A stretch of DNA of 64,000 bases, taken from assembly GCF_003287935.1 (NCBI RefSeq), contig NZ_CP030287.1:6723227-6787226 (forward strand), in the 5' to 3' direction. The notes under the pieces are model-generated. The model had not been told where the DNA came from. It worked only from the letters and a program-made list of their open reading frames with translations, and searched no databases. The position numbers and the translations under genes are program-made. This DNA is from Streptomyces sp. ICC1 (GTDB lineage Bacteria > Actinomycetota > Actinomycetes > Streptomycetales > Streptomycetaceae). Shown in pieces: positions 1 to 64,000 of this stretch. The stretch's first letter is position 1; every line of letters begins with the position of its first letter.

Positions 1-5
1 GCCGG

Positions 6-503
6 TCAGCAGTTCTTGACCGCGTAGACGGGCGTCCAGTCATAGGCGAGCTGGCCGCCTCCGGGCTGGAACCGCTTCAGCTCCCCGCCCCCGCTGCCGT
101 AGAAGAAGGACCAGACCCCGCCGGTCTGGTTGTCGAAGTAGAACCCGCCGCCGTTCCAGTTCGACACCGAGTAGCGGTGACAGGCGTCCAGGTAGAAGAT
201 CTTCCAGTCCGAACTCGTCGGGTCCCAGACGAGGGTGCACAGGTTCCCGCTGGCGCAGCCGTAGCCGCCGCCCGGCGGTACGTGGCCGCTGGGGGCGTAC
301 GGCGAGATGCCCGGGGAGGCGGCGGCCAGGGCCGCCGAACGGTCGGCGGCCGCCGGGGCGGCCGGGGCGGTCAGGACGACGCGGGCCGCAGCCGTGCTCT
401 GCTCCGAGGGTGCGGCCGCCTGGGCCGGGGCGGTGGTGAAGGCCGCTGCGCACAGCATCGCGCAGACGCCGGCCGTGCCGAGGATGGATCGCTTGACGCG
501 CAT
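6..503 (-). CDS. Secreted protein with peptidase-inhibitor-I36-like fold
   Basis: A 165-residue exported protein. Residues 1-30 form a Sec signal peptide (positively charged MRVKR, hydrophobic core, AQA cleavage region), followed by an Ala/Pro-rich linker to about residue 75. The mature C-terminal part starts with CASGNLC and contains aromatic Gly/Asn-rich stretches (GGGFYFDNQTGG) and a terminal Cys, a pattern like the I36 inhibitor family. The same kind of domain ends the kinase at 640-2091 and the M23 peptidase at 2910-3791, so the three may work together outside the cell. The ligand or protease target is unknown. The family call rests on the cysteine/aromatic pattern only. Confidence 0.6.
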   Translation of the reverse strand: MRVKRSILGTAGVCAMLCAAAFTTAPAQAAAPSEQSTAAARVVLTAPAAPAAADRSAALAAASPGISPYAPSGHVPPGGGYGCASGNLCTLVWDPTSSDWKIFYLDACHRYSVSNWNGGGFYFDNQTGGVWSFFYGSGGGELKRFQPGGGQLAYDWTPVYAVKNC

Positions 504-584
504 CGTGAAACCCCTTGTCAGAGCGGTGTGATGTGCCTCAAGGCTCTCGGAGGAGCCGGCCGGGCGGAACCTCGCACGAACGAG

Positions 585-622
585 GGTGAGCGGGTGCGAG
601 GGTGAGCGGGTGCGAGGGTGCG
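585..622. repeat. Short GC-rich tandem repeat
   Basis: The 16-bp unit ggtgagcgggtgcgag is repeated about twice and then decays, in the gap between the secreted protein and the kinase gene. No regulatory role can be read from it. Confidence 0.5.
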
Positions 623-639
623 AGGTGCTGCCAGGGCGG

Positions 640-2091
640 TCAGCAGCTCGGGACCCAGGCGTGGGAGCGCGGGCTCTCCCCTCCGCCGAGGTTCGTCCTG
701 GTGCGCACCTTCACGCAGCCCAGCAACTGCCGCTCGCCGGCCTGCCCGTAGTAGCGGACGTCGACCTTGGCCGCTCCCTCGGCGAGGTCGAAGCCGTTGT
801 TGTAGACCGAGCGCGGAGCGCCGCTCGCCGCCCACGGGCAAGGGGCCGGCGCATCGGTCCAGTCGGTGTCGCCGTCGACCCAGGAGCACATCTCGCCCCG
901 GCCGTCCTCCCGCGCGAAGAAGCAGACGGCGCCGCGCCGGCACCTGTCGTAGCCCGTCGTCCCGTCGCCCGCGAGGGGCAGCAGTCCCGAGCCCCAGACG
1001 ACCCCGAGGCCCGCGAGTGCGCCGGCCGCGGCCGCGGCGGCGATCAGGGCGCGGCGCCGTCGTCGCGGGAGCGGGCTCCGCGGACCCCGGCCTTGAGCGT
1101 CCGGGCCCTGCGGAACCGGGTCCTGCGGAACCGGGCCCTGCGGGACCGGGTCGCGCGGGGCCGGTGGCGCGTACGTCCCTTCGGCGCGGGCCGTCGCCGC
1201 CGCCCGCGCCCGGCACAGCAGTGACGCCGCGGTGTGCCGGACCCGGTCCTCGTGCCTCCGGGCCAGGCAGTCGTGGACGATGTCCCGCCAGGGTGCGGGC
1301 AGTTCGGGCGAGAGGCGCAGCTCCTCCTCGCCCCTGGCGTAGCGCAGCGCGGCGTCCCGGCGGGCCGCCGGCGTACCGCCGGGCAGCGGCAGCGTGCCGG
1401 TGAGGACGACGTGGGCCAGGACGCCGAAGGCCCAGATGTCGGCCGTCGGACGGATCTTCGTCCCGCGTTCGCCGACCTCCGACCAGAGCAGGTCCGGCGG
1501 GGTGTAGTCGGGTGTCGCGAAGGCCGCCGCGTACGCGTGGGTGCCCTCCAGCTCCGCCGCCATGTTGAAGTCGCCGAGCCGCGCCGAGCCGTCGGGCATC
1601 AGGAGCACGTTCCCGGGCTTGAGGTCTCCGTGCACCCAGCCCGCCCGGTGCAGTTGGTCGAGTCCCTCGCAGACCTGGGCGAGGAGCACGGGCCCCGCGG
1701 GCGGCACGCCGCCGGCGAGCAGGGTGTCGAGGGACCCCGCGGCCTCCTCCAGGACCAGGACGGTGGCGCCGTCGAGTTCGGGGCGGTCCGGATCGTCGAC
1801 CGTGAGCACCTCGTACATCCGGATCAGGCGGGGCGTCCGCACCCGGCGCAGCACCTCGGTCTCGCGCGCGGCGAGCTCTCCCAGGTGGCGCAGCTGGCGC
1901 GGGGTCGAGGTGCCCGTCGGTAGGACCTTGAGCGCTGCCCGGCCGGGCAGTCCCGGTTCGGGTACGGCGCGCAGGGCCGCGTACACGCTGCCGAAGGCGC
2001 CGGATCCCAGGAGGCGGCCGGCGACCCAGGGGCCGACCCGGTAGCCCCGCGGGACCGCGAGGGCGCCCGGTCGGCCCGCCCGCCCGGTCAA
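640..2091 (-). CDS. Transmembrane Ser/Thr protein kinase with I36-like ectodomain
   Basis: A membrane-anchored Hanks-type kinase of about 483 residues. The Gly loop GSGAFG is at 29-34, the ATP lysine at K55 (ALKVL) and the catalytic loop HGDLKPGN at 154-161. The Mg-binding DFG motif reads DFN at 174-176. A Pro-rich linker (repeats of PQGPVPQ) leads to RRRRR and one hydrophobic segment at about 340-370. The outer domain has Cys pairs and SVYNNG, as in I36 inhibitors. The open frame extends upstream to 2268, but residues there overlap the FHA gene. TTG at 2091 overlaps the FHA stop (TTGA), which implies translational coupling. Substrates are unknown; the FHA protein is the obvious partner. Confidence 0.78.
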   Translation of the reverse strand: MTGRAGRPGALAVPRGYRVGPWVAGRLLGSGAFGSVYAALRAVPEPGLPGRAALKVLPTGTSTPRQLRHLGELAARETEVLRRVRTPRLIRMYEVLTVDDPDRPELDGATVLVLEEAAGSLDTLLAGGVPPAGPVLLAQVCEGLDQLHRAGWVHGDLKPGNVLLMPDGSARLGDFNMAAELEGTHAYAAAFATPDYTPPDLLWSEVGERGTKIRPTADIWAFGVLAHVVLTGTLPLPGGTPAARRDAALRYARGEEELRLSPELPAPWRDIVHDCLARRHEDRVRHTAASLLCRARAAATARAEGTYAPPAPRDPVPQGPVPQDPVPQGPDAQGRGPRSPLPRRRRRALIAAAAAAGALAGLGVVWGSGLLPLAGDGTTGYDRCRRGAVCFFAREDGRGEMCSWVDGDTDWTDAPAPCPWAASGAPRSVYNNGFDLAEGAAKVDVRYYGQAGERQLLGCVKVRTRTNLGGGESPRSHAWVPSC

Positions 2092-2834
2092 CGCCCGCCA
2101 CCGGTCGCGGGGGTCGGCAGGGCCGCCAGATCGTCCTCGCCGACGAGGTCGAAGCGCAGGGCCAGCGAGACGAGGGTCTCCTTCTTGCCGACCAGTCGCG
2201 GTCCCGGATCCGCCGTGTCCGGGCCCGGCTTGAGGCGGAGCTTGACCGCGAGGTAGTCGATGTTCCACTGGACGGCGGCGCGGTTCGCGGCCGTCCAGTG
2301 CGGCTTCAGCCGTTCGACGACCTGCTCGACGGTGGGCAGCGGCGCGTGCGGTTCGCCGCGCAGCCGGGACTCGCAGAGCGCGGTGAGGACCAGGAAGTAC
2401 CGGCTGGAGCGGTCGAGCGGGAAGGCGAGTACGGTCGGGTCCCCGCCGGGGTCGCCGGGCTCGTTCCGGTCGGCGTAGTCGTGGCGCGGTGCCCAGACGT
2501 CCAGGGTGAGGAGCTCGGATCCGGCCGGCAGGACGATCCGGGCGAACTCGAACGGGACGGGTGCGGCGAGCCGCCCGGGTGCGATCTTGATGTGTTCGCC
2601 GGCGCCCTCGGGGTTCTCCACCACGTAGGTCGACGAGCGGCTGAGGTTGCTGAGCGACCAGTGCGTGCCGCTGGCGGCGATCTCCCCCGCCGAGCGCGAG
2701 ATGCCGGCGTGCGGTAGGCGCAGGCAGCCGTCGCCCTCGCCGCCGCGGCCGAACCGGAGGGTCTGCCCCGGTGCCAGGCGGATCTGTGCGGCCGGGGACA
2801 TGGTGGGCCCCGGAACCACGATGATGCTGTACAC
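2088..2834 (-). CDS. FHA-domain protein
   Basis: A cytoplasmic protein of 248 residues with an N-terminal forkhead-associated domain: RFGR at 27-30, SR at 46-47, and a WSLSNLSR strand. FHA domains bind phosphothreonine, so this is probably a partner or substrate reader of the kinase encoded directly downstream (stop and start overlap by one base). The C-terminal half (about 110-248) is alpha-rich with PTVEQVVERLKPHWTAANRAAV and has no domain I recognise with certainty. It resembles the helical tail found in actinobacterial FHA-kinase pairs. Start ATG at 2834 follows a gaaggaaac-type ribosome site. Confidence 0.78.
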   Translation of the reverse strand: MYSIIVVPGPTMSPAAQIRLAPGQTLRFGRGGEGDGCLRLPHAGISRSAGEIAASGTHWSLSNLSRSSTYVVENPEGAGEHIKIAPGRLAAPVPFEFARIVLPAGSELLTLDVWAPRHDYADRNEPGDPGGDPTVLAFPLDRSSRYFLVLTALCESRLRGEPHAPLPTVEQVVERLKPHWTAANRAAVQWNIDYLAVKLRLKPGPDTADPGPRLVGKKETLVSLALRFDLVGEDDLAALPTPATGGGR

Positions 2835-2909
2835 GCTGTTTCCTTCCCCCAGAGTGCCGGGGGAAGGTTAGCCAGCGGAATCAATCAGTCCTGTAACGGC
2901 GGCCCGTGC

Positions 2910-3791
2910 TCAGCACTCGCCGCGCCACCGGAAGCTCTGGATCGTCCGGCCTCCGGCGGGCAGGTTCCCGCGTCCCTCCTGCGGGCCGAAGTGCAGGCAG
3001 GCGCCGCCGCCCTCCCGGAAGGCGACCTGTACGTGGTCGTAACCCGGGTCGGCCGTACCGTTGTTGAAGAAGGACTTGCGCAGCCCGCAGGTGCTGTTCG
3101 GTTCGTTCCCGGCGGAGCGGCAGACGGTGCCGGTCCCGTCGGTGCCCGAGTAGAAGCAGACGTATCCGGACGGGCAGTCCTGCCAAGCGGGCGGCGTACC
3201 GGTGCAGTTGCGGCTGGTGACGCTCATCCAGTCCTTCGAGGCACCGGTGTATTCGACGCCGTCGAAGTGGACGGGCACCCGGTGGCTCTCGTCGGTGAAG
3301 TCGCCGCCGGTGGCCAAGTACCGCTGCTCGTAGTGCAGGTGGGCCCAGCCCGAGGCCCCCGAGGTGCCGATCCGGCCGATCCGGGTGGACGGCTGGACGG
3401 CGTCGCCCTTCTTGACGTAGGCCGCCGGGTCGTCCTTCAGGTGGTAGTACGCCGTGAACCAGCCGTTGCCGTGGCTGATCTGAATGGTGTTGCCCGAGCC
3501 GTTGTTCCAGTAGGTGGCGGACACCGTGCCGGCGGCGGACGCCAGGACGGGCAGGCCGTCGGATCCGGTGTTGCCCTCCACCACGATGTCCAGCGCGGGG
3601 TTGTGGGCCCAGGTGTGCATCTCCCATGTCGTGCCGCACGGGAAGGGCAGTTGGAACGGCGGCTTCGCCGCGGTCGCGGCGGCCCCGCCCCCGGCCGCCG
3701 TACCGGCGGCCGCGACGGGCGCTCCCGCCAGTACGAGCCCCGCCACGCACATCAGCACCACGGCCCGCAGTCTGCGCACATACCGCAGCAT
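2910..3791 (-). CDS. Secreted M23-type peptidase with I36-like C-terminal domain
   Basis: A 293-residue exported protein. A signal peptide spans about 1-30. A lysostaphin-type metallopeptidase domain follows at about 50-165 with candidate zinc ligands H63/D68 (HNPALD) and the HLH motif at 151-153. The tail from about 200 (CPSGYVCFYSG, later SFFNNG) is a typical I36-like domain. M23 enzymes cut peptidoglycan cross-links; the tail may bind or inhibit. The spacing H-x4-D is unusual for M23 (normally H-x3-D), so the first ligand is uncertain. ATG at 3791 is preceded by GGGAGGGGAAG. The long frame upstream is an overlap with the TetR gene. Confidence 0.78.
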   Translation of the reverse strand: MLRYVRRLRAVVLMCVAGLVLAGAPVAAAGTAAGGGAAATAAKPPFQLPFPCGTTWEMHTWAHNPALDIVVEGNTGSDGLPVLASAAGTVSATYWNNGSGNTIQISHGNGWFTAYYHLKDDPAAYVKKGDAVQPSTRIGRIGTSGASGWAHLHYEQRYLATGGDFTDESHRVPVHFDGVEYTGASKDWMSVTSRNCTGTPPAWQDCPSGYVCFYSGTDGTGTVCRSAGNEPNSTCGLRKSFFNNGTADPGYDHVQVAFREGGGACLHFGPQEGRGNLPAGGRTIQSFRWRGEC

Positions 3792-3904
3792 GTCTTCCCC
3801 TCCCCGTTCACACGGACCCCGCCCGGCCGGACGACGCCCAGCGCCATGGTCGGGGGCGGGAGCCGATCGCGAAACCTCGCACGCACGAGGGTGCGGGCTC
3901 CGAC

Positions 3905-4537
3905 TCAGGCCGTCTCCTTCGGATCGTGCCGGGCCCCTCCCAGCAGGACGGCCGTCAGGCGGCGGATCGTCTCGCCGGCGGGCTGCGCGGTCTCCGCGTG
4001 CTGCGCGGGTCCGGGGCCTCCCGTCAGCAGCAGGTGGTGGACGGTGCCGATGAGTGCGAGGGAGAGGGTGGCGGCGTCGGCGTCCGGTGCGATCCGGCCC
4101 CCCAGCCGCTCCGCCTCCAGGTAGGCGGTGACCGATTCCTGCATGGCGGCGAACCCCGGCGAGCCGGACTCCAGCGCCCGCCGGGTGTGGAGCGAGGCTC
4201 CGGGGCGGGTCATGGCCAGGCCGGCGATCGCGGGGTCCAGGGAGTTCAGCAGGGCGAGCGCCACCTCGGCGAGGTTCCCCTCGACGGTGCCGCGCCCCGC
4301 CTTGGAGGCCAGCTCTTCGGCGAAGCGCGCGCTGCGCGCGAACCGGTCCAGGACCAGCTCCGCGACGAACTCGTCGATGCCGGAGAAGTGGGTGTGCAGC
4401 ACCCCCTTGGCGCACTCGGCCTCGGCCGTGACCGCCCGGCTGGTCAGGGCGGCCGCGCCGTCGCGGGCGACGACCCGTTCCGCGGCCGCGAACAGCCGTT
4501 CGCGCAGGTCGGGAATAGCCACTCCACGCGGTGACAT
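3905..4537 (-). CDS. TetR-family transcriptional repressor
   Basis: A 210-residue regulator with an N-terminal helix-turn-helix (about 8-52; TSRAVTAEAECAKGVLHTHF) and a ligand-binding C-terminal part rich in alpha helices. It is divergent from a SAM methyltransferase gene. Two inverted repeats in the shared promoter (4601-4620 and 4625-4638) are the likely operators, so it probably represses the methyltransferase gene and itself. ATG at 4537 has GGAGAGAGG upstream. The frame stays open to 4639, but that start would lie inside the operators and is rejected. The ligand is unknown. Confidence 0.85.
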   Translation of the reverse strand: MSPRGVAIPDLRERLFAAAERVVARDGAAALTSRAVTAEAECAKGVLHTHFSGIDEFVAELVLDRFARSARFAEELASKAGRGTVEGNLAEVALALLNSLDPAIAGLAMTRPGASLHTRRALESGSPGFAAMQESVTAYLEAERLGGRIAPDADAATLSLALIGTVHHLLLTGGPGPAQHAETAQPAGETIRRLTAVLLGGARHDPKETA

Positions 4538-4564
4538 AAGACCTCTCTCCGAAATTCCGATGCC

Positions 4565-4599
4565 GATTGCCGGTGACCGGTGACCGGTGACCGATTGCC
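4565..4599. repeat. 7-bp tandem repeat in divergent promoter
   Basis: Three copies of ggtgacc are flanked on both sides by gattgcc (35 bp in all), just upstream of the TetR operators. It may carry or space promoter elements; the function is not visible. Confidence 0.6.
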
Positions 4600-4600
4600 A

Positions 4601-4620
4601 GTATGGGCGCATGCCCATAC
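4601..4620. promoter_or_regulatory. TetR operator 1
   Basis: Perfect 8-bp inverted repeat GTATGGGC / GCCCATAC around a GCAT spacer, located between the divergent TetR and methyltransferase genes. Its centre is 21 bp from operator 2. Confidence 0.75.
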
Positions 4621-4624
4621 TCTT

Positions 4625-4638
4625 TGGGCACTTGCCCA
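4625..4638. promoter_or_regulatory. TetR operator 2
   Basis: Inverted repeat TGGGC-ACTT-GCCCA, sharing the TGGGC-N4-GCCCA core of operator 1. It sits about 10 bp before the ribosome site of the methyltransferase gene, where binding would block transcription. Confidence 0.7.
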
Positions 4639-4659
4639 TTCTAAGTGCGGAGGAACCCG

Positions 4660-5508
4660 GTGGAACACATGGCCAACACCGAACAGGCGCGGGCGTGGAA
4701 CGGATACGAGGGCACGCAGTGGGCCCTGAACCAGGACCGCTGGGACGCCGTCAACGACGGCTTCAACGGACCCCTGCTCGACGCCGCCGCCATCGGCACG
4801 CACGAGCACGTACTGGACGTCGGCTGCGGAGCCGGCCGCACGACGCGCCTGGCCGGCCGCCGGGCCGCCGAAGGGCGGGCCACCGGCCTGGACCTGTCCG
4901 CCCCCCTGCTGGAGCGCGCCCGCGGGAGCGCCCGCGACGAGGGGCCGGCCAACGTGTCCTTCACCCAGGGCGACGCCCAGAGCCATCCGTTCGCACCGGG
5001 CGGCTTCGACGTGGCGATCAGCCGGTACGGCGTGATGTTCTTCGCCGACCCGGTGGCCGCCTTCGCCAACATCGCGGGCGCGCTGCGCCCGGGCGGACGC
5101 CTGGTCTTCGTCTGTCCGGCGGAAGCCGACGGCAACGAGTGGCTCCAGGCCCTCGCCGCGCTGCGCGGCATCCTGCCCGTCGGCGAGTTCGGCGCCCCGG
5201 GGTCCCCCGGGATGTTCTCGCTCGCCGATCCCGAGCGCACCCTGCGGGTCCTGTCCGCCGCCGGTTTCGAGGCGGCCCGGGCGGTACGCGTCCACGCGGA
5301 CGGGGTGTGGGGACGCGACGCCGAGGACGCGGCCGGGTTCCTGCTGGGCTCCGGCCCCGGCCGGCACCTGCTCGACCAGGTCGGGCCCGAGGAGCAGCGG
5401 CTGGCCCGCCGGACCCTCACCGACGCGCTGCGCCCGCACGAGAGGAACGGCTCCGTCCTGCTGCGCAGTTCCTCGTGGCTGGTCACCGCCGGCCGGCCGG
5501 CGCGCTGA
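4660..5508 (+). CDS. Class I SAM-dependent methyltransferase
   Basis: A 282-residue cytoplasmic methyltransferase of the UbiE/Methyltransf_25 type. SAM motif I is VLDVGCGAG at 51-59, the acidic residue binding the ribose is D78 (GLDLS), and motif II/III follows in SRYGVMFFADPVAAFANIAGALRPGGRLVF. The substrate cannot be told. GTG at 4660 is chosen because GGAGGA (4649-4654) lies 5 bp upstream. GTG 4645 overlaps that site, and ATG 4669 would be 14 bp away. The TetR operators upstream suggest ligand-induced expression, consistent with modification of a small molecule. Confidence 0.8.
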   Translation: MEHMANTEQARAWNGYEGTQWALNQDRWDAVNDGFNGPLLDAAAIGTHEHVLDVGCGAGRTTRLAGRRAAEGRATGLDLSAPLLERARGSARDEGPANVSFTQGDAQSHPFAPGGFDVAISRYGVMFFADPVAAFANIAGALRPGGRLVFVCPAEADGNEWLQALAALRGILPVGEFGAPGSPGMFSLADPERTLRVLSAAGFEAARAVRVHADGVWGRDAEDAAGFLLGSGPGRHLLDQVGPEEQRLARRTLTDALRPHERNGSVLLRSSSWLVTAGRPAR

Positions 5509-5510
5509 GG

Positions 5511-5600
5511 CCCGGGGCCCGGGGCCCGGGGCCCGTCGCCCGGGGCCCGTCGCCGAAGCGGCGCGCCCCGGCCCCGGGATCCGGGGTGCCCGTCGGTCGG
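5511..5600. repeat. cccgggg-rich region between convergent genes
   Basis: Repeated cccggggc units, able to form several alternative hairpins, fill the gap between the convergent methyltransferase and VOC genes. They probably terminate transcription in both directions, but no T tract is present. Confidence 0.4.
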
Positions 5601-5608
5601 GGCCCCGG

Positions 5609-6409
5609 TCAGTCGGAGTCCGGCGCGGGAGGCGTGCCCGGCCCGACCTCATCGTCCGGGGCCGCGGACCGGGCCGCGGACGGGGGCTCGGACCGCCACC
5701 GTTCCAGGGCCGCCACCTGCCCCAGCTCGCCCTCCACCCGGCTGCGCTCGGCGTCCGTGAGCTCGATGGCCCGCAGCTCAGCCGCCCACTCCTCGATCCG
5801 CTCCACCTCGTCCAGGGCGGTGGCCAGTTCCATCAGCGTGGCCAGGGCCAGCGCCCGCTCCACCCCGGCGGCGTCCGCCCCGTGGCGGCGAAGGCCCGAG
5901 GTGACCGCGCGGAACGCGGCCCGGTCGTCGCCCTTGAACTCGCGCAGGACGCGTGCGTTGTCCAGCGCCTTGGCCAGCCCCGTCAGCTTCTTCGAACCGC
6001 CGTACTCCAGTTCCTCCGGCTCGTCGCGCTGGATGAAGATGACCGAGTTGCCGGACGGGTCGACCAGCGTGAAGCGGGACGCCCCGGGCCGGTGGCGCGT
6101 GATGCGCGGCCGCCCGGACGACAGCACCTTGCCGTAGGCCCGGCGCATGGCCTCGGTGAAGGCCGCGTGGTAGGGCGCCACCGCGTCCACCAGGACGAGG
6201 CAGCCGCCGACGTCCTCGTTCGCCGGGTCCGCGCCCGAGGCCGGCTTGGTGAAGTGCAGCGCGAACCCGCTCCACTCCACCACCAGGTACACGTAGGGCC
6301 TGGTCTGTTCGTAGGTGACTTCGAACCCGAGGGCCCGGTAGAACGCCAGGGTCTCTTCCGGGGACGCGCACGCCAGCATGGGCACCGTCGTCTCGTTCGC
6401 CCGCACCAC
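5609..6409 (-). CDS. VOC/glyoxalase-bleomycin resistance superfamily protein
   Basis: About 266 residues. The N-terminal 110 residues have the vicinal-oxygen-chelate pattern (ETLAFYRALGFEVTYEQ, then YLVVEWSGFALHFTK, closing with FTLVDPSGNSVIFIQ). The C-terminal half is a charged helical region (DDRAAFRAVTSGLRR, ELATALDEVERIEEW) not typical of simple VOC proteins; its role is unknown. Start is uncertain: adjacent GTG codons at 6409/6406 follow gagcgagg, and upstream in-frame starts (to 6481) are poorly supported. It lies 42-115 bp downstream of the aldehyde dehydrogenase gene, possibly cotranscribed. Confidence 0.7.
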   Translation of the reverse strand: MVRANETTVPMLACASPEETLAFYRALGFEVTYEQTRPYVYLVVEWSGFALHFTKPASGADPANEDVGGCLVLVDAVAPYHAAFTEAMRRAYGKVLSSGRPRITRHRPGASRFTLVDPSGNSVIFIQRDEPEELEYGGSKKLTGLAKALDNARVLREFKGDDRAAFRAVTSGLRRHGADAAGVERALALATLMELATALDEVERIEEWAAELRAIELTDAERSRVEGELGQVAALERWRSEPPSAARSAAPDDEVGPGTPPAPDSD

Positions 6410-6523
6410 GGCCTCGCTCAAGGACTTCCCGCCTTCCGTCAGCAGCGGACCCTGCCCGCGCCCGCCGCACGATCCTGGCACGCGGGACGGCGGCAGCGGG
6501 GCGGCAGCAGCAGCCGGAAACCG

Positions 6524-8068
<1,545 letters not shown>

Positions 8069-8114
8069 CTGCGGTTCTCCGCTCGGTCGGTGGGCGGAAC
8101 ACGGGGTGGACCGC

Positions 8115-8163
8115 GTACGGCCGCACGTGCGGGGTGACGCCGTGCGGGGTGACGCCGTGCGGG
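8115..8163. repeat. Tandem repeat in ALDH leader
   Basis: The 15-bp unit ggggtgacgccgtgc is present twice, with a partial third copy, upstream of the aldehyde dehydrogenase gene. Confidence 0.5.
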
Positions 8164-8178
8164 CCCGGGCGGACTCGT

Positions 8179-8204
8179 GGTCCGACGGTACGTACTGTCG
8201 GACC
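8179..8204. promoter_or_regulatory. 26-bp near-perfect palindrome (operator candidate)
   Basis: Arms GGTCCGAC and GTCGGACC enclose a GTACGTAC core; only one symmetric base pair breaks the symmetry. It lies between the aldehyde dehydrogenase start and the siderophore-gene remnant, as expected for a dimeric or tetrameric repressor site. No adjacent regulator gene remains. Confidence 0.6.
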
Positions 8205-8266
8205 GCACGAACGGTTTCCCCGCTCGACGGCGGGTCGACGGACTGCCCCCCGTCGGATCCTCGTGC

Positions 8267-8690
8267 TCAGCCGACCCCGGGGGCGTCCGCGACGCGGCCG
8301 GTCACCAGCAGGTCGCCGTCCGGGGTGCGGCGCGCGAGGCGGCCCGTGCGGAAGTAGCCGTCGGCGGTGAAGGCGCGGGCGTCGCGGGCGGGCGCCCGGT
8401 AGTAGCCGCGCGGGGTGTGCGGACCGCGGACGAGGAGTTCGCCGGGCTCCCCCTCGGGCAGGTCCTTGCCGTCGGCGTCGACGATGCGCACCTCCTCGTC
8501 GACCGAGAGCGGGCGGCCCTGCGTGCCCAGGACGGTCCCGGCCGGATCGTCGGGCCGGGTGAGGATGAGCGGCCCCTCGGCCATGGCGAAGACCCGCTGC
8601 AGGCCCGAACCCAGTGCGGGGCCCACCCGTTCGGCGGTCGCCCGGCTCAAGGACGCACCGCCGATCTGCACGAGCCGCAGACTGCCCAGG
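8267..8690 (-). pseudogene. Remnant of 2,3-dihydroxybenzoate-AMP ligase-like gene
   Basis: About 140 codons of the C-terminal half of an adenylate-forming enzyme: LVQIGGASLS, FAMAEGPLILTR, TQGRPLSVDEEVRIVD, GELLVRGPHTPRGYY, and FRTGRLARRTPDGDLLVTG. This order and wording matches DhbE/EntE-type ligases, which activate 2,3-dihydroxybenzoate for catecholate siderophores. The N-terminal ~330 residues and the C-terminal lysine subdomain are missing, so it cannot be active. The 5' break abuts the 5' break of the divergent siderophore synthetase remnant. Confidence 0.75.
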
Positions 8691-8759
8691 TCGGGCCCGG
8701 GTCCGGACGCGGACCCGGGCCCACCCTCGCCCGCCGCCCCCGACCTCCGCCTGCCCCAG

Positions 8760-9388
8760 CAGTCGATCCGCACACCGACCCCCGCGGCCGCTCCCTCACC
8801 GCCGAGCTCGTCGCCCGCTCGGGCCTCGCCCCCGCCGTCTGGCTCCGGCACCTCTTCGCCGCCCTCCTCCCGCCGCTGCTGCGCTTCCTCTACCGCTACG
8901 GGACCGTCTTCTCCCCGCACGGGGAGAACGCCGTCGTGATCTTCGACGAGCAGGACGTCCCGGTCCGGCTCGCGGTCAAGGACTTCGTGGACGACGTCAA
9001 CCTCTGCGCCGAGCCGCTGCCCGAGCCGGCCGCCATGCCCAACGAGGTCCGCGCGGTGCTGCTCACCGAGCCCGCGGACTTCCTGCCGCAGTTCATCCAC
9101 TCCGGGCTGTTCGTCGGCGTCTTCCGCTACCTCTCCGTCCTCTGCGAGGACCGCCTCGGCGTCCCGGAGGACACCTTCCGGTCCCTCGTACGGGCGGAGA
9201 TCCTGCGCCACCACGCCCGCTTCCCGGAGCTCAAGGAGCGCTACGCGCTCTTCGACCTCCTCGGCGAACGCATCGGCCGGCTCTGCCTCAACAGGAACCG
9301 CCTCTACGAGGACGGCTACCGCGACCGCCCCGACCGCCCGCACGCCGTGCAGCACGGAACCGTGCCGAACCCCTTGTACCGGCGTTGA
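8760..9388 (+). pseudogene. Remnant of IucA/IucC-type siderophore synthetase
   Basis: About 209 codons equal to the C-terminal part of an NRPS-independent siderophore synthetase. Recognisable pieces are PHGENAVVIFDEQDVPVRL, KDFVDDVNLCAEPLPE, HSGLFVGVFRYLS, LFDLLGERIGRLCLNRNRL, and a normal end HGTVPNPL followed by stop. The N-terminal ATP-binding IucA/IucC domain is missing. The frame is open further upstream (to 8177), but that sequence is antisense to the ligase remnant and has no similarity to the family. Non-functional deletion product. Confidence 0.78.
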
Positions 9389-9440
9389 TCCCCCGTCCGT
9401 GCGGCCGCTGTCGGTGGCGCCCCGTAGGGTTGGCACTGCT

Positions 9441-11411
9441 ATGACGAAGCCCTCCCTCCCCGACCTGCTGCACGCCGCCGTCTCCGCCGTCGGCGGCACG
9501 GAGCGCCCCGGCCAGGTGGCCATGGCCGAAGCCGTCGCCGAAGCGATCGACGGCAACTCCCACCGCCTCATCCAGGCCGGTACCGGTACCGGCAAGTCCC
9601 TCGGCTACCTGGTGCCGGCCCTCGCGCACGGCGAGCGCGTGGTCGTCGCCACGGCGACGCTGGCCCTTCAGCGCCAGCTCGTCGAGCGCGACCTGCCCCG
9701 GACGGTGGAGGCGCTGCATCCGCAGCTCCACCGCCGCCCGCAGTTCGCCATGCTCAAGGGCCGCTCCAACTACCTGTGCCTGCACCGCCTGCACGAGGGC
9801 GCCCCGCAGGACGAGGAGGAGGGCCTCTTCGACCAGTTCGAGGCGGCCGCCCCCACCAGCAAGCTGGGCCAGGACCTGCTGCGCCTGCGCGACTGGGCGG
9901 ACGAGACCGAGACCGGCGACCGCGACGACCTGACCCCGGGCGTCTCCGACAAGGCCTGGTCGCAGATCTCCGTGTCCTCCCGCGAGTGCCTGGGCGCGAC
10001 GAAGTGCGCGTACGGAGCCGAGTGCTTCGCGGAGGCCGCCCGTGAGCGGGCCAAGCTCGCGGACGTCGTCGTCACCAACCACGCGCTCCTCGCCATCGAC
10101 GCGATCGAGGGCGCGCCCGTGCTCCCGCAGCACGAGGTGCTGATCGTCGACGAGGCCCACGAGCTGGTCTCCCGGGTGACCGGAGTCGCCACCGGCGAGC
10201 TCACCCCCGGCCAGGTCAACCGCGCCGTGAAGCGGTCGGCGAAGCTGGTCGACGAGAAGACCGCCGACTCCCTGCAGACGGCCTCCGAGACCTTCGAGCG
10301 CGTCATGGAGCTGGCGCTCCCCGGCCGCTTGGAGGAGATCCCGGAGGACCTCGGCTATGCGCTGATGGCCCTGCGGGACGCCTCGCGCAGTGTGATCTCG
10401 GCGATCGGCACCACCCGCGACAAGTCCGTCCACGACGAGGACGCCGTGCGCAAGCAGGCCCTCGCCGCCGTGGAGAGCGTGCACGGGGTGGCGGAGCGGA
10501 TCATGGCCGGCTCCGAGTACGACGTCGTCTGGTACGAGCGACACGACCGCTTCGGCGCCACCCTCCGGGTCGCTCCGCTCTCGGTCTCTGGCCTGCTGCG
10601 CGAGAAGCTGTTCGAGGACCGCTCGGTGGTCCTGACCTCGGCCACCCTCAAGCTCGGCGGCGATTTCAACGGCGTCGCGGCGTCGATGGGCCTGTCCCCG
10701 GAAGGCGTCGAAGGCGACGACGTACCTCAGTGGAAGGGCCTGGACGTCGGCTCGCCGTTCGACTACCCGAAGCAGGGCATCCTCTACGTCGCCAAGCACC
10801 TGGCCACCCCCGGCCGCGAGGGCACCCGCGGCGACATGATGGACGAGCTCGCCGAACTGATCGAGGCGGCCGGCGGCCGCACCCTCGGACTGTTCTCCTC
10901 CATGCGCGGCGCCAAGGCGGCCGCCGAGGAGCTGCGCGGCCGGCTCGACAACCCGATCCTGCTGCAGGGCGAGGAGACGCTCGGCGAGCTGATCAAGAAC
11001 TTCGCGGCCGATCCGAAGACCTGCCTGTTCGGCACCCTGTCGCTCTGGCAGGGCGTGGACGTGCCCGGGCCGAGCTGCCAGCTGGTGGTCATGGACCGGA
11101 TCCCGTTCCCGCGCCCCGACGACCCGCTGATGAGCGCCCGGCAGAAGTCGGTCGAGGAGCGCGGCGGCAACGGCTTCATGTCCGTCGCGGCGACGCACGC
11201 GGCGCTGCTCATGGCCCAGGGCGCCGGCCGGCTCGTTCGGGCCACCGGCGACAAGGGCGTCGTCGCGGTACTGGACCCCCGGCTGGCCACGGCCCGGTAC
11301 GGGAGCTTCCTGCGGGCCACGCTGCCGGACTTCTGGTACACCACGGACCGCAACCAGGCCCGCCGCTCGCTCGCCGCGATCGACGCGGCCGCGCAAGCCG
11401 AGGGCAAGTAG
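9441..11411 (+). CDS. ATP-dependent DNA helicase, DinG/XPD-like
   Basis: A 656-residue superfamily 2 helicase. Walker A is AGTGTGKS at 46-53, the Walker B box DEAH at 237-240, and the last motif reads QGAGRLVRATGDKG. Four cysteines (C113, C183, C189, C195), spaced as in XPD/DinG proteins, should bind a 4Fe-4S cluster needed for 5'-3' unwinding. The likely role is resolving DNA or R-loop structures during repair. Convergent with lexA, separated by a strong hairpin. ATG 9441 is chosen because the homologous region starts there (the frame is open from 9399). Confidence 0.9.
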   Translation: MTKPSLPDLLHAAVSAVGGTERPGQVAMAEAVAEAIDGNSHRLIQAGTGTGKSLGYLVPALAHGERVVVATATLALQRQLVERDLPRTVEALHPQLHRRPQFAMLKGRSNYLCLHRLHEGAPQDEEEGLFDQFEAAAPTSKLGQDLLRLRDWADETETGDRDDLTPGVSDKAWSQISVSSRECLGATKCAYGAECFAEAARERAKLADVVVTNHALLAIDAIEGAPVLPQHEVLIVDEAHELVSRVTGVATGELTPGQVNRAVKRSAKLVDEKTADSLQTASETFERVMELALPGRLEEIPEDLGYALMALRDASRSVISAIGTTRDKSVHDEDAVRKQALAAVESVHGVAERIMAGSEYDVVWYERHDRFGATLRVAPLSVSGLLREKLFEDRSVVLTSATLKLGGDFNGVAASMGLSPEGVEGDDVPQWKGLDVGSPFDYPKQGILYVAKHLATPGREGTRGDMMDELAELIEAAGGRTLGLFSSMRGAKAAAEELRGRLDNPILLQGEETLGELIKNFAADPKTCLFGTLSLWQGVDVPGPSCQLVVMDRIPFPRPDDPLMSARQKSVEERGGNGFMSVAATHAALLMAQGAGRLVRATGDKGVVAVLDPRLATARYGSFLRATLPDFWYTTDRNQARRSLAAIDAAAQAEGK

Positions 11412-11435
11412 ACGCAGCCCAAGTGGACGCGGCCC

Positions 11436-11480
11436 AAGCACGCGCAAGGCAAGCACGCGCAAGGCAAGCACGCGCAAGGC
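11436..11480. repeat. 15-bp tandem repeat, three perfect copies
   Basis: AAGCACGCGCAAGGC occurs three times head to tail (11436, 11451, 11466) just after the helicase stop codon, before the terminator hairpin. Confidence 0.9.
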
Positions 11481-11508
11481 AACCAGGTGCAGGGCAGAAG
11501 GCACAAAG

Positions 11509-11543
11509 CAGCTCCGGGACCGGCGCAGTGGGTCCCGGAGCTG
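11509..11543. terminator. Hairpin between helicase and lexA genes
   Basis: Perfect 13-bp stem CAGCTCCGGGACC / GGTCCCGGAGCTG with a 9-nt loop between two convergent genes. It probably serves both directions; no U tract, as is usual in Streptomyces. Confidence 0.75.
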
Positions 11544-11561
11544 GATGGGGGCGCGGGGAGG

Positions 11562-12353
11562 TCAGACCCGGCGCAGTACGGCGACGACCTTGCCCAGGAT
11601 GGTGGCCTCGTCGCCGGGGATCGGCTGGTACGCGGCGTTGTGCGGGAGCAGCCAGACATGGCCGTCCTCGCGCTTGAACCGCTTGACCGTGGCCTCGCCG
11701 TCGAGCATGGCTGCGACGATGTCGCCGTTCTCCGCGACCGGCTGGCGACGGACCGTGACCCAGTCGCCGTCACAGATCGCGGCTTCGATCATCGAGTCGC
11801 CGACGACCTTGAGGCAGAACAGTTCGCCGTCACCGACCAGCTGGCGGGGGAGCGGGAACACGTCCTCCACCGACTCCTCGGCGAGGATCGGGCCACCGGC
11901 CGCGATCCGGCCGACCAGGGGCACGTACGAGGCGGCGGGCTTGCCCGTGGTGTCGGTGGGCTGCGAGCTGGGCTGGTCGGACCCGCGCACCTCGTAGGCC
12001 CGCGGGCGGTGCGGATCGCGGCGCAGGAAGCCCTTGCGCTCCAGGGCCATCAGCTGGTGCGCCACCGACGACGTGCTGGACAGGCCGACCGCCTGGCCGA
12101 TCTCCCGCATCGACGGCGGGTAGCCGCGCCGCTGCACCGAGTCGCGAATGACCTCGATGACCCTGCGCTGCCGGTCCGTGAGTCCGGAGCTGTCGGCGCG
12201 GATGCCTGGAGGTCGCCCTGGCATCGAGCGTGCGGGGCGTACGGGCTCCGCCTCCGGGTTCAGGCTTGCGTCATTCATGGCATGCACCGGCTCGAGTCGG
12301 CTCTGGGAGCGGTTCTGGGCAGTGATGGTGGCACTGTCTGCGGTGGTGGTCAC
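11562..12353 (-). CDS. lexA: SOS-response repressor LexA
   Basis: A 263-residue repressor of the DNA-damage regulon. A winged helix DNA-binding domain (about 58-120; [22 protein letters not shown]) is followed by an S24 self-cleavage domain. The scissile bond is A152-G153 in GRIAAGG, the catalytic serine S187 (GDSM) and the lysine K224 (TVKRF). RecA-stimulated autocleavage inactivates it. GTG 12353 is preferred because gagaggggcc precedes it; residues further upstream (to 12425) would cross the operator. An SOS box lies 64-78 bp upstream, so it autoregulates. Divergent from nrdR-nrdJ. Confidence 0.95.
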
Positions 12354-12416
12354 GTCGGCCCCTCTCGAAATGTTCTCCCTAGCTGGACAACGGTAGTTGC
12401 TTTCGAAAGGTTGCGC

Positions 12417-12430
12417 CAAACACACGTTCG
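12417..12430 (-). promoter_or_regulatory. LexA SOS box
   Basis: On the minus strand CGAAC-GTGT-GTTTG, against the Gram-positive consensus CGAAC-N4-GTTCG: nine of ten fixed positions match. Its place upstream of lexA fits autoregulation. Confidence 0.75.
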
Positions 12431-12650
12431 AGTGAAAAAACGCAGATCACCCGGCGTGGTCATACCTGGGGGTGTATGGCTGGCCGTCGGGCCATCCGGA
12501 CCGAACGCGGGTTCGGCTTCGGGGCCACGGCTTACGGTACCCTTCCGGGTCGGGTCGCCACCGTCCGGGTTCGCGCCCAGTGTGGCACCGAGAGGCCTTG
12601 TATCCGGCCATCGGACGCTGCGACACGCGGAGCGCCGTAAATCCACCACA

Positions 12651-12666
12651 ACCCAAGATCTAGTGG
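12651..12666. promoter_or_regulatory. NrdR box 1
   Basis: acccaagatctagtgg fits the NrdR-box pattern acaCwAtATaTwGtgt well (C, A, A, A, T, T, A, G at conserved places). It is located upstream of nrdR; box 2 begins exactly 31 bp later. Confidence 0.65.
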
Positions 12667-12681
12667 TTGGATGAGCGCTGC

Positions 12682-12697
12682 CACCCAGAAGTTGTGG
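12682..12697. promoter_or_regulatory. NrdR box 2
   Basis: cacccagaagttgtgg is a weaker match to the NrdR pattern, on the same helix face as box 1 (three turns away). Paired boxes three turns apart are the usual arrangement for NrdR control of ribonucleotide reductase operons. Confidence 0.5.
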
Positions 12698-12831
12698 TCC
12701 TCGGTCTGCCGAGGGTCTCGGCATCGCATATGCTTGTGGCTGCTTCCCGAGCCCCCCGACAGAGCTTCGCCTCTGCCGTTCAGGGGTCTCGCGAGGTGAT
12801 TCAGTCGTGCCAAGAGGAGGGTGAGGGAACC

Positions 12832-13344
12832 ATGCACTGCCCCTTCTGCAGGCACCCCGACAGCCGTGTCGTCGACAGTCGGACCACCGACGACGGCACG
12901 TCGATCCGCCGGCGCCGCCAGTGCCCCGACTGCTCCCGTCGCTTCACGACGGTGGAGACGGCCTCGCTGATGGTGATCAAGCGCAGCGGGGTGACCGAAC
13001 CCTTCAGCCGTACCAAGGTCATCTCCGGCGTGCGCAAGGCGTGCCAGGGGCGGCCGGTCACCGAGGACGCCCTCGCCAAGCTCGGCCAGCGGGTCGAGGA
13101 GGCGTTGCGCGCCACCGGTAGCGCCGAGCTGACCACCCACGACGTGGGTCTGGCCATACTCGGCCCGTTGCAGGAGCTCGACCTGGTCGCGTACCTCCGG
13201 TTCGCGTCCGTTTACAAGGCGTTCGACACACTCGAAGACTTCGAGACCGCCATCACGGAACTCCGTGTGCCGCGGTCTCACCCCGAAGAGTGCGAGCCCG
13301 GTGGGACCGTTCCGGTCCCCGTGCCCGCCTCCGCCGCCGACTGA
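12832..13344 (+). CDS. nrdR: Transcriptional repressor NrdR
   Basis: A 170-residue nucleotide-sensing repressor of ribonucleotide reductase genes. A zinc ribbon uses C3, C6, C31 and C34 (MHCPFC and CPDC), followed by RRF and an ATP-cone domain ([16 protein letters not shown]) that binds ATP/dATP. A Pro/Ala-rich tail ends the protein. ATG 12832 is the family start. Frames upstream are open but contain the operator. It lies 141 bp before nrdJ and is likely cotranscribed with it, with two NrdR boxes in front for autorepression. Confidence 0.95.
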
Positions 13345-13485
13345 CCGGACAGCCCGCACCGCGCTGCACGCGCATCGCGGAGCGGCCGGCCGGTACGGCG
13401 AAGAGACGTAGATACAAGACACAGCACCGTGCCGCGGAATAGCGCTGGCACTTTAGGGCGTTTTGCCCGCATTGGGAGGAACGGC

Positions 13486-16389
<2,904 letters not shown>

Positions 16390-16457
16390 CACCGGGCGCG
16401 GGCCCGTCGGGCGCCACGTCCGACGTAGCCCGCGCAGGCGGCTGACCAGCAGTGCAC

Positions 16458-16488
16458 GAAGGGGACCGGCCGAAGGCCGGTCCCCTTC
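16458..16488 (+). terminator. Terminator of nrdRJ
   Basis: Perfect 14-bp stem GAAGGGGACCGGCC / GGCCGGTCCCCTTC with loop gaa, 69 bp after the nrdJ stop and before the convergent DUF1152 gene. Confidence 0.85.
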
Positions 16489-16536
16489 GCCGTGCGCCGG
16501 AGCCCCCGCGCACGTCCGTACACATCCGTACGCGGC

Positions 16537-17496
16537 TCAGTGCGGGAAGGTCCGGGCCGGCCGGGTGGTGATCTCGTCACGGAAGATCGCGATCTGCGAG
16601 CTCACCTGGCGCATCAGGTGGGTTTCCTCGATCCGGTCGAGGTAGAGGCAGCGGGCGGCCAGGCCGGTCAGTTCGAAGGTGAAGCAGAGCGACATCAACG
16701 GGTTCACGAAGAGCTCGCCGCCCCGGGTCCGGTCGGTGAAGCGGACGTCCCCGAAGGAGCCGCGGACGGCCGCGGCGATCGAGCCGTTCACGATGCTCGG
16801 GCGCTCCGGGGTGTGGTCCTGCGCGTGGGCCACGGCGTCGAGGTACAGCGCGCCCTCCCGGGTGGCGCGGGATATCGAGAACGCGCCGAGGTACGCGCCG
16901 TCCCGCTCCAGCGCCGCGATGTTCTCCAGTACCAGCGCGTGGTTCACCCCGTGGTACGCGTCCACGCCGAAGCCGACCGAGACGACCAGGCGCTCGGCCA
17001 CGTCGTCCAGCGCGGCCAGCGCCGCCACGCTGGCCAGGTCCTCCTCGGGCGTGCCGAGGCCCGCCTCGTCGCCGCGCATCAGGATGTCGGTGCCCCCGTC
17101 GACCAGGACCACCGCGTCGATGCGGTGCAGGTCGATCAGCGTCCGGTAGGCGGCCCGCAGGGGCTGCACGCCGACCTGGGGGAAGGCGTACACCGTGGAC
17201 GGGTATCCGTGGATCTTCAGCCACCGGGCCAAGGTCCGCTCCGGGAAGTACGGCTGGTGCGGCGCGGAGAGCGGGGTGACGGCGGCGAGGTCGGGGGCCA
17301 CCCAGTGGTCGAGCGGGAGGCCGGCGAGCGCGCTGAAGGAGAGGTTGGCCAGGTACACCTCCTTGCCCTGGTGCAGGAGGGAGAGGGCGATGGGGAGCCC
17401 GGAGTAGATGTCGAAGCCGCCGCCGGCGCCGGCGACGAGGATCCGTTCGCACGGGGCCAAGCGGTCGAAGATAGGGGTGGTGTGCAGGGCCGTCAT
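16537..17496 (-). CDS. DUF1152 family protein
   Basis: A 319-residue protein of the DUF1152 family, recognised by RILVAGAGGGFDIYSGLPIAL at the start and VVLVDGGTDILMRGDE in the middle. The glycine-rich N-terminus suggests nucleotide or phosphate binding, but no reaction is established. ATG 17496 is chosen; an ATG at 17505 is also possible and neither has a clear ribosome site. Divergent from the arylamine N-acetyltransferase gene with 70 bp between starts, so they share a promoter region. Confidence 0.8.
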   Translation of the reverse strand: MTALHTTPIFDRLAPCERILVAGAGGGFDIYSGLPIALSLLHQGKEVYLANLSFSALAGLPLDHWVAPDLAAVTPLSAPHQPYFPERTLARWLKIHGYPSTVYAFPQVGVQPLRAAYRTLIDLHRIDAVVLVDGGTDILMRGDEAGLGTPEEDLASVAALAALDDVAERLVVSVGFGVDAYHGVNHALVLENIAALERDGAYLGAFSISRATREGALYLDAVAHAQDHTPERPSIVNGSIAAAVRGSFGDVRFTDRTRGGELFVNPLMSLCFTFELTGLAARCLYLDRIEETHLMRQVSSQIAIFRDEITTRPARTFPH

Positions 17497-17566
17497 GCCG
17501 ATCATTGTGTGGGGCGGTACCACCGGGGCGCTCCGTGTTTTTCGTGAAGCGCAGAGCGGGGAAGCC

Positions 17567-18391
17567 ATGTGGAGCGGTGACGAGCTGGACCTGGACGCCT
17601 ATCTGGCGAGGATCGGCTGGGACGGTGGGGAACTCCGGGCGGACCTGGCGACGTTGAAGGCAGTACACCGGGCCCACACCGGTGCGATCACCTTCGAGAG
17701 TCTGGACGTGCTGCTCGGCCGCCCCATCGAGCTGGAGGTCAAGGCGATCGAGGGGAAGCTCGTGCACGCCGGCCGCGGCGGCTACTGCTACGAGCAGAAC
17801 ACGCTGCTGGCCGCCGTCCTGGAGCGGATCGGCTTCGAGGTCTCCGGGCGCGGCGCCCGCAACCGCACCCGGGGGGATTCCCTGCTCGCGGTGACGCACG
17901 CGATGCTCGTCGTCACGGTGGACGGGGAACCCTGGCTCTGCGACGCCGGGTTCGGCTGGCAGACGCCGCGCGAGCCCGTGCCGCTGTCGCGCCCCGGCAC
18001 CGAAGCGCGGCAGGGGGAGTGGGTGTTCCGCGTCCGGGAGGAGGCGGACGGAGTCCTCGTGCTCTGCGTGTCGCGCGAGGGCACCTGGCGCGACCTGTAC
18101 GCCTTCTCGCCGCAGCCCTACCACCCCGTCGACTACGTGGTCCTGAACCACTACACCTCCTCGCACCCCCGCTCCGCCTTCGTCGGCCAGGTCATCGTCC
18201 AGCGCCCGGGCGACTCCGCTCGGGTGGCCCTCGTGGGCCGGGAGCTCACGCGGCTGCGGCCCGACGGGCGGGTTGAGCGGCGGGAAGTCGCCTCGGACGG
18301 GCTGCTCGCCCTGCTCGACCGGGAGTTCGGGCTTCGGCTGCCCGAGCGGGACGCGTCCGAACTCCTGCGGATGTACCGCGCCGGGGACTGA
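17567..18391 (+). CDS. Arylamine N-acetyltransferase
   Basis: A 274-residue enzyme transferring acetyl (or propionyl) from CoA to arylamines or related acceptors. The thiol-protease-like triad is complete: C74 in GRGGYCYEQN, H111 in THAMLV and D126 in WLCDAGFG. The length is normal for bacterial NATs. ATG 17567 has gcggggaag just upstream. In actinobacteria these enzymes serve detoxification or amide closure in secondary metabolism; there is no biosynthetic cluster here, so a housekeeping or detoxification role is more likely. Confidence 0.9.
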   Translation: MWSGDELDLDAYLARIGWDGGELRADLATLKAVHRAHTGAITFESLDVLLGRPIELEVKAIEGKLVHAGRGGYCYEQNTLLAAVLERIGFEVSGRGARNRTRGDSLLAVTHAMLVVTVDGEPWLCDAGFGWQTPREPVPLSRPGTEARQGEWVFRVREEADGVLVLCVSREGTWRDLYAFSPQPYHPVDYVVLNHYTSSHPRSAFVGQVIVQRPGDSARVALVGRELTRLRPDGRVERREVASDGLLALLDREFGLRLPERDASELLRMYRAGD

Positions 18392-18423
18392 CCCGGGCCC
18401 CGCCGGGACCGTACGATGGCGCA

Positions 18424-19029
18424 GTGCTGGTCAAGTGGATTCGCTGCACGGTGACGGACCGACGCGGGTTCGAGCGCGGGCAGCGCAAATGGGCGGGGCT
18501 GCCTGGCGAACCCGGATTCCGGGGACAGGGCGGCGGCTGGAGCCGGGGCCGGCAGGGGGTGGCGCATGTTTTCGCGTTCTGGGAGAGCCGCTCCTTCTAC
18601 GACTCCTTCATGGCCCGCTCGCACGACAGGCTGGCCGCTTCCCAGAACGGCACCTACACCGACGCGCGGGTCACGCTCTTCGACCACCGCTTCGATGTGA
18701 AGACGGGCTTCGAGCCCCGCTTCACCGACGCCGACGTCGTCCGGGTCGCCCACACACGGGTGCGCGAGGGCCGGGTCGACCACTTCGCCCTCATGCAGGA
18801 GAAGGTGTGGAACCCGGCCATGGCAGGCTCGCCCGGCATGGTCCGGGGCCTCTTCGGCGAGGCTCCCGGCCGGGAGTTCCTGGTGCTGTCGATGTGGCAC
18901 GCGGCGGCCGAGCACGGCAAGTACCGCCAGGAGCGCGTGGAGCGGCTCTCCCTGCGCGCCCAGATCCAGGCCGACGTGGAGGCCCTCACGGGAGACGTCG
19001 TCGACCTCGAGCCCTCCTGGACGGTCTGA
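18424..19029 (+). CDS. YdbC/DUF4937-type protein
   Basis: A 201-residue cytoplasmic protein that starts MLVKWIRCTV and contains VFAFWESRSFYDSFM and FLVLSMWHAAAEHGKYRQ. It looks like two ferredoxin-like (ABM/dimeric alpha-beta barrel) halves, the arrangement of the YdbC/DUF4937 family. No catalytic residues are evident and no function is known. It begins with GTG 33 bp after the acetyltransferase gene, in the same direction, so it may be cotranscribed. Confidence 0.65.
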   Translation: MLVKWIRCTVTDRRGFERGQRKWAGLPGEPGFRGQGGGWSRGRQGVAHVFAFWESRSFYDSFMARSHDRLAASQNGTYTDARVTLFDHRFDVKTGFEPRFTDADVVRVAHTRVREGRVDHFALMQEKVWNPAMAGSPGMVRGLFGEAPGREFLVLSMWHAAAEHGKYRQERVERLSLRAQIQADVEALTGDVVDLEPSWTV

Positions 19030-19130
19030 CCGCGGGCAGACCGGTCCGACAAGCCGACTGTATGGTCGCCGTCCGGCCGACCGGCGTGCCCCGGTCGGCG
19101 TGCCCGCTGATGGCCGAATAGGGTCGTGGG

Positions 19131-19790
19131 ATGGTTCGACCACGGCGCATCGTCCTTGTCCGACACGGGGAATCGGAGGGGAACGCCGATGACACGGTGT
19201 ACGAGCGGGAGCCCGACCACGCCCTGAGGCTGACCCGCGCCGGCCGCGAGCAGGCCGCGGAGGCCGGCGTCCGGCTCCGGGAGCTCTTCGGCGGCGAGCA
19301 CGTCAGCGCGTACGTCTCCCCGTACCGCCGGACCCTGCAGACCTTCCGGGAGCTGCGGCTGGACCCGGCGCGCGTCCGGATGCGCGAGGAGCCGAGGCTG
19401 CGCGAGCAGGACTGGGGCAACTGGCAGGAGCGGGAAGACGTACGGCTGCAGAAGGCGTACCGGGACGCGTACGGCCACTTCTTCTACCGCTTCGCGCAGG
19501 GGGAGTCGGGCGCGGACGTCTACGACCGGGTCGGGGCCTTCCTGGAGAGCCTCTACCGCAGCTTCGAAGCCGAGGACCACCCGGAGAACGTCCTGCTGGT
19601 GACGCACGGTCTGACGATGAGACTGTTCTGCATGCGCTGGTTCCATTGGTCCGTGGCCGAGTTCGAAGCCCTCTCCAACCCCGGGAACGGCGAATACCGG
19701 GTCCTGCTGCTCGGACCCGACGGGCGGTACCGGATGGACCGCCCGTTTGAGCGGTGGACCACAGCCGAGCCCTACGACCTGGACGGCTAG
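19131..19790 (+). CDS. Histidine phosphatase (phosphoglycerate-mutase-like)
   Basis: A 219-residue member of the histidine phosphatase superfamily. The phosphorylated histidine is in the RHGE motif near the N-terminus (IVLVRHGESEGN), the partner arginine/histidine are in YVSPYRRTLQT and VLLVTHGLTMRLF. It could be a broad-range phosphatase or a mutase-like enzyme; the SEGN box is typical of fungal-type and bacterial phosphatases. The next gene starts 11 bp after its stop, indicating an operon with the ADP-ribosylglycohydrolase. Confidence 0.85.
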   Translation: MVRPRRIVLVRHGESEGNADDTVYEREPDHALRLTRAGREQAAEAGVRLRELFGGEHVSAYVSPYRRTLQTFRELRLDPARVRMREEPRLREQDWGNWQEREDVRLQKAYRDAYGHFFYRFAQGESGADVYDRVGAFLESLYRSFEAEDHPENVLLVTHGLTMRLFCMRWFHWSVAEFEALSNPGNGEYRVLLLGPDGRYRMDRPFERWTTAEPYDLDG

Positions 19791-19801
19791 AGTGAAGCGC
19801 G

Positions 19802-20713
19802 ATGACCTCTGACTCCTCTTCCGAAAGGCGCTACGCACGCGCCATGGCCAGCCTTCGAGGCCTGGCCCTGGGTGACGCCCTGGGCTCCCAGTACTTCGTC
19901 CCCGTGAACTACCCGCTGCTCAAGCGGCGCGAGCTGCCCGCCGGAACCGATCCGTGGCAGTGGACGGACGACACCGAGATGGCCTGCTCGGTGGTGGCCG
20001 TACTCGCCGGGCACGGACGGGTCGACCAGGACGCGCTGGCCGCCTCCTTCGCCCACCACCACGACTTCGACCGCGGCTACGGGCCCGCCGTGAACCGGAT
20101 GCTGCGCCTGATCCGCGAGGGCGCGGACTGGCGCACGCTCGCCGCCGAACTGTTCAACGGGCAGGGCTCGTGGGGCAACGGCGCGGCCATGCGGGTCGCC
20201 CCGCTGGGTGCCTGGTACGCCGACGACCCGGAGCAGGCCACCCACCAGGCGGAGATCTCCGCCTACACCACCCACCAGCACCGCGAAGCGGTGTGCGGGG
20301 CGATGGCCGTGGCCGCCGCGGCCGCTCTGGCCGCCGCTCCGGACGGGCCGCCGAAGGCCGCCGACCTGCTGGACGGGGTCATCGCGCTGGTTCCGCGCAG
20401 CGCGGTGGGTGCCGGTCTGCGCAGGGCGCGCGGCATGCTGGACTACGACGACGCGACGACCGTCGCGGCCGTCCTGGGCTGCGGGCGGCGCACCAGCGCC
20501 CACGACACCGTGCCCTTCGCCCTGTGGTCGGCGGCGCGGAGCCTGGACGATTACGAGCGGGCCTTCTGGACCACAGCCCAGGTCGGCGGCGACGTGGACA
20601 CCACCTGCGCGATCGTCGGCGGGGTGCTGGGCGCGCGCGGGGACGCGGTGCTCCCGCAGGCCTGGCTGGCACGGACCGAGGCCCTGCCTGCCTGGCTGCC
20701 GGACATCTCCTGA
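19802..20713 (+). CDS. ADP-ribosylglycohydrolase family protein
   Basis: A 303-residue DraG/ARH-type hydrolase. The two magnesium sites are recognisable: WTDDTEMACS near residue 60 and GGDVDTTCAIVGGVLGAR near 265. These enzymes remove ADP-ribose from proteins or nucleic acids. ATG 19802 follows the phosphatase gene by 11 bp. The pairing with a phosphatase in one transcript suggests processing of a phosphorylated nucleotide-sugar or reversal of ADP-ribosylation, but no cognate transferase gene is nearby. Confidence 0.85.
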   Translation: MTSDSSSERRYARAMASLRGLALGDALGSQYFVPVNYPLLKRRELPAGTDPWQWTDDTEMACSVVAVLAGHGRVDQDALAASFAHHHDFDRGYGPAVNRMLRLIREGADWRTLAAELFNGQGSWGNGAAMRVAPLGAWYADDPEQATHQAEISAYTTHQHREAVCGAMAVAAAAALAAAPDGPPKAADLLDGVIALVPRSAVGAGLRRARGMLDYDDATTVAAVLGCGRRTSAHDTVPFALWSAARSLDDYERAFWTTAQVGGDVDTTCAIVGGVLGARGDAVLPQAWLARTEALPAWLPDIS

Positions 20714-20905
20714 CCGGCCGGTCGCCGTCGCGGTCACCGCTGGTGTGGCCGGGGCTCGGAGCTGGGGAGATGTCCCGATCCGATTGTCACGGTCCTGACA
20801 CAGAGCTCTTTTGATCCTGTTCAAAACATCCCTCCACCGGCCTACTCTGTCCGCTGCGCCGCCCCCACTGGGAAGCCGGGGGCGGCTGGACAGGGGAGGG
20901 AAGCG

Positions 20906-21112
20906 ATGTCGGACAACACCGGCAGGAGCACCGGCGGGAACGCCGGCGAGAGTGCGGGCGGCCAGGGCGGCCAGGGCGGCCAGGGCGGCCAGGGCGACGG
21001 GGGTGCCGCTGCCGGCGCCGCCGAGAGCGCCGCACAGCAGGCCGCAGCCGCAGCCGCGCCCGCGCCCGCCGCGGGAGCGGGGCAGGGTCCGGGCCCGGGC
21101 GATGCCGCCGGG
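20906..21112 (+). pseudogene. N-terminal fragment of an Ala/Gly/Gln-rich protein cut by adapter sequence
   Basis: ATG 20906 has a strong site (GGGAGGGAAG) and a plausible promoter region before it. The first ~69 codons are low complexity (repeated GGQ, then polyalanine), as in the leading part of many Streptomyces membrane or secreted proteins. The reading frame then enters 21113-21139, which matches a transposon-library sequencing adapter and encodes the tell-tale RIHISEP. The rest of the gene is therefore not represented here and the product cannot be named. Confidence 0.6.
20964..20999. repeat. 9-bp tandem repeat (ggccagggc)
   Basis: Four copies of ggccagggc encode the GGQ repeat in the leading part of the truncated gene. 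Such a repeat can itself cause assembly trouble. Confidence 0.7.
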
Positions 21113-21139
21113 CTGTCCCGTATACACATCTCCGAGCCC
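21113..21139. other. Probable Nextera adapter remnant (assembly artefact)
   Basis: 25 of 27 bases match the reverse complement of the Nextera read-2 adapter, including the run TATACACATCTCCGAGCCC; the Tn5 mosaic end (CTGTC...ACATCT) is inside it. Both strands show the known marker peptides: RIHISEP forward and MCIRDS reverse. It marks an artificial join between the sequences to the left and right. Confidence 0.85.
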
Positions 21140-21151
21140 CGGGGGCCGGGG

Positions 21152-21742
21152 TCAGGCCGGGTGCCCGCCGCCGAGGTTCCACGCCTCGATGTCGCGGTAG
21201 TGGATCGCTCCCGGACCGCGGCCGATGTTGCTGCCGACCAGGTGCAGGCGCTCCGTCGGCCACGGCCGGCCGGTGAACCCGGCCAGTCCGGCGGCGGCCT
21301 CCACGGCGGAAGAGGCATCGTTCCGGCGGGCGCGGGCCAACGTCAGATGGGGGCGCAGCGGCCGGTCCTCGAAGGGGATGCCGCACTCCTTGACCACGGC
21401 GCGCACGTCCGTGGCGAGCAGGTGCAGCCCGTCCACGTCACCGTCGATCCCGCTCCACAGCACCCGCTCGCCGAAGTGCCCGCCGCCGCGCAGGCCCAGT
21501 CGTACGGGCCCGCGCGCCGCCGCGAGCTCCGCCAGCGGAGGCTGCAGCAGCGAGGCGGCCCCGACCGGGAGTTCGCCGAGGAACGCGAGCGTGATGTGCC
21601 AGTCCTCGATGCGGTTCCACCGCATGTGCGGGTACGCCTCGTAGGCGGGGCGGAGCGCTCGCGCCAGTTCGTCCTTCGCTTCGTCGGGCGGGGCGAGGGC
21701 GACGAAGAGGCGAACGGTCGCGGGCTGGATCTGTTCGTTCAC
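21152..21742 (-). CDS. thpR: RNA 2',3'-cyclic phosphodiesterase (2'-5' RNA ligase family)
   Basis: A 196-residue 2H phosphoesterase. Its two HxTx motifs are HITL (about residue 49) and HLTL (about residue 130), which form the active site for opening 2',3'-cyclic phosphates of RNA. The N-terminal VRLFVALAPPDEAKDEL is typical of ThpR. The length is normal and the protein looks complete, although its stop is only about 12 bp from the adapter-like sequence. ATG 21742 follows ttcttgtgaac; the ribosome site is weak. Confidence 0.88.
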   Translation of the reverse strand: MNEQIQPATVRLFVALAPPDEAKDELARALRPAYEAYPHMRWNRIEDWHITLAFLGELPVGAASLLQPPLAELAAARGPVRLGLRGGGHFGERVLWSGIDGDVDGLHLLATDVRAVVKECGIPFEDRPLRPHLTLARARRNDASSAVEAAAGLAGFTGRPWPTERLHLVGSNIGRGPGAIHYRDIEAWNLGGGHPA

Positions 21743-21812
21743 AAGAGCCTTCGTACAGTGCGCCGGACGGTCCGGTCGCCTTCGGCCGGTACGCGCGGTG
21801 CTCGCGCCCGGC

Positions 21813-22313
21813 TCAGACGTAGTGCGCGGTGTCGTGCACGTCGCCGAACCGCGGAAAGATCTTCTCCACGGTGAAGTCGTGCTCGTCGGCGGCGAACCCG
21901 GACATGGCGTCGGCGACGAACTCCAGCTCGTAGCCGTGATCGCTCGCGGCCCGCGCGGTGGACTCGACCCCCATCGTGGTGACCAGTCCGGCGAGCACCA
22001 GCGTGTCCACGCCGAGACCGCGCAGTCGGTCGTCCAGGCCGGTGCCGTGGAACGCGCCGACGGTGCGCTTGACGATCACGACGTCCCCGGGCTGGACCAG
22101 ACCGTCGGCGAAGCCGCTGCCCGGAGGCTGCTCGCTCACGCCGGGCCGCTCCACCCGAACCGCCACCACCGGCCGGCCGGCCGCCCTGAACGCCTCGGCG
22201 AGCAGGCGACAGCGGTCCAGGACCCGCTCACCTGAGTGCGGTGCCACGGGCAGGGCGATGATGCGGGGCATCAGGTCGACGAGGATCAGTGCGGACGTCA
22301 CGGAGGCGATCAT
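21813..22313 (-). CDS. Isochorismatase-family hydrolase
   Basis: A 166-residue cysteine-hydrolase-like protein. The catalytic aspartate is in ALILVDLMPR, the lysine in DVVIVKRTVGAF, and the cis-peptide region in LAGLVTTMGVESTARAASDHGY. The position normally holding the nucleophilic Cys of nicotinamidases is Gly (TTMGVEST), which is as in true isochorismatases or inactive homologues. The substrate is unknown. It is downstream of the M48 peptidase gene by 26 bp on the same strand, so likely cotranscribed. Confidence 0.75.
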   Translation of the reverse strand: MIASVTSALILVDLMPRIIALPVAPHSGERVLDRCRLLAEAFRAAGRPVVAVRVERPGVSEQPPGSGFADGLVQPGDVVIVKRTVGAFHGTGLDDRLRGLGVDTLVLAGLVTTMGVESTARAASDHGYELEFVADAMSGFAADEHDFTVEKIFPRFGDVHDTAHYV

Positions 22314-22339
22314 AGGACAGGGCCCGGGGCCGCCCCTCC

Positions 22340-23689
22340 TCAGCCCGCGTGGTCGCGGATGACCTCCCGGGCCAGTACGGCCCGGGCCGGGGCCAGTTCG
22401 CCGGCCACCGCGGCCGCGCGCGCGGCGGCGTACGGGACCTGCGGTGCGAAGGGGCCGTGCACCGCGGCGCACCGGCGGCGCAGGTGGGTCGGCGGGTGCG
22501 TGGCATCGACGCTGTGCCCGCGCAGGGCCGCGACCCGCCGCAGGCGCTCGTACTCGTGCTCCGGCATGTCGGCGAAGTTCGCGGCGAGCCGCTCCCACAA
22601 CCCGTCCTCGGGCCGCCCGCCGTCCGCGCGCCCGTCCCGTCCGCCCAGCCTGACCTTGGTCCGGGCACCCACTGACTCCCGCCGCAGGAAGTCCCCGACG
22701 GACCCGCACACCAAGAGCCGGTCCATCAGCGCCGCGGCCGCCTCCGTGGAGCCGGCCCGGGCCGCACTCCGGTCGGCCAGGTACTCCGCGCGCTGCGACT
22801 GGCGCAGGGTCAGGTGGTCCAGGAGCGTCAGCAGCCCGAAGACGGTCCACCGGGGCAGCCACATCAGCACGGCCATGATCCGGTCCACGAGCCCGCTGTG
22901 CGGGAGGGGCGTCAGGACGTAGTTCCACATGGCCAGGGCGCGCAGCGCGTCGTCCATGAAGGCGCCCCGGCGGGTGTCCCCGTTGGCGAAGTGGCCCAGC
23001 TCGTGACCGAGCAGGGCCACCCGCTCGTGGGGCGAGAGGATCTCCCACAGCCCGAGGCCGATGGTGAGGAGCCGCCGCGCCCTCAGGCCGTAGTTCGTGA
23101 CCGAGGCGTTGGCGTCGGTGTCGACCACCACCACGTGCACGCCGGTCGTCCCGACGACATCCGCGACGTCGTCGATCAGCGCGAAGAGCTCCGGCGCGTC
23201 CGCCCGGTACAGCACGGGCCCGTCCTTCGGGAGGCGCGGGCGCCGCGGCCGCATCAGCCAAGCCAGGCCCAGCATCAGCGCGCCGATCGCCGGCAGGATC
23301 CCGGCGCCCCAGCCCAGGAGCAGCAGCAGGACCCCCGCCACCGCGAGGAACACGGTCACGCCGTTCACGAGCAGGGCGATCCCGAACGCCACGACCGTAT
23401 TCGCGTCGTGCTTCACGGGTCCGAAGGCCTCGCCGGACCGGCGGGAGGCGCTGGACTGGCCTGACTCGCCGGACCGCTCCATCTCGGCCGCGAGCTGCTC
23501 CCCGTGCTTCCGGGCCATCCGCCGCCGGGCGGCGGCGATCCGGCCGCCCTCCGGATCGGGCGCACCCGGATCCACGTTCCAGTCGCAGGCCGCGCACCAG
23601 ACGACGTACCGCTCGTCGACGGGCACGCCCGCCCCGCACTCCGGACATGACCGGACGGCACGTCGCACCAGGTCACCGATTGTTTCCAC
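22340..23689 (-). CDS. Membrane-bound M48 metallopeptidase with zinc ribbon
   Basis: A 449-residue protein with an N-terminal zinc ribbon (C15, C18, C32, C35), a charged linker, two transmembrane segments (about 85-140), and a peptidase domain whose HExxH motif reads LLGHELGHFANGD. It resembles the HtpX/Ste24-type M48 peptidases that handle membrane proteins. Further hydrophobic stretches around LDRIMAVLMWLPRWTVFGLL may re-enter the membrane. GTG 23689 is supported by ggggggaac upstream; the open frame upstream of it lacks domain similarity. Confidence 0.85.
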   Translation of the reverse strand: METIGDLVRRAVRSCPECGAGVPVDERYVVWCAACDWNVDPGAPDPEGGRIAAARRRMARKHGEQLAAEMERSGESGQSSASRRSGEAFGPVKHDANTVVAFGIALLVNGVTVFLAVAGVLLLLLGWGAGILPAIGALMLGLAWLMRPRRPRLPKDGPVLYRADAPELFALIDDVADVVGTTGVHVVVVDTDANASVTNYGLRARRLLTIGLGLWEILSPHERVALLGHELGHFANGDTRRGAFMDDALRALAMWNYVLTPLPHSGLVDRIMAVLMWLPRWTVFGLLTLLDHLTLRQSQRAEYLADRSAARAGSTEAAAALMDRLLVCGSVGDFLRRESVGARTKVRLGGRDGRADGGRPEDGLWERLAANFADMPEHEYERLRRVAALRGHSVDATHPPTHLRRRCAAVHGPFAPQVPYAAARAAAVAGELAPARAVLAREVIRDHAG

Positions 23690-23805
23690 GATCCCGTTCC
23701 CCCCGCGCGGACCACCGTGCTCCGCGGTCCCGGAAGGATAGAGGGGGCCCGGCCGAGGACCGTGGGCGGGTGGCTCCCTGATCGGCATCCGGACAGCCGA
23801 CCGCA

Positions 23806-23823
23806 AACCTTTCCGGTCACAGC
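23806..23823. repeat. Dispersed 18-bp repeat, copy 1
   Basis: AACCTTTCCGGTCACAGC, identical to 57594-57611 and in both places followed by nCTAG. Here it lies immediately after the stop of the small membrane protein gene on the minus strand. Confidence 0.8.
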
Positions 23824-23824
23824 C

Positions 23825-24004
23825 CTAGCGGCGCGGGAGGACGTCGGACCGGCCGGGTAGCGCTCCTTGCCTCGGGCGGAGCGGCACCCGGGCCCGCTGG
23901 CGCCGGACGTGCCGGGTGCGCACGGCGGCGTAGAGCGCGGCGGTGGCCAGGCCGGCGGCGCACCAGACGACGAGGATCACCGCGAGGGTGGTGAGGAGGG
24001 CCAT
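23825..24004 (-). CDS. Small single-pass membrane protein
   Basis: A 59-residue protein not long enough for routine calling. ATG 24004 has a strong ribosome site, GGAGGA, 5 bp upstream. Residues 1-28 are hydrophobic (LLTTLAVILVVWCAAGLATAAL), followed by a very basic tail (RTRHVRRQRARVPLRPRQ). This predicts one membrane segment with a cytoplasmic basic tail. Function unknown. It sits between the GyrB-like gene and the M48 peptidase gene, all on the minus strand. Confidence 0.6.
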   Translation of the reverse strand: MALLTTLAVILVVWCAAGLATAALYAAVRTRHVRRQRARVPLRPRQGALPGRSDVLPRR

Positions 24005-24231
24005 CAGAACTCCTCCGGGGGTGAGACGGCGGGGCCGGCGGCGGGCAGTCCGCCGACGGGAGAACGGCAGGCAGGGCGTTCCGGTTTCGCCCGGAGCGCC
24101 ATCGAAATGGAGCGGAACTCACCGCCCTGCCTGTCGCGTTCCCGTTGCGGGGGCTCCTCACACGCGCCGGGGGGCACCGCTCCGTCGGAACGCGAGCCCC
24201 CGTACACCATCGTCCGACGTCAGCATCTCCC

Positions 24232-25428
24232 TTACCCGGTGGCCGTGTTGACGATGTGACGGATGATGGCCGCGGCCTCGCCCGGATGCCGCTCCAGCCA
24301 GTCGTCGAGGTGTTCGCGGACGGCATCCCGGACGCAGTCGCCCGCTTCGGCGTTGCGGAGCCTGCTCCTGGTGGATCCCTCGAAGACGGGATCGGCGAGT
24401 GTGACGGAGACGACCGCGACCAGTCCTCCGCGGACCTCCTCGGCGGTGAGCTCCCGGGCGGGCTCACCGTCGTCCGCGGGCAGCAGCCGCTGCCGGCGCG
24501 CGTGGTCGTTGAGGACGGCCGTGAGCGAGGTGAGGAAGCCCTCCTCGTGGGCGCCGCCCTCGAGGGTGCGGGTGCTGTTCGCGAACGTGCGGATCTCCTG
24601 CCGCGGCCCGGTGTTCCACTGCAGGGCGACCTGTGCGCGGACCGTCCCGTCCCCGCTCTCCGACGCGAAGCCGATGGCGGGGGAGTGGACGGGGGCCACG
24701 GGGTAGGGGTTGAGGTGGGTGACGAACTTCCGGAGGCCGTCCTCGTGCCGGAACCGGACCGGGCGCTCCGGGCGCTCGTCGGTCAGCGAGACGGCCAGGC
24801 CCGCGTTGAGGAAGGCCAGCTCGCGCAAGCGCTCCGTCAGCGTGGCGAACGAGTACCGCGTGGTCTCGAAGATGCCCGCGTCGGGCCGGAACACGATCGT
24901 GGTGCCGTGCCCGGTCGTCGCCTCGTGCCGCGTCAAGGGCGCGAGCGCGACGCCCCGCTCGTACTCCTGCGTCCAGCGGAAGCCGTCGCGCCGGACCTCG
25001 ACCGAGAGGCGGTCCGACAGCGCGTTGACCACGCACATGCCCAGGCCGCTGAGGCCGCCGGAGACATGGTGGCGGGAGCGGGGCCCGGAGCCGAAGGACA
25101 GCTCGGTCAGTACGAGTTCGACGGCCGACCTGCCGGTGGACTCCTCCGGTTCCACGGGCAGGCCCCGCCCGTTGTCCGCGACGCGCATGCCGCCGTCCGC
25201 GGTGATCGTGACGTCGATCGCGTCGGCGTGGCCGGCCACGTGCTCGTCGACGGCGTACCCGACGACCTCGTACACCAGCTGGTGCAGGCCGCGTTCGCCG
25301 ATCGAGCCGATGTACATGCCGGGGCGCCTGCGGATCGACTCGCGGGCTTCCAGGATCTGGATCTGACTGCCGTCGTACGCGATCTGGTTCCCGTCCGCGG
25401 GCCGACTGGGGTTGTCGGACTCGGTCAT
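24232..25428 (-). CDS. Stand-alone GyrB-like GHKL ATPase, lacking TOPRIM
   Basis: A 398-residue paralogue of the ATPase and transducer domains of gyrase subunit B. ARESIRRRPGMYIGSIGERGLH is classic GyrB, the ATP lid glycine motif GGLSGLG is at 124-130, and D85 (ADNGRG) is kept. The N-box is altered: the usual EVVDNS reads EVVGYA (E54 kept, Asn replaced by Y58). There is no TOPRIM or DNA-tail domain, about 290 residues shorter than GyrB. It cannot cut DNA; it may bind nucleotide weakly or act as a decoy/regulator. ATG 25428 has ggagggtg upstream. Confidence 0.78.
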   Translation of the reverse strand: MTESDNPSRPADGNQIAYDGSQIQILEARESIRRRPGMYIGSIGERGLHQLVYEVVGYAVDEHVAGHADAIDVTITADGGMRVADNGRGLPVEPEESTGRSAVELVLTELSFGSGPRSRHHVSGGLSGLGMCVVNALSDRLSVEVRRDGFRWTQEYERGVALAPLTRHEATTGHGTTIVFRPDAGIFETTRYSFATLTERLRELAFLNAGLAVSLTDERPERPVRFRHEDGLRKFVTHLNPYPVAPVHSPAIGFASESGDGTVRAQVALQWNTGPRQEIRTFANSTRTLEGGAHEEGFLTSLTAVLNDHARRQRLLPADDGEPARELTAEEVRGGLVAVVSVTLADPVFEGSTRSRLRNAEAGDCVRDAVREHLDDWLERHPGEAAAIIRHIVNTATG

Positions 25429-25648
25429 GAAGCACCCTCCCTGGGCCGTCCTGGGCACGTCGGCGGGCGGAGGTCGCCGCAGCGGCCGACGCTGCTCGCG
25501 CGGCCTCCCCCCGTGTGCGCCCATCCTAGGGATTGGGAGGTGAACGCGCAGGTCAGAGCGGGTGTGGCAGGGTCCCAGGCGGCCGTGTCCAGGGCTTTTT
25601 CGAGACGGCCGGTCCGGGGGTCGGCGCGGGGGGCCGGAGCGGCGCGAA

Positions 25649-25690
25649 GGCCCCGCCGAAGGCACCCCGGGGGGCTTCCTCGGCGGGGCC
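25649..25690. terminator. Hairpin in the gyrB-like / reductase gap
   Basis: 11-bp stem GGCCCCGCCGA / TCGGCGGGGCC with a 20-nt loop, followed on the plus strand by cgggggtctttt. It lies about 95 bp after the reductase stop. The 355-bp gap otherwise shows no gene. Confidence 0.55.
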
Positions 25691-25784
25691 CGGGGGTCTT
25701 TTCCCGCGTGTTTTCCGGATCGGACCCGACTCGTCGGCCCCGGAGGGGAGTTGAGGCGACCCTCCCGTTCGCGACCGCCGCCGG

Positions 25785-26816
25785 TCAGTGCGGAAGATCG
25801 ACCGACAGGTACGGGGACAGCGCCCGCAGGAAGTCCGGCGCGTCGAAGATCGCGCCGGCCGAGGCCACACCGGTGGTCCGCGTCCGCCCGTCCAGGACGC
25901 GCTCGACGGCCTCCACCACCAGGGGTGCGGTGACCGCGTAGATGTCCTGGCCGCGGGCCGTCGCCCGCCGCTCCACGCCCCGCGAGCGGACCAGGACGTC
26001 GACGACGAAGAGCTGGTCCGACCTGCCCAGGGAATCGACCGCCTCCGGCGCCGGGGTGTCCTGCCCGGCCAAGTCCCGCGCGGCCTCGACGGCCATGTAG
26101 GTGCGCACATCGGGCACGTGCACGTGGCTGGGCACGGTGACGACATCGGCCATGGTGAACTCCGCGATCACCGCGCGGCGGCCCAGCGGCTCCGGGAAGT
26201 CCCAGTCCTGCTCGCGCAGTTCGTCGTCGTGGTACTCCAGCGCACCGTCCGCGAACCGCACCCTGCGGCCCGCACGGCGCTCGTGGGACACGGCGCCGGC
26301 CGTTCGGGTGCCCGGTGTGGGACGCCAGCTGTTCAGCCCGTACGCGACGTGCACCTCGTCCGCGGCGGTCCAGTCACCCATCGCCGCGGCGACCAGCAGG
26401 TCGCCCAGGCCGCCGAAGAAGGCCATCGCCGGCACCACGGGCGTGCCCGACCTCAGGGCCGCCGCCGCGTGGTCGGCGAACATCGCCGCGTTCGCCTCGA
26501 TCTCCGCCGCGACGTCGAGGTACGGGATGCCCGCGCGCAGGGCCGCCTCGACGACGGGTCCTCCCGTCAGCGCGAACGGCCCGGCGCAGTTGATGACGGC
26601 CGCGGCACGGGCCAGGGCGCGGTCCAGGGAGCCGGGGTCGTCCACGGAGGCCGGCCGCACGACCACTCCCGGCCACTCGGCCGCCAGTAGCTCCAACCGC
26701 GCCGCGTCGCGGCCCGAGATCACGGTGGTGATGCCGCGCCTGCGGAGCTCCTCGACGATGAAGCGACCGGTGTGCCCCGTCGCGCCGTAAACCACCACTG
26801 CAGCCGTCGTGCTCAT
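25785..26816 (-). CDS. Saccharopine dehydrogenase-like NAD(P)-binding protein
   Basis: A 343-residue oxidoreductase. The N-terminal Rossmann motif VVVYGATGHTGRFIVEELRRRG is clear, with the following SGRDAARLELL for cofactor binding and VINCAGPFALTGGPVVEAAL typical of the saccharopine dehydrogenase-like / trans-acting enoyl reductase group. The true substrate cannot be predicted. Members in Streptomyces often sit in lipid or polyketide contexts, but none is visible here. ATG 26816 with ggggaaaacg upstream; monocistronic. Confidence 0.8.
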   Translation of the reverse strand: MSTTAAVVVYGATGHTGRFIVEELRRRGITTVISGRDAARLELLAAEWPGVVVRPASVDDPGSLDRALARAAAVINCAGPFALTGGPVVEAALRAGIPYLDVAAEIEANAAMFADHAAAALRSGTPVVPAMAFFGGLGDLLVAAAMGDWTAADEVHVAYGLNSWRPTPGTRTAGAVSHERRAGRRVRFADGALEYHDDELREQDWDFPEPLGRRAVIAEFTMADVVTVPSHVHVPDVRTYMAVEAARDLAGQDTPAPEAVDSLGRSDQLFVVDVLVRSRGVERRATARGQDIYAVTAPLVVEAVERVLDGRTRTTGVASAGAIFDAPDFLRALSPYLSVDLPH

Positions 26817-26922
26817 CGTTTTCCCCGTTCTCGGTGTCCTGATGAGTCCAGTCTCACCGTGGGCCGGGTCCGAACGTGATGGTCCGGAACGACATCACTC
26901 GCACAGTTTCGGACATGCCCGC

Positions 26923-26994
26923 CGGTCTCCCTGTCGGTCTCCCTGTCGGTCTGCCCGTCGGTCTGCCCGCCCGTCTGCCCGCCGGCCGTCGCGG
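26923..26994. repeat. 12-bp degenerate tandem repeat
   Basis: About six copies of a ctgtcggtctcc-like unit (later ctgcccgtcggt) lie between the reductase gene and the membrane protein gene. No coding or regulatory role is apparent. Confidence 0.6.
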
Positions 26995-27013
26995 GCGGCC
27001 GGGCCCGCCCGTC

Positions 27014-28123
27014 TCAGACCTGGTCGGGATGCGGGGCGGGTGCGTACACCGGGTCGGCGGGAGCGGCCGACGCGATCAGGACCGCCGCGAGGTCCTCCTT
27101 GCGCATCCGCTGGTCGACGTACAACAGGGCCAGGGCCAGCTGCGGGAAGCCGTACTGGAACACCATGCTGACCGTGGTGCCGACCAGCACGGAGACCACG
27201 TACACGACGACTCCGGCGATCAGTGAGCCGACGTCCGGGTTCTCGCCGCTCACGTCGCCGAAGTAGGGGATGAGCCCCACCATGCCGACGAGGCCGAACG
27301 GCATCTGGATGAAGTACCCCACGGCCGCCGCCACGATGTACGCGAGCATCGTGTTGCCGAACACCCGCCACCAGCCGTCCTTGACCAGCTGGGAGGAGCG
27401 CCGCAGGGCGGCGACCGGGCCGAGCCCCTCGCACACCGCGGCGGCGGGCGCGAGGCTGAGCCGCGTCATGAGCCAGATCGAGAGGGGCAGGCAGGGCAAG
27501 AGGCCCAGCAGCAAGACGAACAGGGCGGCCGGCGGGCCGGAATGGGCCGGGGCCGTGATGATCAGCGGGATGCAGATCGCGTAGAGCGCGAGCATCGGCC
27601 CGCCCGCGATCAGCCCGGTGAGCAAGAGGGTCCCGAGCACCGACGGCAGCCGGGACCACGAGCGGCGCCACATGACGCCGAAGGTCGTCGGGCGGCCGAG
27701 CACGGCCTCCTGTACCACGGCGGGACACAGGGCGCTGGTCACCGCGGCGCTCAGGGTCATCGTGACCAGCAGGAGCACGCCGGCCGGTGCGAAGGCCAGC
27801 AGCAGCGCCGCCCACGCCCCACCGCCGGATTCCCCCGGCGCGAGGTCCGCGACGTCGGAGAAGCGGCTCCGCGCGGCCACGACGGTGAGGACGATCGCGG
27901 CGGCCACGAGCAGGAGTCCGATTCCCTGCGCCGCGAACATCACGCCGACCAGGGTCTTCCAGTGGCGGCGGAAGGTCGAGAACGCGCCGCCGAGTATCTC
28001 GCCCGTGGCGAGCGGCTGCAGCGGTATGACGCCCGGCTTCGGCGCGGACGGCGGCATCCAGCCGCCTCCCCACTGCGGCGTGGGCTGTCCCGGGTGCTGT
28101 CCCCACCCCGTGTTGTGCGACAT
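27014..28123 (-). CDS. Multi-pass membrane protein (glycerophosphoryl diester phosphodiesterase membrane-domain-like)
   Basis: A 369-residue integral membrane protein. After a Gly/Pro/Gln-rich leader (GWGQHPGQPTPQWGGGW) comes PLATGEILGGAFSTFRRHWKTLVGV, the usual opening of actinobacterial proteins in the GPDPase membrane-domain/DUF7544 group. About six to seven hydrophobic segments follow. There is no phosphodiesterase catalytic domain, so no enzyme activity is claimed. GAGGGGGAG precedes ATG 28123. Its function is unknown; homologues are thought to be structural or transport-related. Confidence 0.7.
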   Translation of the reverse strand: MSHNTGWGQHPGQPTPQWGGGWMPPSAPKPGVIPLQPLATGEILGGAFSTFRRHWKTLVGVMFAAQGIGLLLVAAAIVLTVVAARSRFSDVADLAPGESGGGAWAALLLAFAPAGVLLLVTMTLSAAVTSALCPAVVQEAVLGRPTTFGVMWRRSWSRLPSVLGTLLLTGLIAGGPMLALYAICIPLIITAPAHSGPPAALFVLLLGLLPCLPLSIWLMTRLSLAPAAAVCEGLGPVAALRRSSQLVKDGWWRVFGNTMLAYIVAAAVGYFIQMPFGLVGMVGLIPYFGDVSGENPDVGSLIAGVVVYVVSVLVGTTVSMVFQYGFPQLALALLYVDQRMRKEDLAAVLIASAAPADPVYAPAPHPDQV

Positions 28124-28207
28124 CGCTGTACTCCCCCTCGAATGAAGGGACACGGTAACCCCTTCCGGCCTGCGCTTCGCAGCGGCGCGGGGCTGCGCGC
28201 ACGCGAA

Positions 28208-28238
28208 AGCGCCCCGCATCGGTGTGATGCGGGGCGCT
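28208..28238 (-). terminator. Terminator of cold-shock gene
   Basis: Perfect 13-bp stem AGCGCCCCGCATC / GATGCGGGGCGCT, 5-nt loop, with TTT on the downstream side in the minus direction. It begins 15 bp after the cold-shock gene stop. Confidence 0.85.
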
Positions 28239-28252
28239 CCGGTGGCGTGGGG

Positions 28253-28456
28253 TCAGGAAGCCACGATGTTCTCGGCCTGGGGGCCCTTCTGGCCCTGGGT
28301 GACGTCGAAGGTCACCTTCTGGCCCTCCTGGAGCTCCCGGAAGCCGGTGGCGGCGATGTTGCTGTAGTGCGCGAAGACGTCGGGACCGCCGCCGTCCTGC
28401 TCGATGAAGCCGAAGCCCTTTTCGGCGTTGAACCACTTCACGATGCCAGTTGCCAT
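28253..28456 (-). CDS. Cold-shock protein, CspA family
   Basis: A 67-residue single-domain OB-fold RNA/DNA chaperone. Both RNP motifs are present: KGFGFI (RNP1) and VFAHYS (RNP2), and the start [16 protein letters not shown] is typical of Streptomyces Csp proteins. AAGGAGA precedes ATG 28456. A leader of roughly 200 bp with no other gene lies upstream; long leaders in csp mRNAs are known to regulate translation by temperature, but no specific structure is proven here. Confidence 0.95.
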
Positions 28457-28742
28457 CGCTGTCTCCTTCTCGGGTGCGCCCGTGCTCACCCAAGGGTGTG
28501 CGTCGTGCGGTGTCGATTGTTCGCGGTGGCCGGCGGCCACCGGCGGACCGCTGCGCCACGGTGGTGGCGTGGGTCCGCCAGACCGGCCCCGAGCAGCCCG
28601 CATGACGGAAGGTACGAGGCCGGACACCCCCTGCGATACATGTATATAGGCCAGCCACTCGATGTGATGGCTGAAAATCGACCATTGACGGTTCTGTGTG
28701 CGGATCGGTGCCCGGTACCGCGAGGGGCGGTTCCGGCCAATC

Positions 28743-29996
28743 TCACGGGCGGGCCTTCTCGCTCCCGGCCGACGCGGGGACCCGTCCCGGCCACTTCCCG
28801 CCCCCGCGCGGCAGGAGGAACGGGGTCGCCAGGAGAAGCAGGCCGGCGACGCCGATCGCGGCGCGGGCGCCGGTGACCGAGGCCAGGACCCCGAAGAGGG
28901 CCGTCAGCGCGGCGGTCGCGCCGCTGCCGGTGATCTTCCAGGCCACCAGGACGCGCCCGACCCGCTCGGCCGGAACCCGCTGGAGGCGCTCGGTCGCGAA
29001 CAGCGGGTTGAACACGCCGATGCACGTGATCAGGACCAGTTCGACGGCGACGACCAGGACCATGCCGGCGGTCCCGGGAACGACGAAGAACAGGCCGACG
29101 GGCCACAGGGCGCGCAGGACCCCGGAGGTGGTCAGGACGCGCCGGCGCCCGTAGCGGGCCTCCAGCCGCGGGGCGAGGCGGGCGCCGATGAACCCGCCGG
29201 TGCAGGCCAGGCCGAACACGAGTCCGTACTGCCACGCCGACCAGCCCAGGTCGTGCAGCAGCAGAACGGCCAGCAGCGGTTCCGTGGCCATGATCAGTGC
29301 GTTGACGGCCACGGTGTTCCAGAACAGCGGGCGCAGCCGCCGGTCTTCGTGGATGAACTTCCAGCCCTTGACCAGGTCCGAAGCCCGGAACCGCGCGGGC
29401 TCGGCCCGCTCGGGGGCGGCCTCCTTCTCCCGGATCGCGCCGATCCCGAGCGCGGACAGCAGGAAGCCGGCGGCGTTGGCGAGCACGGTGACCGCAGGGC
29501 CCAGCAGGCTGATGGCCGCCCCGCCCAGGGTCGGGCCGACGGCCGTGGCGGTCCAGGCGGTCGACTCGAAGCGGCCGTTGGCCACCAGCAGCTGGTCCGG
29601 GCGCACGAGCTGCTTGAGGTAGGCGCCGCCGGCGGCGGCGAACGCGATGTTCGCCGCCGCGCTGACCACGGCGACGACCAGCAGCTGGGTGTAGGTCAGC
29701 CGGCCGGCGAAGTACGCCGCCGGGACCGTCAGCAGGGCGCCGAACCGCACCAGGTCGGCGGCGATCATGACGGGCTTCTTCCGCCGGACCTCGACCCACG
29801 GGCCGAGCGGGAGCGCGAGGAGCGAGCCGACCGCCAGAGCCGCGGCGGGAAGCGCCGACACCGCGGCCGGGCCGACGTGCAGCACCTGGATCGCGATCAG
29901 GGGGAACGCGCCGAACCCCAGGAAGGTGCCGGCCGTGGAGGCGGCGAACGCCGACCACAACCAGCCGAACGACCGTCCGAGATCTTGCCGTGCCAC
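28743..29996 (-). CDS. MFS transporter
   Basis: A 417-residue major facilitator superfamily protein with about 12 hydrophobic segments, e.g. [27 protein letters not shown] at the start. The central loop ([20 protein letters not shown]) is typical of drug-exporter-type members in the enterobactin-exporter/multidrug group. GTG 29996 has AAGGA overlapping the stop codon of the upstream GNAT-SnoaL gene, giving tight translational coupling. It presumably exports a compound that the upstream acetyltransferase modifies, under the divergent TetR regulator. Confidence 0.85.
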
Positions 29997-30004
29997 GAAG
30001 ATCC

Positions 30005-31039
30005 TTATACGTCGTCCCAGGCCATCGCGCTCATCCGCCAGCCGGCGGGCGTGCGGACGAACTGCGTGGTTTTGCGGCCGGAGCCCTCGAACCACTCGCC
30101 GTCGAGGAAGCCGGACTTACCGTACTCGCTGAACCGGTGGGCGACCGTGCCGAAGACCTCGGTCCGCTCGGAGACCTCCCACTCGGAGAACTCGGTCAGC
30201 GTCCCGTCCGTGAGGATCTTCTCCCGGGGCTCGACGAACGCGTCGAGGTCGTAGACCACGGGCTCGCCGCCGACGTTCTTGATGATCGTTCCCTGCGGAA
30301 TGAACACCTCGCGGACGGCTTCGAGGTTCGGCCGGCCGCCGCCGGTGTTGGCGAACGCGCCGAGGAAGGTGCGCATGAGCCGGTCGAGCTCGGCCTTGGC
30401 GACCCGGTGCGCCGCTTCCGCCGGCACCTCGCCCGTCGCCGCGTCCGCCTTCTCGTCCGCCTTCTCGTCCGTCTTGGCGTCCGTCTTGGCGTCCGCCGCG
30501 GGTGACCACTCCTCGGACAGGACCGACCAGATCTCGGTGTCGTGCCGTACGCCCCGGTACGAGGTCCGCTGTCGCAGCACACCGTCACGGGTCATCCCGA
30601 GCCTGCGCGCGGCCTCGACGCTGCGGGTGTTGCCCGACGAGACCCACCATTCGACCCGGCTCATCCCGCGTTCCCCGAAGGCCCAGCCGATCAGCTCCCG
30701 GCACGCCCGGGTCACCAGCCCCCGGCCCTCGCCCGCGGCCTCCAGCCAGCAGCCGATCTCGCACACCCCGGCGGCGGCGTCGAACTGCGTGAACATCACG
30801 CCGCCGACCAGCGTGCCGTCCAGCCAGATCCCGTAGATCCGGGCGCCGTCCGCGGCCTGCCGGTCGGCGTACCGCTGGAGTACGGCGGTGGCGGACGGGA
30901 GGTCGGTGCTGAACGTCGCCCACGGTATCCAGGGGTCCACGGAGGGCCGGGCGCGGTCCATGTGGGCGAGGAACTCCCGCGCGTGCGAGGGCTCCAGGGG
31001 GCGGAGGCGGGCGTTTTCGCCGATCGGCAGTGTGAACAC
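30005..31039 (-). CDS. GNAT acetyltransferase fused to a SnoaL-like domain
   Basis: A 344-residue fusion. Residues 1 to about 180 are an N-acetyltransferase of the RimJ type (ARLRPLEPSHAREFLAHMD, GIWLDGTLVGGVMF, EGRGLVTRACRELIGWAF, GNTRSVEAARRLGM). A Lys/Asp repeat linker (KTDAKTDEKADEKAD) joins it to a C-terminal SnoaL/DUF4440-like domain (about 215-344; LDRLMRTFLGAFANTGGG, FVRTPAGWRMSAMAWD). The fusion could couple acetylation with binding of the small substrate. GTG 31039 has gagg upstream. Coupled with the exporter gene and divergent from a TetR gene. Confidence 0.78.
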   Translation of the reverse strand: MFTLPIGENARLRPLEPSHAREFLAHMDRARPSVDPWIPWATFSTDLPSATAVLQRYADRQAADGARIYGIWLDGTLVGGVMFTQFDAAAGVCEIGCWLEAAGEGRGLVTRACRELIGWAFGERGMSRVEWWVSSGNTRSVEAARRLGMTRDGVLRQRTSYRGVRHDTEIWSVLSEEWSPAADAKTDAKTDEKADEKADAATGEVPAEAAHRVAKAELDRLMRTFLGAFANTGGGRPNLEAVREVFIPQGTIIKNVGGEPVVYDLDAFVEPREKILTDGTLTEFSEWEVSERTEVFGTVAHRFSEYGKSGFLDGEWFEGSGRKTTQFVRTPAGWRMSAMAWDDV

Positions 31040-31091
31040 GGATACCTCGATCCTCAGTGCGTAACAAGCGTTCGGTATGTAAGGTAGCAGC

Positions 31092-31694
31092 ATGCCACCC
31101 CCCGCACCCGGAGATCGTGAAGCCCGCCGCGAGGACGTGTCCCAGGCGGTCTGGCACGTACTCGCCGACAAGGGCTTCGGCGGCCTGACCCTGCGCGCCG
31201 TCGCCGCCGCGATGAACGTCTCGACCGGGATGCTCATGCACTACTTCCCGACCAAGCGGGCCCTGATCGCGCACGCCCTGGACCTGCTGGAGAAGCGCAC
31301 CGCGCAACGCCCCCGTCGCGCCCGCCCCACCGAGGGCCTGGCCGCCGTACGGGCCGTGCTGCTGGACATCCTGCCGCTGACCCCGGACGACACCGCCCGC
31401 AACCGCATCTGGGTCAGCTCCTGGGACCTGGCCCTGGCCGATGACGGCCTGGCCGCCGACCAGGCCGACCGCTACACCCGGATGCGCTCGGCGATCCGCC
31501 CGCACTTCGAAGCCGCGCTCGGCCTGGGCGAGCTCCCCGAGACCGCCGATCCCGAACAACTCGCCGCCACCGCCGTCGCGTTCACCCACGGACTCGTGGT
31601 CCAGGCCCTCTTCGACCCCGGCCGCTTCCCCGAGGACGTACAGACCGCCATGGTCGACGGGTTCCTCGCCTCGACGCGGACGCCGCTGCGCTGA
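31092..31694 (+). CDS. TetR-family transcriptional regulator
   Basis: A 200-residue regulator. HTH at about 12-58 (GLTLRAVAAAMNVSTGMLMHYFPTKRALI), with a C-terminal ligand domain of the TetR_C_6/BetI-like kind (NRIWVSSWDLALADDGLAADQ). Divergent from the GNAT-SnoaL / MFS operon with 52 bp between starts, so it most likely controls that operon; no clean inverted repeat was found in the gap. Its ligand is unknown. Confidence 0.85.
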   Translation: MPPPAPGDREARREDVSQAVWHVLADKGFGGLTLRAVAAAMNVSTGMLMHYFPTKRALIAHALDLLEKRTAQRPRRARPTEGLAAVRAVLLDILPLTPDDTARNRIWVSSWDLALADDGLAADQADRYTRMRSAIRPHFEAALGLGELPETADPEQLAATAVAFTHGLVVQALFDPGRFPEDVQTAMVDGFLASTRTPLR

Positions 31695-31760
31695 CCGCTG
31701 CGCTGACGCGGCCGGCCCCGGACCCGAGGTCGGGGGGTCCTGGTCAGCGCCGGTGCGCCG

Positions 31761-33203
31761 CTACGCCCCGCCGGGCGAGCTCAGTTCACCCGTCCGCGCC
31801 ACGCCCCCGTACCAGCGCGCGCTCGACTTGGGCGTGCGCTCCAGCGTCGCGAAGTCGACGTGGACGGCCCCGAACCGCTTCGCGTACCCGTACGACCACT
31901 CGAAGTTGTCGAGCAGCGACCAGAGGAAGTAGCCGTGTACGTCCACCCCCGCGCCGATCGCCCGGTGCACGGCGTCCAGGTGCGCGTGGACGTACGCGGC
32001 GCGCTCCGGATCGTGGACCGTGCCGTCCGGACCGACCTCGTCCTCGTACGCCGCCCCGTTCTCGCTGATGACGAGCGGCAGGCCGGGATACCGGGCCGCG
32101 GTCCGGGTCAGCAGCTCGTACAGCGAGTCCGGGGCGACCGGCCAGCCCATCGCCGTGCGCGCGCCCGCCGCGCGGTGGAAGGCGACGTCGTCGGCGCCCG
32201 GCCAGGGGGAGTGCTCGCTGCTTCCGTGCCCGTCGTCCCGCGGCCGCTCCGTGCCCGCCGCGACGTGTGAAACGACCGTCGGCGTGTAGTAGTTGACGGC
32301 GAGCAGGTCCAGGGGCTGGCGGATCGCGGCGGTGTCGCCGTCCCGGACGAAGGACCAGTCGGTCAGGTGCGCCGTGTCCGCGAACAGGTCCCGCGGGTAG
32401 GCGCCCTCCAGCATCGGGCCCAGCCAGATCCGGTTGCCGACGGCGTCGATCCGCCGGGCCGCCTCCCGGTCCTCGGGCGAAGGGGTCAGGGGGCGGACCT
32501 CGTGGAGGTTGAGGGAGACCGCCAGCTGGCCGCCCCCCGGCAGCGCGGCCCGCAGGGCCTGCGCGGCGAGGCCGTGACCGAGGTTGAGGTGGTGCGCCGC
32601 GCGCAGGGCGGCGACCGGGTCGGTGCGGCCCGGGGCGTGGACCCCGGAGCCGTAGCCGAGGAACGCGCTGCACCAGGGCTCGTTGAGCGTGGTCCAGCGC
32701 CGCACCCGGTCTCCGAGGGCGTCCGCGACGAGGCCCGCGTACTCGGCGAACCGCTCCGCGGTCGAACGCTCCGGCCAGCCGCCCGCGTCCTCCAACTCCT
32801 GCGGCAGGTCCCAGTGGTAGAGGGTGAGGGCGGGTTCGATGCCGGCGGCGAGCAGTTCGTCGACGAGCCGGCGGTAGAAGTCCAGGCCCCGTTGGACGAC
32901 AGGGCCCCGGCCGGTCGGCTGGACGCGGGACCAGGAGACGGAGAACCGGTAGGCATTGAGGCCGAGTTCGGACATCAGTCGGACGTCTTCGCGGAACCGG
33001 TGGTAGTGGTCCACCGCCACGTCACCGGTATGGCCTTCGAAGACCTTGCCGGGGGTGTGCGAGAAGGTGTCCCAGATGGAGGGGGTCCGGCCGTCCTCCC
33101 GCGCGGCTCCCTCGATCTGGTACGCGGCGGTGGCCGCGCCCCACAGGAAGTCGGACGGGAAGGTACGGACGGCGGCGAGTGGCCGGGTCTCGGACGCGGT
33201 CAT
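31761..33203 (-). CDS. bglC: Beta-glucosidase, GH1 (BglC-like)
   Basis: A 480-residue cytoplasmic glycoside hydrolase family 1 enzyme that cleaves cellobiose to glucose. The acid/base is in TTLNEPW and the nucleophile in [26 protein letters not shown] and [13 protein letters not shown] are family hallmarks. In Streptomyces this gene ends the cebEFG-bglC operon. Here only the last codons of the permease gene remain upstream. A CebR-like operator overlaps the ribosome site of ATG 33203. It may use sugar brought by a transporter encoded elsewhere, or be silenced. Confidence 0.88.
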
Positions 33204-33204
33204 A

Positions 33205-33218
33205 TGAGAGCGCTCCCA
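33205..33218. promoter_or_regulatory. CebR-like operator overlapping the ribosome site
   Basis: TGAGAGCGCTCCCA differs at one position from the CebR palindrome TGGGAGCGCTCCCA. On the minus strand its GGGAGC is also the Shine-Dalgarno sequence of the beta-glucosidase gene. Confidence 0.75.
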
Positions 33219-33238
33219 ACGCGAGTGCGGATGATGGT

Positions 33239-33300
33239 GCGGTACGGATGATGGTGCGGTACGGATGGTGGTGCGGTACGGATGGTGGTGCGGTACGGAC
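33239..33300. repeat. 17-bp tandem repeat
   Basis: gcggtacggatgatggt and close variants are repeated 3.6 times between the beta-glucosidase gene and the permease remnant. Confidence 0.85.
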
Positions 33301-33318
33301 GGGGGACGAGCGGGCCGG

Positions 33319-33452
33319 TCAGTTCTTGACGGCGCCGGCGGTGATGCCGCCCACGATGTGCTTGCCGAGGACGGCGAAGACCAGGAGCAGCGGCAGCGTG
33401 GAGATGAGCGCGCCGGTGAGCACGACGGCCTGGTCGACGGTGGGCCGGAGGG
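33319..33452 (-). pseudogene. 3' remnant of a sugar ABC-transporter permease (CebG-like)
   Basis: The last 44 codons of an inner-membrane permease: [40 protein letters not shown], then stop. This is the standard C-terminal end of carbohydrate permeases of the MalG/CebG type. The frame is cut abruptly at 33453 where the AraC-type gene's stop codon begins. The other ~230 codons, the second permease gene and the binding protein gene are absent. Confidence 0.75.
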
Positions 33453-33453
33453 G

Positions 33454-34431
33454 CTACCGGAATCGGCGCCGGTACTCGGCGGGAGTGGTCCCCAGCCGAC
33501 GCTGGAAGGAGCGGTGCAAGGTCTCCACCGAGCCCAGGCCGCTGGCCGCGGCGATGTCCGGCAGGCTCCCGTCGCTCTCCTCCAGCAGGCGGCGGGCGGA
33601 TTCGAGGCGGGCGGATTCCACGTAGGCGGCCGGCGTGCCATCGGTGCGCAGCCGGAACAGCCGGGAGAAGTGGCGCACGCTCAGGTGCAGCCGTGCGGCC
33701 AGGGCCTCCGCGGTGAGGTCCTCGGTGAGATGGTCGGCGATCCACACGCGCAGGTCGTCGATGCGGTCGCCCGCAGTGGCCGGGGCGGAAAGCGGAACGC
33801 TGAACTGGCTCTGCCCGCCGGAACGCTTGACGTACATGACCATCATCCGTGCGGTGGCCAGGGCAACGGCCTGGCCGTGGTCCTCGGCGACCATAGCCAG
33901 CGCCATGTCCATCCCCGAGGTGACACCCGCGCAGGTCCACACGCTCCCGGATCGGATGAAGATGGGGTCCGGATCGACGGTCACCCGCGGATGGTCGGCG
34001 GCCAGCCGTGCGGCGGTGAGCCAGTGGGTCGTGGCGGACAGGCCGTCCAGCAGGCCCGCCGCGGCCAGCAGATGGGCTCCCGCGCAGATCGACCCGGTCC
34101 TGCGCGCAGGAGGCGCCGCTTCACGCAGCCAGTCGGTGACCTCGCTGTCGATCACCGGCTCCACCCCGTCGCCGACCAGGTTGACCGCGCCGGCCACGAG
34201 CAGGGTGTCGACCCGGCCGTGCACCTCGTCGAGGGCCAGGTCCGCCAGCAGCCGGACGCCGCTGGACGTGGCCACCGGCCCGCCGTCGGCCGTGGCGATC
34301 TGGACGAGATAGCCGGGGCGGGCGGTGCCGGCGACCCGTGTGGCAACCGAGAAAACCTCGGCCGGGCCGGTGACGTCCAGCAGTTCGGTACCGGGGAAGG
34401 CCACGATGACGACTTTGTGCGGTGCGGGCAT
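33454..34431 (-). CDS. GlxA-type AraC-family regulator with DJ-1/PfpI domain
   Basis: A 325-residue regulator. The N-terminal ~180 residues are a DJ-1/PfpI-like domain ([39 protein letters not shown]) that probably senses a ligand; the cysteine of the nucleophile elbow is present in ICAGAH. The C-terminal ~100 residues hold two AraC helix-turn-helix motifs ([46 protein letters not shown]). ATG 34431 is at the start of similarity; its ribosome site is poor. Its stop codon touches the permease remnant. Confidence 0.85.
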
Positions 34432-34673
34432 GTGCAGATCATTTCGCCCCGCCGGTAGTGGCCGCAATGACGAGGTTCTGTCAGATCCGGCCATCTCGAA
34501 GTCGTGTTTCGATGGCCAGGGCGACTTCTGATCGACCATGCGCAGACCGTACGCGGGCACGGCTGACAGCGGACGAAAGGCCCCTCGCCGTGGTGGGCCG
34601 ACAAGAACGGTCAGCGCGGCCAACGGGAATGCCCGAGGGCCACCGGCAGCACAGGCTGCGCCGGCGACGCGGC

Positions 34674-35156
34674 CTACTGCTGTGCGGCTTCGGCCGTGGT
34701 GTAGGAGGAGGCGAAGGTGAACGCGTGCGGGGAGGGCCCGTGCGCCCGCAGGTCCGCCAGCCGCTCCAGGGCCTCGTCCACGGTCGGGAGGTGCCCGGCG
34801 GGGACCCACCAGAGCACCATGTGCGCCTCGACGTGCCGTTCGAACCATTCGCGGCGCCGCCGCATCACCTCCAAGTGCCCGCTGCGGTAGGCGAAGTCCC
34901 AGAGGGCCTCCTGGGTCTCCCACACCGACAGGTTGACGATGACGTCCTCACCCGCCGGGCGCAGGCCGGTGGCATCGGCCGAGTCCTCCTCCACGAGCCG
35001 CCATACGAAGCCGGGCGTTCCGTCGGCGGCGGCGTTGACCGGGGCGAGCATCTCGACGAACGGCGCCACGCGCGGGTCGTCGAGGGGGTGACGGAGCGTC
35101 GCGACATTGAGTTGGGCGAGGTGCGCGGGATGTGCGGGATGCACGGATGCGGTCAT
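34674..35156 (-). CDS. DUF3291 protein
   Basis: A 160-residue protein recognised as DUF3291 by LAQLNVATLRHPLDDPRVAPFVEML, then SVWETQEALWDFAYRSGHLEVM and FERHVEAHMVLWWVPAGHLPTVDEA. The domain resembles the antibiotic biosynthesis monooxygenase/heme-degrading alpha-beta barrel, but no function is established. It is 33 bp downstream of a Cys-bearing HTH regulator gene and probably in one operon with it. Confidence 0.8.
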   Translation of the reverse strand: MTASVHPAHPAHLAQLNVATLRHPLDDPRVAPFVEMLAPVNAAADGTPGFVWRLVEEDSADATGLRPAGEDVIVNLSVWETQEALWDFAYRSGHLEVMRRRREWFERHVEAHMVLWWVPAGHLPTVDEALERLADLRAHGPSPHAFTFASSYTTAEAAQQ

Positions 35157-35188
35157 GGACTCATCCCAGCACGACCAGCTTTTCTATG

Positions 35189-35923
35189 TCAATCCCCATT
35201 GTTTTTAGAAGCCTCGACCACCACGCAGCATTCGCCCGGCCGGGCGTCCATGCGGGCGCGGACGGGACCGTCCGCGCCGAGCAGTCCTTCCAACAGTGCG
35301 AGGTTCATGCCGCATACGAGCGGCGGGAAGCGCTCGGCGACGGCATGGAAGGGACAGTTGCGCATACGGACGACAGGTGCGGCCGCCCCGGCCGCCCCCT
35401 CGGAGCCTTCGGCCCCTTCGACGTTCTCGGTACCCCCGACGCCCTCGGTACCCCCGACTCCTTCCAGGTGCGGTTCGTATCCGCGGGCGGCCAGCATCTT
35501 CACGGCCTCTTCAAGGTCGCCACAGGGCTCCGCGTGGCCGCGCAGGGCCTCACCCCGGCTCCGCGCGGCCGCGCGGAGCCCGACGTCGAGCCCGGCCTGC
35601 TCGGCGGCCTCGGCGAGCAGCTCGGCGACGGTGCGGTAGTCGCGGGCGGGCAGCGACACCGCCCATTCGGCCCGCGCCCGCGTGTACACCTTCGCGGGAC
35701 GACCCGCCCCCGGACCCGAGCGGCCCGTCAGCCGGCGGCTACCGCTCTCCAGCAGTCCGGCCTCAGTCAGCTTGTCCAGATGGTGCGCGGCGAGCGTGCG
35801 CGCCACCCCGGCCGCCTCGGCGGCCTCGTTGCGGCCGACCTCACGGCCCTGCGCCGCCACGTACTCATACAGGCGGCGCCGCACCGGATCCTGCAACACC
35901 GCGATCGCGTCAATGTCCTCCAC
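35189..35923 (-). CDS. HTH regulator with a C-terminal cysteine cluster (SufR-like)
   Basis: A 244-residue regulator. The winged helix (about 10-75; DPVRRRLYEYV, NEAAEAAGVARTLAAHHLDKL) is of the ArsR/MarR type. An acidic low-complexity insert (GVGGTEGVGGTENVEGAEG) interrupts the C-terminal half. The end has CPFHAVAERFPPLVCGMN and a CC pair, which resembles the Fe-S ligand set of SufR-type regulators. It may sense iron-sulfur status or redox. Likely cotranscribed with the DUF3291 gene. The ligand is inferred, not shown. Confidence 0.72.
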   Translation of the reverse strand: MEDIDAIAVLQDPVRRRLYEYVAAQGREVGRNEAAEAAGVARTLAAHHLDKLTEAGLLESGSRRLTGRSGPGAGRPAKVYTRARAEWAVSLPARDYRTVAELLAEAAEQAGLDVGLRAAARSRGEALRGHAEPCGDLEEAVKMLAARGYEPHLEGVGGTEGVGGTENVEGAEGSEGAAGAAAPVVRMRNCPFHAVAERFPPLVCGMNLALLEGLLGADGPVRARMDARPGECCVVVEASKNNGD

Positions 35924-36009
35924 CCGGCCATTCTACGAACAACACAGATTGGAGATAGAAAGGCGGGCCGGCCCCGGCAAGTGCGCAGTGCATCCCTCGG
36001 TCGCACTGC

Positions 36010-36057
36010 TGTGACTGAGCGGCCTACTTGGCCCGATCGGCCAACTGCGCCGCTCAG
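36010..36057. repeat. Hairpin repeat A (48 bp)
   Basis: Begins TGTGACTGAGCGGC and ends GCCGCTCAG, so its ends pair over 9 bp; an inner TTGGCC / GGCCAA also pairs. It aligns with repeat B (37500-37546) along the whole length with about 70-75% identity. Confidence 0.65.
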
Positions 36058-36157
36058 CCCACGCCGCAGCGGTTCTTGCCCCGCACGACCGATGCCGGGC
36101 TGTTGCTGTGCTCGTGTCCCGAGCGGGGGACGAGGACACAGCGCAGGGCCGGCACCG

Positions 36158-37414
36158 TCACTCGAGGCGCCTGATCGGCTTTCCGAGCAGTTCGGTCAGC
36201 TCCGCGTCGACGGCCGCGATCAGCGTCGGCCCCCAAATGGTCAGTGTCTGTTCCCAGGGGTGGCCGAAGGTGCCCAGGCGCAGGTCGTCGGTGAGGTGGA
36301 GATAGTAGTCGCCGTTGGGATAGGTGCCTTTGCCGGGCCGGGGCGGCCGTCCGGGGATGTCGGTGCGGCGGGGGTCGTAGCGGTAGCCGTCGTGATTCCA
36401 GTCGAGCCAGTGGACGAACTCCCCGGGCTCGGTGGCGGTGAGCAGTCCGCGCTGGACGATCGCGTCGAGCCGTTCGGGGAGGTCCGGGACGATCCGGTGG
36501 TGGGAGTGCAGGTTCCAGACCGCGGAGGGAACGGGATCGGTGATCGCGGGCCGGTAGGTGGTGCTTGGCTTGAAGTCGAAGTCCGCGTAGAAGCGGTCCC
36601 ACAGGGGACCGTCGTCGTGGAGCCAGTCGAGGAACTGTGCGGGGCGGGTGGTCTCGTGGCTGCCGGGCGGGCCCCAGTGGTAGGAGCGGACGGTGGCAGC
36701 CTCGGTGAAACCGGCTTCCAAGAGGCTCTCGCGCAGGGAGCCGTCGGCTTCGGCGAGCAGGGGGTGCCCGAGCCAACTCTGTCGCCGCCATCGGTCGGTG
36801 ACGGCTTTGACGAAGGCAGGATCGTTGCTGGTGAAGCCGCCGATGAGGGTGAAGGGGATTTCGTCGCCGTGCGCCCAGGCGACCTCGGTGACGATCCCAT
36901 CCTCCAACAGGACCTCGATGAGAACGTCACCCTCGTCGGAGGAGCCGTCCGCGATCATCTCTGCGTAGGGTGCGGCGTGCGGACCGGGGGAGCCCACGGC
37001 GATCGCCCATGTCTGCTCGGCCTGGCCCGGGACCCGGTACAGGTCGTGCACCCCCTCCTGGGGCTCCATCCCGTCGGACCGCTCGCCGGGCAAAGGGGCG
37101 GCGATCAGCACGGAGCGCTCCCAGCCCGGGGCGAACCCCGCCGCTGTCAGCTCCTGTCCCAGGTCCGGCGGGTCGTGCCCGTAGACCTTCCACTCGATCG
37201 GCTCACTGCGTTCCGCGAAGACCTCCTGCTGGCGGCGCACCACTGCGGCGGTGTCCGTACCGGGGACGAGGGGGGCGTGCTCAGCGGTGCCGTGCGTGCC
37301 GTAGTGCCGGCGCGCGACAGGCCCGTCGGCCTCAACGACCACCCCGACCGGATGCCACGCGGGAACCCGCCCCCGCAGCCCCTCGTACATCGCCCACCAT
37401 TCACCCATGCCCAT
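36158..37414 (-). CDS. DUF2716 protein with GNAT-like N-terminal part
   Basis: A 418-residue protein. The C-terminal ~170 residues match DUF2716 (WDRFYADFDFKPSTTYRPAI, HWLDWNHDGYRYDP, NGDYYLHLTDDLRLGTFGHPWEQTLTIWG). The N-terminal part has acetyltransferase-like segments (GDEIPFTLIGGFTSN, WRRQSWLGHPLLAEADGSL) but the acetyl-CoA motif is not clear. Function unknown; DUF2716 proteins occur sporadically and may be mobile. It is flanked on both sides by related hairpin repeats. The start is uncertain between ATG 37414 and 37408. Confidence 0.65.
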   Translation of the reverse strand: MGMGEWWAMYEGLRGRVPAWHPVGVVVEADGPVARRHYGTHGTAEHAPLVPGTDTAAVVRRQQEVFAERSEPIEWKVYGHDPPDLGQELTAAGFAPGWERSVLIAAPLPGERSDGMEPQEGVHDLYRVPGQAEQTWAIAVGSPGPHAAPYAEMIADGSSDEGDVLIEVLLEDGIVTEVAWAHGDEIPFTLIGGFTSNDPAFVKAVTDRWRRQSWLGHPLLAEADGSLRESLLEAGFTEAATVRSYHWGPPGSHETTRPAQFLDWLHDDGPLWDRFYADFDFKPSTTYRPAITDPVPSAVWNLHSHHRIVPDLPERLDAIVQRGLLTATEPGEFVHWLDWNHDGYRYDPRRTDIPGRPPRPGKGTYPNGDYYLHLTDDLRLGTFGHPWEQTLTIWGPTLIAAVDAELTELLGKPIRRLE

Positions 37415-37451
37415 GATCAGGAGCCTAGACGGGCCCACACGGGCCAACCAG

Positions 37452-37490
37452 AACGCTCAGGGGCCAACTGCAGCGCTAAGTCAAGTCACA
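37452..37490 (-). repeat. Hairpin repeat C (inverted partial copy)
   Basis: On the minus strand TGTGACTT, a 5-bp insert gactt, then AGCGCTGCAGTTGGCCCC: an inverted relative of repeat B, from which it is separated by 9 bp. Together B and C can form a long stem-loop. Confidence 0.55.
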
Positions 37491-37499
37491 ACGGGCGGC

Positions 37500-37546
37500 T
37501 GTGACTTAGCGCTCTAGTCGGCCCGTCCAGCCAGATAGGCGCTCAG
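37500..37546. repeat. Hairpin repeat B (47 bp)
   Basis: Begins TGTGACTTAGCGCTC and ends GCGCTCAG. It is homologous to repeat A on the other side of the DUF2716 gene, in direct orientation. It sits in the shared 5' region of two divergent genes. Confidence 0.6.
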
Positions 37547-37588
37547 TACTCGGTAGAGCTGATCCACACCGTCCCATAGGGTCGGTCC

Positions 37589-38419
37589 GTGATGATCAAA
37601 GTGGGCGAACCGCGCAGCCTCGGCCTTCCTGCTCCCGAGGCGCGGTTGCGCTTCGGGACGGAACTGCAGGAGCTCGGCGGCGGGCCGCGGCGCCGCTTGC
37701 TGATGGTGGACGACGAGCCCGCCTTCGAGCTCAGCTTCTACTGCGGCACGTGCCCGCTCCTGTTCCGCCGGCTGGAGACGGCGAGGGAGAAGCTGTCCCT
37801 GGAGAGCATGCAGCAACGGCTCACCGGAGCGCTGGACGATCCGGACGACGGCGGCGTGATCGATGCGTTCGGTGCCTTGCTACCGGAAGGCGAGTACCTT
37901 CCGCTGCTCCTGGACGTGGAACCCCGGCTGGTCTTCCCCGGCAAGGAGGGCGACTACTTCAGCGGCGAGCAGGTCACGGCGTGGGGAATCGATCAGTTCT
38001 GGGGGCTCCCGGAGTACCCTCACACCCCGTACTACCGGACCTTCGAGACCGCCGTCGATGCGGACGCCCACCTCTACGAGTTCGTCGTGCCCATGGTTCC
38101 CCCGACCTGGAACGTGAGAGCGTGCGTCGAGGAGTACGTCGCACTCATGGAGCGGGGAACGGTCCCCACGGCGGTGGCGATCTCCACGCTGGACGTCTGC
38201 CAGTCCGCCCTCGGCCTGGCAGATGACCCTGCCGCGCACTGGGGCCTGACCCACTTCCTGCTCGACGGCCACCACAAACTGGAGGCCGCCGCCACGGCCG
38301 GCCGGCCGGTGCGGCTCCTCTCGCTGCTGACCTTGGGTGAAAGCCTGGCCGGAGCCGAAGACGCCGCCCGGCTGCCCGCCCTGCGCACCCGCCCCCGCTC
38401 GGCCCGAGTGACCGGATAG
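37589..38419 (+). CDS. Hypothetical protein, conserved-looking
   Basis: A 276-residue protein (GTG 37589 or ATG 37592) I do not recognise. It is globular, without signal peptide or membrane segments. Notable pieces are LLMVDDEPAFELSFYCGTCPLLFRR, a PEGEYLPLLLDVEPRLVFPG stretch, and HFLLDGHHKLEAA near the end, which contains a DGHHK motif that could bind metal or a nucleotide. Similar frames occur as stand-alone genes in Streptomyces. It is divergent from the DUF2716 gene with repeats B/C in between. Confidence 0.65.
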   Translation: MMIKVGEPRSLGLPAPEARLRFGTELQELGGGPRRRLLMVDDEPAFELSFYCGTCPLLFRRLETAREKLSLESMQQRLTGALDDPDDGGVIDAFGALLPEGEYLPLLLDVEPRLVFPGKEGDYFSGEQVTAWGIDQFWGLPEYPHTPYYRTFETAVDADAHLYEFVVPMVPPTWNVRACVEEYVALMERGTVPTAVAISTLDVCQSALGLADDPAAHWGLTHFLLDGHHKLEAAATAGRPVRLLSLLTLGESLAGAEDAARLPALRTRPRSARVTG

Positions 38420-38799
38420 TCGGCCCGCCTAGACAAATTCGTGCTCGAAAGCGGTGTGCACGGACTGGTGCGTCGGGCCAGGCCGGCCATTCCGCTGGGA
38501 CTGAAGCGCAGGCCCAGGTCGTAGTCCTCCACGTGCTGGATGACGGCAGCGTCGAGGGCGGAGGGCGTGGATCCGCCCATCGCGTCCCGCGTCCGGGGGT
38601 CTCGGGAGCGCCGTGCCAGGGGAGAGGGCGGGTGGCCAGGACATACGTTCTGCTGCCCGGCCTCGGCTAGCAGCCGGTGGCGGGCGAGGCCGGCGCGCGC
38701 GGGCGCGGGCGCGGGTGTGGGCGGATTGCCGGATTCGGTGAAAGCGCGCGGTAGGAGGGGGCCGTGCGCATAGAGTCCCAGAGTCCCAGTTCGGGAAAC

Positions 38800-39073
38800 T
38801 TGCTCCCTGCGCTTGCGGGGATGGTCCCTGGTTGTCGGCGCCGGCCCCGTTGAGGGTGAACTGCTCCCCGCGCTTGCGGGGGATGACCCGTACCAGTGCC
38901 AGAGAGCGGCCCGTGACGTGCTCTGCGCCCTGCGCCCCGCAGGGATGACCCCGCTCTCATCGCCGCCGGCAGATCCGTGGCGTACGCCTCTCCGCATCGG
39001 CGGGGGATGAACCCGGGTTGGTGGTGCCGTACTCCACACCCGCCCATTGCGCCCCGCGCCCGCGGGGACGCCC
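38800..39073. CRISPR. Degenerate type I-E-like CRISPR array, five repeats
   Basis: Five 29-bp repeat-like units lie at 38800-38828, 38861-38889, 38923-38951, 38986-39014 and 39045-39073 (spacings 61, 62, 63, 59 bp; spacers 30-34 bp). The best copy starts CTGCTCCCCGCGCTTGCGGG and ends GATGACCC, the look of actinobacterial I-E repeats with a GCGGGG stem. The other copies have drifted. No cas genes are in the window and the AT-rich leader expected beside a live array is not evident. The 380 bp before it contain no gene I can support. Confidence 0.72.
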
Positions 39074-39109
39074 ACCGACCCGTGTCTGCGCCGGTCCGTG
39101 GACAATCGC

Positions 39110-42100
39110 ATGACGCACGAACTGGGGTGGGGGAGCGTGGCGGCAGTGCAGCGTGAGGTAGGCGAGGCGGGCGCGGTCCTGTGGGCCGAGCGGCTGTTCC
39201 GGAAGAAGGTCAAGCCCGGGCTGGACGTGCCCGAGCCGCGCGGGCCGGTGGCGACGCGCATGGCCGTCGAGCGGTTCGGCGAGCTGTACGCCGACATCGA
39301 GGGGGTCGTGCAGGAGTCCCTCGAGGGGGCACGCGCGGTGGCGAAACAGCTGTCCAGCGACCGCCTCCAGGGCCTGTCCGAAGTCGTACAGAACGCCGAG
39401 GACCTCGGAGCGCGCGAGGTCCGCGTCATGATCACCGGCGGGGAACTGCTGCTGGCCCACGACGGTGACCCCGTACGCCTGCGCGACGTCATGCCGCTCT
39501 CCATGCCCTGGGTGACCAGCAAGGCCGCCGACGCCCGGGCCACCGGCCGGTTCGGCATCGGCCTGATGACGCTCTACGTGTTCTCGCCCTGGATCGAGGT
39601 GCACAGCGGGCACTACGGGCTGCGGATCGCGGAATCGGGGCTGGCCTGGGCCCCGCCCCGGAAGTTCCCGCCCGCCTTGGTGGCCGATGCCGATGCCGAT
39701 GCCGATGCCGACGACGGCAGCCGCAGTCGCAGTAGCAGCCGCCCCGGCGCCCGCCGCGCCTGGACCGTCTTCCGGATCCCCCTGAAGACCCGGCGCCTTG
39801 ACCCGTCCGACATGGACGCGTGGCTGCGGTCCTGGGGCCACGAGGCCCTGCTCTTCCTCCGCAGCGTTTCCCGCGTGACCCACCTCGACGCGAAGGGCCG
39901 GGTACGCCAGGGCCTCGGCCTGGAGCGGGTCCCGGACGTCGGTTTCACCGCCGAGATCGCGGGCCACGACGTCGACGTGGCCGTATCGCAGGTACGCGAC
40001 GCCGACGGCCTCCACTGGCAGGTCTGCCGTGCCACCGTGGCCACACCGCCCGGCGTCGCCCCCCTGCGCAAGGCCGCGGCCGAGACCATCGACCTCGGCG
40101 TCGCCGTACCGGTCGCCGCGAAGGGACCCGCCGGTCACATCGGCCAACTCGGCCACATCGGCCCACTCGGTCAACTCGGTCACATCCACGTCGGTCTCCC
40201 CGTGACCGGGCTCGGGCTTCCCCTGCGCCTGCACGCGCCGTTCGACCCGCTGCCCAACCGGCAGGGCCTGTCGGAGACCGACTGGAACGACGCACTCGTT
40301 CCCCGGGTCGCGGACCTCTGGGCCGCGGCGCTGGTGGACCGCTTCCGCCGCGACCCTGCCACGGCGTGGCACATGCTGCCCCTGCCGCCGGCCTCCGGGG
40401 CGGGGCGTGCCGCCGACAGCCGTGCCGCCGACAGCCGTGAGGGCGCGGCCGTGGTCACCGCGCTGGAGCAAGCGGTACTGGCACGCTCGCGCACGCAGGT
40501 GTGCGCCCGGATGACCGTCGAGGTTCCCGGCCGGGGCCCGATGCCCCTGGGGGAGCTGGCCCTCGAGGTGGAGTCCCTGACCGGCGTGCTCTCCGAAGCC
40601 GACGTCGAACGGGTGGTGCACCGTCCCGCCTTGCCGCTCGCCGCGCGTGACAACGTCGGCCGCTACCGGGCGGTCCTCTCGGACTGGAGGGCACACGGTG
40701 GAAGTGACACGCGCCCAGCACCGCGCGAGGTCGACATCCGGGACGCGATGGTCCTTTTGCGCGACCGTGATCGCCCGCTGGAGTCGGTGGTCGAGCTGGC
40801 CGCCGTGGGCGTCTCCTACAGCCCGGCCGCCCTGCGTCTCGCCCACTTCACCTGGCTGGCCGACGATTCCGGCGCACGCCACCAGCCACCGGGCGAGTCC
40901 GACCTGCGGATGTTCACCGACGGCCGCGGCGGCCTCGCGGCCGGGCTCGGCTTCGCGCACGTCCTGCATCCCGTCTTCCTCGCCGACACCCCGGCCGCCG
41001 CCGCGGTCCGGCACTGGCTGCGCGCGAAGGCCGCCCTCCTGACCGAGGACGACCCGGCCGCCGTCCTGCGCCGGCTGTCCGACTACGGACGTACGCGCGT
41101 CGGCGCGGCCCTCTCCCTCACCGACGGGCAACTGGTCCAGCTCAAGGACGCCTTCGACAAGGTCTCGGACAACGACCGGCGGAGCCTCGGCCCCGGCGTG
41201 GGCCGGGCCGTCCTGCTCAAGGCCCGCCGGTACGACAAAGCAGGGACGCCGGAAGAGGGCGAAGCCATGCCCTCCCAGGCCTACCTCCCGCCGGGCATCG
41301 ACGGCACCGACCGCCTCGAGAGCTTCGCCCACGCGGCGGGATCCACCCCCGGCCTGTGGTGGATCCGCCCCCGCTACCACCAAGTGCTGCGCTCCTCCGG
41401 AGCCTCCGGAGCCTCCGGAGCCTCCGGGGGCCTGAGCCCGCACGCCTTCCTGCGCCTCCTCGGAGCCGAGGGCGCGCCACGGCTCCGCGAGCACCCGGAG
41501 CAGACCATCCGCCTCAACCGGAAGGCTCTGCCGCTGCACGTTCCCGGAACGCCCCCCGCGCGCACCCAGGCCATGGCCGGGAGCGAGTACACGCTCGACG
41601 ACATGACGAGCCCGGACCTGGCCGCGGTCGCGCGCGGCATCGCCGCCGACCCGGACCCCGTCGTACGCAGGCAGCGGGCGATCGCGCTGATCCACGTCCT
41701 CGCCCGTTCCTGGGCAACCCGGTTCTCCGGCCACGAGCGGGTGAAGCACGGAGACGCCTACCGCGTCTGGAGCCTGAAGCCGGCCATTTCAGCCTTCTGG
41801 CTTTGGAAGTTGCGTGAGATCCCCTGGCTCGACAACGACCAGGGCCAGGCCACGGCGCCGGGCGAAGGCCTGCGCCTGCGGACGACGGGCACGACGGCCG
41901 TCTACGGCGCCGACCCCGCGGGCTTCCTGCACCGCGACGTCCAACGGGCCGTCGGCCGCCGCGCCGACGTCCTGCGCGCCCTGGACATCGGCGGCGAGCC
42001 GACCATCGGCGACATCCTGGCGCACCTGCGCAAGCACCGTGAGGCGGAGCGCGCGGGAGGCGCGCGCGACACGGCCGGGGCCCGCATCCTGTACGAGGCC

Positions 42101-43933
42101 CTGGCAGAACGGATGGCCACACCGGCCACGCCCACGTCCACCACGACGGCTTCCTCCTCCACCTCCGCCACCTCCTCCACACTCCCGGACGGCGTAGCAC
42201 CGGCCGCCCTCGTACGCGCCTTCGCGGCGGGAGACGGCCTCGTCCTCACCGCGGTCGGCTGGCGCAGGCCGGCCCAGTGCCTGCGCGGCACACCGCTCTT
42301 CGGCCGGCTCCGTGCCTTCGCGCCCACCGTCCGGGGCGGCGAGGCGCTGTGGAAGGCCGTGGGGGTGCGGGAGCCGGCCGCCGACGACGCCGTCGGCGTC
42401 ATCAGGGAATTGGCTCCCGCGACGGCCTCGGAGCGGACGGTCGAGCCCTCGTCCGCCGACCAGACCGTGCTGCTGCAGTCACTCCAGTTCCTCCAGCACC
42501 TCGCGGCCGACGATCCGGTCGGGCTGGCGGGGCAACGGCTCGACCGGCTGCCGCTGTGGACCACCCGGGGGTGGGTCACCCAGCGCCCGGTGTACGCGGT
42601 CGAGGACGAGGCGGTGGCCGCGGGCCTCGCGGCGGTACGCGCGCCGGCCATCGCGATCTGGCACCCGGGCGCGGAACTCGAGCACTTCCGGGAGCTGCTG
42701 CCCCGCCTGCGCGTCGCCTGCCTGGGGAGCGAAGAGGTACGGCCGTCCGTGCCGAGGGGCGGCGGTGACCCCGCGCCCCGGGCCACGGCACTGGTCGCCG
42801 CCGCCGTCGGCCACCTCCACGAGGATCTGCAGCGCAACGACCCCGCGGCGGCCCGCGAGATCCTGGGCTCCTGGGAGGAACTGGCCGCCGTCACCGTCCG
42901 CGTGGACCCCGACCTGACCTGTACGGTCACCTTCCCCGCGCCGAGGACCGGAGCGCTCGCACCCACCCCGGCCGAGGTGCCCGTGGACCTGGCGGTCGAC
43001 TGGCAGGCGGGCCCCCTCTCCCCCCACTACACCCTCTACACCCGCGACCTCGCCCTCCTCGGACGCCCGGGCACCGGGCGGGCCCTGGCCGCGGGCTTCC
43101 GCGGACACCGCCGGGCGGTCGCCCAGGCATGGGGCGAGGCCTGGGAGAAGGCCACCGCGGGCCTGGACACGACGCGGATCGTCCGGGCCGAGGACCTGGC
43201 CCGCGAGGAGGAAGCGGCCGCCCTGGCGGTACGGGCCCAGCGCCTCGCGGCGTTCCAACAGGAGACGGCCGAGGCCGCAGAGGGCAAGCAGCCCAAGTCG
43301 CCACCACAGGCCGGCGGCGCGACGAGCCGCCCGACGGCCGCCCCCGCCGCCCCGGCGAACGGCACCACAGGGCGGCGCCTGGTCAACACGGACGAACTGC
43401 ACGTCGTACGCGACCGGGTCCAGCTCACCCCGCGCCGCACCCACCCTTCCCCGCCCTCGACGACCGCACCGGCCCGCCCCACGCTCTCCGAGCCCCGCGC
43501 GACCCCGGCACCACCGCGCCAGCGGAGCGCGCCGGTGTTCTACACGCCGGTGGACCAGGAGGATGCCGCGATGACCGTCGTGCGCAAGATCCTGGCCGGG
43601 GACGACGAACGACTGCGCGACCTGCGGACGCAACGGGGTCTGGGCGCGGACGCGGTGGACGAACTGGGCCGGTTCTACGAGGTGAAGTCCGTCCGCAACA
43701 AAGAACGGGACTCCGTCACGGTGACGCCGCACGAGTGGGAGCGGGCCAGGACGGAGAAGGACTTCTTCCTGGTGGTGGTCTCGGGCCTGGACTCGGAGTC
43801 GGAACAGACGGTGGCCCGCTTCATCCTCGACCCGTACGAGGAACTCACGGCCCGCCCCAGCCCGAACATCATCCTGAGCGGCATCCGCGCCTGCCAGAGC
43901 CTCTACTTCCCCCTGAAACCGGGGCAGGAGTGA
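39110..43933 (+). CDS. Giant sacsin/HSP90-like GHKL ATPase with C-terminal DUF3883 nuclease-like domain
   Basis: About 1607 residues, cytoplasmic. The N-terminal ATPase shows the N-box LSEVVQNAEDLG (E91, N95), the Mg/adenine motif AHDGD (D118) and the glycine lid GRFGIG (146-151), as in sacsin-type GHKL domains. A long helical middle contains low-complexity inserts (DADADADADD, HIGQLGHIGPLGQLGHI, SGASGASGASGG). The end (about 1490-1600) is DUF3883/NO VEIN, with DAVDELGRFYEVKS, a PD-(D/E)xK-like active site. This architecture suits a phage- or foreign-DNA-sensing effector. ATG 39110 is the first start after the CRISPR remnant. No partner gene is adjacent. Confidence 0.8.
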   Translation: MTHELGWGSVAAVQREVGEAGAVLWAERLFRKKVKPGLDVPEPRGPVATRMAVERFGELYADIEGVVQESLEGARAVAKQLSSDRLQGLSEVVQNAEDLGAREVRVMITGGELLLAHDGDPVRLRDVMPLSMPWVTSKAADARATGRFGIGLMTLYVFSPWIEVHSGHYGLRIAESGLAWAPPRKFPPALVADADADADADDGSRSRSSSRPGARRAWTVFRIPLKTRRLDPSDMDAWLRSWGHEALLFLRSVSRVTHLDAKGRVRQGLGLERVPDVGFTAEIAGHDVDVAVSQVRDADGLHWQVCRATVATPPGVAPLRKAAAETIDLGVAVPVAAKGPAGHIGQLGHIGPLGQLGHIHVGLPVTGLGLPLRLHAPFDPLPNRQGLSETDWNDALVPRVADLWAAALVDRFRRDPATAWHMLPLPPASGAGRAADSRAADSREGAAVVTALEQAVLARSRTQVCARMTVEVPGRGPMPLGELALEVESLTGVLSEADVERVVHRPALPLAARDNVGRYRAVLSDWRAHGGSDTRPAPREVDIRDAMVLLRDRDRPLESVVELAAVGVSYSPAALRLAHFTWLADDSGARHQPPGESDLRMFTDGRGGLAAGLGFAHVLHPVFLADTPAAAAVRHWLRAKAALLTEDDPAAVLRRLSDYGRTRVGAALSLTDGQLVQLKDAFDKVSDNDRRSLGPGVGRAVLLKARRYDKAGTPEEGEAMPSQAYLPPGIDGTDRLESFAHAAGSTPGLWWIRPRYHQVLRSSGASGASGASGGLSPHAFLRLLGAEGAPRLREHPEQTIRLNRKALPLHVPGTPPARTQAMAGSEYTLDDMTSPDLAAVARGIAADPDPVVRRQRAIALIHVLARSWATRFSGHERVKHGDAYRVWSLKPAISAFWLWKLREIPWLDNDQGQATAPGEGLRLRTTGTTAVYGADPAGFLHRDVQRAVGRRADVLRALDIGGEPTIGDILAHLRKHREAERAGGARDTAGARILYEALAERMATPATPTSTTTASSSTSATSSTLPDGVAPAALVRAFAAGDGLVLTAVGWRRPAQCLRGTPLFGRLRAFAPTVRGGEALWKAVGVREPAADDAVGVIRELAPATASERTVEPSSADQTVLLQSLQFLQHLAADDPVGLAGQRLDRLPLWTTRGWVTQRPVYAVEDEAVAAGLAAVRAPAIAIWHPGAELEHFRELLPRLRVACLGSEEVRPSVPRGGGDPAPRATALVAAAVGHLHEDLQRNDPAAAREILGSWEELAAVTVRVDPDLTCTVTFPAPRTGALAPTPAEVPVDLAVDWQAGPLSPHYTLYTRDLALLGRPGTGRALAAGFRGHRRAVAQAWGEAWEKATAGLDTTRIVRAEDLAREEEAAALAVRAQRLAAFQQETAEAAEGKQPKSPPQAGGATSRPTAAPAAPANGTTGRRLVNTDELHVVRDRVQLTPRRTHPSPPSTTAPARPTLSEPRATPAPPRQRSAPVFYTPVDQEDAAMTVVRKILAGDDERLRDLRTQRGLGADAVDELGRFYEVKSVRNKERDSVTVTPHEWERARTEKDFFLVVVSGLDSESEQTVARFILDPYEELTARPSPNIILSGIRACQSLYFPLKPGQE

Positions 43934-44035
43934 CCATGCCGGGCGGCCGGACCGCCGGCCCGGAAAGACGGCCCGGCGCAGCCTGCTCTGCGTCGAACTG
44001 GACCAGAGGGAACTCGACCACGGCCGGGCGCGAGG

Positions 44036-44950
44036 TCAGGCAGTGCCGGCCCGATGCCCCCGGTGCCCCGTCCGCGCCCGGACGGCCGGATCCGTGTCCT
44101 GGGCGACGGCCCGGGCGAGCAGGGTCAGTGCGGCCCGCGAGGGCGAGTCCGCCTCCGCGGTGGCAACCACGATGCCGGGTCCCGGCCCGTGGCTCAGGGT
44201 CTGCTGAACGACGGTCAGCGGGCCGACCAGCGGGTGCCGCATCCCGTAGGTGGCGACGGTGCACGCCTTGACCCGGTGGTCGGCCCACATCGAGGAGAAC
44301 TCGGCGCTCTTGGCACTCAGTTCACCCAGCAGCGCGTGCAACGCGGTGTCCTGCGGGTGCTGGGCCGCCACCAGGCGCAGGTTCCCCACCACCGCCCTGG
44401 CCTTGCTCGGCCAGTCCGCGTACAGCTCGCGGGTGTGGCAGTCGAGGAACACCAGTGCGGCCATGTTGGGACGCTGCCCCGGCAGGTCCGGGGCGTCGCG
44501 GTCCAGGTGCCCGGCGAACAGCGCGTGACCCGGGCGGTTCCACGCCAGTACGTCACCGCGCAGGCCGAGCACGATCGCGGGAACGTCCGCCAGCGCGTCC
44601 AGCAACTGGGCCGTCGCCGCCGGCACGCGCTCCGGCGCGGGCCGCCGGCCCCGGCCCCGAGTACGCCGCCTGTCCGCGCGGACCAGGTCGTGCAGGTACC
44701 GCCGCTCGGAGTCGTCCAGCCGCAGAGCCCCGGCGATCGCGTCCAGCACCTCGGACGACGCGCTCAGCGACTGCCCCTGCTCCAGCCGGGTGTAGTAGGA
44801 GGCGCTCACCCCCGCCAGCAGCGCCAACTCCTCGCGCCGAAGCCCCGGCACACGCCGACGCTCCCCGTAGGTGGGCACCCCGACATCCTCCGGACGCAGC
44901 TGGGAGCGCCGTGCCTGCAGGAAGTCCCCGAGCTGCGTTTTTCCGGTCAT
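44036..44950 (-). CDS. XRE/MmyB-type transcriptional regulator
   Basis: A 304-residue regulator. The N-terminal helix-turn-helix (RRVPGLRREELALLAGVSASYYTRLEQG, about 30-60) is followed by the MmyB ligand-binding domain (about 110-280; LLDALADVPAIVLGLRGDVLAWNRPGHALF, SSMWADHRVK, GPLTVVQQTL). In characterised homologues this domain binds a fatty acid-like ligand. It is divergent from the SRPBCC gene and would normally control it. ATG 44950 is the family start. Confidence 0.88.
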   Translation of the reverse strand: MTGKTQLGDFLQARRSQLRPEDVGVPTYGERRRVPGLRREELALLAGVSASYYTRLEQGQSLSASSEVLDAIAGALRLDDSERRYLHDLVRADRRRTRGRGRRPAPERVPAATAQLLDALADVPAIVLGLRGDVLAWNRPGHALFAGHLDRDAPDLPGQRPNMAALVFLDCHTRELYADWPSKARAVVGNLRLVAAQHPQDTALHALLGELSAKSAEFSSMWADHRVKACTVATYGMRHPLVGPLTVVQQTLSHGPGPGIVVATAEADSPSRAALTLLARAVAQDTDPAVRARTGHRGHRAGTA

Positions 44951-45097
44951 GGACCCGAGTATGCGCCGACCCGAACCCCGCAGCCTGCCCCAGCTGTGGA
45001 TAGGCACCGGCGGGTCTGGCTCCCTGGCGGGACCGGTGATGACGTGGGCGGAGCAGACCCGTCCCGGGCCCATCCCGAACGCACCCAGGAGGACGCC

Positions 45098-45820
45098 TTG
45101 AGCGCCACCACCAGCGAACACGACCTCTTCGAGGCCCTGCACGCACCGGCCTTCGCCTTCACCAGACGCGCATGGGTCGATGCCGCACCCGCCCGGGTCT
45201 ACGACCTGGTCACCGACGTGTCCGCGATCGGCCGCTGGAGCCCCAACGCGACCGACGTCACGTTCGACGAGGGCGCCGGCCCTCGGGTCGGCGCCTGGTT
45301 CAGCGGCCGCAATCGGAAGGACGGCAGGGAATGGACCACCCGCTCCCAGGTCGTACGGGCCGACCCCGGCAACGCCTTCACCTTCGTGGTCGGCGGAGCC
45401 GAAGCCGGCATCGTGCAGTGGAGCTGGACCTTCCGCTCCCAGGGACGCGGAACCGTCGTCGAGCAGGCACCCCGACTGCCCCCGGCACCCCGACTGCCCG
45501 GACCACCCAGCGTCCCCGGCCGCCCGGGACCGCTCGCGGGCACCCGCCCCCCGAAGGGCGGGTGCCCGCGAGCGGTCCGGTCCCCGGCAGGGGCAGGGCC
45601 TACCGCGCGCCCGCCGAAGCGTGCGCCGCCGGGGCGGAAGCCGCGGGCAGCTGCGCCCCGATCCCCGCGGAGCCGAGCTGGGCCTCCATGTCGTCGAGGG
45701 CGCCGCGCACCGCAGCGATCCGCAGGAGGAGCTCGTCGGCGACGTCCACCTCCGCTTCCGCCCGCTGCGCGGCCCGCTGGCTCTGCTCCTCCATCTCCCG
45801 TGCCTCCTCCAGGGCGTTGA
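45098..45820 (+). pseudogene. SRPBCC (polyketide cyclase-like) gene, 3' end lost
   Basis: TTG 45098 with AGGAGG 5 bp upstream begins a normal START/SRPBCC domain: FAFTRRAWVDAAPARVYDLVTDVSAIGRW, then GAWFSGRNRKDGREWTTRSQVV and VQWSWTFRSQGRGTVVE. At about 45462 the similarity stops. The frame then runs through Pro/Arg-rich sequence (APRLPPAPRLPGP), across a terminator hairpin and antisense into the ion-channel gene until 45820. The C-terminal helix that closes the ligand cavity is missing, so the product is probably inactive. Confidence 0.65.
45527..45578. terminator. Very strong hairpin after the ion-channel gene
   Basis: Perfect 23-bp stem (left arm starts GGACCGCTCGCGGG, right arm ends CGAGCGGTCC) with a 6-nt loop. 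It lies 22 bp past the channel gene's stop and inside the read-through frame of the SRPBCC gene. Confidence 0.85.
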
Positions 45821-46520
45821 GGACCACGCCGATCAGCACGTTGAGCAGGACGAAGGAGGCCAGGAGCACGTAGGAGGCGTAGTAGACGATGCTCAAGGGG
45901 GACACCGCGAGCCCGGCGTACACGGCGTCCCCGAGCCCTTCGAGCGTCATCAGGAGGAACAGGGTCAGCCCGGCCCGGCCGATCGAGCCGTAGTGGGCGG
46001 GGTCGTGGCCGGAGAAGCAGATCCACCCGATCATCGCGTACACGTAGAGGATCAGGGCGCCCACGAACAGGAAGCTCACGGTGCCGGGCAGGCTCCGGCC
46101 CACGGCCACCAGGAGGACCCGCAGCTGGGGCATGAACCGTGCCGTGCGCAGGACGCGGGCGAGTCGCAACAGCCGCAGCAGGGTGGTGTTCTCCCGCAGG
46201 AACGGGATGAAGGCCGAGGAGACGACCAGCAGGTCGAAGAGGTTCCAGGGGTCGCGGAAGAAAGCTTTCGGCCGGTCGGCGTGCGCCGCCAGGCGGATCA
46301 CCATCTCCAGGGTGAAGGCGACCAGGCAGAAGTGCTCGGTCATCCCGAGGAGCCGGCTGTACTCGGCGGACAGTCCGCTGTACGTCTCGACGCCCAGGAG
46401 TGCCGCGTTGAAGAGGATCACCGCGAAAACGGCGAGCGAGAACGCGGGGGCCTCGCACACGTCTCGGCAGTGCGCGGCCAGCCTTCCACGCCTGGTGTCC
46501 ACCGCGGTCGGGTCGGTCAT
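45600..46520 (-). CDS. Voltage-gated cation channel-like protein (ion transport family)
   Basis: A 306-residue membrane protein with the six-segment layout of single-domain bacterial sodium channels. Segment S4 has an arginine every third residue (R116, R119, R122, R125, R128). The pore filter reads TLEGLGD at 192-198, where NaChBac-type channels have TLESW. A cytoplasmic coiled coil follows S6 (EEAREMEEQSQRAAQRAEAEV), which normally drives tetramer formation. GAGGGAG precedes ATG 46520. Ion selectivity is uncertain because of the altered filter. Confidence 0.82.
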   Translation of the reverse strand: MTDPTAVDTRRGRLAAHCRDVCEAPAFSLAVFAVILFNAALLGVETYSGLSAEYSRLLGMTEHFCLVAFTLEMVIRLAAHADRPKAFFRDPWNLFDLLVVSSAFIPFLRENTTLLRLLRLARVLRTARFMPQLRVLLVAVGRSLPGTVSFLFVGALILYVYAMIGWICFSGHDPAHYGSIGRAGLTLFLLMTLEGLGDAVYAGLAVSPLSIVYYASYVLLASFVLLNVLIGVVLNALEEAREMEEQSQRAAQRAEAEVDVADELLLRIAAVRGALDDMEAQLGSAGIGAQLPAASAPAAHASAGAR

Positions 46521-46799
46521 CGTGCTCCCTCGTACGGGCCGCCGGCCGCCCCGGTCCACACGCGCCGACGTGGCCCGCGACGGAAGACGAGGCTGCCGAG
46601 GCGGTGTTCATGTTCCGCGTCGTGTAACGCCGGACGGCGCGAATCGAGACGCCCTGGCGCACGACATCGCCCGATCGGGTACACGGTGCTCCGCGCCCGG
46701 TCGATACCCGGGTCTGAGCCCAGGTCAGCGCCCGGGCAGGCACCCCGGTCCGCGCACGGCCGTCGGCCGTTCGGGGGCGCCGTCGCGGAGGATGGGCCC

Positions 46800-48149
46800 A
46801 TGACGAATCGTGACGGTGCGACGGCGCAGGCATGGGCCGCGCTGGGCGGGGCGGACGGACTGGCCGGACGGGTGTCCTACCGGGGCGCGAACGGCCTGGG
46901 CGACGGGCCGCTGCCCGTGCGGGAGCTGGCCCGCGCCACGGTCGGCGCGTGCACGCTGGCCGCGGCGGAACTGGCCGCCGTACGGGCGGGGGGCGATCCC
47001 GGCGACGTGGCGGCCCAGGTGGTCGACGAAGGCGCCGTGGCCACGGCGTTCGTCAGCGAGCGGCACCTGCTGGTGGCGGGTCGGGCACCGGTGGTCTTCG
47101 CGCCGCTGTCCGGCTTCTGGCGGGCGGCCGACGGGTGGGTGCGGACGCACGCCAACTACCCGCACCACGAGGCCGCGCTGGTACGGGCCCTGGGCGCGGG
47201 GACGCCGCGGGGCGTGGCGCGCGAGATCTCCCGGCGGACGGCGGTGGTCGTCCAGGAGGCGGTGTACGCGGCGGGCGGGCTGGCCGTGGCCGTGGCCCGG
47301 GAGTACGGGGAGCCGCAGCCGCTGGTGGAGTCGTGGGCGTCCGGCGGGCGCGGCCGGGAACTGGGCGGGAGCGCGAACGGGCCGCCCATGGCGGGAGTAC
47401 GGGTGCTGGACCTGACCCGGGTCATCGCCGGACCGGTGGCCACCCGGACGCTCGGGCTGCTGGGCGCGGACGTGCTGCGGATCGACGCGCCGGAGCCGGC
47501 GGAGTCCGACGACGCGTACGCGGACACCGGCTTCGGGAAGCGCTCGACGCTGCTCGACCTGCGCGCGGCCCGGGACCGGGAGGTGTTCGAGGGGCTGCTC
47601 GCCGGCGCCGACGCGGTGGTGACGGGCTACCGTCCGGGGGCGCTGGCCCGGTACGGGCTGGACGCGCGGGAGCTGCTGGCGCGACGGCCGGACCTGGTGG
47701 TGGCGGAGCTCTGCGCGTGGGGGTGGCGCGGTGCCTGGGCCGGGCGCCGGGGCTTCGACTCGCTCGTGCAGGCGGGGTACGGGATCTCCGCCGCCTGCGG
47801 TGACGGGGACGGGCCCGGGGTGCTGCCCGCGCAGGCCCTGGACCACGGGACGGGGTACCTGGTGGCGGCCGGTGTCCTGCGGGCCCTCGCGGACGGCGGC
47901 GGCCGGGGGCTGCGGTTCTCGCTGGCCGGGACGGCCTCGTGGCTGGTCCGCGAGGTGCCGGGGGCCGCCGCCGCGGTCCCGGGCCCCCCGATGTCCGCGG
48001 CCGCCGTGCCCGGTGGTGGGCCGGAGCCGTGGCTGCGCGAGACCGCCTCGGGATACGGGCCCCTGCGGCACGCGGTGTCCCCGCTCGGGGGCGCGACGTG
48101 GGGCCGGGGACCCTCCCGGTGGGGGACCGACCGGCCCGGCTGGCTCTGA
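46800..48149 (+). CDS. CoA-transferase family III (CaiB/BaiF-like) protein
   Basis: A 449-residue enzyme. The second half has the family III signature: GVRVLDLTRVIAGPVATRTLGLLGADVLRID, DLRAARDREVFEGLLAGADAVVTGYRPGALARYGL and GFDSLVQAGYGI. The aspartate nucleophile would be in this region. The N-terminal half is a divergent or swapped copy of the fold (residues 1-190). It is likely to transfer CoA between carboxylic acids; the substrate is unknown. GGAGG lies 7 bp before ATG 46800. The 279-bp gap upstream has no gene; it holds a ccCGATCGgg palindrome at about 46672. Confidence 0.82.
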   Translation: MTNRDGATAQAWAALGGADGLAGRVSYRGANGLGDGPLPVRELARATVGACTLAAAELAAVRAGGDPGDVAAQVVDEGAVATAFVSERHLLVAGRAPVVFAPLSGFWRAADGWVRTHANYPHHEAALVRALGAGTPRGVAREISRRTAVVVQEAVYAAGGLAVAVAREYGEPQPLVESWASGGRGRELGGSANGPPMAGVRVLDLTRVIAGPVATRTLGLLGADVLRIDAPEPAESDDAYADTGFGKRSTLLDLRAARDREVFEGLLAGADAVVTGYRPGALARYGLDARELLARRPDLVVAELCAWGWRGAWAGRRGFDSLVQAGYGISAACGDGDGPGVLPAQALDHGTGYLVAAGVLRALADGGGRGLRFSLAGTASWLVREVPGAAAAVPGPPMSAAAVPGGGPEPWLRETASGYGPLRHAVSPLGGATWGRGPSRWGTDRPGWL

Positions 48150-48189
48150 CTCGGAGCCGCCGACAGCGGGAGGAGGCCGAGGGGGCCAG

Positions 48190-48221
48190 GGGGCCCCGGC
48201 CGGGGTACCGGCCGGGGCCCC
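48190..48221. terminator. Hairpin between CoA-transferase and protease genes
   Basis: Perfect 14-bp stem GGGGCCCCGGCCGG / CCGGCCGGGGCCCC, loop ggta, between two convergent genes. Confidence 0.8.
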
Positions 48222-48236
48222 GCCGGGGTGGCAGCA

Positions 48237-50261
48237 CTAGAAGTAGACGTTCCAGGTGACGCTGACCGAGGAGGACTTGCCCGCGGCGTCCGTCACCGTG
48301 AGGGTGCTGCTGCCGAAGCCCCAGGTGGTGGGGGTGCCCGAGACGGCCCCGGTGGCCGGGTTCAGGCTCAGGCCGGCCGGCAGGCCGGTGGCCTTGAAGG
48401 CGTACGGCTTGGTGCCCCCGGTGGCCTGGAGGTTCAGGCTGACCGGCTTGCCGATGTAGACGACCTGGTTGCCGGGGCTCTGCAGGACGGGGCCGGTGCC
48501 CGTGACGGTGGTGACCGTCCACGAGAACGTGGCGGAGCCGGTCTTGCCGGCGCTGTCGGTGGCGGTGACGGTCACGGTGGAGGTTCCGGCCGTGGTGGCG
48601 GCGCCGGTGATCGCGCCGGTCGAGGAGCCGATGGTCAGGCCGGCCGGGAGGCCGGTCGCGGACCAGGTGTAGGGGGCGGTGCCGCCGGTGGCCTTGACGG
48701 TGAGGTCGGCCGGGGCGCCGACGGCCGAGCTCTGGCTGCCGGGGTTGGTCACGGACGGGGCGGTGCCCGCCGTGGTGATGGTCCAGGAGAAGCCGGCCGA
48801 ACCGGTCTTGCCGGCGCTGTCGGTGGCGGTGACGGTCACGGTGGAGGTTCCGGCTGTGGTCGGGGTACCGGTGATCGTGCCGGTCGAGGAGGCGATGGTC
48901 AGGCCGGCCGGGAGACCGGTCGCGGACCAGGTGTAGGGGGCGGTGCCGCCCTCGGCGCTGTTCTTCAGCTCGACGATCCGGGCGCCGATGACGCCGCTCT
49001 GGGCCGACACCGCGGAGACGGTGACGTTGCCCGGCTGCGGGGTGGAGGTGAGCAGGGTCAGCTTGAACCGGGTCAGGGCCTCGATCACGGGCTGGAAGAT
49101 GGTGAACTTCTCACCGCTGCCCGAGGTGCAGGTGGCGCTGCCGCCGCCGGAGTGGAGGCCGACGGCCTTCCCGCCGGTCGCGGTCACGTAGGAGCCGCCC
49201 GAGTCGCCGCCCGCCGAGCAGGCGTTGGAGTACGAGAGGCCGTCGATGACCACGTTGCCGTAGTCCACGCTCTGGTTGACCTTCGTGACCTCGCCGCAGC
49301 GCATGCCGGTGGTCTGCCCGGAGCGGCATATCGCGGTGCCGACGACGGCCTCGGCCGAACCGGTGACCGTGATGGCCGCATGCGACCCGTCGCCCGCGAC
49401 CGTGGGGGCGAGGTTCCAGCCCGCCTGGTCCACGTCGACGACGCCCATGTCGCCCTCCTGGGCGTTGACGCTGCTCTTGCCGTCCTTGTTGGACGTGCCC
49501 ACGCGGGTCCCGTCCTTGCCGTACGCGGGCTGGTTGACGTCGTTGGTGCAGTGCCCGGCGGTCAGGAAGGTCTTGGCCCCTCCGGCGGTGCGGGTGGCCG
49601 GGAAGCCGATGGAACACGGGCTCTCGGTGCCCGGCACCCACTTCTCGCCGCCAACGGCGTCGGCCTGCTGGACCGGGCTCTGGGCGGTCTCGCTCACGTG
49701 GACGATGTCGCCCAGGGCGGCGATGCGGGCCGTGAAGGCATCGGTGGACGCGTCGCTAGCCGCCCGGTTCACGGTGATGTCGATGCGGTTGTTGCGGGTG
49801 TCGGGACCCCACGAGACCACCCCGGCCACGCCGGAGCCGATCTCGCGCGTCACCGTCCGGGCCGCGCCGCCCAGTTCGGCCGAGCCGTACCGGGCCTGCC
49901 GGGCGACGGCGCCCGCGTCCCGGACCAGCGCCGCGTCCGCGGCGTTGGAGACGGAAGCGTTCAGCCGCCCCGTGGAGGCGTCGAACCACATGCCCGCCAC
50001 ACGGTCACCGACCCGGCCCCGGATGAGGGTGGCCGCCCGGCCGGCGGCAGCCTCGTCGGCGACGCGGTCGCGCACCTGGTCGGCGGAGAGGTGGAGATCG
50101 CGCTGCATGGCCCGGAGGATTTCCGGGGACACGGAAGGCCCGGGCCGCTCGGCCTGCGTGGCGTGCGCGGGCAGGGAGCCCAGGGCGCCGAGCGCCACGA
50201 CGGCCGTGACCGAGGCGGCCGCAACGGAGCGCCACAGAGGCCTGTTTGACAGATTTCGCAC
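48237..50261 (-). CDS. Secreted streptogrisin-like S1 protease with three Ig-like repeats
   Basis: A 674-residue exported protease. Signal peptide about 1-35 (ending AHAT), then an alpha-lytic/streptogrisin-type pro-region (about 45-200), then the mature S1 domain with H in TAGHC, D in EGDMGVVD and S in GGDSGGS. Cysteine pairs match the disulfides of streptogrisins. The C-terminal ~270 residues hold three putative Ig-like (He_PIG) repeats with the shared wording GGTAPYTWSATGLPAGL, probably for wall or substrate binding. GTG 50261 with aaggga upstream fits the signal peptide start. Confidence 0.85.
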   Translation of the reverse strand: MRNLSNRPLWRSVAAASVTAVVALGALGSLPAHATQAERPGPSVSPEILRAMQRDLHLSADQVRDRVADEAAAGRAATLIRGRVGDRVAGMWFDASTGRLNASVSNAADAALVRDAGAVARQARYGSAELGGAARTVTREIGSGVAGVVSWGPDTRNNRIDITVNRAASDASTDAFTARIAALGDIVHVSETAQSPVQQADAVGGEKWVPGTESPCSIGFPATRTAGGAKTFLTAGHCTNDVNQPAYGKDGTRVGTSNKDGKSSVNAQEGDMGVVDVDQAGWNLAPTVAGDGSHAAITVTGSAEAVVGTAICRSGQTTGMRCGEVTKVNQSVDYGNVVIDGLSYSNACSAGGDSGGSYVTATGGKAVGLHSGGGSATCTSGSGEKFTIFQPVIEALTRFKLTLLTSTPQPGNVTVSAVSAQSGVIGARIVELKNSAEGGTAPYTWSATGLPAGLTIASSTGTITGTPTTAGTSTVTVTATDSAGKTGSAGFSWTITTAGTAPSVTNPGSQSSAVGAPADLTVKATGGTAPYTWSATGLPAGLTIGSSTGAITGAATTAGTSTVTVTATDSAGKTGSATFSWTVTTVTGTGPVLQSPGNQVVYIGKPVSLNLQATGGTKPYAFKATGLPAGLSLNPATGAVSGTPTTWGFGSSTLTVTDAAGKSSSVSVTWNVYF

Positions 50262-50446
50262 GGAAATCCCTTCATGGGGGGCATACCGGAGGCGTAGGCC
50301 GGTAGGGATGCACGTCCCGTGGGGGAGCACGGGACTCTTCTCGTCCCCTCGGAGCCCGCATTCGGGGGAGCCGCGGATGTGCGCTCCGGGGTGGCCAACA
50401 GAGTGGTCCCGGGCCGGTGTCGGGAGCATCGGAGGAATCCCTTGCA

Positions 50447-50534
50447 GCCCCGGTCTCTTGCCGGGCCTGCCCCGGTCTCTTGCCGGGCGCGCTCCGGTCT
50501 CTTGCCGGGCCCGCCCCGGGCTCGCCCGGGCCTT
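50447..50534. repeat. 22-bp tandem repeat with internal dyads
   Basis: Three close copies of gccccggtctcttgccgggc plus two bases (50447, 50469, 50491) and a degenerate fourth. Each carries a CCGG/CCGG dyad. They lie in the 523-bp gap between the protease gene and the divergent LuxR-type regulator gene. The rest of the gap shows GC-rich inverted repeats but no gene. Confidence 0.75.
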
Positions 50535-50784
50535 CCCCGGTCGCGCCGGCCGGGGAAGGCCCGGCACGGAGCACGGCGGGCCGTCCGGGCCGCGGCCCCC
50601 GCTCCTCCCGTGGAGGACCGCGGTGCGCCGGGTCTGCCACCCCGCACCCGGAGCGCGGACGGCCCGCCGTCGCACCACCATCGCCGGGACCGGCACCCCT
50701 TGGCATCAGGGGAAACCCTTGATCCCGCGGACCGGCCGCCCCGGCCGTTGTCTCCCGCTCCGCGGCCGCCTACGGTGCCCCTTC

Positions 50785-53568
50785 GTGAGGCCAGACACGG
50801 AGTTCGACACCACCCCGCCGGTCACCGGGGGTCCGCGCGCGGCCGCGGCGGCGACCGCCCGCGCCGTGGAAGCGCTCGACCGCGAAGGGCGGGTCGCGCT
50901 CGCCGGCCCCTGGGGCGCGGGCAAGACCACCGTCCTCGAGGACGTCCTGCGGACCCCGTCCGCCGGGGCCGGGCGGACGGCGCTGCGCGTCACCACGGTC
51001 GAAGGCGACCGGGAACACGTCTTCGGCGCGCTCGCCCAAATGCTGTCCCACTGCGGCCCGGCCGACTTCGGCTCGCTGTCGCGCGGTCAGGGCCAGGTGG
51101 TCGACCGGCTGCTGCACCGCGGCTCCGGCGAACCGCTCGCCGCCTCCGAGCAGTTGCCCGCCCGGCTCGCGGTGACCGCCCTGCTCTCCTCGGGCCGGTG
51201 GATCCTGGCCGTGGACGGGGCCCAGTGGCTCGATCCGGCCAGCGCCGACGTCCTCGGCTACGCCCTGCGCACCCTGGCGGCCCCCGGACTCACCGCGATC
51301 GTCACCGAACGCGTCCAGGGGCGGGCGCAGGCCGCGGCCCGCCTGCTCGGCGGGCACCCCGCCCAGGTCGACGTGGACCCGCTCGACGCCGAGGAGACGG
51401 CCGCCCTGCTCGGCGCGCACGGTCTGCCCACCCGCTGGGCGGGCCCCCTGCAGAGCCACTGCGGCGGCCACCGCCTGCTCACCGCCGTGTCCTGTACGGA
51501 ACTCGCCCGGCTGCCCGCCCCGGAGCGGCACCGGCCCGCCCTGTCCGAGCAGACGCTCGACGCGGCCGGGGCCTGGCTGCGGGCCGCGCTCCCCGAACCC
51601 GCCCGGCACACCCTGATGCTGGCCGCCCTGACCAGCCGCCCCTCGCTGCCCCTCCTGCTGAGGGCGGGCCGCTCCGACGCCGAGGAGCACCTGGCCCAGG
51701 CGCAGGCGGCCGGGGTGCTGCGCGTGGACCCCGCCGGCGCCGTCCGCTTCACGGCCGCGGCCCTGGCCCGCGCCGCGGCCCGCTCGGAGGGCCGGCCCCG
51801 GCGCGCGGCGGCCCACCTCACCCTCGCCCGGGCCGTGGGCGACCCGGTCCACGAGGTCCGCCACCGGGCCCTGGCGGCGAACCTGCCCGACCAGGGCCTG
51901 GCCGAGGACACCGAGGCCGCCGCGGCCACCGCCCGCGCCGCGGGCGAACGGGCCCTGGCCGCCGAGCTGTTCCACCTCGCCGCCGAGATCACCCCGCTGG
52001 ACCGGTCCGGCCTGCGCGTGCGCAGACTCTCGTACGCGGCCCAGGAGGCGGCCTGCGCCGGTTCCGTCGACATCGCCCGGCAGGCGGCCGACGCCCTGAC
52101 CGCCGGCCGGGCCGAACCCGCCGACCAGGTCACCGCGCTGCTCGCGCTCGTCGACGCCCACGGCCAGGCCCTCGCCGACCTGGAACCGCTGCTGGCCCGG
52201 TGCAGGGAACTGGCGACGGGCCACCCCGGCCTCCTCGCCGCCGTGGAACTGCGCGCCGCCATCGCCGCCAACATCGCCCACGCCGCCCCCGACCGGGCTC
52301 TGCGCGCGGCCACCCGGGCCGCCGAACTCGCCGCCGCCGACGGCCACCGGCCCTTGCAGGCCGCCGCGTTGACCATGCGGACCCGCATGGAACGCGTACT
52401 CGGCGCCGCCGACGCACCGCGCACCCTCGCCCGGGCCCTCGCCCTCGGGATCCCGGCCCAGCACTCCGGCATCCGCAACAGCGCCCAGTACCTCGCCGCC
52501 CGCCACGCCGTCTTCGACGACCGCCTGACGGAGGCGCGCGAACGGCTCGTGGAACTCCTCGCCCTCGCCGAACACGCGGGCGACGCCGAAGACCTGGTCG
52601 ACATCTGGCGCAGCCTCGCCGAGGTGGACACCCGCCTCGGCGCCTGCGCGCCCGCGCTCGCCTGGGCCGACCAGGCGGTACGGCTGTCGACCACGGCGGG
52701 CCTGTCCATGGGGCCCGCCTGGTACACCGCCGCGCTGACGCAGAGCGCCGCCGGATCGTTCGCGGCCGCCCTGCGCACCGCCTCCTGTGGTGCCCGCGCC
52801 TCGCAGGAGGAGGGCGACGGCCTGTACGTCTCGCGGAACCTGTGGGTCATGGGCGCGGTCCAGCTCCACACCGGGGACGTCGCCGACGCCGTGGCCTCGC
52901 TCACGGCCGTGGCCGAGGCGGAGCGCCACGTCCCGTCGGCCGACCCCGGCATGTTCCGCTGGCAGCCGGACGCGGTGGAGGCCTTCACCTGCGCGGGCCG
53001 GCTCGACCTGGCCCGGGAGCTCCTCGACCGCGCGCGGCCCGTCGCGAGCCCGGACGCTGCCGATTCGGGACCCCGGTCGGCGCTGGACCGCGCGCACGGC
53101 GTCCTGCTGGCTCGTACCGGCGCCGGGGAGGAGGCGAGCGGCGTACTCCACCGGGCCGCGGCCGCCTTCGGGCACCTGGGCCTGCCGCTCGAACAGGCCC
53201 GTACGCTGCTCGCCCTGGGCCGCGTCGAACGGGCCCGCCGCCGGCAGGCGGCCGCCCGCGCGGCCTGGGAAGCGGCCCGGGCCGTCTTCGACGACACCGG
53301 CGCCCGCCCCTGGCAGGAGCTCACCCGGGAGCTCCTCGACCGGGCGGGCGGCCCGGCGTCGGCCGCGGGCCCGGCCCCGGGCGCGGGCGGGCTGACCGAG
53401 TCCGAGTCGCGCCTCGCCGACCTCATCTGCCAGGGGGCCACCAACCAGCAGGCCGCCCAGCACATGTTCATCTCGGTCAAGACCGTGGAGGGCATGCTCA
53501 GCCGCGTCTACCGCAAGCTCGGCGTCCGCTCGCGCACCCAGCTCGCCGCGGCCCTCGCCGGGCCCTGA
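50785..53568 (+). CDS. Large ATP-binding LuxR-family regulator (LAL-type)
   Basis: A 927-residue regulator. Walker A GPWGAGKT at 41-48, Walker B-like [11 protein letters not shown] at about 135-145, a long Ala/Arg-rich helical region with TPR-like repeats (about 350-840), and a C-terminal LuxR helix-turn-helix (about 865-925; [45 protein letters not shown]). Such regulators act as pathway activators for secondary metabolism or hydrolases. It is divergent from the secreted protease gene and may activate it. GTG 50785 is chosen at the start of similarity. Confidence 0.85.
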
Positions 53569-53659
53569 CGGACATCGGACCGGACCCGGCCGCTCCCCGG
53601 AGCCGAGGCGCCGTCAGGCCCCGGGCGCCAACCCGGGCGGACCCCGGGCGTGTTGTCGC

Positions 53660-54145
53660 CCGGGCCTCAGGTCCGGGGCAGCGCGAAGCCTCCGAGGCGG
53701 AGACCGGGGCCCCGGAGCGGACTCCGTGCAGGACGTGCGCCAGTACCTCCGTTCCCCGTACGACCCGGGGGCCGGGCCGGTTGAAGTGGGCGGGCCCGTC
53801 CAGCACCCACACCCGGCCGGCCCGCACCGCGGGCAGCTCGTCCCAGCCGGGCAGGGCGGTGAGCAGCCCGAGTTCGGTGAGCGTGCGCTCCGGGGCGAAT
53901 CCGCACGGCAGCAGGAGCAGTACGTTCTGGCGCGCGGCCCGGACGGTCTCCCAGTCCATCGGGCGGGTGTGCTCGCCGGGCGAGGCGATGAGCGGCTCGC
54001 CGCCGGCGGCCGTGATCTGCTCGGGCAGCCAGTGCCCGGCGGGCCAGAGCGGATCCAGCCACTCGACGGCCACCACGCGGGGCCGCGGGAGCCCGGCGGT
54101 CGCCGCGCGGACCGCGTCCAGCACCCGCACGGCCCGGCTGACGTC
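53660..54145 (-). pseudogene. Remnant of a cobalamin-binding ABC protein (BtuF-like)
   Basis: About 160 codons of the C-terminal half of a BtuF-like binding protein: [80 protein letters not shown]. The signal peptide and the N-terminal lobe are missing. The 3' end also drifts out of similarity and the frame runs into the antisense of the LuxR-type gene. It is not functional. It would have bound vitamin B12 or a similar corrinoid. Confidence 0.7.
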
Positions 54146-54191
54146 CCTTTCGGATCTTGCCGGGCCCGGGGTGCCGGGCCGGGCGGACGAA

Positions 54192-54228
54192 TGCCCCCCG
54201 GGTGACCGCGGGGGTCACTCGGGGGGCA
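54192..54228 (-). terminator. Terminator after gapB-type gene
   Basis: 16-bp stem (TGCCCCCCGGGTGACC against GGTCACTCGGGGGGCA, one mismatch), 5-nt loop, 25 bp after the dehydrogenase stop. Confidence 0.8.
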
Positions 54229-54252
54229 TGGTCCGTGCGGGTCCTGGCGGGA

Positions 54253-55698
54253 TCAGACCGCCGGGGCCGGGTAGGTCGGGTACTCGACGCCGGAGACGTA
54301 CTGGACGACCCGGACGACCTGGCAGGAGTAGCCGAACTCGTTGTCGTACCAGAGGTAGAGGATCGCGTTGTCCCCGTCGACCTTGGTCGCGCCGGCGTCG
54401 ACGATGGAGGCGTGGCGCGAGCCGATGAAGTCGCTGGAGACCGCGTCGGGCGCCGTGGTGAAGTCGATCTGCCGCTTGAGCGGCGAGGTCAGCGACACGT
54501 CGCGGAGGTAGTCCAGGACTTCCTCGCGGGTGGTCTCGCGACCCAGGCGCAGGCTGAGGATCGCGATCGAGACGTCCGGCACCGGGACGCGGATGGAGCT
54601 GCCGCTGATCGGCGCCTTGAGGTCCGGCAGCGCCTTGGCGACGGCGGAGGCGGCACCGGTCTCGGTCATGACCATGTTGAGCGGCGCGGAGCGGCCGCGC
54701 CGGTCGGCGCTGTGGTAGTTGTCCAGCAGGTTCTGGTCGTTGGTGAACGAGTGGACGGTCTCCACGTGGCCGCGCAGAACGCCGTACTCGTCCGCCATCG
54801 CCTTCAGCGGCGGGACGATCGCGTTGGTGGTGCAGGACGCGCAGGACAGGATCTGCTCGTCCGGCTTGATCGTGTCGTGGTTGACACCGTGCACGATGTT
54901 CGGGACGTCACCCTTGCCGGGAGCCGTCAGGACGACCTTGTCGACACCGGGGCGCAGGTGCTTGGACAGCCCCTCGCGGTCGCGCCACTTGCCGGTGTTG
55001 TCGATCAGGATGGCGTTCTTGATGCCGTACGCCGTGTAGTCGACCTCGGACGGGTCGTTGGCGTAGATCACCTTGATCTCGTTGCCGTTGGCGATGATCG
55101 TGCTCTTCGCCTCGTCCACGGTGATCGTGCCCTGGAACTGGCCGTGGATCGAGTCGCGGCGCAGCAGCGAGGCGCGCTTGACGAGGTCGGCCTCGCCGCC
55201 CCCGCGGACGACGATGGCACGCAGGCGCAGGCCGTTGCCGGAACCGGTCTTCTCGATCAGCAGGCGGGCGACGAGCCGGCCGATGCGGCCGAAGCCGTAG
55301 AGGACGACGTCGCGGCCCTCGCCGCGCTCGATCTTGTTGGCACCGGTGGCCCCGGAGACGGCACCGGCGGTGAACTCCTCCACCGACAGGCCGCGGTCGT
55401 CGGCGGCGTACGTCGCGGCGAGCATGCCGAGGTCGATCTGCGAGGGACCGAGGTCGAGCGTGGTGAGTGCCTGCAGGAACGGCAGCGTCTCGGTGACCGA
55501 GAGCTCCTCACCGGCGATCTGGCGGGCGAAGCGGTGGGTCTTGAGAATGCTGACCACGGACTTGTTCACCAAGGAGCGGCTGTGGAGCAGGATCGTGACG
55601 TCCCGCTCCCTGTGCAGCTTCCCGATGATCGGGATCATCGACTCCGCGATCTTCTCGCGGTTCTTCCAATTGGTGAACGAGTCGTCATTGACAGTCAC
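54253..55698 (-). CDS. Glyceraldehyde-3-phosphate dehydrogenase, extended GapB-type
   Basis: A 481-residue enzyme with a standard GAPDH core beginning about residue 130 (VVLYGFGRIGRLVARLLIEKTG for NAD(P) binding). The catalytic cysteine is in LSCASCTTNAIVPPLK, the helper region in DNYHSADRRGRSAPLNMVMTETGAA, and the end NEFGYSCQVVRV. The ~130-residue leader (NWKNREKIAESMIPIIGKLHRERDV...) is the extra helical domain of the long actinobacterial GAPDH paralogues. It interconverts glyceraldehyde-3-phosphate and 1,3-bisphosphoglycerate; a gluconeogenic, NADP-linked role is likely. ATG 55698. Confidence 0.9.
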   Translation of the reverse strand: MTVNDDSFTNWKNREKIAESMIPIIGKLHRERDVTILLHSRSLVNKSVVSILKTHRFARQIAGEELSVTETLPFLQALTTLDLGPSQIDLGMLAATYAADDRGLSVEEFTAGAVSGATGANKIERGEGRDVVLYGFGRIGRLVARLLIEKTGSGNGLRLRAIVVRGGGEADLVKRASLLRRDSIHGQFQGTITVDEAKSTIIANGNEIKVIYANDPSEVDYTAYGIKNAILIDNTGKWRDREGLSKHLRPGVDKVVLTAPGKGDVPNIVHGVNHDTIKPDEQILSCASCTTNAIVPPLKAMADEYGVLRGHVETVHSFTNDQNLLDNYHSADRRGRSAPLNMVMTETGAASAVAKALPDLKAPISGSSIRVPVPDVSIAILSLRLGRETTREEVLDYLRDVSLTSPLKRQIDFTTAPDAVSSDFIGSRHASIVDAGATKVDGDNAILYLWYDNEFGYSCQVVRVVQYVSGVEYPTYPAPAV

Positions 55699-55779
55699 AG
55701 ATTCGTCTTTCGAGCTAGGCGGCGCTCATATGCTAACCCGCGGTCGCACTGACCCTGCGAGCACCCCCTGAGCAGGCGT

Positions 55780-56493
55780 TCAGCCCTCGGCACGCTGCGT
55801 GACCGGGGCGCTGCTCTCGTCGCCGAGGAACTCGTACCAGCGCCGCTGGAGGCACAGGTAGCGGGTGTCGGCCTCGGCCAGGGCGAGGAAGGAGTCGATC
55901 GTGTCGGCCAGCCGCTCGCGCAGGCCCGCCTCGGTCAGCTCGCCGTCGGCGCCGAAGGCGGAGTGCGCCATGGCGAGGCTGAACATGTCCGGGTAGACCC
56001 GGGCCCCGAGGTGTTCCAGCGGCACGCGCAGCGCCCAGAGGCCGCGGTTCCCGCCGACCATCGACGGCGAGGCGGACACCAGCAGCGTCTGCTTGTCCTT
56101 GAAGGGCTGCGGCCGGAACCGGGAGACCCAGTCGACGGCGTTCTTCACCACGCCGGGCACCGAGGCGTTGTACTCGGGCGAGGCGATGACGAGGGCCTGG
56201 GCCGCCAGCAGCCGTTCGCGCAGGGCCGCCGCCCCGGCGGGCGGGCCCTCGGCCGCCTCCGTGTCGCCGTCGTACGTGGGCATCGTGAAGTCCCCGATCC
56301 GGGCGAGGTCCACGACGGCGCCCGAGCGCTCGACCTGCCCGGCGACGAGGGCGGCGAGCCGGGTGTTCACCGAACCCTCGCGGGAGGACCCGGAGAGGAC
56401 GAGGACCCGTAGCGCGCCGGGTCCGGTGCTGATGTTCAGGTTGTCCGGGTCGGTGGGCCCGGTCGGGTTGTTCGCGTTGGTCGCATCGGTCAC
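55780..56493 (-). CDS. NADPH-dependent FMN reductase family protein
   Basis: A 237-residue flavodoxin-like reductase. The FMN-phosphate loop is LSGSSREGSVNTRL, and the second signature is SPEYNASVPGVVKNAVDWVSR. The N-terminal ~30 residues (NANNPTGPTDPDNLNIS) are a low-complexity leader. It reduces FMN or quinones with NADPH. The C-terminal ~50 residues (AEADTRYLCLQRRWYEFLG) extend beyond the usual family length. GTG 56493 is the most plausible start; no strong ribosome site separates it from alternatives. Confidence 0.85.
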   Translation of the reverse strand: MTDATNANNPTGPTDPDNLNISTGPGALRVLVLSGSSREGSVNTRLAALVAGQVERSGAVVDLARIGDFTMPTYDGDTEAAEGPPAGAAALRERLLAAQALVIASPEYNASVPGVVKNAVDWVSRFRPQPFKDKQTLLVSASPSMVGGNRGLWALRVPLEHLGARVYPDMFSLAMAHSAFGADGELTEAGLRERLADTIDSFLALAEADTRYLCLQRRWYEFLGDESSAPVTQRAEG

Positions 56494-56560
56494 GTGCGGG
56501 ACCGTACGGGACCCCGCCCCCGTGCCCGCGGCGCGGCGCACGGCTGTCACCCGGACGGGG

Positions 56561-57334
56561 TCAGTTGGCGCCCCAGCCGCCGTCCAGGGGGAGGGAGGAG
56601 CCCGTGACGTAGCCGGTGTGCGGTCCGCACAGCCAGACGGCGGCCGCGGCGACCTCCTCGGGCTCGATGAGCCGCTTGATCGGCGACCGGGTCAGCAGCA
56701 CCTCGGACAGGACGTCGTCCGCGGCGATCCCGTGCGCGGCGGCCTGGTCCTGGATCTGCCCCTCGACCAGCGGGGTGCGCACGTAGCCCGGATTGATGCA
56801 GTTGCTGGTCACGCCGTACGGGGCACCCTCGATCGCCGCGACCTTGCTCAGCCCCTCCAGGCCGTGCTTGGCCGCGACGTAGGCCGATTTGTACGCACTG
56901 GCGCGCAGCCCGTGGACGCTGGAGATGTTGACCACCCGGCCCCAGCCGGCGGCGTACATGTGCGGCAGCACGCGGCGCAGCAGCAGGAAGGGCGCGGTGA
57001 CCATCACCTGCTGGATCAGGGCGAAGCGCTCGGGCGGGAACCGCGTGATCGGGGCGACGTGCTGGAGTCCGGCGCTGTTGACCAGGATGTCGACGGCTTC
57101 GGGCAGCTCCCCGATGGCGGCGGGATCGGCCAGGTCGGCGACGTGCGCGTGGCCGCCGACGAGGCCGGCGACCGCCTTGGCCGCCGCCGCGTCGATGTCG
57201 ACCACGTGCACGGTGGCCCCGGCCTCGGCCAGGGCCACGGAGCACGCCCGGCCGATGCCGCTGCCACCGCCCGTCACCAGGGCGACGCGCCCGCGCAGCG
57301 GCAGCGGCGGGGAAGAAGCAAGTTCGCTCGTCAT
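56561..57334 (-). CDS. 3-hydroxybutyrate dehydrogenase-type SDR
   Basis: A 257-residue short-chain dehydrogenase. Cofactor loop TGGGSGIG at about 21-28, NSAG, and the catalytic Ser/Tyr/Lys in NISSVHGLRASAYKSAYVAAKHG. The wording LVNSAGLQHVAPITRFPPERF and CINPGYVRTPLVEGQI is that of D-3-hydroxybutyrate dehydrogenases, which oxidise 3-hydroxybutyrate to acetoacetate with NAD. It is 67 bp upstream of the FMN reductase gene on the same strand, possibly cotranscribed. Confidence 0.85.
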   Translation of the reverse strand: MTSELASSPPLPLRGRVALVTGGGSGIGRACSVALAEAGATVHVVDIDAAAAKAVAGLVGGHAHVADLADPAAIGELPEAVDILVNSAGLQHVAPITRFPPERFALIQQVMVTAPFLLLRRVLPHMYAAGWGRVVNISSVHGLRASAYKSAYVAAKHGLEGLSKVAAIEGAPYGVTSNCINPGYVRTPLVEGQIQDQAAAHGIAADDVLSEVLLTRSPIKRLIEPEEVAAAAVWLCGPHTGYVTGSSLPLDGGWGAN

Positions 57335-57408
57335 GGCTGGAAGCGTAGGCAGGGCCCGGGGCGGCGCCCACGGTGTCGCGCTCCATACTCGGGACCGTGC
57401 GTATGGAG

Positions 57409-57475
57409 CCGGTCACCATGCCGGTCACCATGCCGTTCACCGTGCCGGTCAGGTGTCAGGTGTCAGGTGCCCGGG
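57409..57475. repeat. 12-bp tandem repeat (ccggtcaccatg) plus a caggtgt run
   Basis: About 3.5 copies of ccggtcaccatg are followed by three copies of a 7-bp caggtgt unit. They are in the 301-bp gap before the membrane protein gene; the gap has no gene I can support. Confidence 0.7.
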
Positions 57476-57593
57476 GGCGGGGCCGGGGGCGAGCGGCCCA
57501 CCACGAAGGCGGCACCGTCCCAATCCGTCCACTCAGCCAGCCCCTCAGAAAGATCCACGGAGCGATCCTGCCAGCACAGCATCAGACCCGGTG

Positions 57594-57611
57594 AACCTTT
57601 CCGGTCACAGC
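57594..57611. repeat. Dispersed 18-bp repeat, copy 2
   Basis: AACCTTTCCGGTCACAGC identical to 23806-23823. It lies 25 bp after the stop of the membrane protein gene on the minus strand. Confidence 0.8.
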
Positions 57612-57635
57612 ACTAGGCGCCCGCCGACCGGCGGA

Positions 57636-58577
57636 TCAGGCATGCCGCGAACGCCGCGCGGTGAGGGCGGTCACGGCGAGGGTCAGTAGCGTCACCGTGC
57701 CGAGGGCGATCAGCGTCTGCCGGTCCGGGTGCGCCACGGACTGGCCGCGTCGTGCCTGCCAGGTGAGTACGGCGAACAACCCCGTGTACCAGCACGCGAA
57801 CGCACCGACGAGCAGGGTCCGGACCCCGTCGTCGAGCCGCCGGCGGAAGAGGGTCCCGTACAGGTGCATCACGGCGATGAGCAGCAGTAGGACGTGGATG
57901 GCGTGCATGCTGACGAGGTGGGGTACGCGGAGGTCTCCGCCGGTCAGGCTCCAGCCGGTGAGCGGCATCCCCCGCCCGTCGGGATCGCCGATCCCGTGAG
58001 CGCCGCTCAGCACGACCGGGTTCCCGGCCGCGTCCGGGACCGTACGGGGCTCAATGGAAAGGGTACTGAGCCAGCCCGCCACGGCCATGCCGGCGGCGGC
58101 GAGCGTGAGCCCCGCGCCCAGGGCGACGGTGAGTGCCCGGTCGGTGCCGGACTGGAACAGCACCAGCGTCGCGATGACCAGGGTGGCCACGAGGAGCGGC
58201 ATGACGCCGATCGAGAAGGCTGCGGCGACATTCCGGGCGACGGCGTCGGTGTTCTCGTTGAAGTGGCTGAAGGTGCCGTGGGCGGCGGCGTAGACGACGG
58301 CGCAGACGTCGATCACCCCGGCCACCGCGATGACGCTGCCGGTCCACCAGCCCAGCCGCCTCCCCTTGTTGAGCCTGCTCAGGAGCCAGGCGAGCGTGAC
58401 TCCGTATATGCCGAAGGCCACGCCGAACTTCATCGGTTTGAACCAGAGGGATGCACCCAGGAGTTGACGGTCGTCGAGCAGCGCGGCGACGGCGCAGAAC
58501 ACCGAAATGGCACACATCAGCGCGGAGTTCAGCATGAGGGGGCGATGCCATTGTGACACTGCCGGTGAGCGGTTCAC
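57636..58577 (-). CDS. Integral membrane protein of unknown function
   Basis: A 313-residue protein with about eight hydrophobic segments (LMLNSALMCAISVFCAVAALL, WTGSVIAVAGVIDVCAVVYA, SIGVMPLLVATLVIATLVLF and others). The loop STLSIEPRTVPDAAGNPVVLSGAHGIGDPDGRGMP is long and probably outside; HLVSMHAIHVLLLLIAVMHL contains histidines within a membrane segment, as in heme-binding or redox membrane proteins, but this is weak evidence. GGAGGA lies 5 bp before GTG 58577. Divergent from the histidine kinase gene. Confidence 0.7.
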   Translation of the reverse strand: MNRSPAVSQWHRPLMLNSALMCAISVFCAVAALLDDRQLLGASLWFKPMKFGVAFGIYGVTLAWLLSRLNKGRRLGWWTGSVIAVAGVIDVCAVVYAAAHGTFSHFNENTDAVARNVAAAFSIGVMPLLVATLVIATLVLFQSGTDRALTVALGAGLTLAAAGMAVAGWLSTLSIEPRTVPDAAGNPVVLSGAHGIGDPDGRGMPLTGWSLTGGDLRVPHLVSMHAIHVLLLLIAVMHLYGTLFRRRLDDGVRTLLVGAFACWYTGLFAVLTWQARRGQSVAHPDRQTLIALGTVTLLTLAVTALTARRSRHA

Positions 58578-58813
58578 GAGTCCTCCAGGAGCGGGTGCGG
58601 TTCGTGCTCGCCACGCTAGGAAGCGAGCTGCCTCGGCCGCGTCCCCTACCAGGGGCATCCGGCGGACCCCGGGAGGGGTGGCTGTCCGGGGGCCGCGTAC
58701 CCCATGGGGACGATGCGCACCCCGCGGTCCCCGGCTAACGTGCGGGCAACAGGGCAAAGGGGGACAGCCGGCTTGCGGAGTCCGCCCCCCTCGGCTGGAA
58801 GGACCTGGCAGAG

Positions 58814-59974
58814 ATGCGCCGACCCGCGAAGCACCTGATCACGTGGTGGCCCCCCAGTGCGTGGCGGATGCCGACGGGCCGGCCGCTGATCGCCCGCCCC
58901 GTCGCCGCGGACGTCGTACTCGCCGCGGCCTTTTTCGCCGTCATGCTCGTCGAACAATTGGGGCCGACCGAAGGGGCGGACACGCCCACGACGCGCGCCG
59001 TCATGTTTGCCGCGGCGGTCGCCGGACCGCTGGCCTGCCGCAGGACCGCGCCGCTGGCCTCGTACCTGGTGGGTACCGCGGCCCTGTCCGTCGAAGCGCT
59101 GTGGGGTCGGGAGAACCCGCTCTCCCCGTACGCGAACCTGATCGGCCTGTACTCCCTCGGCCTGCACGCGAGCCGCACCCGGGCCTGGACCGGTCCGTTC
59201 GCCGCGTTCCTCGGCATGATCGCCTACTTCACCGGACAGCAGGACCGCGACTTCTGGTCCGTGGTGCCGGCCGGAGTGCTCTTCCTGTGGCTCCTCGTCT
59301 GGGCCATCGGCTTCGGCGCCGCGCGGCGCCTGGAGGAACGCGACGCGACCCAACTCCGGCTTCGCGAGGAGGTGATCGCGGGGGAGCGTGCCCGGATGGC
59401 GCGTGAGCTGCACGACCTCGTCGGCCACACCGTCAATGTGATGCTCATTCAGGCCGGCGCCACCCGGCGACTGCTCAACCGCGACCCGGAGCGCGCCCGC
59501 GAGGTGCTCGGGCAACTGGAAGACTCCGGCCGCGAGGCACTGGAGGAACTCGACCGGGTCCTGGGCCTGTTGCGCCGCACCGCGCCGGCCGGATCCCAGC
59601 CGAAGCTCGACGACCTGAGCCGTCTCACGGATCGGATGGCGCAGGCCGGGATCAGCGTGGCGGCACACGTGGATCCCGGCCGGGACGAACTCCCCAGCAG
59701 CATCGACATGTCGGCGTACCGGATCGTGCAGGAGGCGCTCACCAACACGGTCAAACACGCCCGCGCCGGATCCGCCGACGTGACCGTCCGCCGGGTGGGG
59801 GACCGCCTCGACATCGAGGTCAGCGACGACGGCCAGGGCGCAGGCAACGGCTACGAGCCCGGACGAGGACTGCTCGGCATCGCCGAACGCGTGTCGATCC
59901 TGGGCGGCAGGCTCGAACACGGGCAGGGCGAGCAGGGCGGGTTCCGCCTGCACGTCTCGCTTCCGGTTCGATGA
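58814..59974 (+). CDS. Sensor histidine kinase (NarL/DesK-type)
   Basis: A 386-residue membrane kinase. About five hydrophobic segments (35-180) form the sensor. The phosphorylated histidine is in RMARELHDLVGHTVNVML (about 200) of the HisKA_3 type. The ATPase domain has the N-box ALTNTVKHA, DDGQG and GLLGIAERV. Its stop overlaps the start of the response regulator gene by 4 bp (ATGA), which confirms a pair. The signal is unknown. ATG 58814 with gcagag-type site; an upstream start is possible. Confidence 0.9.
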   Translation: MRRPAKHLITWWPPSAWRMPTGRPLIARPVAADVVLAAAFFAVMLVEQLGPTEGADTPTTRAVMFAAAVAGPLACRRTAPLASYLVGTAALSVEALWGRENPLSPYANLIGLYSLGLHASRTRAWTGPFAAFLGMIAYFTGQQDRDFWSVVPAGVLFLWLLVWAIGFGAARRLEERDATQLRLREEVIAGERARMARELHDLVGHTVNVMLIQAGATRRLLNRDPERAREVLGQLEDSGREALEELDRVLGLLRRTAPAGSQPKLDDLSRLTDRMAQAGISVAAHVDPGRDELPSSIDMSAYRIVQEALTNTVKHARAGSADVTVRRVGDRLDIEVSDDGQGAGNGYEPGRGLLGIAERVSILGGRLEHGQGEQGGFRLHVSLPVR

Positions 59975-60678
59975 CCCGGCACGCCGACGGAGCGGCCAAC
60001 GACGAGCACCGGATCAAGATCGTGGTGGCCGACGACGACGCCCTGCTCCAGGCCGGCCTCGAACTGATCCTCGGGACCGAGGACGGCCTGGAGGTGGCCG
60101 GGCGGGCAGCGGACGGCATCCAGGCCGTCCGCCTGTGCCACGAACTCGTCCCCGACGTCATCCTGATGGACGTACGGATGCCCGGCATCGACGGGGTCGA
60201 GGCGACCCGGCGGATCGTGGCCGCCGGTCTGCCGACCCGGGTGCTGGTCCTGACGACGTTCCACCACGATGAATACGTATGGAGCGCGATCCGGGCCGGC
60301 GCGAGCGGTTTCCTCCTCAAACGCGCGTCCCCCGAACGCCTCATCGACGCCGTACGGACCGTCGCGGCCGGTCAGGCCGTGCTGGATCCGGCCGTCACCC
60401 GCGACATCCTGACCCGGCTTGCGGCCCAGCCCGCACCCACGCGCTCAGGGAGCCTGCGGGCGCCGGCCGACGCCCGCCTGGAGCGACTCACCGCCCGCGA
60501 ACGCGAAGTGCTGCGGCAGGTCGCCCACGGCCTGTCCAACACGGAAATCGCGGAGCTGCTTTCCCTCGCAGAATCCACCGTCAAGACCCACGTGAAGCGG
60601 ATCCTGGCCAAGCTCGACGCCCGCGACCGGGCCCAAGCGGTGGCGATCTCGTACCAGAGCGGCCTGATGCCGACTTGA
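59971..60678 (+). CDS. Response regulator, NarL/LuxR-type
   Basis: A 235-residue DNA-binding regulator. The phosphate-accepting aspartate is in DVILMDVRMPG, with acidic residues in VVADDDALLQ and the switch Thr/Lys in VLVLTTFHH and FLLKRASPE. A C-terminal LuxR helix-turn-helix follows (LTAREREVLRQVAHGLSNTEIAELLSLAESTVKTHV). It is phosphorylated by the kinase encoded just upstream and overlapping by 4 bp. The target genes are not evident; the divergent membrane protein gene is a candidate. Confidence 0.9.
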   Translation: MTRHADGAANDEHRIKIVVADDDALLQAGLELILGTEDGLEVAGRAADGIQAVRLCHELVPDVILMDVRMPGIDGVEATRRIVAAGLPTRVLVLTTFHHDEYVWSAIRAGASGFLLKRASPERLIDAVRTVAAGQAVLDPAVTRDILTRLAAQPAPTRSGSLRAPADARLERLTAREREVLRQVAHGLSNTEIAELLSLAESTVKTHVKRILAKLDARDRAQAVAISYQSGLMPT

Positions 60679-60886
60679 GGGCTCACACCGCGCGCACTCC
60701 CGTCCGATGCGATCTCGAGTTCGGGACATTGGTTTGAGAGACAGTGAGTCTTGGTGGGTTGGTGCGCTGTTCTCGTGGAGGGAGCCAACCTCCAATGCCA
60801 TCGGGCCAGAGGGCTCCACTCGCGCCGTGTGGGTCTTTGCCCGTTGCCCCGGTGGGACTGGGTCACCTGCCTTCGGTATGTGGTGG

Positions 60887-61600
60887 TTACGGGGTGGGGT
60901 TGATGTCGAGCCAGGTGGTGGGGATGAGTTTCTCGCCGCCGCGCCAGTCGTAGCGGATGGAGTCCTGGTACCAGCGGTGGGGCAGGTCGGCGTGGTCGCT
61001 GACGATGATCTGGAAGCCGGGAGCCGGCTCGGTGGCGACCTGTTGCATGAGCTTGAAGAGGCCGGTGACTGTCGCACGGTCTTCGACGAGGGCGAGGTCT
61101 TCCCGTCGTCCTCGTGCTTTGGCCGTGTCGGAGGGGCCGTAGGGCTGGGTCGGCCGGTCGAGCATGAGGAGGCGGGGCACGGGCCGGCTGTTCGCGGTGA
61201 AGTACTGGTGCACGGCGAGATGGGCGGCCAGGTGGTAGCAGACATGGGTCTTGCCGCTGCCGCTGCCGATGCGGAGCAGTTCGGTGATGCCGTCAGGGGT
61301 GTCGGTGACGACGGTGAGCTTCTTCGGGTTCAGGCGGACCAGTCCGTCGCCGTGCTCGAGTCTGAGGAACCGGGCGTGGCTGGTCATCTTGCCGCTGACG
61401 TAGCGGAGGCTGTGGGTGAGCTTGTCGTCGATGGCCTCGCTGTCGAGCTGCTCTTCCCGTCCTTGGACACGTTGCTGCGCGATGGAGACATCTGCCTGCA
61501 GACGCTGGAGGTGACCGCTGCCGGTTGTGGTGCTGATCTGGCCCAGGTAGGCGTTGATCCTGCAGCGGGTGTAGGCCTGGGCCTCAGCTTGTCCCAGGAG
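60887..61600 (-). pseudogene. Remnant of a DUF3732 ATPase (ABC-three-component type)
   Basis: About 235 codons equal to the C-terminal part of a DUF3732 protein: YLGQISTTTGSGHLQRLQAD, a helical stretch, NPKKLTVVTDTPDGITELLRIGSGSGKTHVCYHL, and VPRLLMLDRPTQPYGPSD (Walker B / D-loop region). DUF3732 proteins are SMC-like ATPases of predicted three-component conflict systems. The N-terminal Walker A half and partner genes are missing, and the 5' end dissolves in unrelated sequence at about 61600-61720. The 208 bp downstream (60679-60886) show nothing. Confidence 0.62.
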
Positions 61601-61722
61601 GCTGCTGCCCGGGCGCCGGCCGCGCAGTTCCCGACGGCGTACGGCATGGTCGCGCGGCCGGTGAAAACGCCTCCCGGGCACGCGCAGGGGCCCGCCCGCG
61701 CCCCTGCGAGGGCTGGGCGGCA

Positions 61723-62442
61723 CTATCCGGCAGGCGGCGCTGCGGTCGTCTCGCGGAGAACGCCTATCTTGTCGATTCGGTGCTCGGGATTGCCCTGGGC
61801 ATCGCTCCAGAAGTTGCCTTCGGCATGGTCTTCCGGGGTGGCGCAGGTCGAGATCGTGATCATGGCCTGGGTCGGGGCCGCACCCGGCTTTCCGGGGACC
61901 GCGGCGCGCTGCTCGCTCAGCGAGCGTTCTGACCGGAAGGACGTCTTGCGGCTCGCGATGATCTCGTACGTGTACACCACATCGCCCACGGTCACGAGCA
62001 CCGAGTCGCCCTTCGCCACGGCGGGCAGGTCACGCAGCGGGCCGCCCGCCGACAGGCGGTGCGCGGTGACCAGGAAATTGCCCGCCTGGCCGGGCGCGAC
62101 TCCGCCACGCTTCCCGTATGGGCTGGCCGCCACACCCTTGTCCTGAATACGGGTGCCGGGCGCATCGTCGGTGGTGCCCTCGTAGGGAATCACGCGCAGC
62201 CCGGTTATGCCCACCGAGGGTATGGACAGGACGGAGGCCTCGGTCTGCACGGAGGTAACCGGTGGCTCGGACGGCCGCGCGGCGGAGGCGGCCGGGGCCG
62301 AAGCGGGTGCCGCTGCCATCTTCGGCGGTGCGGGAGCCGCCGCGCCGGCGGCAGCCTGAGTGGTGCTGCAAGCCGCCAACAGGACGACCATGGCGCCAGC
62401 CGCCACGGCGGATGCGGCTCGGGACGGGAAATGCAGGGGCAT
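61723..62442 (-). CDS. Class F sortase, lipoprotein form
   Basis: A 239-residue exported sortase. A lipoprotein signal precedes Cys in LLAACS (residues 1-29). The catalytic domain carries the histidine in FLVTAHRLSAGGPLRD and the cysteine in ITISTCATPEDH. Arginine is in NPEHRIDKIGVL. These enzymes attach proteins to the cell wall by cutting an LPxTG-like motif. A near-identical paralogue lies directly upstream. ATG 62442 gives the proper lipoprotein signal; an in-frame ATG at 62532 would add an unneeded leader. Confidence 0.85.
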   Translation of the reverse strand: MPLHFPSRAASAVAAGAMVVLLAACSTTQAAAGAAAPAPPKMAAAPASAPAASAARPSEPPVTSVQTEASVLSIPSVGITGLRVIPYEGTTDDAPGTRIQDKGVAASPYGKRGGVAPGQAGNFLVTAHRLSAGGPLRDLPAVAKGDSVLVTVGDVVYTYEIIASRKTSFRSERSLSEQRAAVPGKPGAAPTQAMITISTCATPEDHAEGNFWSDAQGNPEHRIDKIGVLRETTAAPPAG

Positions 62443-62629
62443 GGGCGTTTCCGTACTGGTCGGCGGGGTCGTCGGGGCAGGGGGCGCGAGCCGGTTTGCC
62501 CGCCAGAGTGACATACGGAGCAAGAGGTTCATAAGGGCCGGACCTGTGACCTTCGCCCTCCCGGGGACGGGACGGGACGGGACGGGACAGGACGAGGCGC
62601 GGCGTGGACGGGGCAGGGCGTGGTGACGG

Positions 62630-63262
62630 TCAGGACGTGGTTGCTGTGAGGACGCCGATCTTGTCGATGCGGTGCTCGGGGTTGTTCTGCGCGTCCCGCC
62701 AGTGATTGCCTGCCGCATCGTCCTCGGGCGTGAGACAGGTGGTCACCGTGATCATCGCGCGGGTAGGGGCGGCGCCGGGGAAGCCGGGGACAGCGGCGCG
62801 CTGCGCGGCCATGGCGGACTGGGAGCGGAAAGAGGTCGTCCGGGTAGTGGTGATCGTGTACGTGTAGGTCACACCGCCGGAGGTCACGACGACGGACGCG
62901 CCCGTTGGCAGTGACGGCAGCGCCCGCAGTGGCCCGCCCGCCACGATGCGGTGTCCGGTGACGATGTAGTTGCCCACCTCGCCGGGGCCGACGCCACCGG
63001 CGGGACCATGCGGACTGGCGGCCACGCCCCGGTCCTGGATTCGAGTGCCCGGCGAGTCGTCGGGGCTCCCGCGGTACGGGACGACGGGAAGCTCGGACAC
63101 GCCGATGGCCGGAATCGACAGCACGGCTGACTGCGGGCCCGCCGCTGCGGCCGACCCGGTCGCTGCCGCGGGCGCGCCGGGCGTCGTCAGCAGGAGGGCG
63201 AGGGCGGCGCTGGTGAGCACCGCCGACACGGCATGGGAGTCGAGGAACGCGCGCTGGGACAT
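62630..63262 (-). CDS. Class F sortase, second copy
   Basis: A 210-residue exported sortase, tandem paralogue of the downstream gene: SIPAIGVSELPVVPYRG, GTRIQDRGVAASPHGPAGGV, YIVTGHRIVAGGPLR with the histidine, and MITVTTCLTPEDD with the cysteine. A signal peptide of about 33 residues (ending APAAA) lacks a lipobox cysteine, so this copy is released or membrane-anchored differently. ATG 63262. About half of the catalytic domain residues are identical between the copies. No sorting substrate is in the window. Confidence 0.85.
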   Translation of the reverse strand: MSQRAFLDSHAVSAVLTSAALALLLTTPGAPAAATGSAAAAGPQSAVLSIPAIGVSELPVVPYRGSPDDSPGTRIQDRGVAASPHGPAGGVGPGEVGNYIVTGHRIVAGGPLRALPSLPTGASVVVTSGGVTYTYTITTTRTTSFRSQSAMAAQRAAVPGFPGAAPTRAMITVTTCLTPEDDAAGNHWRDAQNNPEHRIDKIGVLTATTS

Positions 63263-63649
63263 AGCGGTATCCCTGGTCGGCCGGGCCGCGCGGGGTCGAA
63301 CAGGCCCGGTTGGCCCTTCCAGGGTCGCATACGGGCCGAGTGCGGCAAGGTGGCGTCCGACAGTTGAAACCAGGAGGCGCAACAGGCCGGTTCCCACGGG
63401 CGGAACCGTGTACCGACGTGTACCGCACTCCTCGCGGGTCACCACGGCCGGCCGAGCTGGGCACTGCTCGGTCTGCGCCCTCCCGCTCCACCCAGTGTGT
63501 GAGGGCCGCCAGGCCCCTTTTTGGAATGCCTGTTGCGCTTTGCTCGGGCCCCCTCCGCCCGTACGCGGCGCTTCCAGGGTGGGAGGCGGGGCCTGGGTGG
63601 GTTGTACGCCCAGCGCGGTAGCCGTCCGTGCTCAGGTACGGCGGTGTGA

Positions 63650-64000
63650 GCGCGACGACCTGGCAGACGTGGTCGGCGTCCTGCGCCCACGCGAGGAGGG
63701 TGAAGGACCCGTTCGTCACGACCATTGACTGCGCGGCCCCGTACACGGGCCCGGCCGTCCCGTTGATCCGGTACAGGACCTCGTCGCCGACCCTGCGGCC
63801 TCGGGCCGTGTGCTTGCACGGCACCGCGAGAGTGCGGTTGGCGGCGTCGACCGCGAGCACGTCCACCGCTTGGTCGCCGCGGCCGCCGACGACCTCGGCC
63901 TGCAGGCCGTCCCGCTCCAGCAGCCGCCGCACCATCTCCGCGAACCCGGCCGCCGAAGCCCCGTCTATAGCCCGGGCGTCGGGGCCGAACTCTGCCTTCC
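63650..64000 (-). pseudogene. Mrr-type restriction endonuclease, decayed, running off the window
   Basis: The gene enters from the right edge. It shows AGFAEMVRRLLERDGLQAEVV, GGRGDQAVDVLAVDAANR, LAVPCKHTARGRRVGDEVLY and GAAQSMVVTNGSFT: the Mrr_cat nuclease fold of type IV restriction enzymes. The catalytic QCK motif reads PCK. Similarity stops after ADHVCQVV, and the frame runs on into the 387-bp gap before the sortase gene, which has no gene. It is therefore likely an inactive remnant. Confidence 0.65.

Follow-up and report, generated by a model that had tools for sequence, protein, structure and literature searches.

A full-length Tiamat (TmtA) protein in Streptomyces sp. ICC1, with an Hsp90/sacsin-type ATP-binding part and a nuclease-type C-terminal domain

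The 1607-residue product of a single gene of Streptomyces sp. ICC1 is, by its profile match, TmtA, the protein of the Tiamat anti-phage family. The gene was analysed within a 64,000-nucleotide stretch of the chromosome (the window, 6723227-6787226; Table 1). The PADLOC model PDLC03968 (TmtA) matched with 1449.9 bits (E 0), aligning residues 20-1603 of 1607 with positions 11-1481 of the 1486 in the profile. The same model scored best for all five relatives sampled across the similarity range (P0005, P0023, P0045, P0049 and P0067; 1100-1808 bits). Tiamat, a single-gene anti-phage system, was reportedly discovered by Millman et al. in 2022, and a C-terminal NOV_C/DUF3883 domain is typical of it. 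The protein studied here agrees with the family in its full-length match, the lack of a visible partner gene, its ATP site and its C-terminal NOV_C; no feature tested here sets it apart. The fusion of an ATPase to DUF3883 recognised in the initial annotation is real and meaningful, yet it belongs to a system already named. The belief that no characterised system has such a layout had to be given up in view of the full-length TmtA match and of the naming of DUF3883 as a novel REase domain as early as 2013 (PMC3710099, in the part available). According to the accessible portions of two surveys, Tiamat is a system of unknown mechanism (PMC12926258, PMC10482375); the latter describes it as enriched in Actinobacteria, where it is almost always chromosomal, and an excerpt of another study places it in a Pseudomonas island hotspot (PMC12629846). 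No mechanism for Tiamat was found in the literature searched, most subscription papers lying outside that search.

Table 1. Features of the tmtA locus (positions in the window)
Feature	Residues	Position	Strand	Basis
Decayed CRISPR array (five degenerate repeats of 29 nt, spaced at a 61-62 nt period)		38800..39075	+	repeat search
tmtA (Tiamat) gene, from ATG 39110	1607 aa	39110..43933	+	frame, base composition, PADLOC match
Sacsin SR1/Hsp90 N-terminal type ATP-binding domain	64-272	39299..39925	+	
Catalytic-Glu and Mg-Asn type motif, D98 after	E91..N95	39380..39394	+	35/35 identical
GRFGIG, ATP-lid glycine motif	146-151	39545..39562	+	conservation in alignment
Region matching part of Hsp90 middle domain	273-541	39926..40732	+	fold alignments
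Putative catalytic-loop arginine	R384	40259-40261	+	35/35 identical; presumed equivalence from PMC9880540 (seen in part)
Large mixed alpha/beta middle part, candidate sensor	542-1459	40733..43486	+	
PD-(D/E)XK nuclease-type domain (NOV_C/DUF3883)	about 1475-1605	43532..43924	+	
Putative nuclease active site	E1484 ... D1514 ... E1524-V-K1526	43559..43687	+	35/35

The gene and its truncated copy in a close strain

The reading frame is open from TTG 39047 or ATG 39110 to the stop at 43931-43933. It is full length and free of internal stops, and its GC content at the three codon positions (0.77/0.55/0.91) is of the coding type; the GC content of the window is 72.6%. The true start is uncertain since P0002, the copy found in a near-identical strain, starts at the codon that corresponds to GTG 39146, an alternative start that would make the protein 12 residues shorter. 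The host genome (9.03 Mb, one contig) has a single match to the TmtA protein and a single match to the NOV_C family, both at this locus. Identity with most Streptomyces relatives is about 32-57%, rising to 79-83% for two of them. Low-complexity insertions were seen by eye near residues 201-214, 341-353 and 1007-1028, where the predicted model is poor.

The P0002 protein differs from TmtA at 5 positions in 1418 residues. After residue 1431 it departs from the shared sequence and terminates six residues on. P0002 consequently lacks the nuclease-type domain, in what would be a natural loss of this domain in a close strain.

A silent or decaying tmtA remnant in the host genome might be suspected from the truncation of this copy and from the decayed CRISPR repeats lying directly upstream of the gene. 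This seems most unlikely, however, as the frame runs full length with no stops and encodes every residue that is invariant in the alignment described below.

The two ends of the protein

Conservation was counted in an alignment of TmtA with 34 of its 66 homologues (n = 35). The N-terminal part matches NCBIfam NF047352 (sacsin N-terminal ATP-binding-like) with 61.3 bits against a cutoff of 50; the Pfam sacsin match is sub-threshold. Every one of the 35 sequences has E91, Q94, N95, D98, H117, G119, K138, T219 and R384, together with G146, F148, G149, I150 and G151 of the GRFGIG motif; R147 is present in 33. Residue 118 is D in 18 sequences and N in the other 17. By equivalence with Hsp90, E91 and N95 presumably act as the catalytic Glu and the Mg-binding Asn. 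Together, these data bear out the sacsin-type ATP site first read from E91/N95, AHDGD and GRFGIG.

The accessible part of PMC9880540 lists the sacsin equivalents of the Hsp90 ATP-site residues, with an Asn replacing the adenine-contacting Asp, and describes Arg 474 of sacsin as a putative catalytic arginine in the middle-domain-like part. The D/N variation at residue 118 and the invariant R384 fit this pattern, provided that the residues are indeed equivalent. H117 was also considered for the adenine-binding position; comparison of the sacsin alignment with the residue table in the portion of PMC9880540 at hand favours D118 instead.

A single-sequence query with TmtA found no match among solved structures; the sequence profile alone retrieved the sacsin SR1 structures (E 2.9e-9). 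The structure predicted for TmtA matches Hsp90/sacsin folds over residues 64-541, and the alignments to Hsp90/TRAP1 cover this interval at about 4-7 angstrom rmsd, several of them reaching residue 541 at about 5-7. In the predicted model, R384 follows a strand (373-375) and precedes a long helix (391-414), a placement like that described for the sacsin/Hsp90 catalytic loop in the part of PMC9880540 available, suggesting that R384 is the putative equivalent residue. Much of the region comprising residues 542-1459 is confidently modelled; the fold searches barely probed it, their matches being filled by one domain.

At the other end, PF13020 (NOV_C) matches residues 1510-1564 just above cutoff (23.3 bits versus 22.1, E 6.7e-5). 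Eight positions are identical in all 35 sequences (E1484, D1504, R1506, G1512, D1514, E1524, K1526 and A1546), and D1517 is found in 33. Within the EVK motif, the central position is variable, with V in 8 sequences, L in 21 and I in 6. The C-terminal model resembles mainly restriction and resolvase nucleases, a weaker match than that of the N-terminal part to Hsp90 and sacsin. A chain of the SPARDA defence complex tied for first place, and the NhoI protein and the Eco15I N-terminal domain, solved on methylated DNA to judge by the titles of the entries, were among the closest folds. E1484, D1514, E1524 and K1526 are thus putative catalytic residues, a role suggested by the fold. The C-terminal NOV_C/DUF3883 domain with a nuclease-like EVK site, as initially proposed, is supported by these results, the motif being more exactly E-x-K; at both ends of the protein, the residues expected to matter, those of the ATPase and of E-x-K, are invariant among the 35 sequences aligned.

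A different function for the same domains was also considered. In a Tiamat protein whose C-terminal domain only binds nucleic acid or a ligand, the ATP clamp itself could be inhibitory, for instance as a chaperone-like trap for phage proteins. Hsp90 and sacsin are chaperones, the NhoI and Eco15I folds may be binding modules, and the part between the two ends, with no assigned fold, accounts for over half of the chain. On the other hand, it is not obvious why a domain that only binds should require the four putative catalytic residues that are kept in 35 of 35 sequences, and we regard such a trap as rather unlikely.

Relatives, neighbours and the CRISPR relic

A protein search that scored the 7978 candidates sharing most words with TmtA yielded 66 homologues (E 0.001 or better). 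Where the organism is named, it is a Streptomyces in all cases but three, one Streptacidiphilus and two Yinghuangia. Scanning genomes with the single TmtA sequence gave no relatives from 21 stretches, and an alignment was used as query instead. With it, 65 of 220 pattern stretches were found to encode a relative, and 64 loci were obtained, 55 of them near full length by their match ends (from residue 67 or earlier to at least residue 1592). These relatives include members of Pseudomonas, Aromatoleum, Arthrobacter, Cellulosimicrobium and Geodermatophilus, as well as metagenome-derived Chloroflexi, Acidimicrobiaceae and others. The relatives found are mostly from Streptomyces, with sporadic ones in other phyla. 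Matches occur in 6 plasmid records, with coverage of at least 80% in 3, and in 3 viral-contig loci, one of which holds a full-length relative. The latter (L066, IMGVR_UViG_3300037308_000711, positions 7796-12187, classed as viral) is near full length, covering residues 50-1607 with 37% identity in the best segment. A viral scan with the C-terminal alignment detected no contig beyond one already found, and phage records gave one short partial match. At one locus (L024, Streptomyces violaceus, 9944-15014), the relative is split into two overlapping open frames among the ORF picks, as if frameshifted.

Genes around the relatives were ORFs picked by composition rather than annotated genes. Clustering these ORFs over 68 loci placed an integrase-like cluster in 10 loci (one member was confirmed as Phage_integrase) and the next largest cluster in 5, TmtA itself aside. 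No partner gene conserved among these loci was found, and with no cluster other than TmtA exceeding 10 of the 68, the system fits one gene without an obligatory partner. For domain searches, 12 of the 68 loci were excluded beforehand (the window's own locus and partial or very weak matches) and 6 lacked a large plus-strand frame. The remaining 50 gave 164 neighbour ORFs, and the scan covered 127 of these, belonging to 46 loci. Omitted were 37: ORFs below about 100 aa, three above 900 aa (one scanned separately), those from four loci that nearly duplicate others, and a few frames that overlapped or were fragments of TmtA. Among the 127, three are TmtA pieces, and at three loci (L007, L035 and L047) a different large frame of the same locus had been taken as anchor, with 8 of the 127 ORFs lying around it.

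Domains identified among the 127 ORFs include Phage_integrase (4), DDE transposase (3), AbiEii (3) and GmrSD_C (2). At E 1e-15, these ORFs matched 93 PADLOC families; among the matches listed were SspE, Cas3g, type I and type III methyltransferases, AbiEi, PDC-S33, PDC-S36, mad3, mad6 and PD-T4-6. By comparison, 105 control ORFs of 100-900 aa, taken from nine 15-kb stretches of the host's own chromosome, matched only 5 families with one member each (four GajB helicase models and mad2). The size of this contrast is rough and overstated in terms of proteins, because 93 and 5 are counts of families, 37 of the 93 coming from three proteins (at L030, L038 and L044), because the control is a single genome and because 8 of the 127 ORFs surround the wrong anchor. 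Its direction is clear: the neighbours of TmtA relatives match PADLOC models more often than control genes do. Out of ten hand-picked neighbours, four were confirmed singly (Cas3g, PDC-S36, SspE and the type I methyltransferase) and six had no match.

A stress or housekeeping role comparable to that of plant NO VEIN or animal sacsin, with TmtA defensive by annotation only, could be argued from the domain types that it shares with these two proteins. Furthermore, Tiamat matches in plant-associated metagenomes sat on plant genome sequences (PMC12409356, in the excerpt available), so Tiamat models also catch eukaryotic relatives, which fits kinship with plant NO VEIN. Yet such a role appears decidedly unlikely. 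TmtA is scattered across phyla, its contexts are varied with no conserved neighbour and no shared housekeeping setting, integrases, transposases and defence genes lie near some loci, and matches are found on plasmids (see above). Moreover, the gene is apparently dispensable, being cut short in a near-identical strain.

The flanks of tmtA within the window are ordinary, encoding a DUF2716 protein, an ORF without a family, an MmyB-like regulator and an ion channel. Of seven other ORFs of the window compared with PADLOC, only the regulator gave matches, which were weak and of helix-turn-helix type (best E 1.4e-4). A perfect inverted repeat (23 bp, 6-nt loop), terminator-like in shape, lies at 45527-45578, near the end of the ion-channel frame. 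A plus-strand frame (45180-48149) has a CoA-transferase (CaiB/BaiF type) match covering about the first half of the profiles only, suggesting that this gene is truncated or frameshifted. Another plus-strand frame (49276-53568; 1430 residues), with AAA_16 and a C-terminal LuxR-type helix-turn-helix, resembles a large LuxR-family regulator.

The decayed CRISPR array adjoining the gene had been read as defence context. The relic itself is real. Its repeats start at 38800, 38861, 38923, 38985 and 39047, with tmtA just downstream, and the window holds four repeat pairs at 58-64 nt spacing; mononucleotide shuffling (50 sequences) produced no such pair, and a first-order Markov model (40 sequences) produced a single one. 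From the shape and period of its repeats we take it to be type I-E-like. As defence context, however, it found no support: the relic's own repeat, the only repeat type searched for, was absent at array spacing from 90 loci, except for two that are the window itself. The relic was accordingly dismissed as a part of the Tiamat system and looks incidental to the gene. The one cas8e match of the genome (PF09481, L077; G000:C1:8422669-8424069) lies some 1.66 Mb away. The 35 kb around it showed no array, and no single site there agreed with the relic consensus at more than 20 of 29 positions. Rfam gave no matches over positions 38400-39200.

A putative clamp-controlled nuclease and its relatives

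Probably, TmtA acts as an ATP clamp of the Hsp90 kind that, upon a phage signal, controls the nuclease at its C-terminus. What the computation shows is the family to which the protein belongs, its conserved residues and the folds predicted at both ends; that it hydrolyses ATP and cuts DNA, how the two are coupled, and what its trigger and target are, we infer. The N-terminal third would form the Hsp90/sacsin-type clamp, with an N domain (64-272) and a middle-domain-like part contributing R384 to the ATP, and the C-terminal 130 residues would be the PD-(D/E)XK nuclease. A phage component or phage-induced damage may be sensed, directly or via the middle part (542-1459). The clamp would then close with ATP, and this could free or position the nuclease, which would cut phage DNA, or any DNA as a form of abortive infection. 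The original idea of an ATPase sensor joined to a nuclease in a single-gene defence system is in line with the family assignment, the conserved sites, the predicted folds and the neighbourhood survey; its presumed novelty of layout is the part that was lost.

Sacsin (human SACS) shares with TmtA the N-domain fold and ATP-site residues of its SR1/SIRPT Hsp90-like modules and, according to the part of PMC9880540 available, a downstream arginine in the middle-domain-like part. It differs in that it contains such a module three times and, in addition, DnaJ and HEPN domains (PMC3710099, in the portion accessible), whereas TmtA carries a single recognised ATP site and ends in a nuclease-type domain. 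The SPARDA nuclease subunit and Hjc resolvases, both PD-(D/E)XK proteins, are likenesses of the C-terminal end, being among its top fold matches. In SPARDA, the nuclease is coupled to a short Argonaute with a guide; in TmtA, the nuclease-type domain is fused to an Hsp90-like ATPase instead. Plant NO VEIN, the namesake of NOV_C, is a developmental factor with a sacsin-like ATPase part, and it shares NOV_C with the C-terminus of TmtA.

The gap in the mechanism of Tiamat can now be narrowed to a handful of point-mutant tests, at E91, N95, R384, E1484, D1514, E1524 and K1526. Through these residues, a protein of bacterial defence is connected with plant NO VEIN and with sacsin, whose mutation underlies ARSACS, an ataxia in humans. 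More tentatively, with somewhat less than even chances, Tiamat as a whole could be an Hsp90-type clamp turned immune switch, in which the N domain and the middle-domain R384 form a working split ATPase and its closure, triggered by a phage signal that the middle part reads, activates a C-terminal PD-(D/E)XK DNase. If this were true, an immune architecture of bacteria would have its eukaryotic kin in sacsin and plant NO VEIN.
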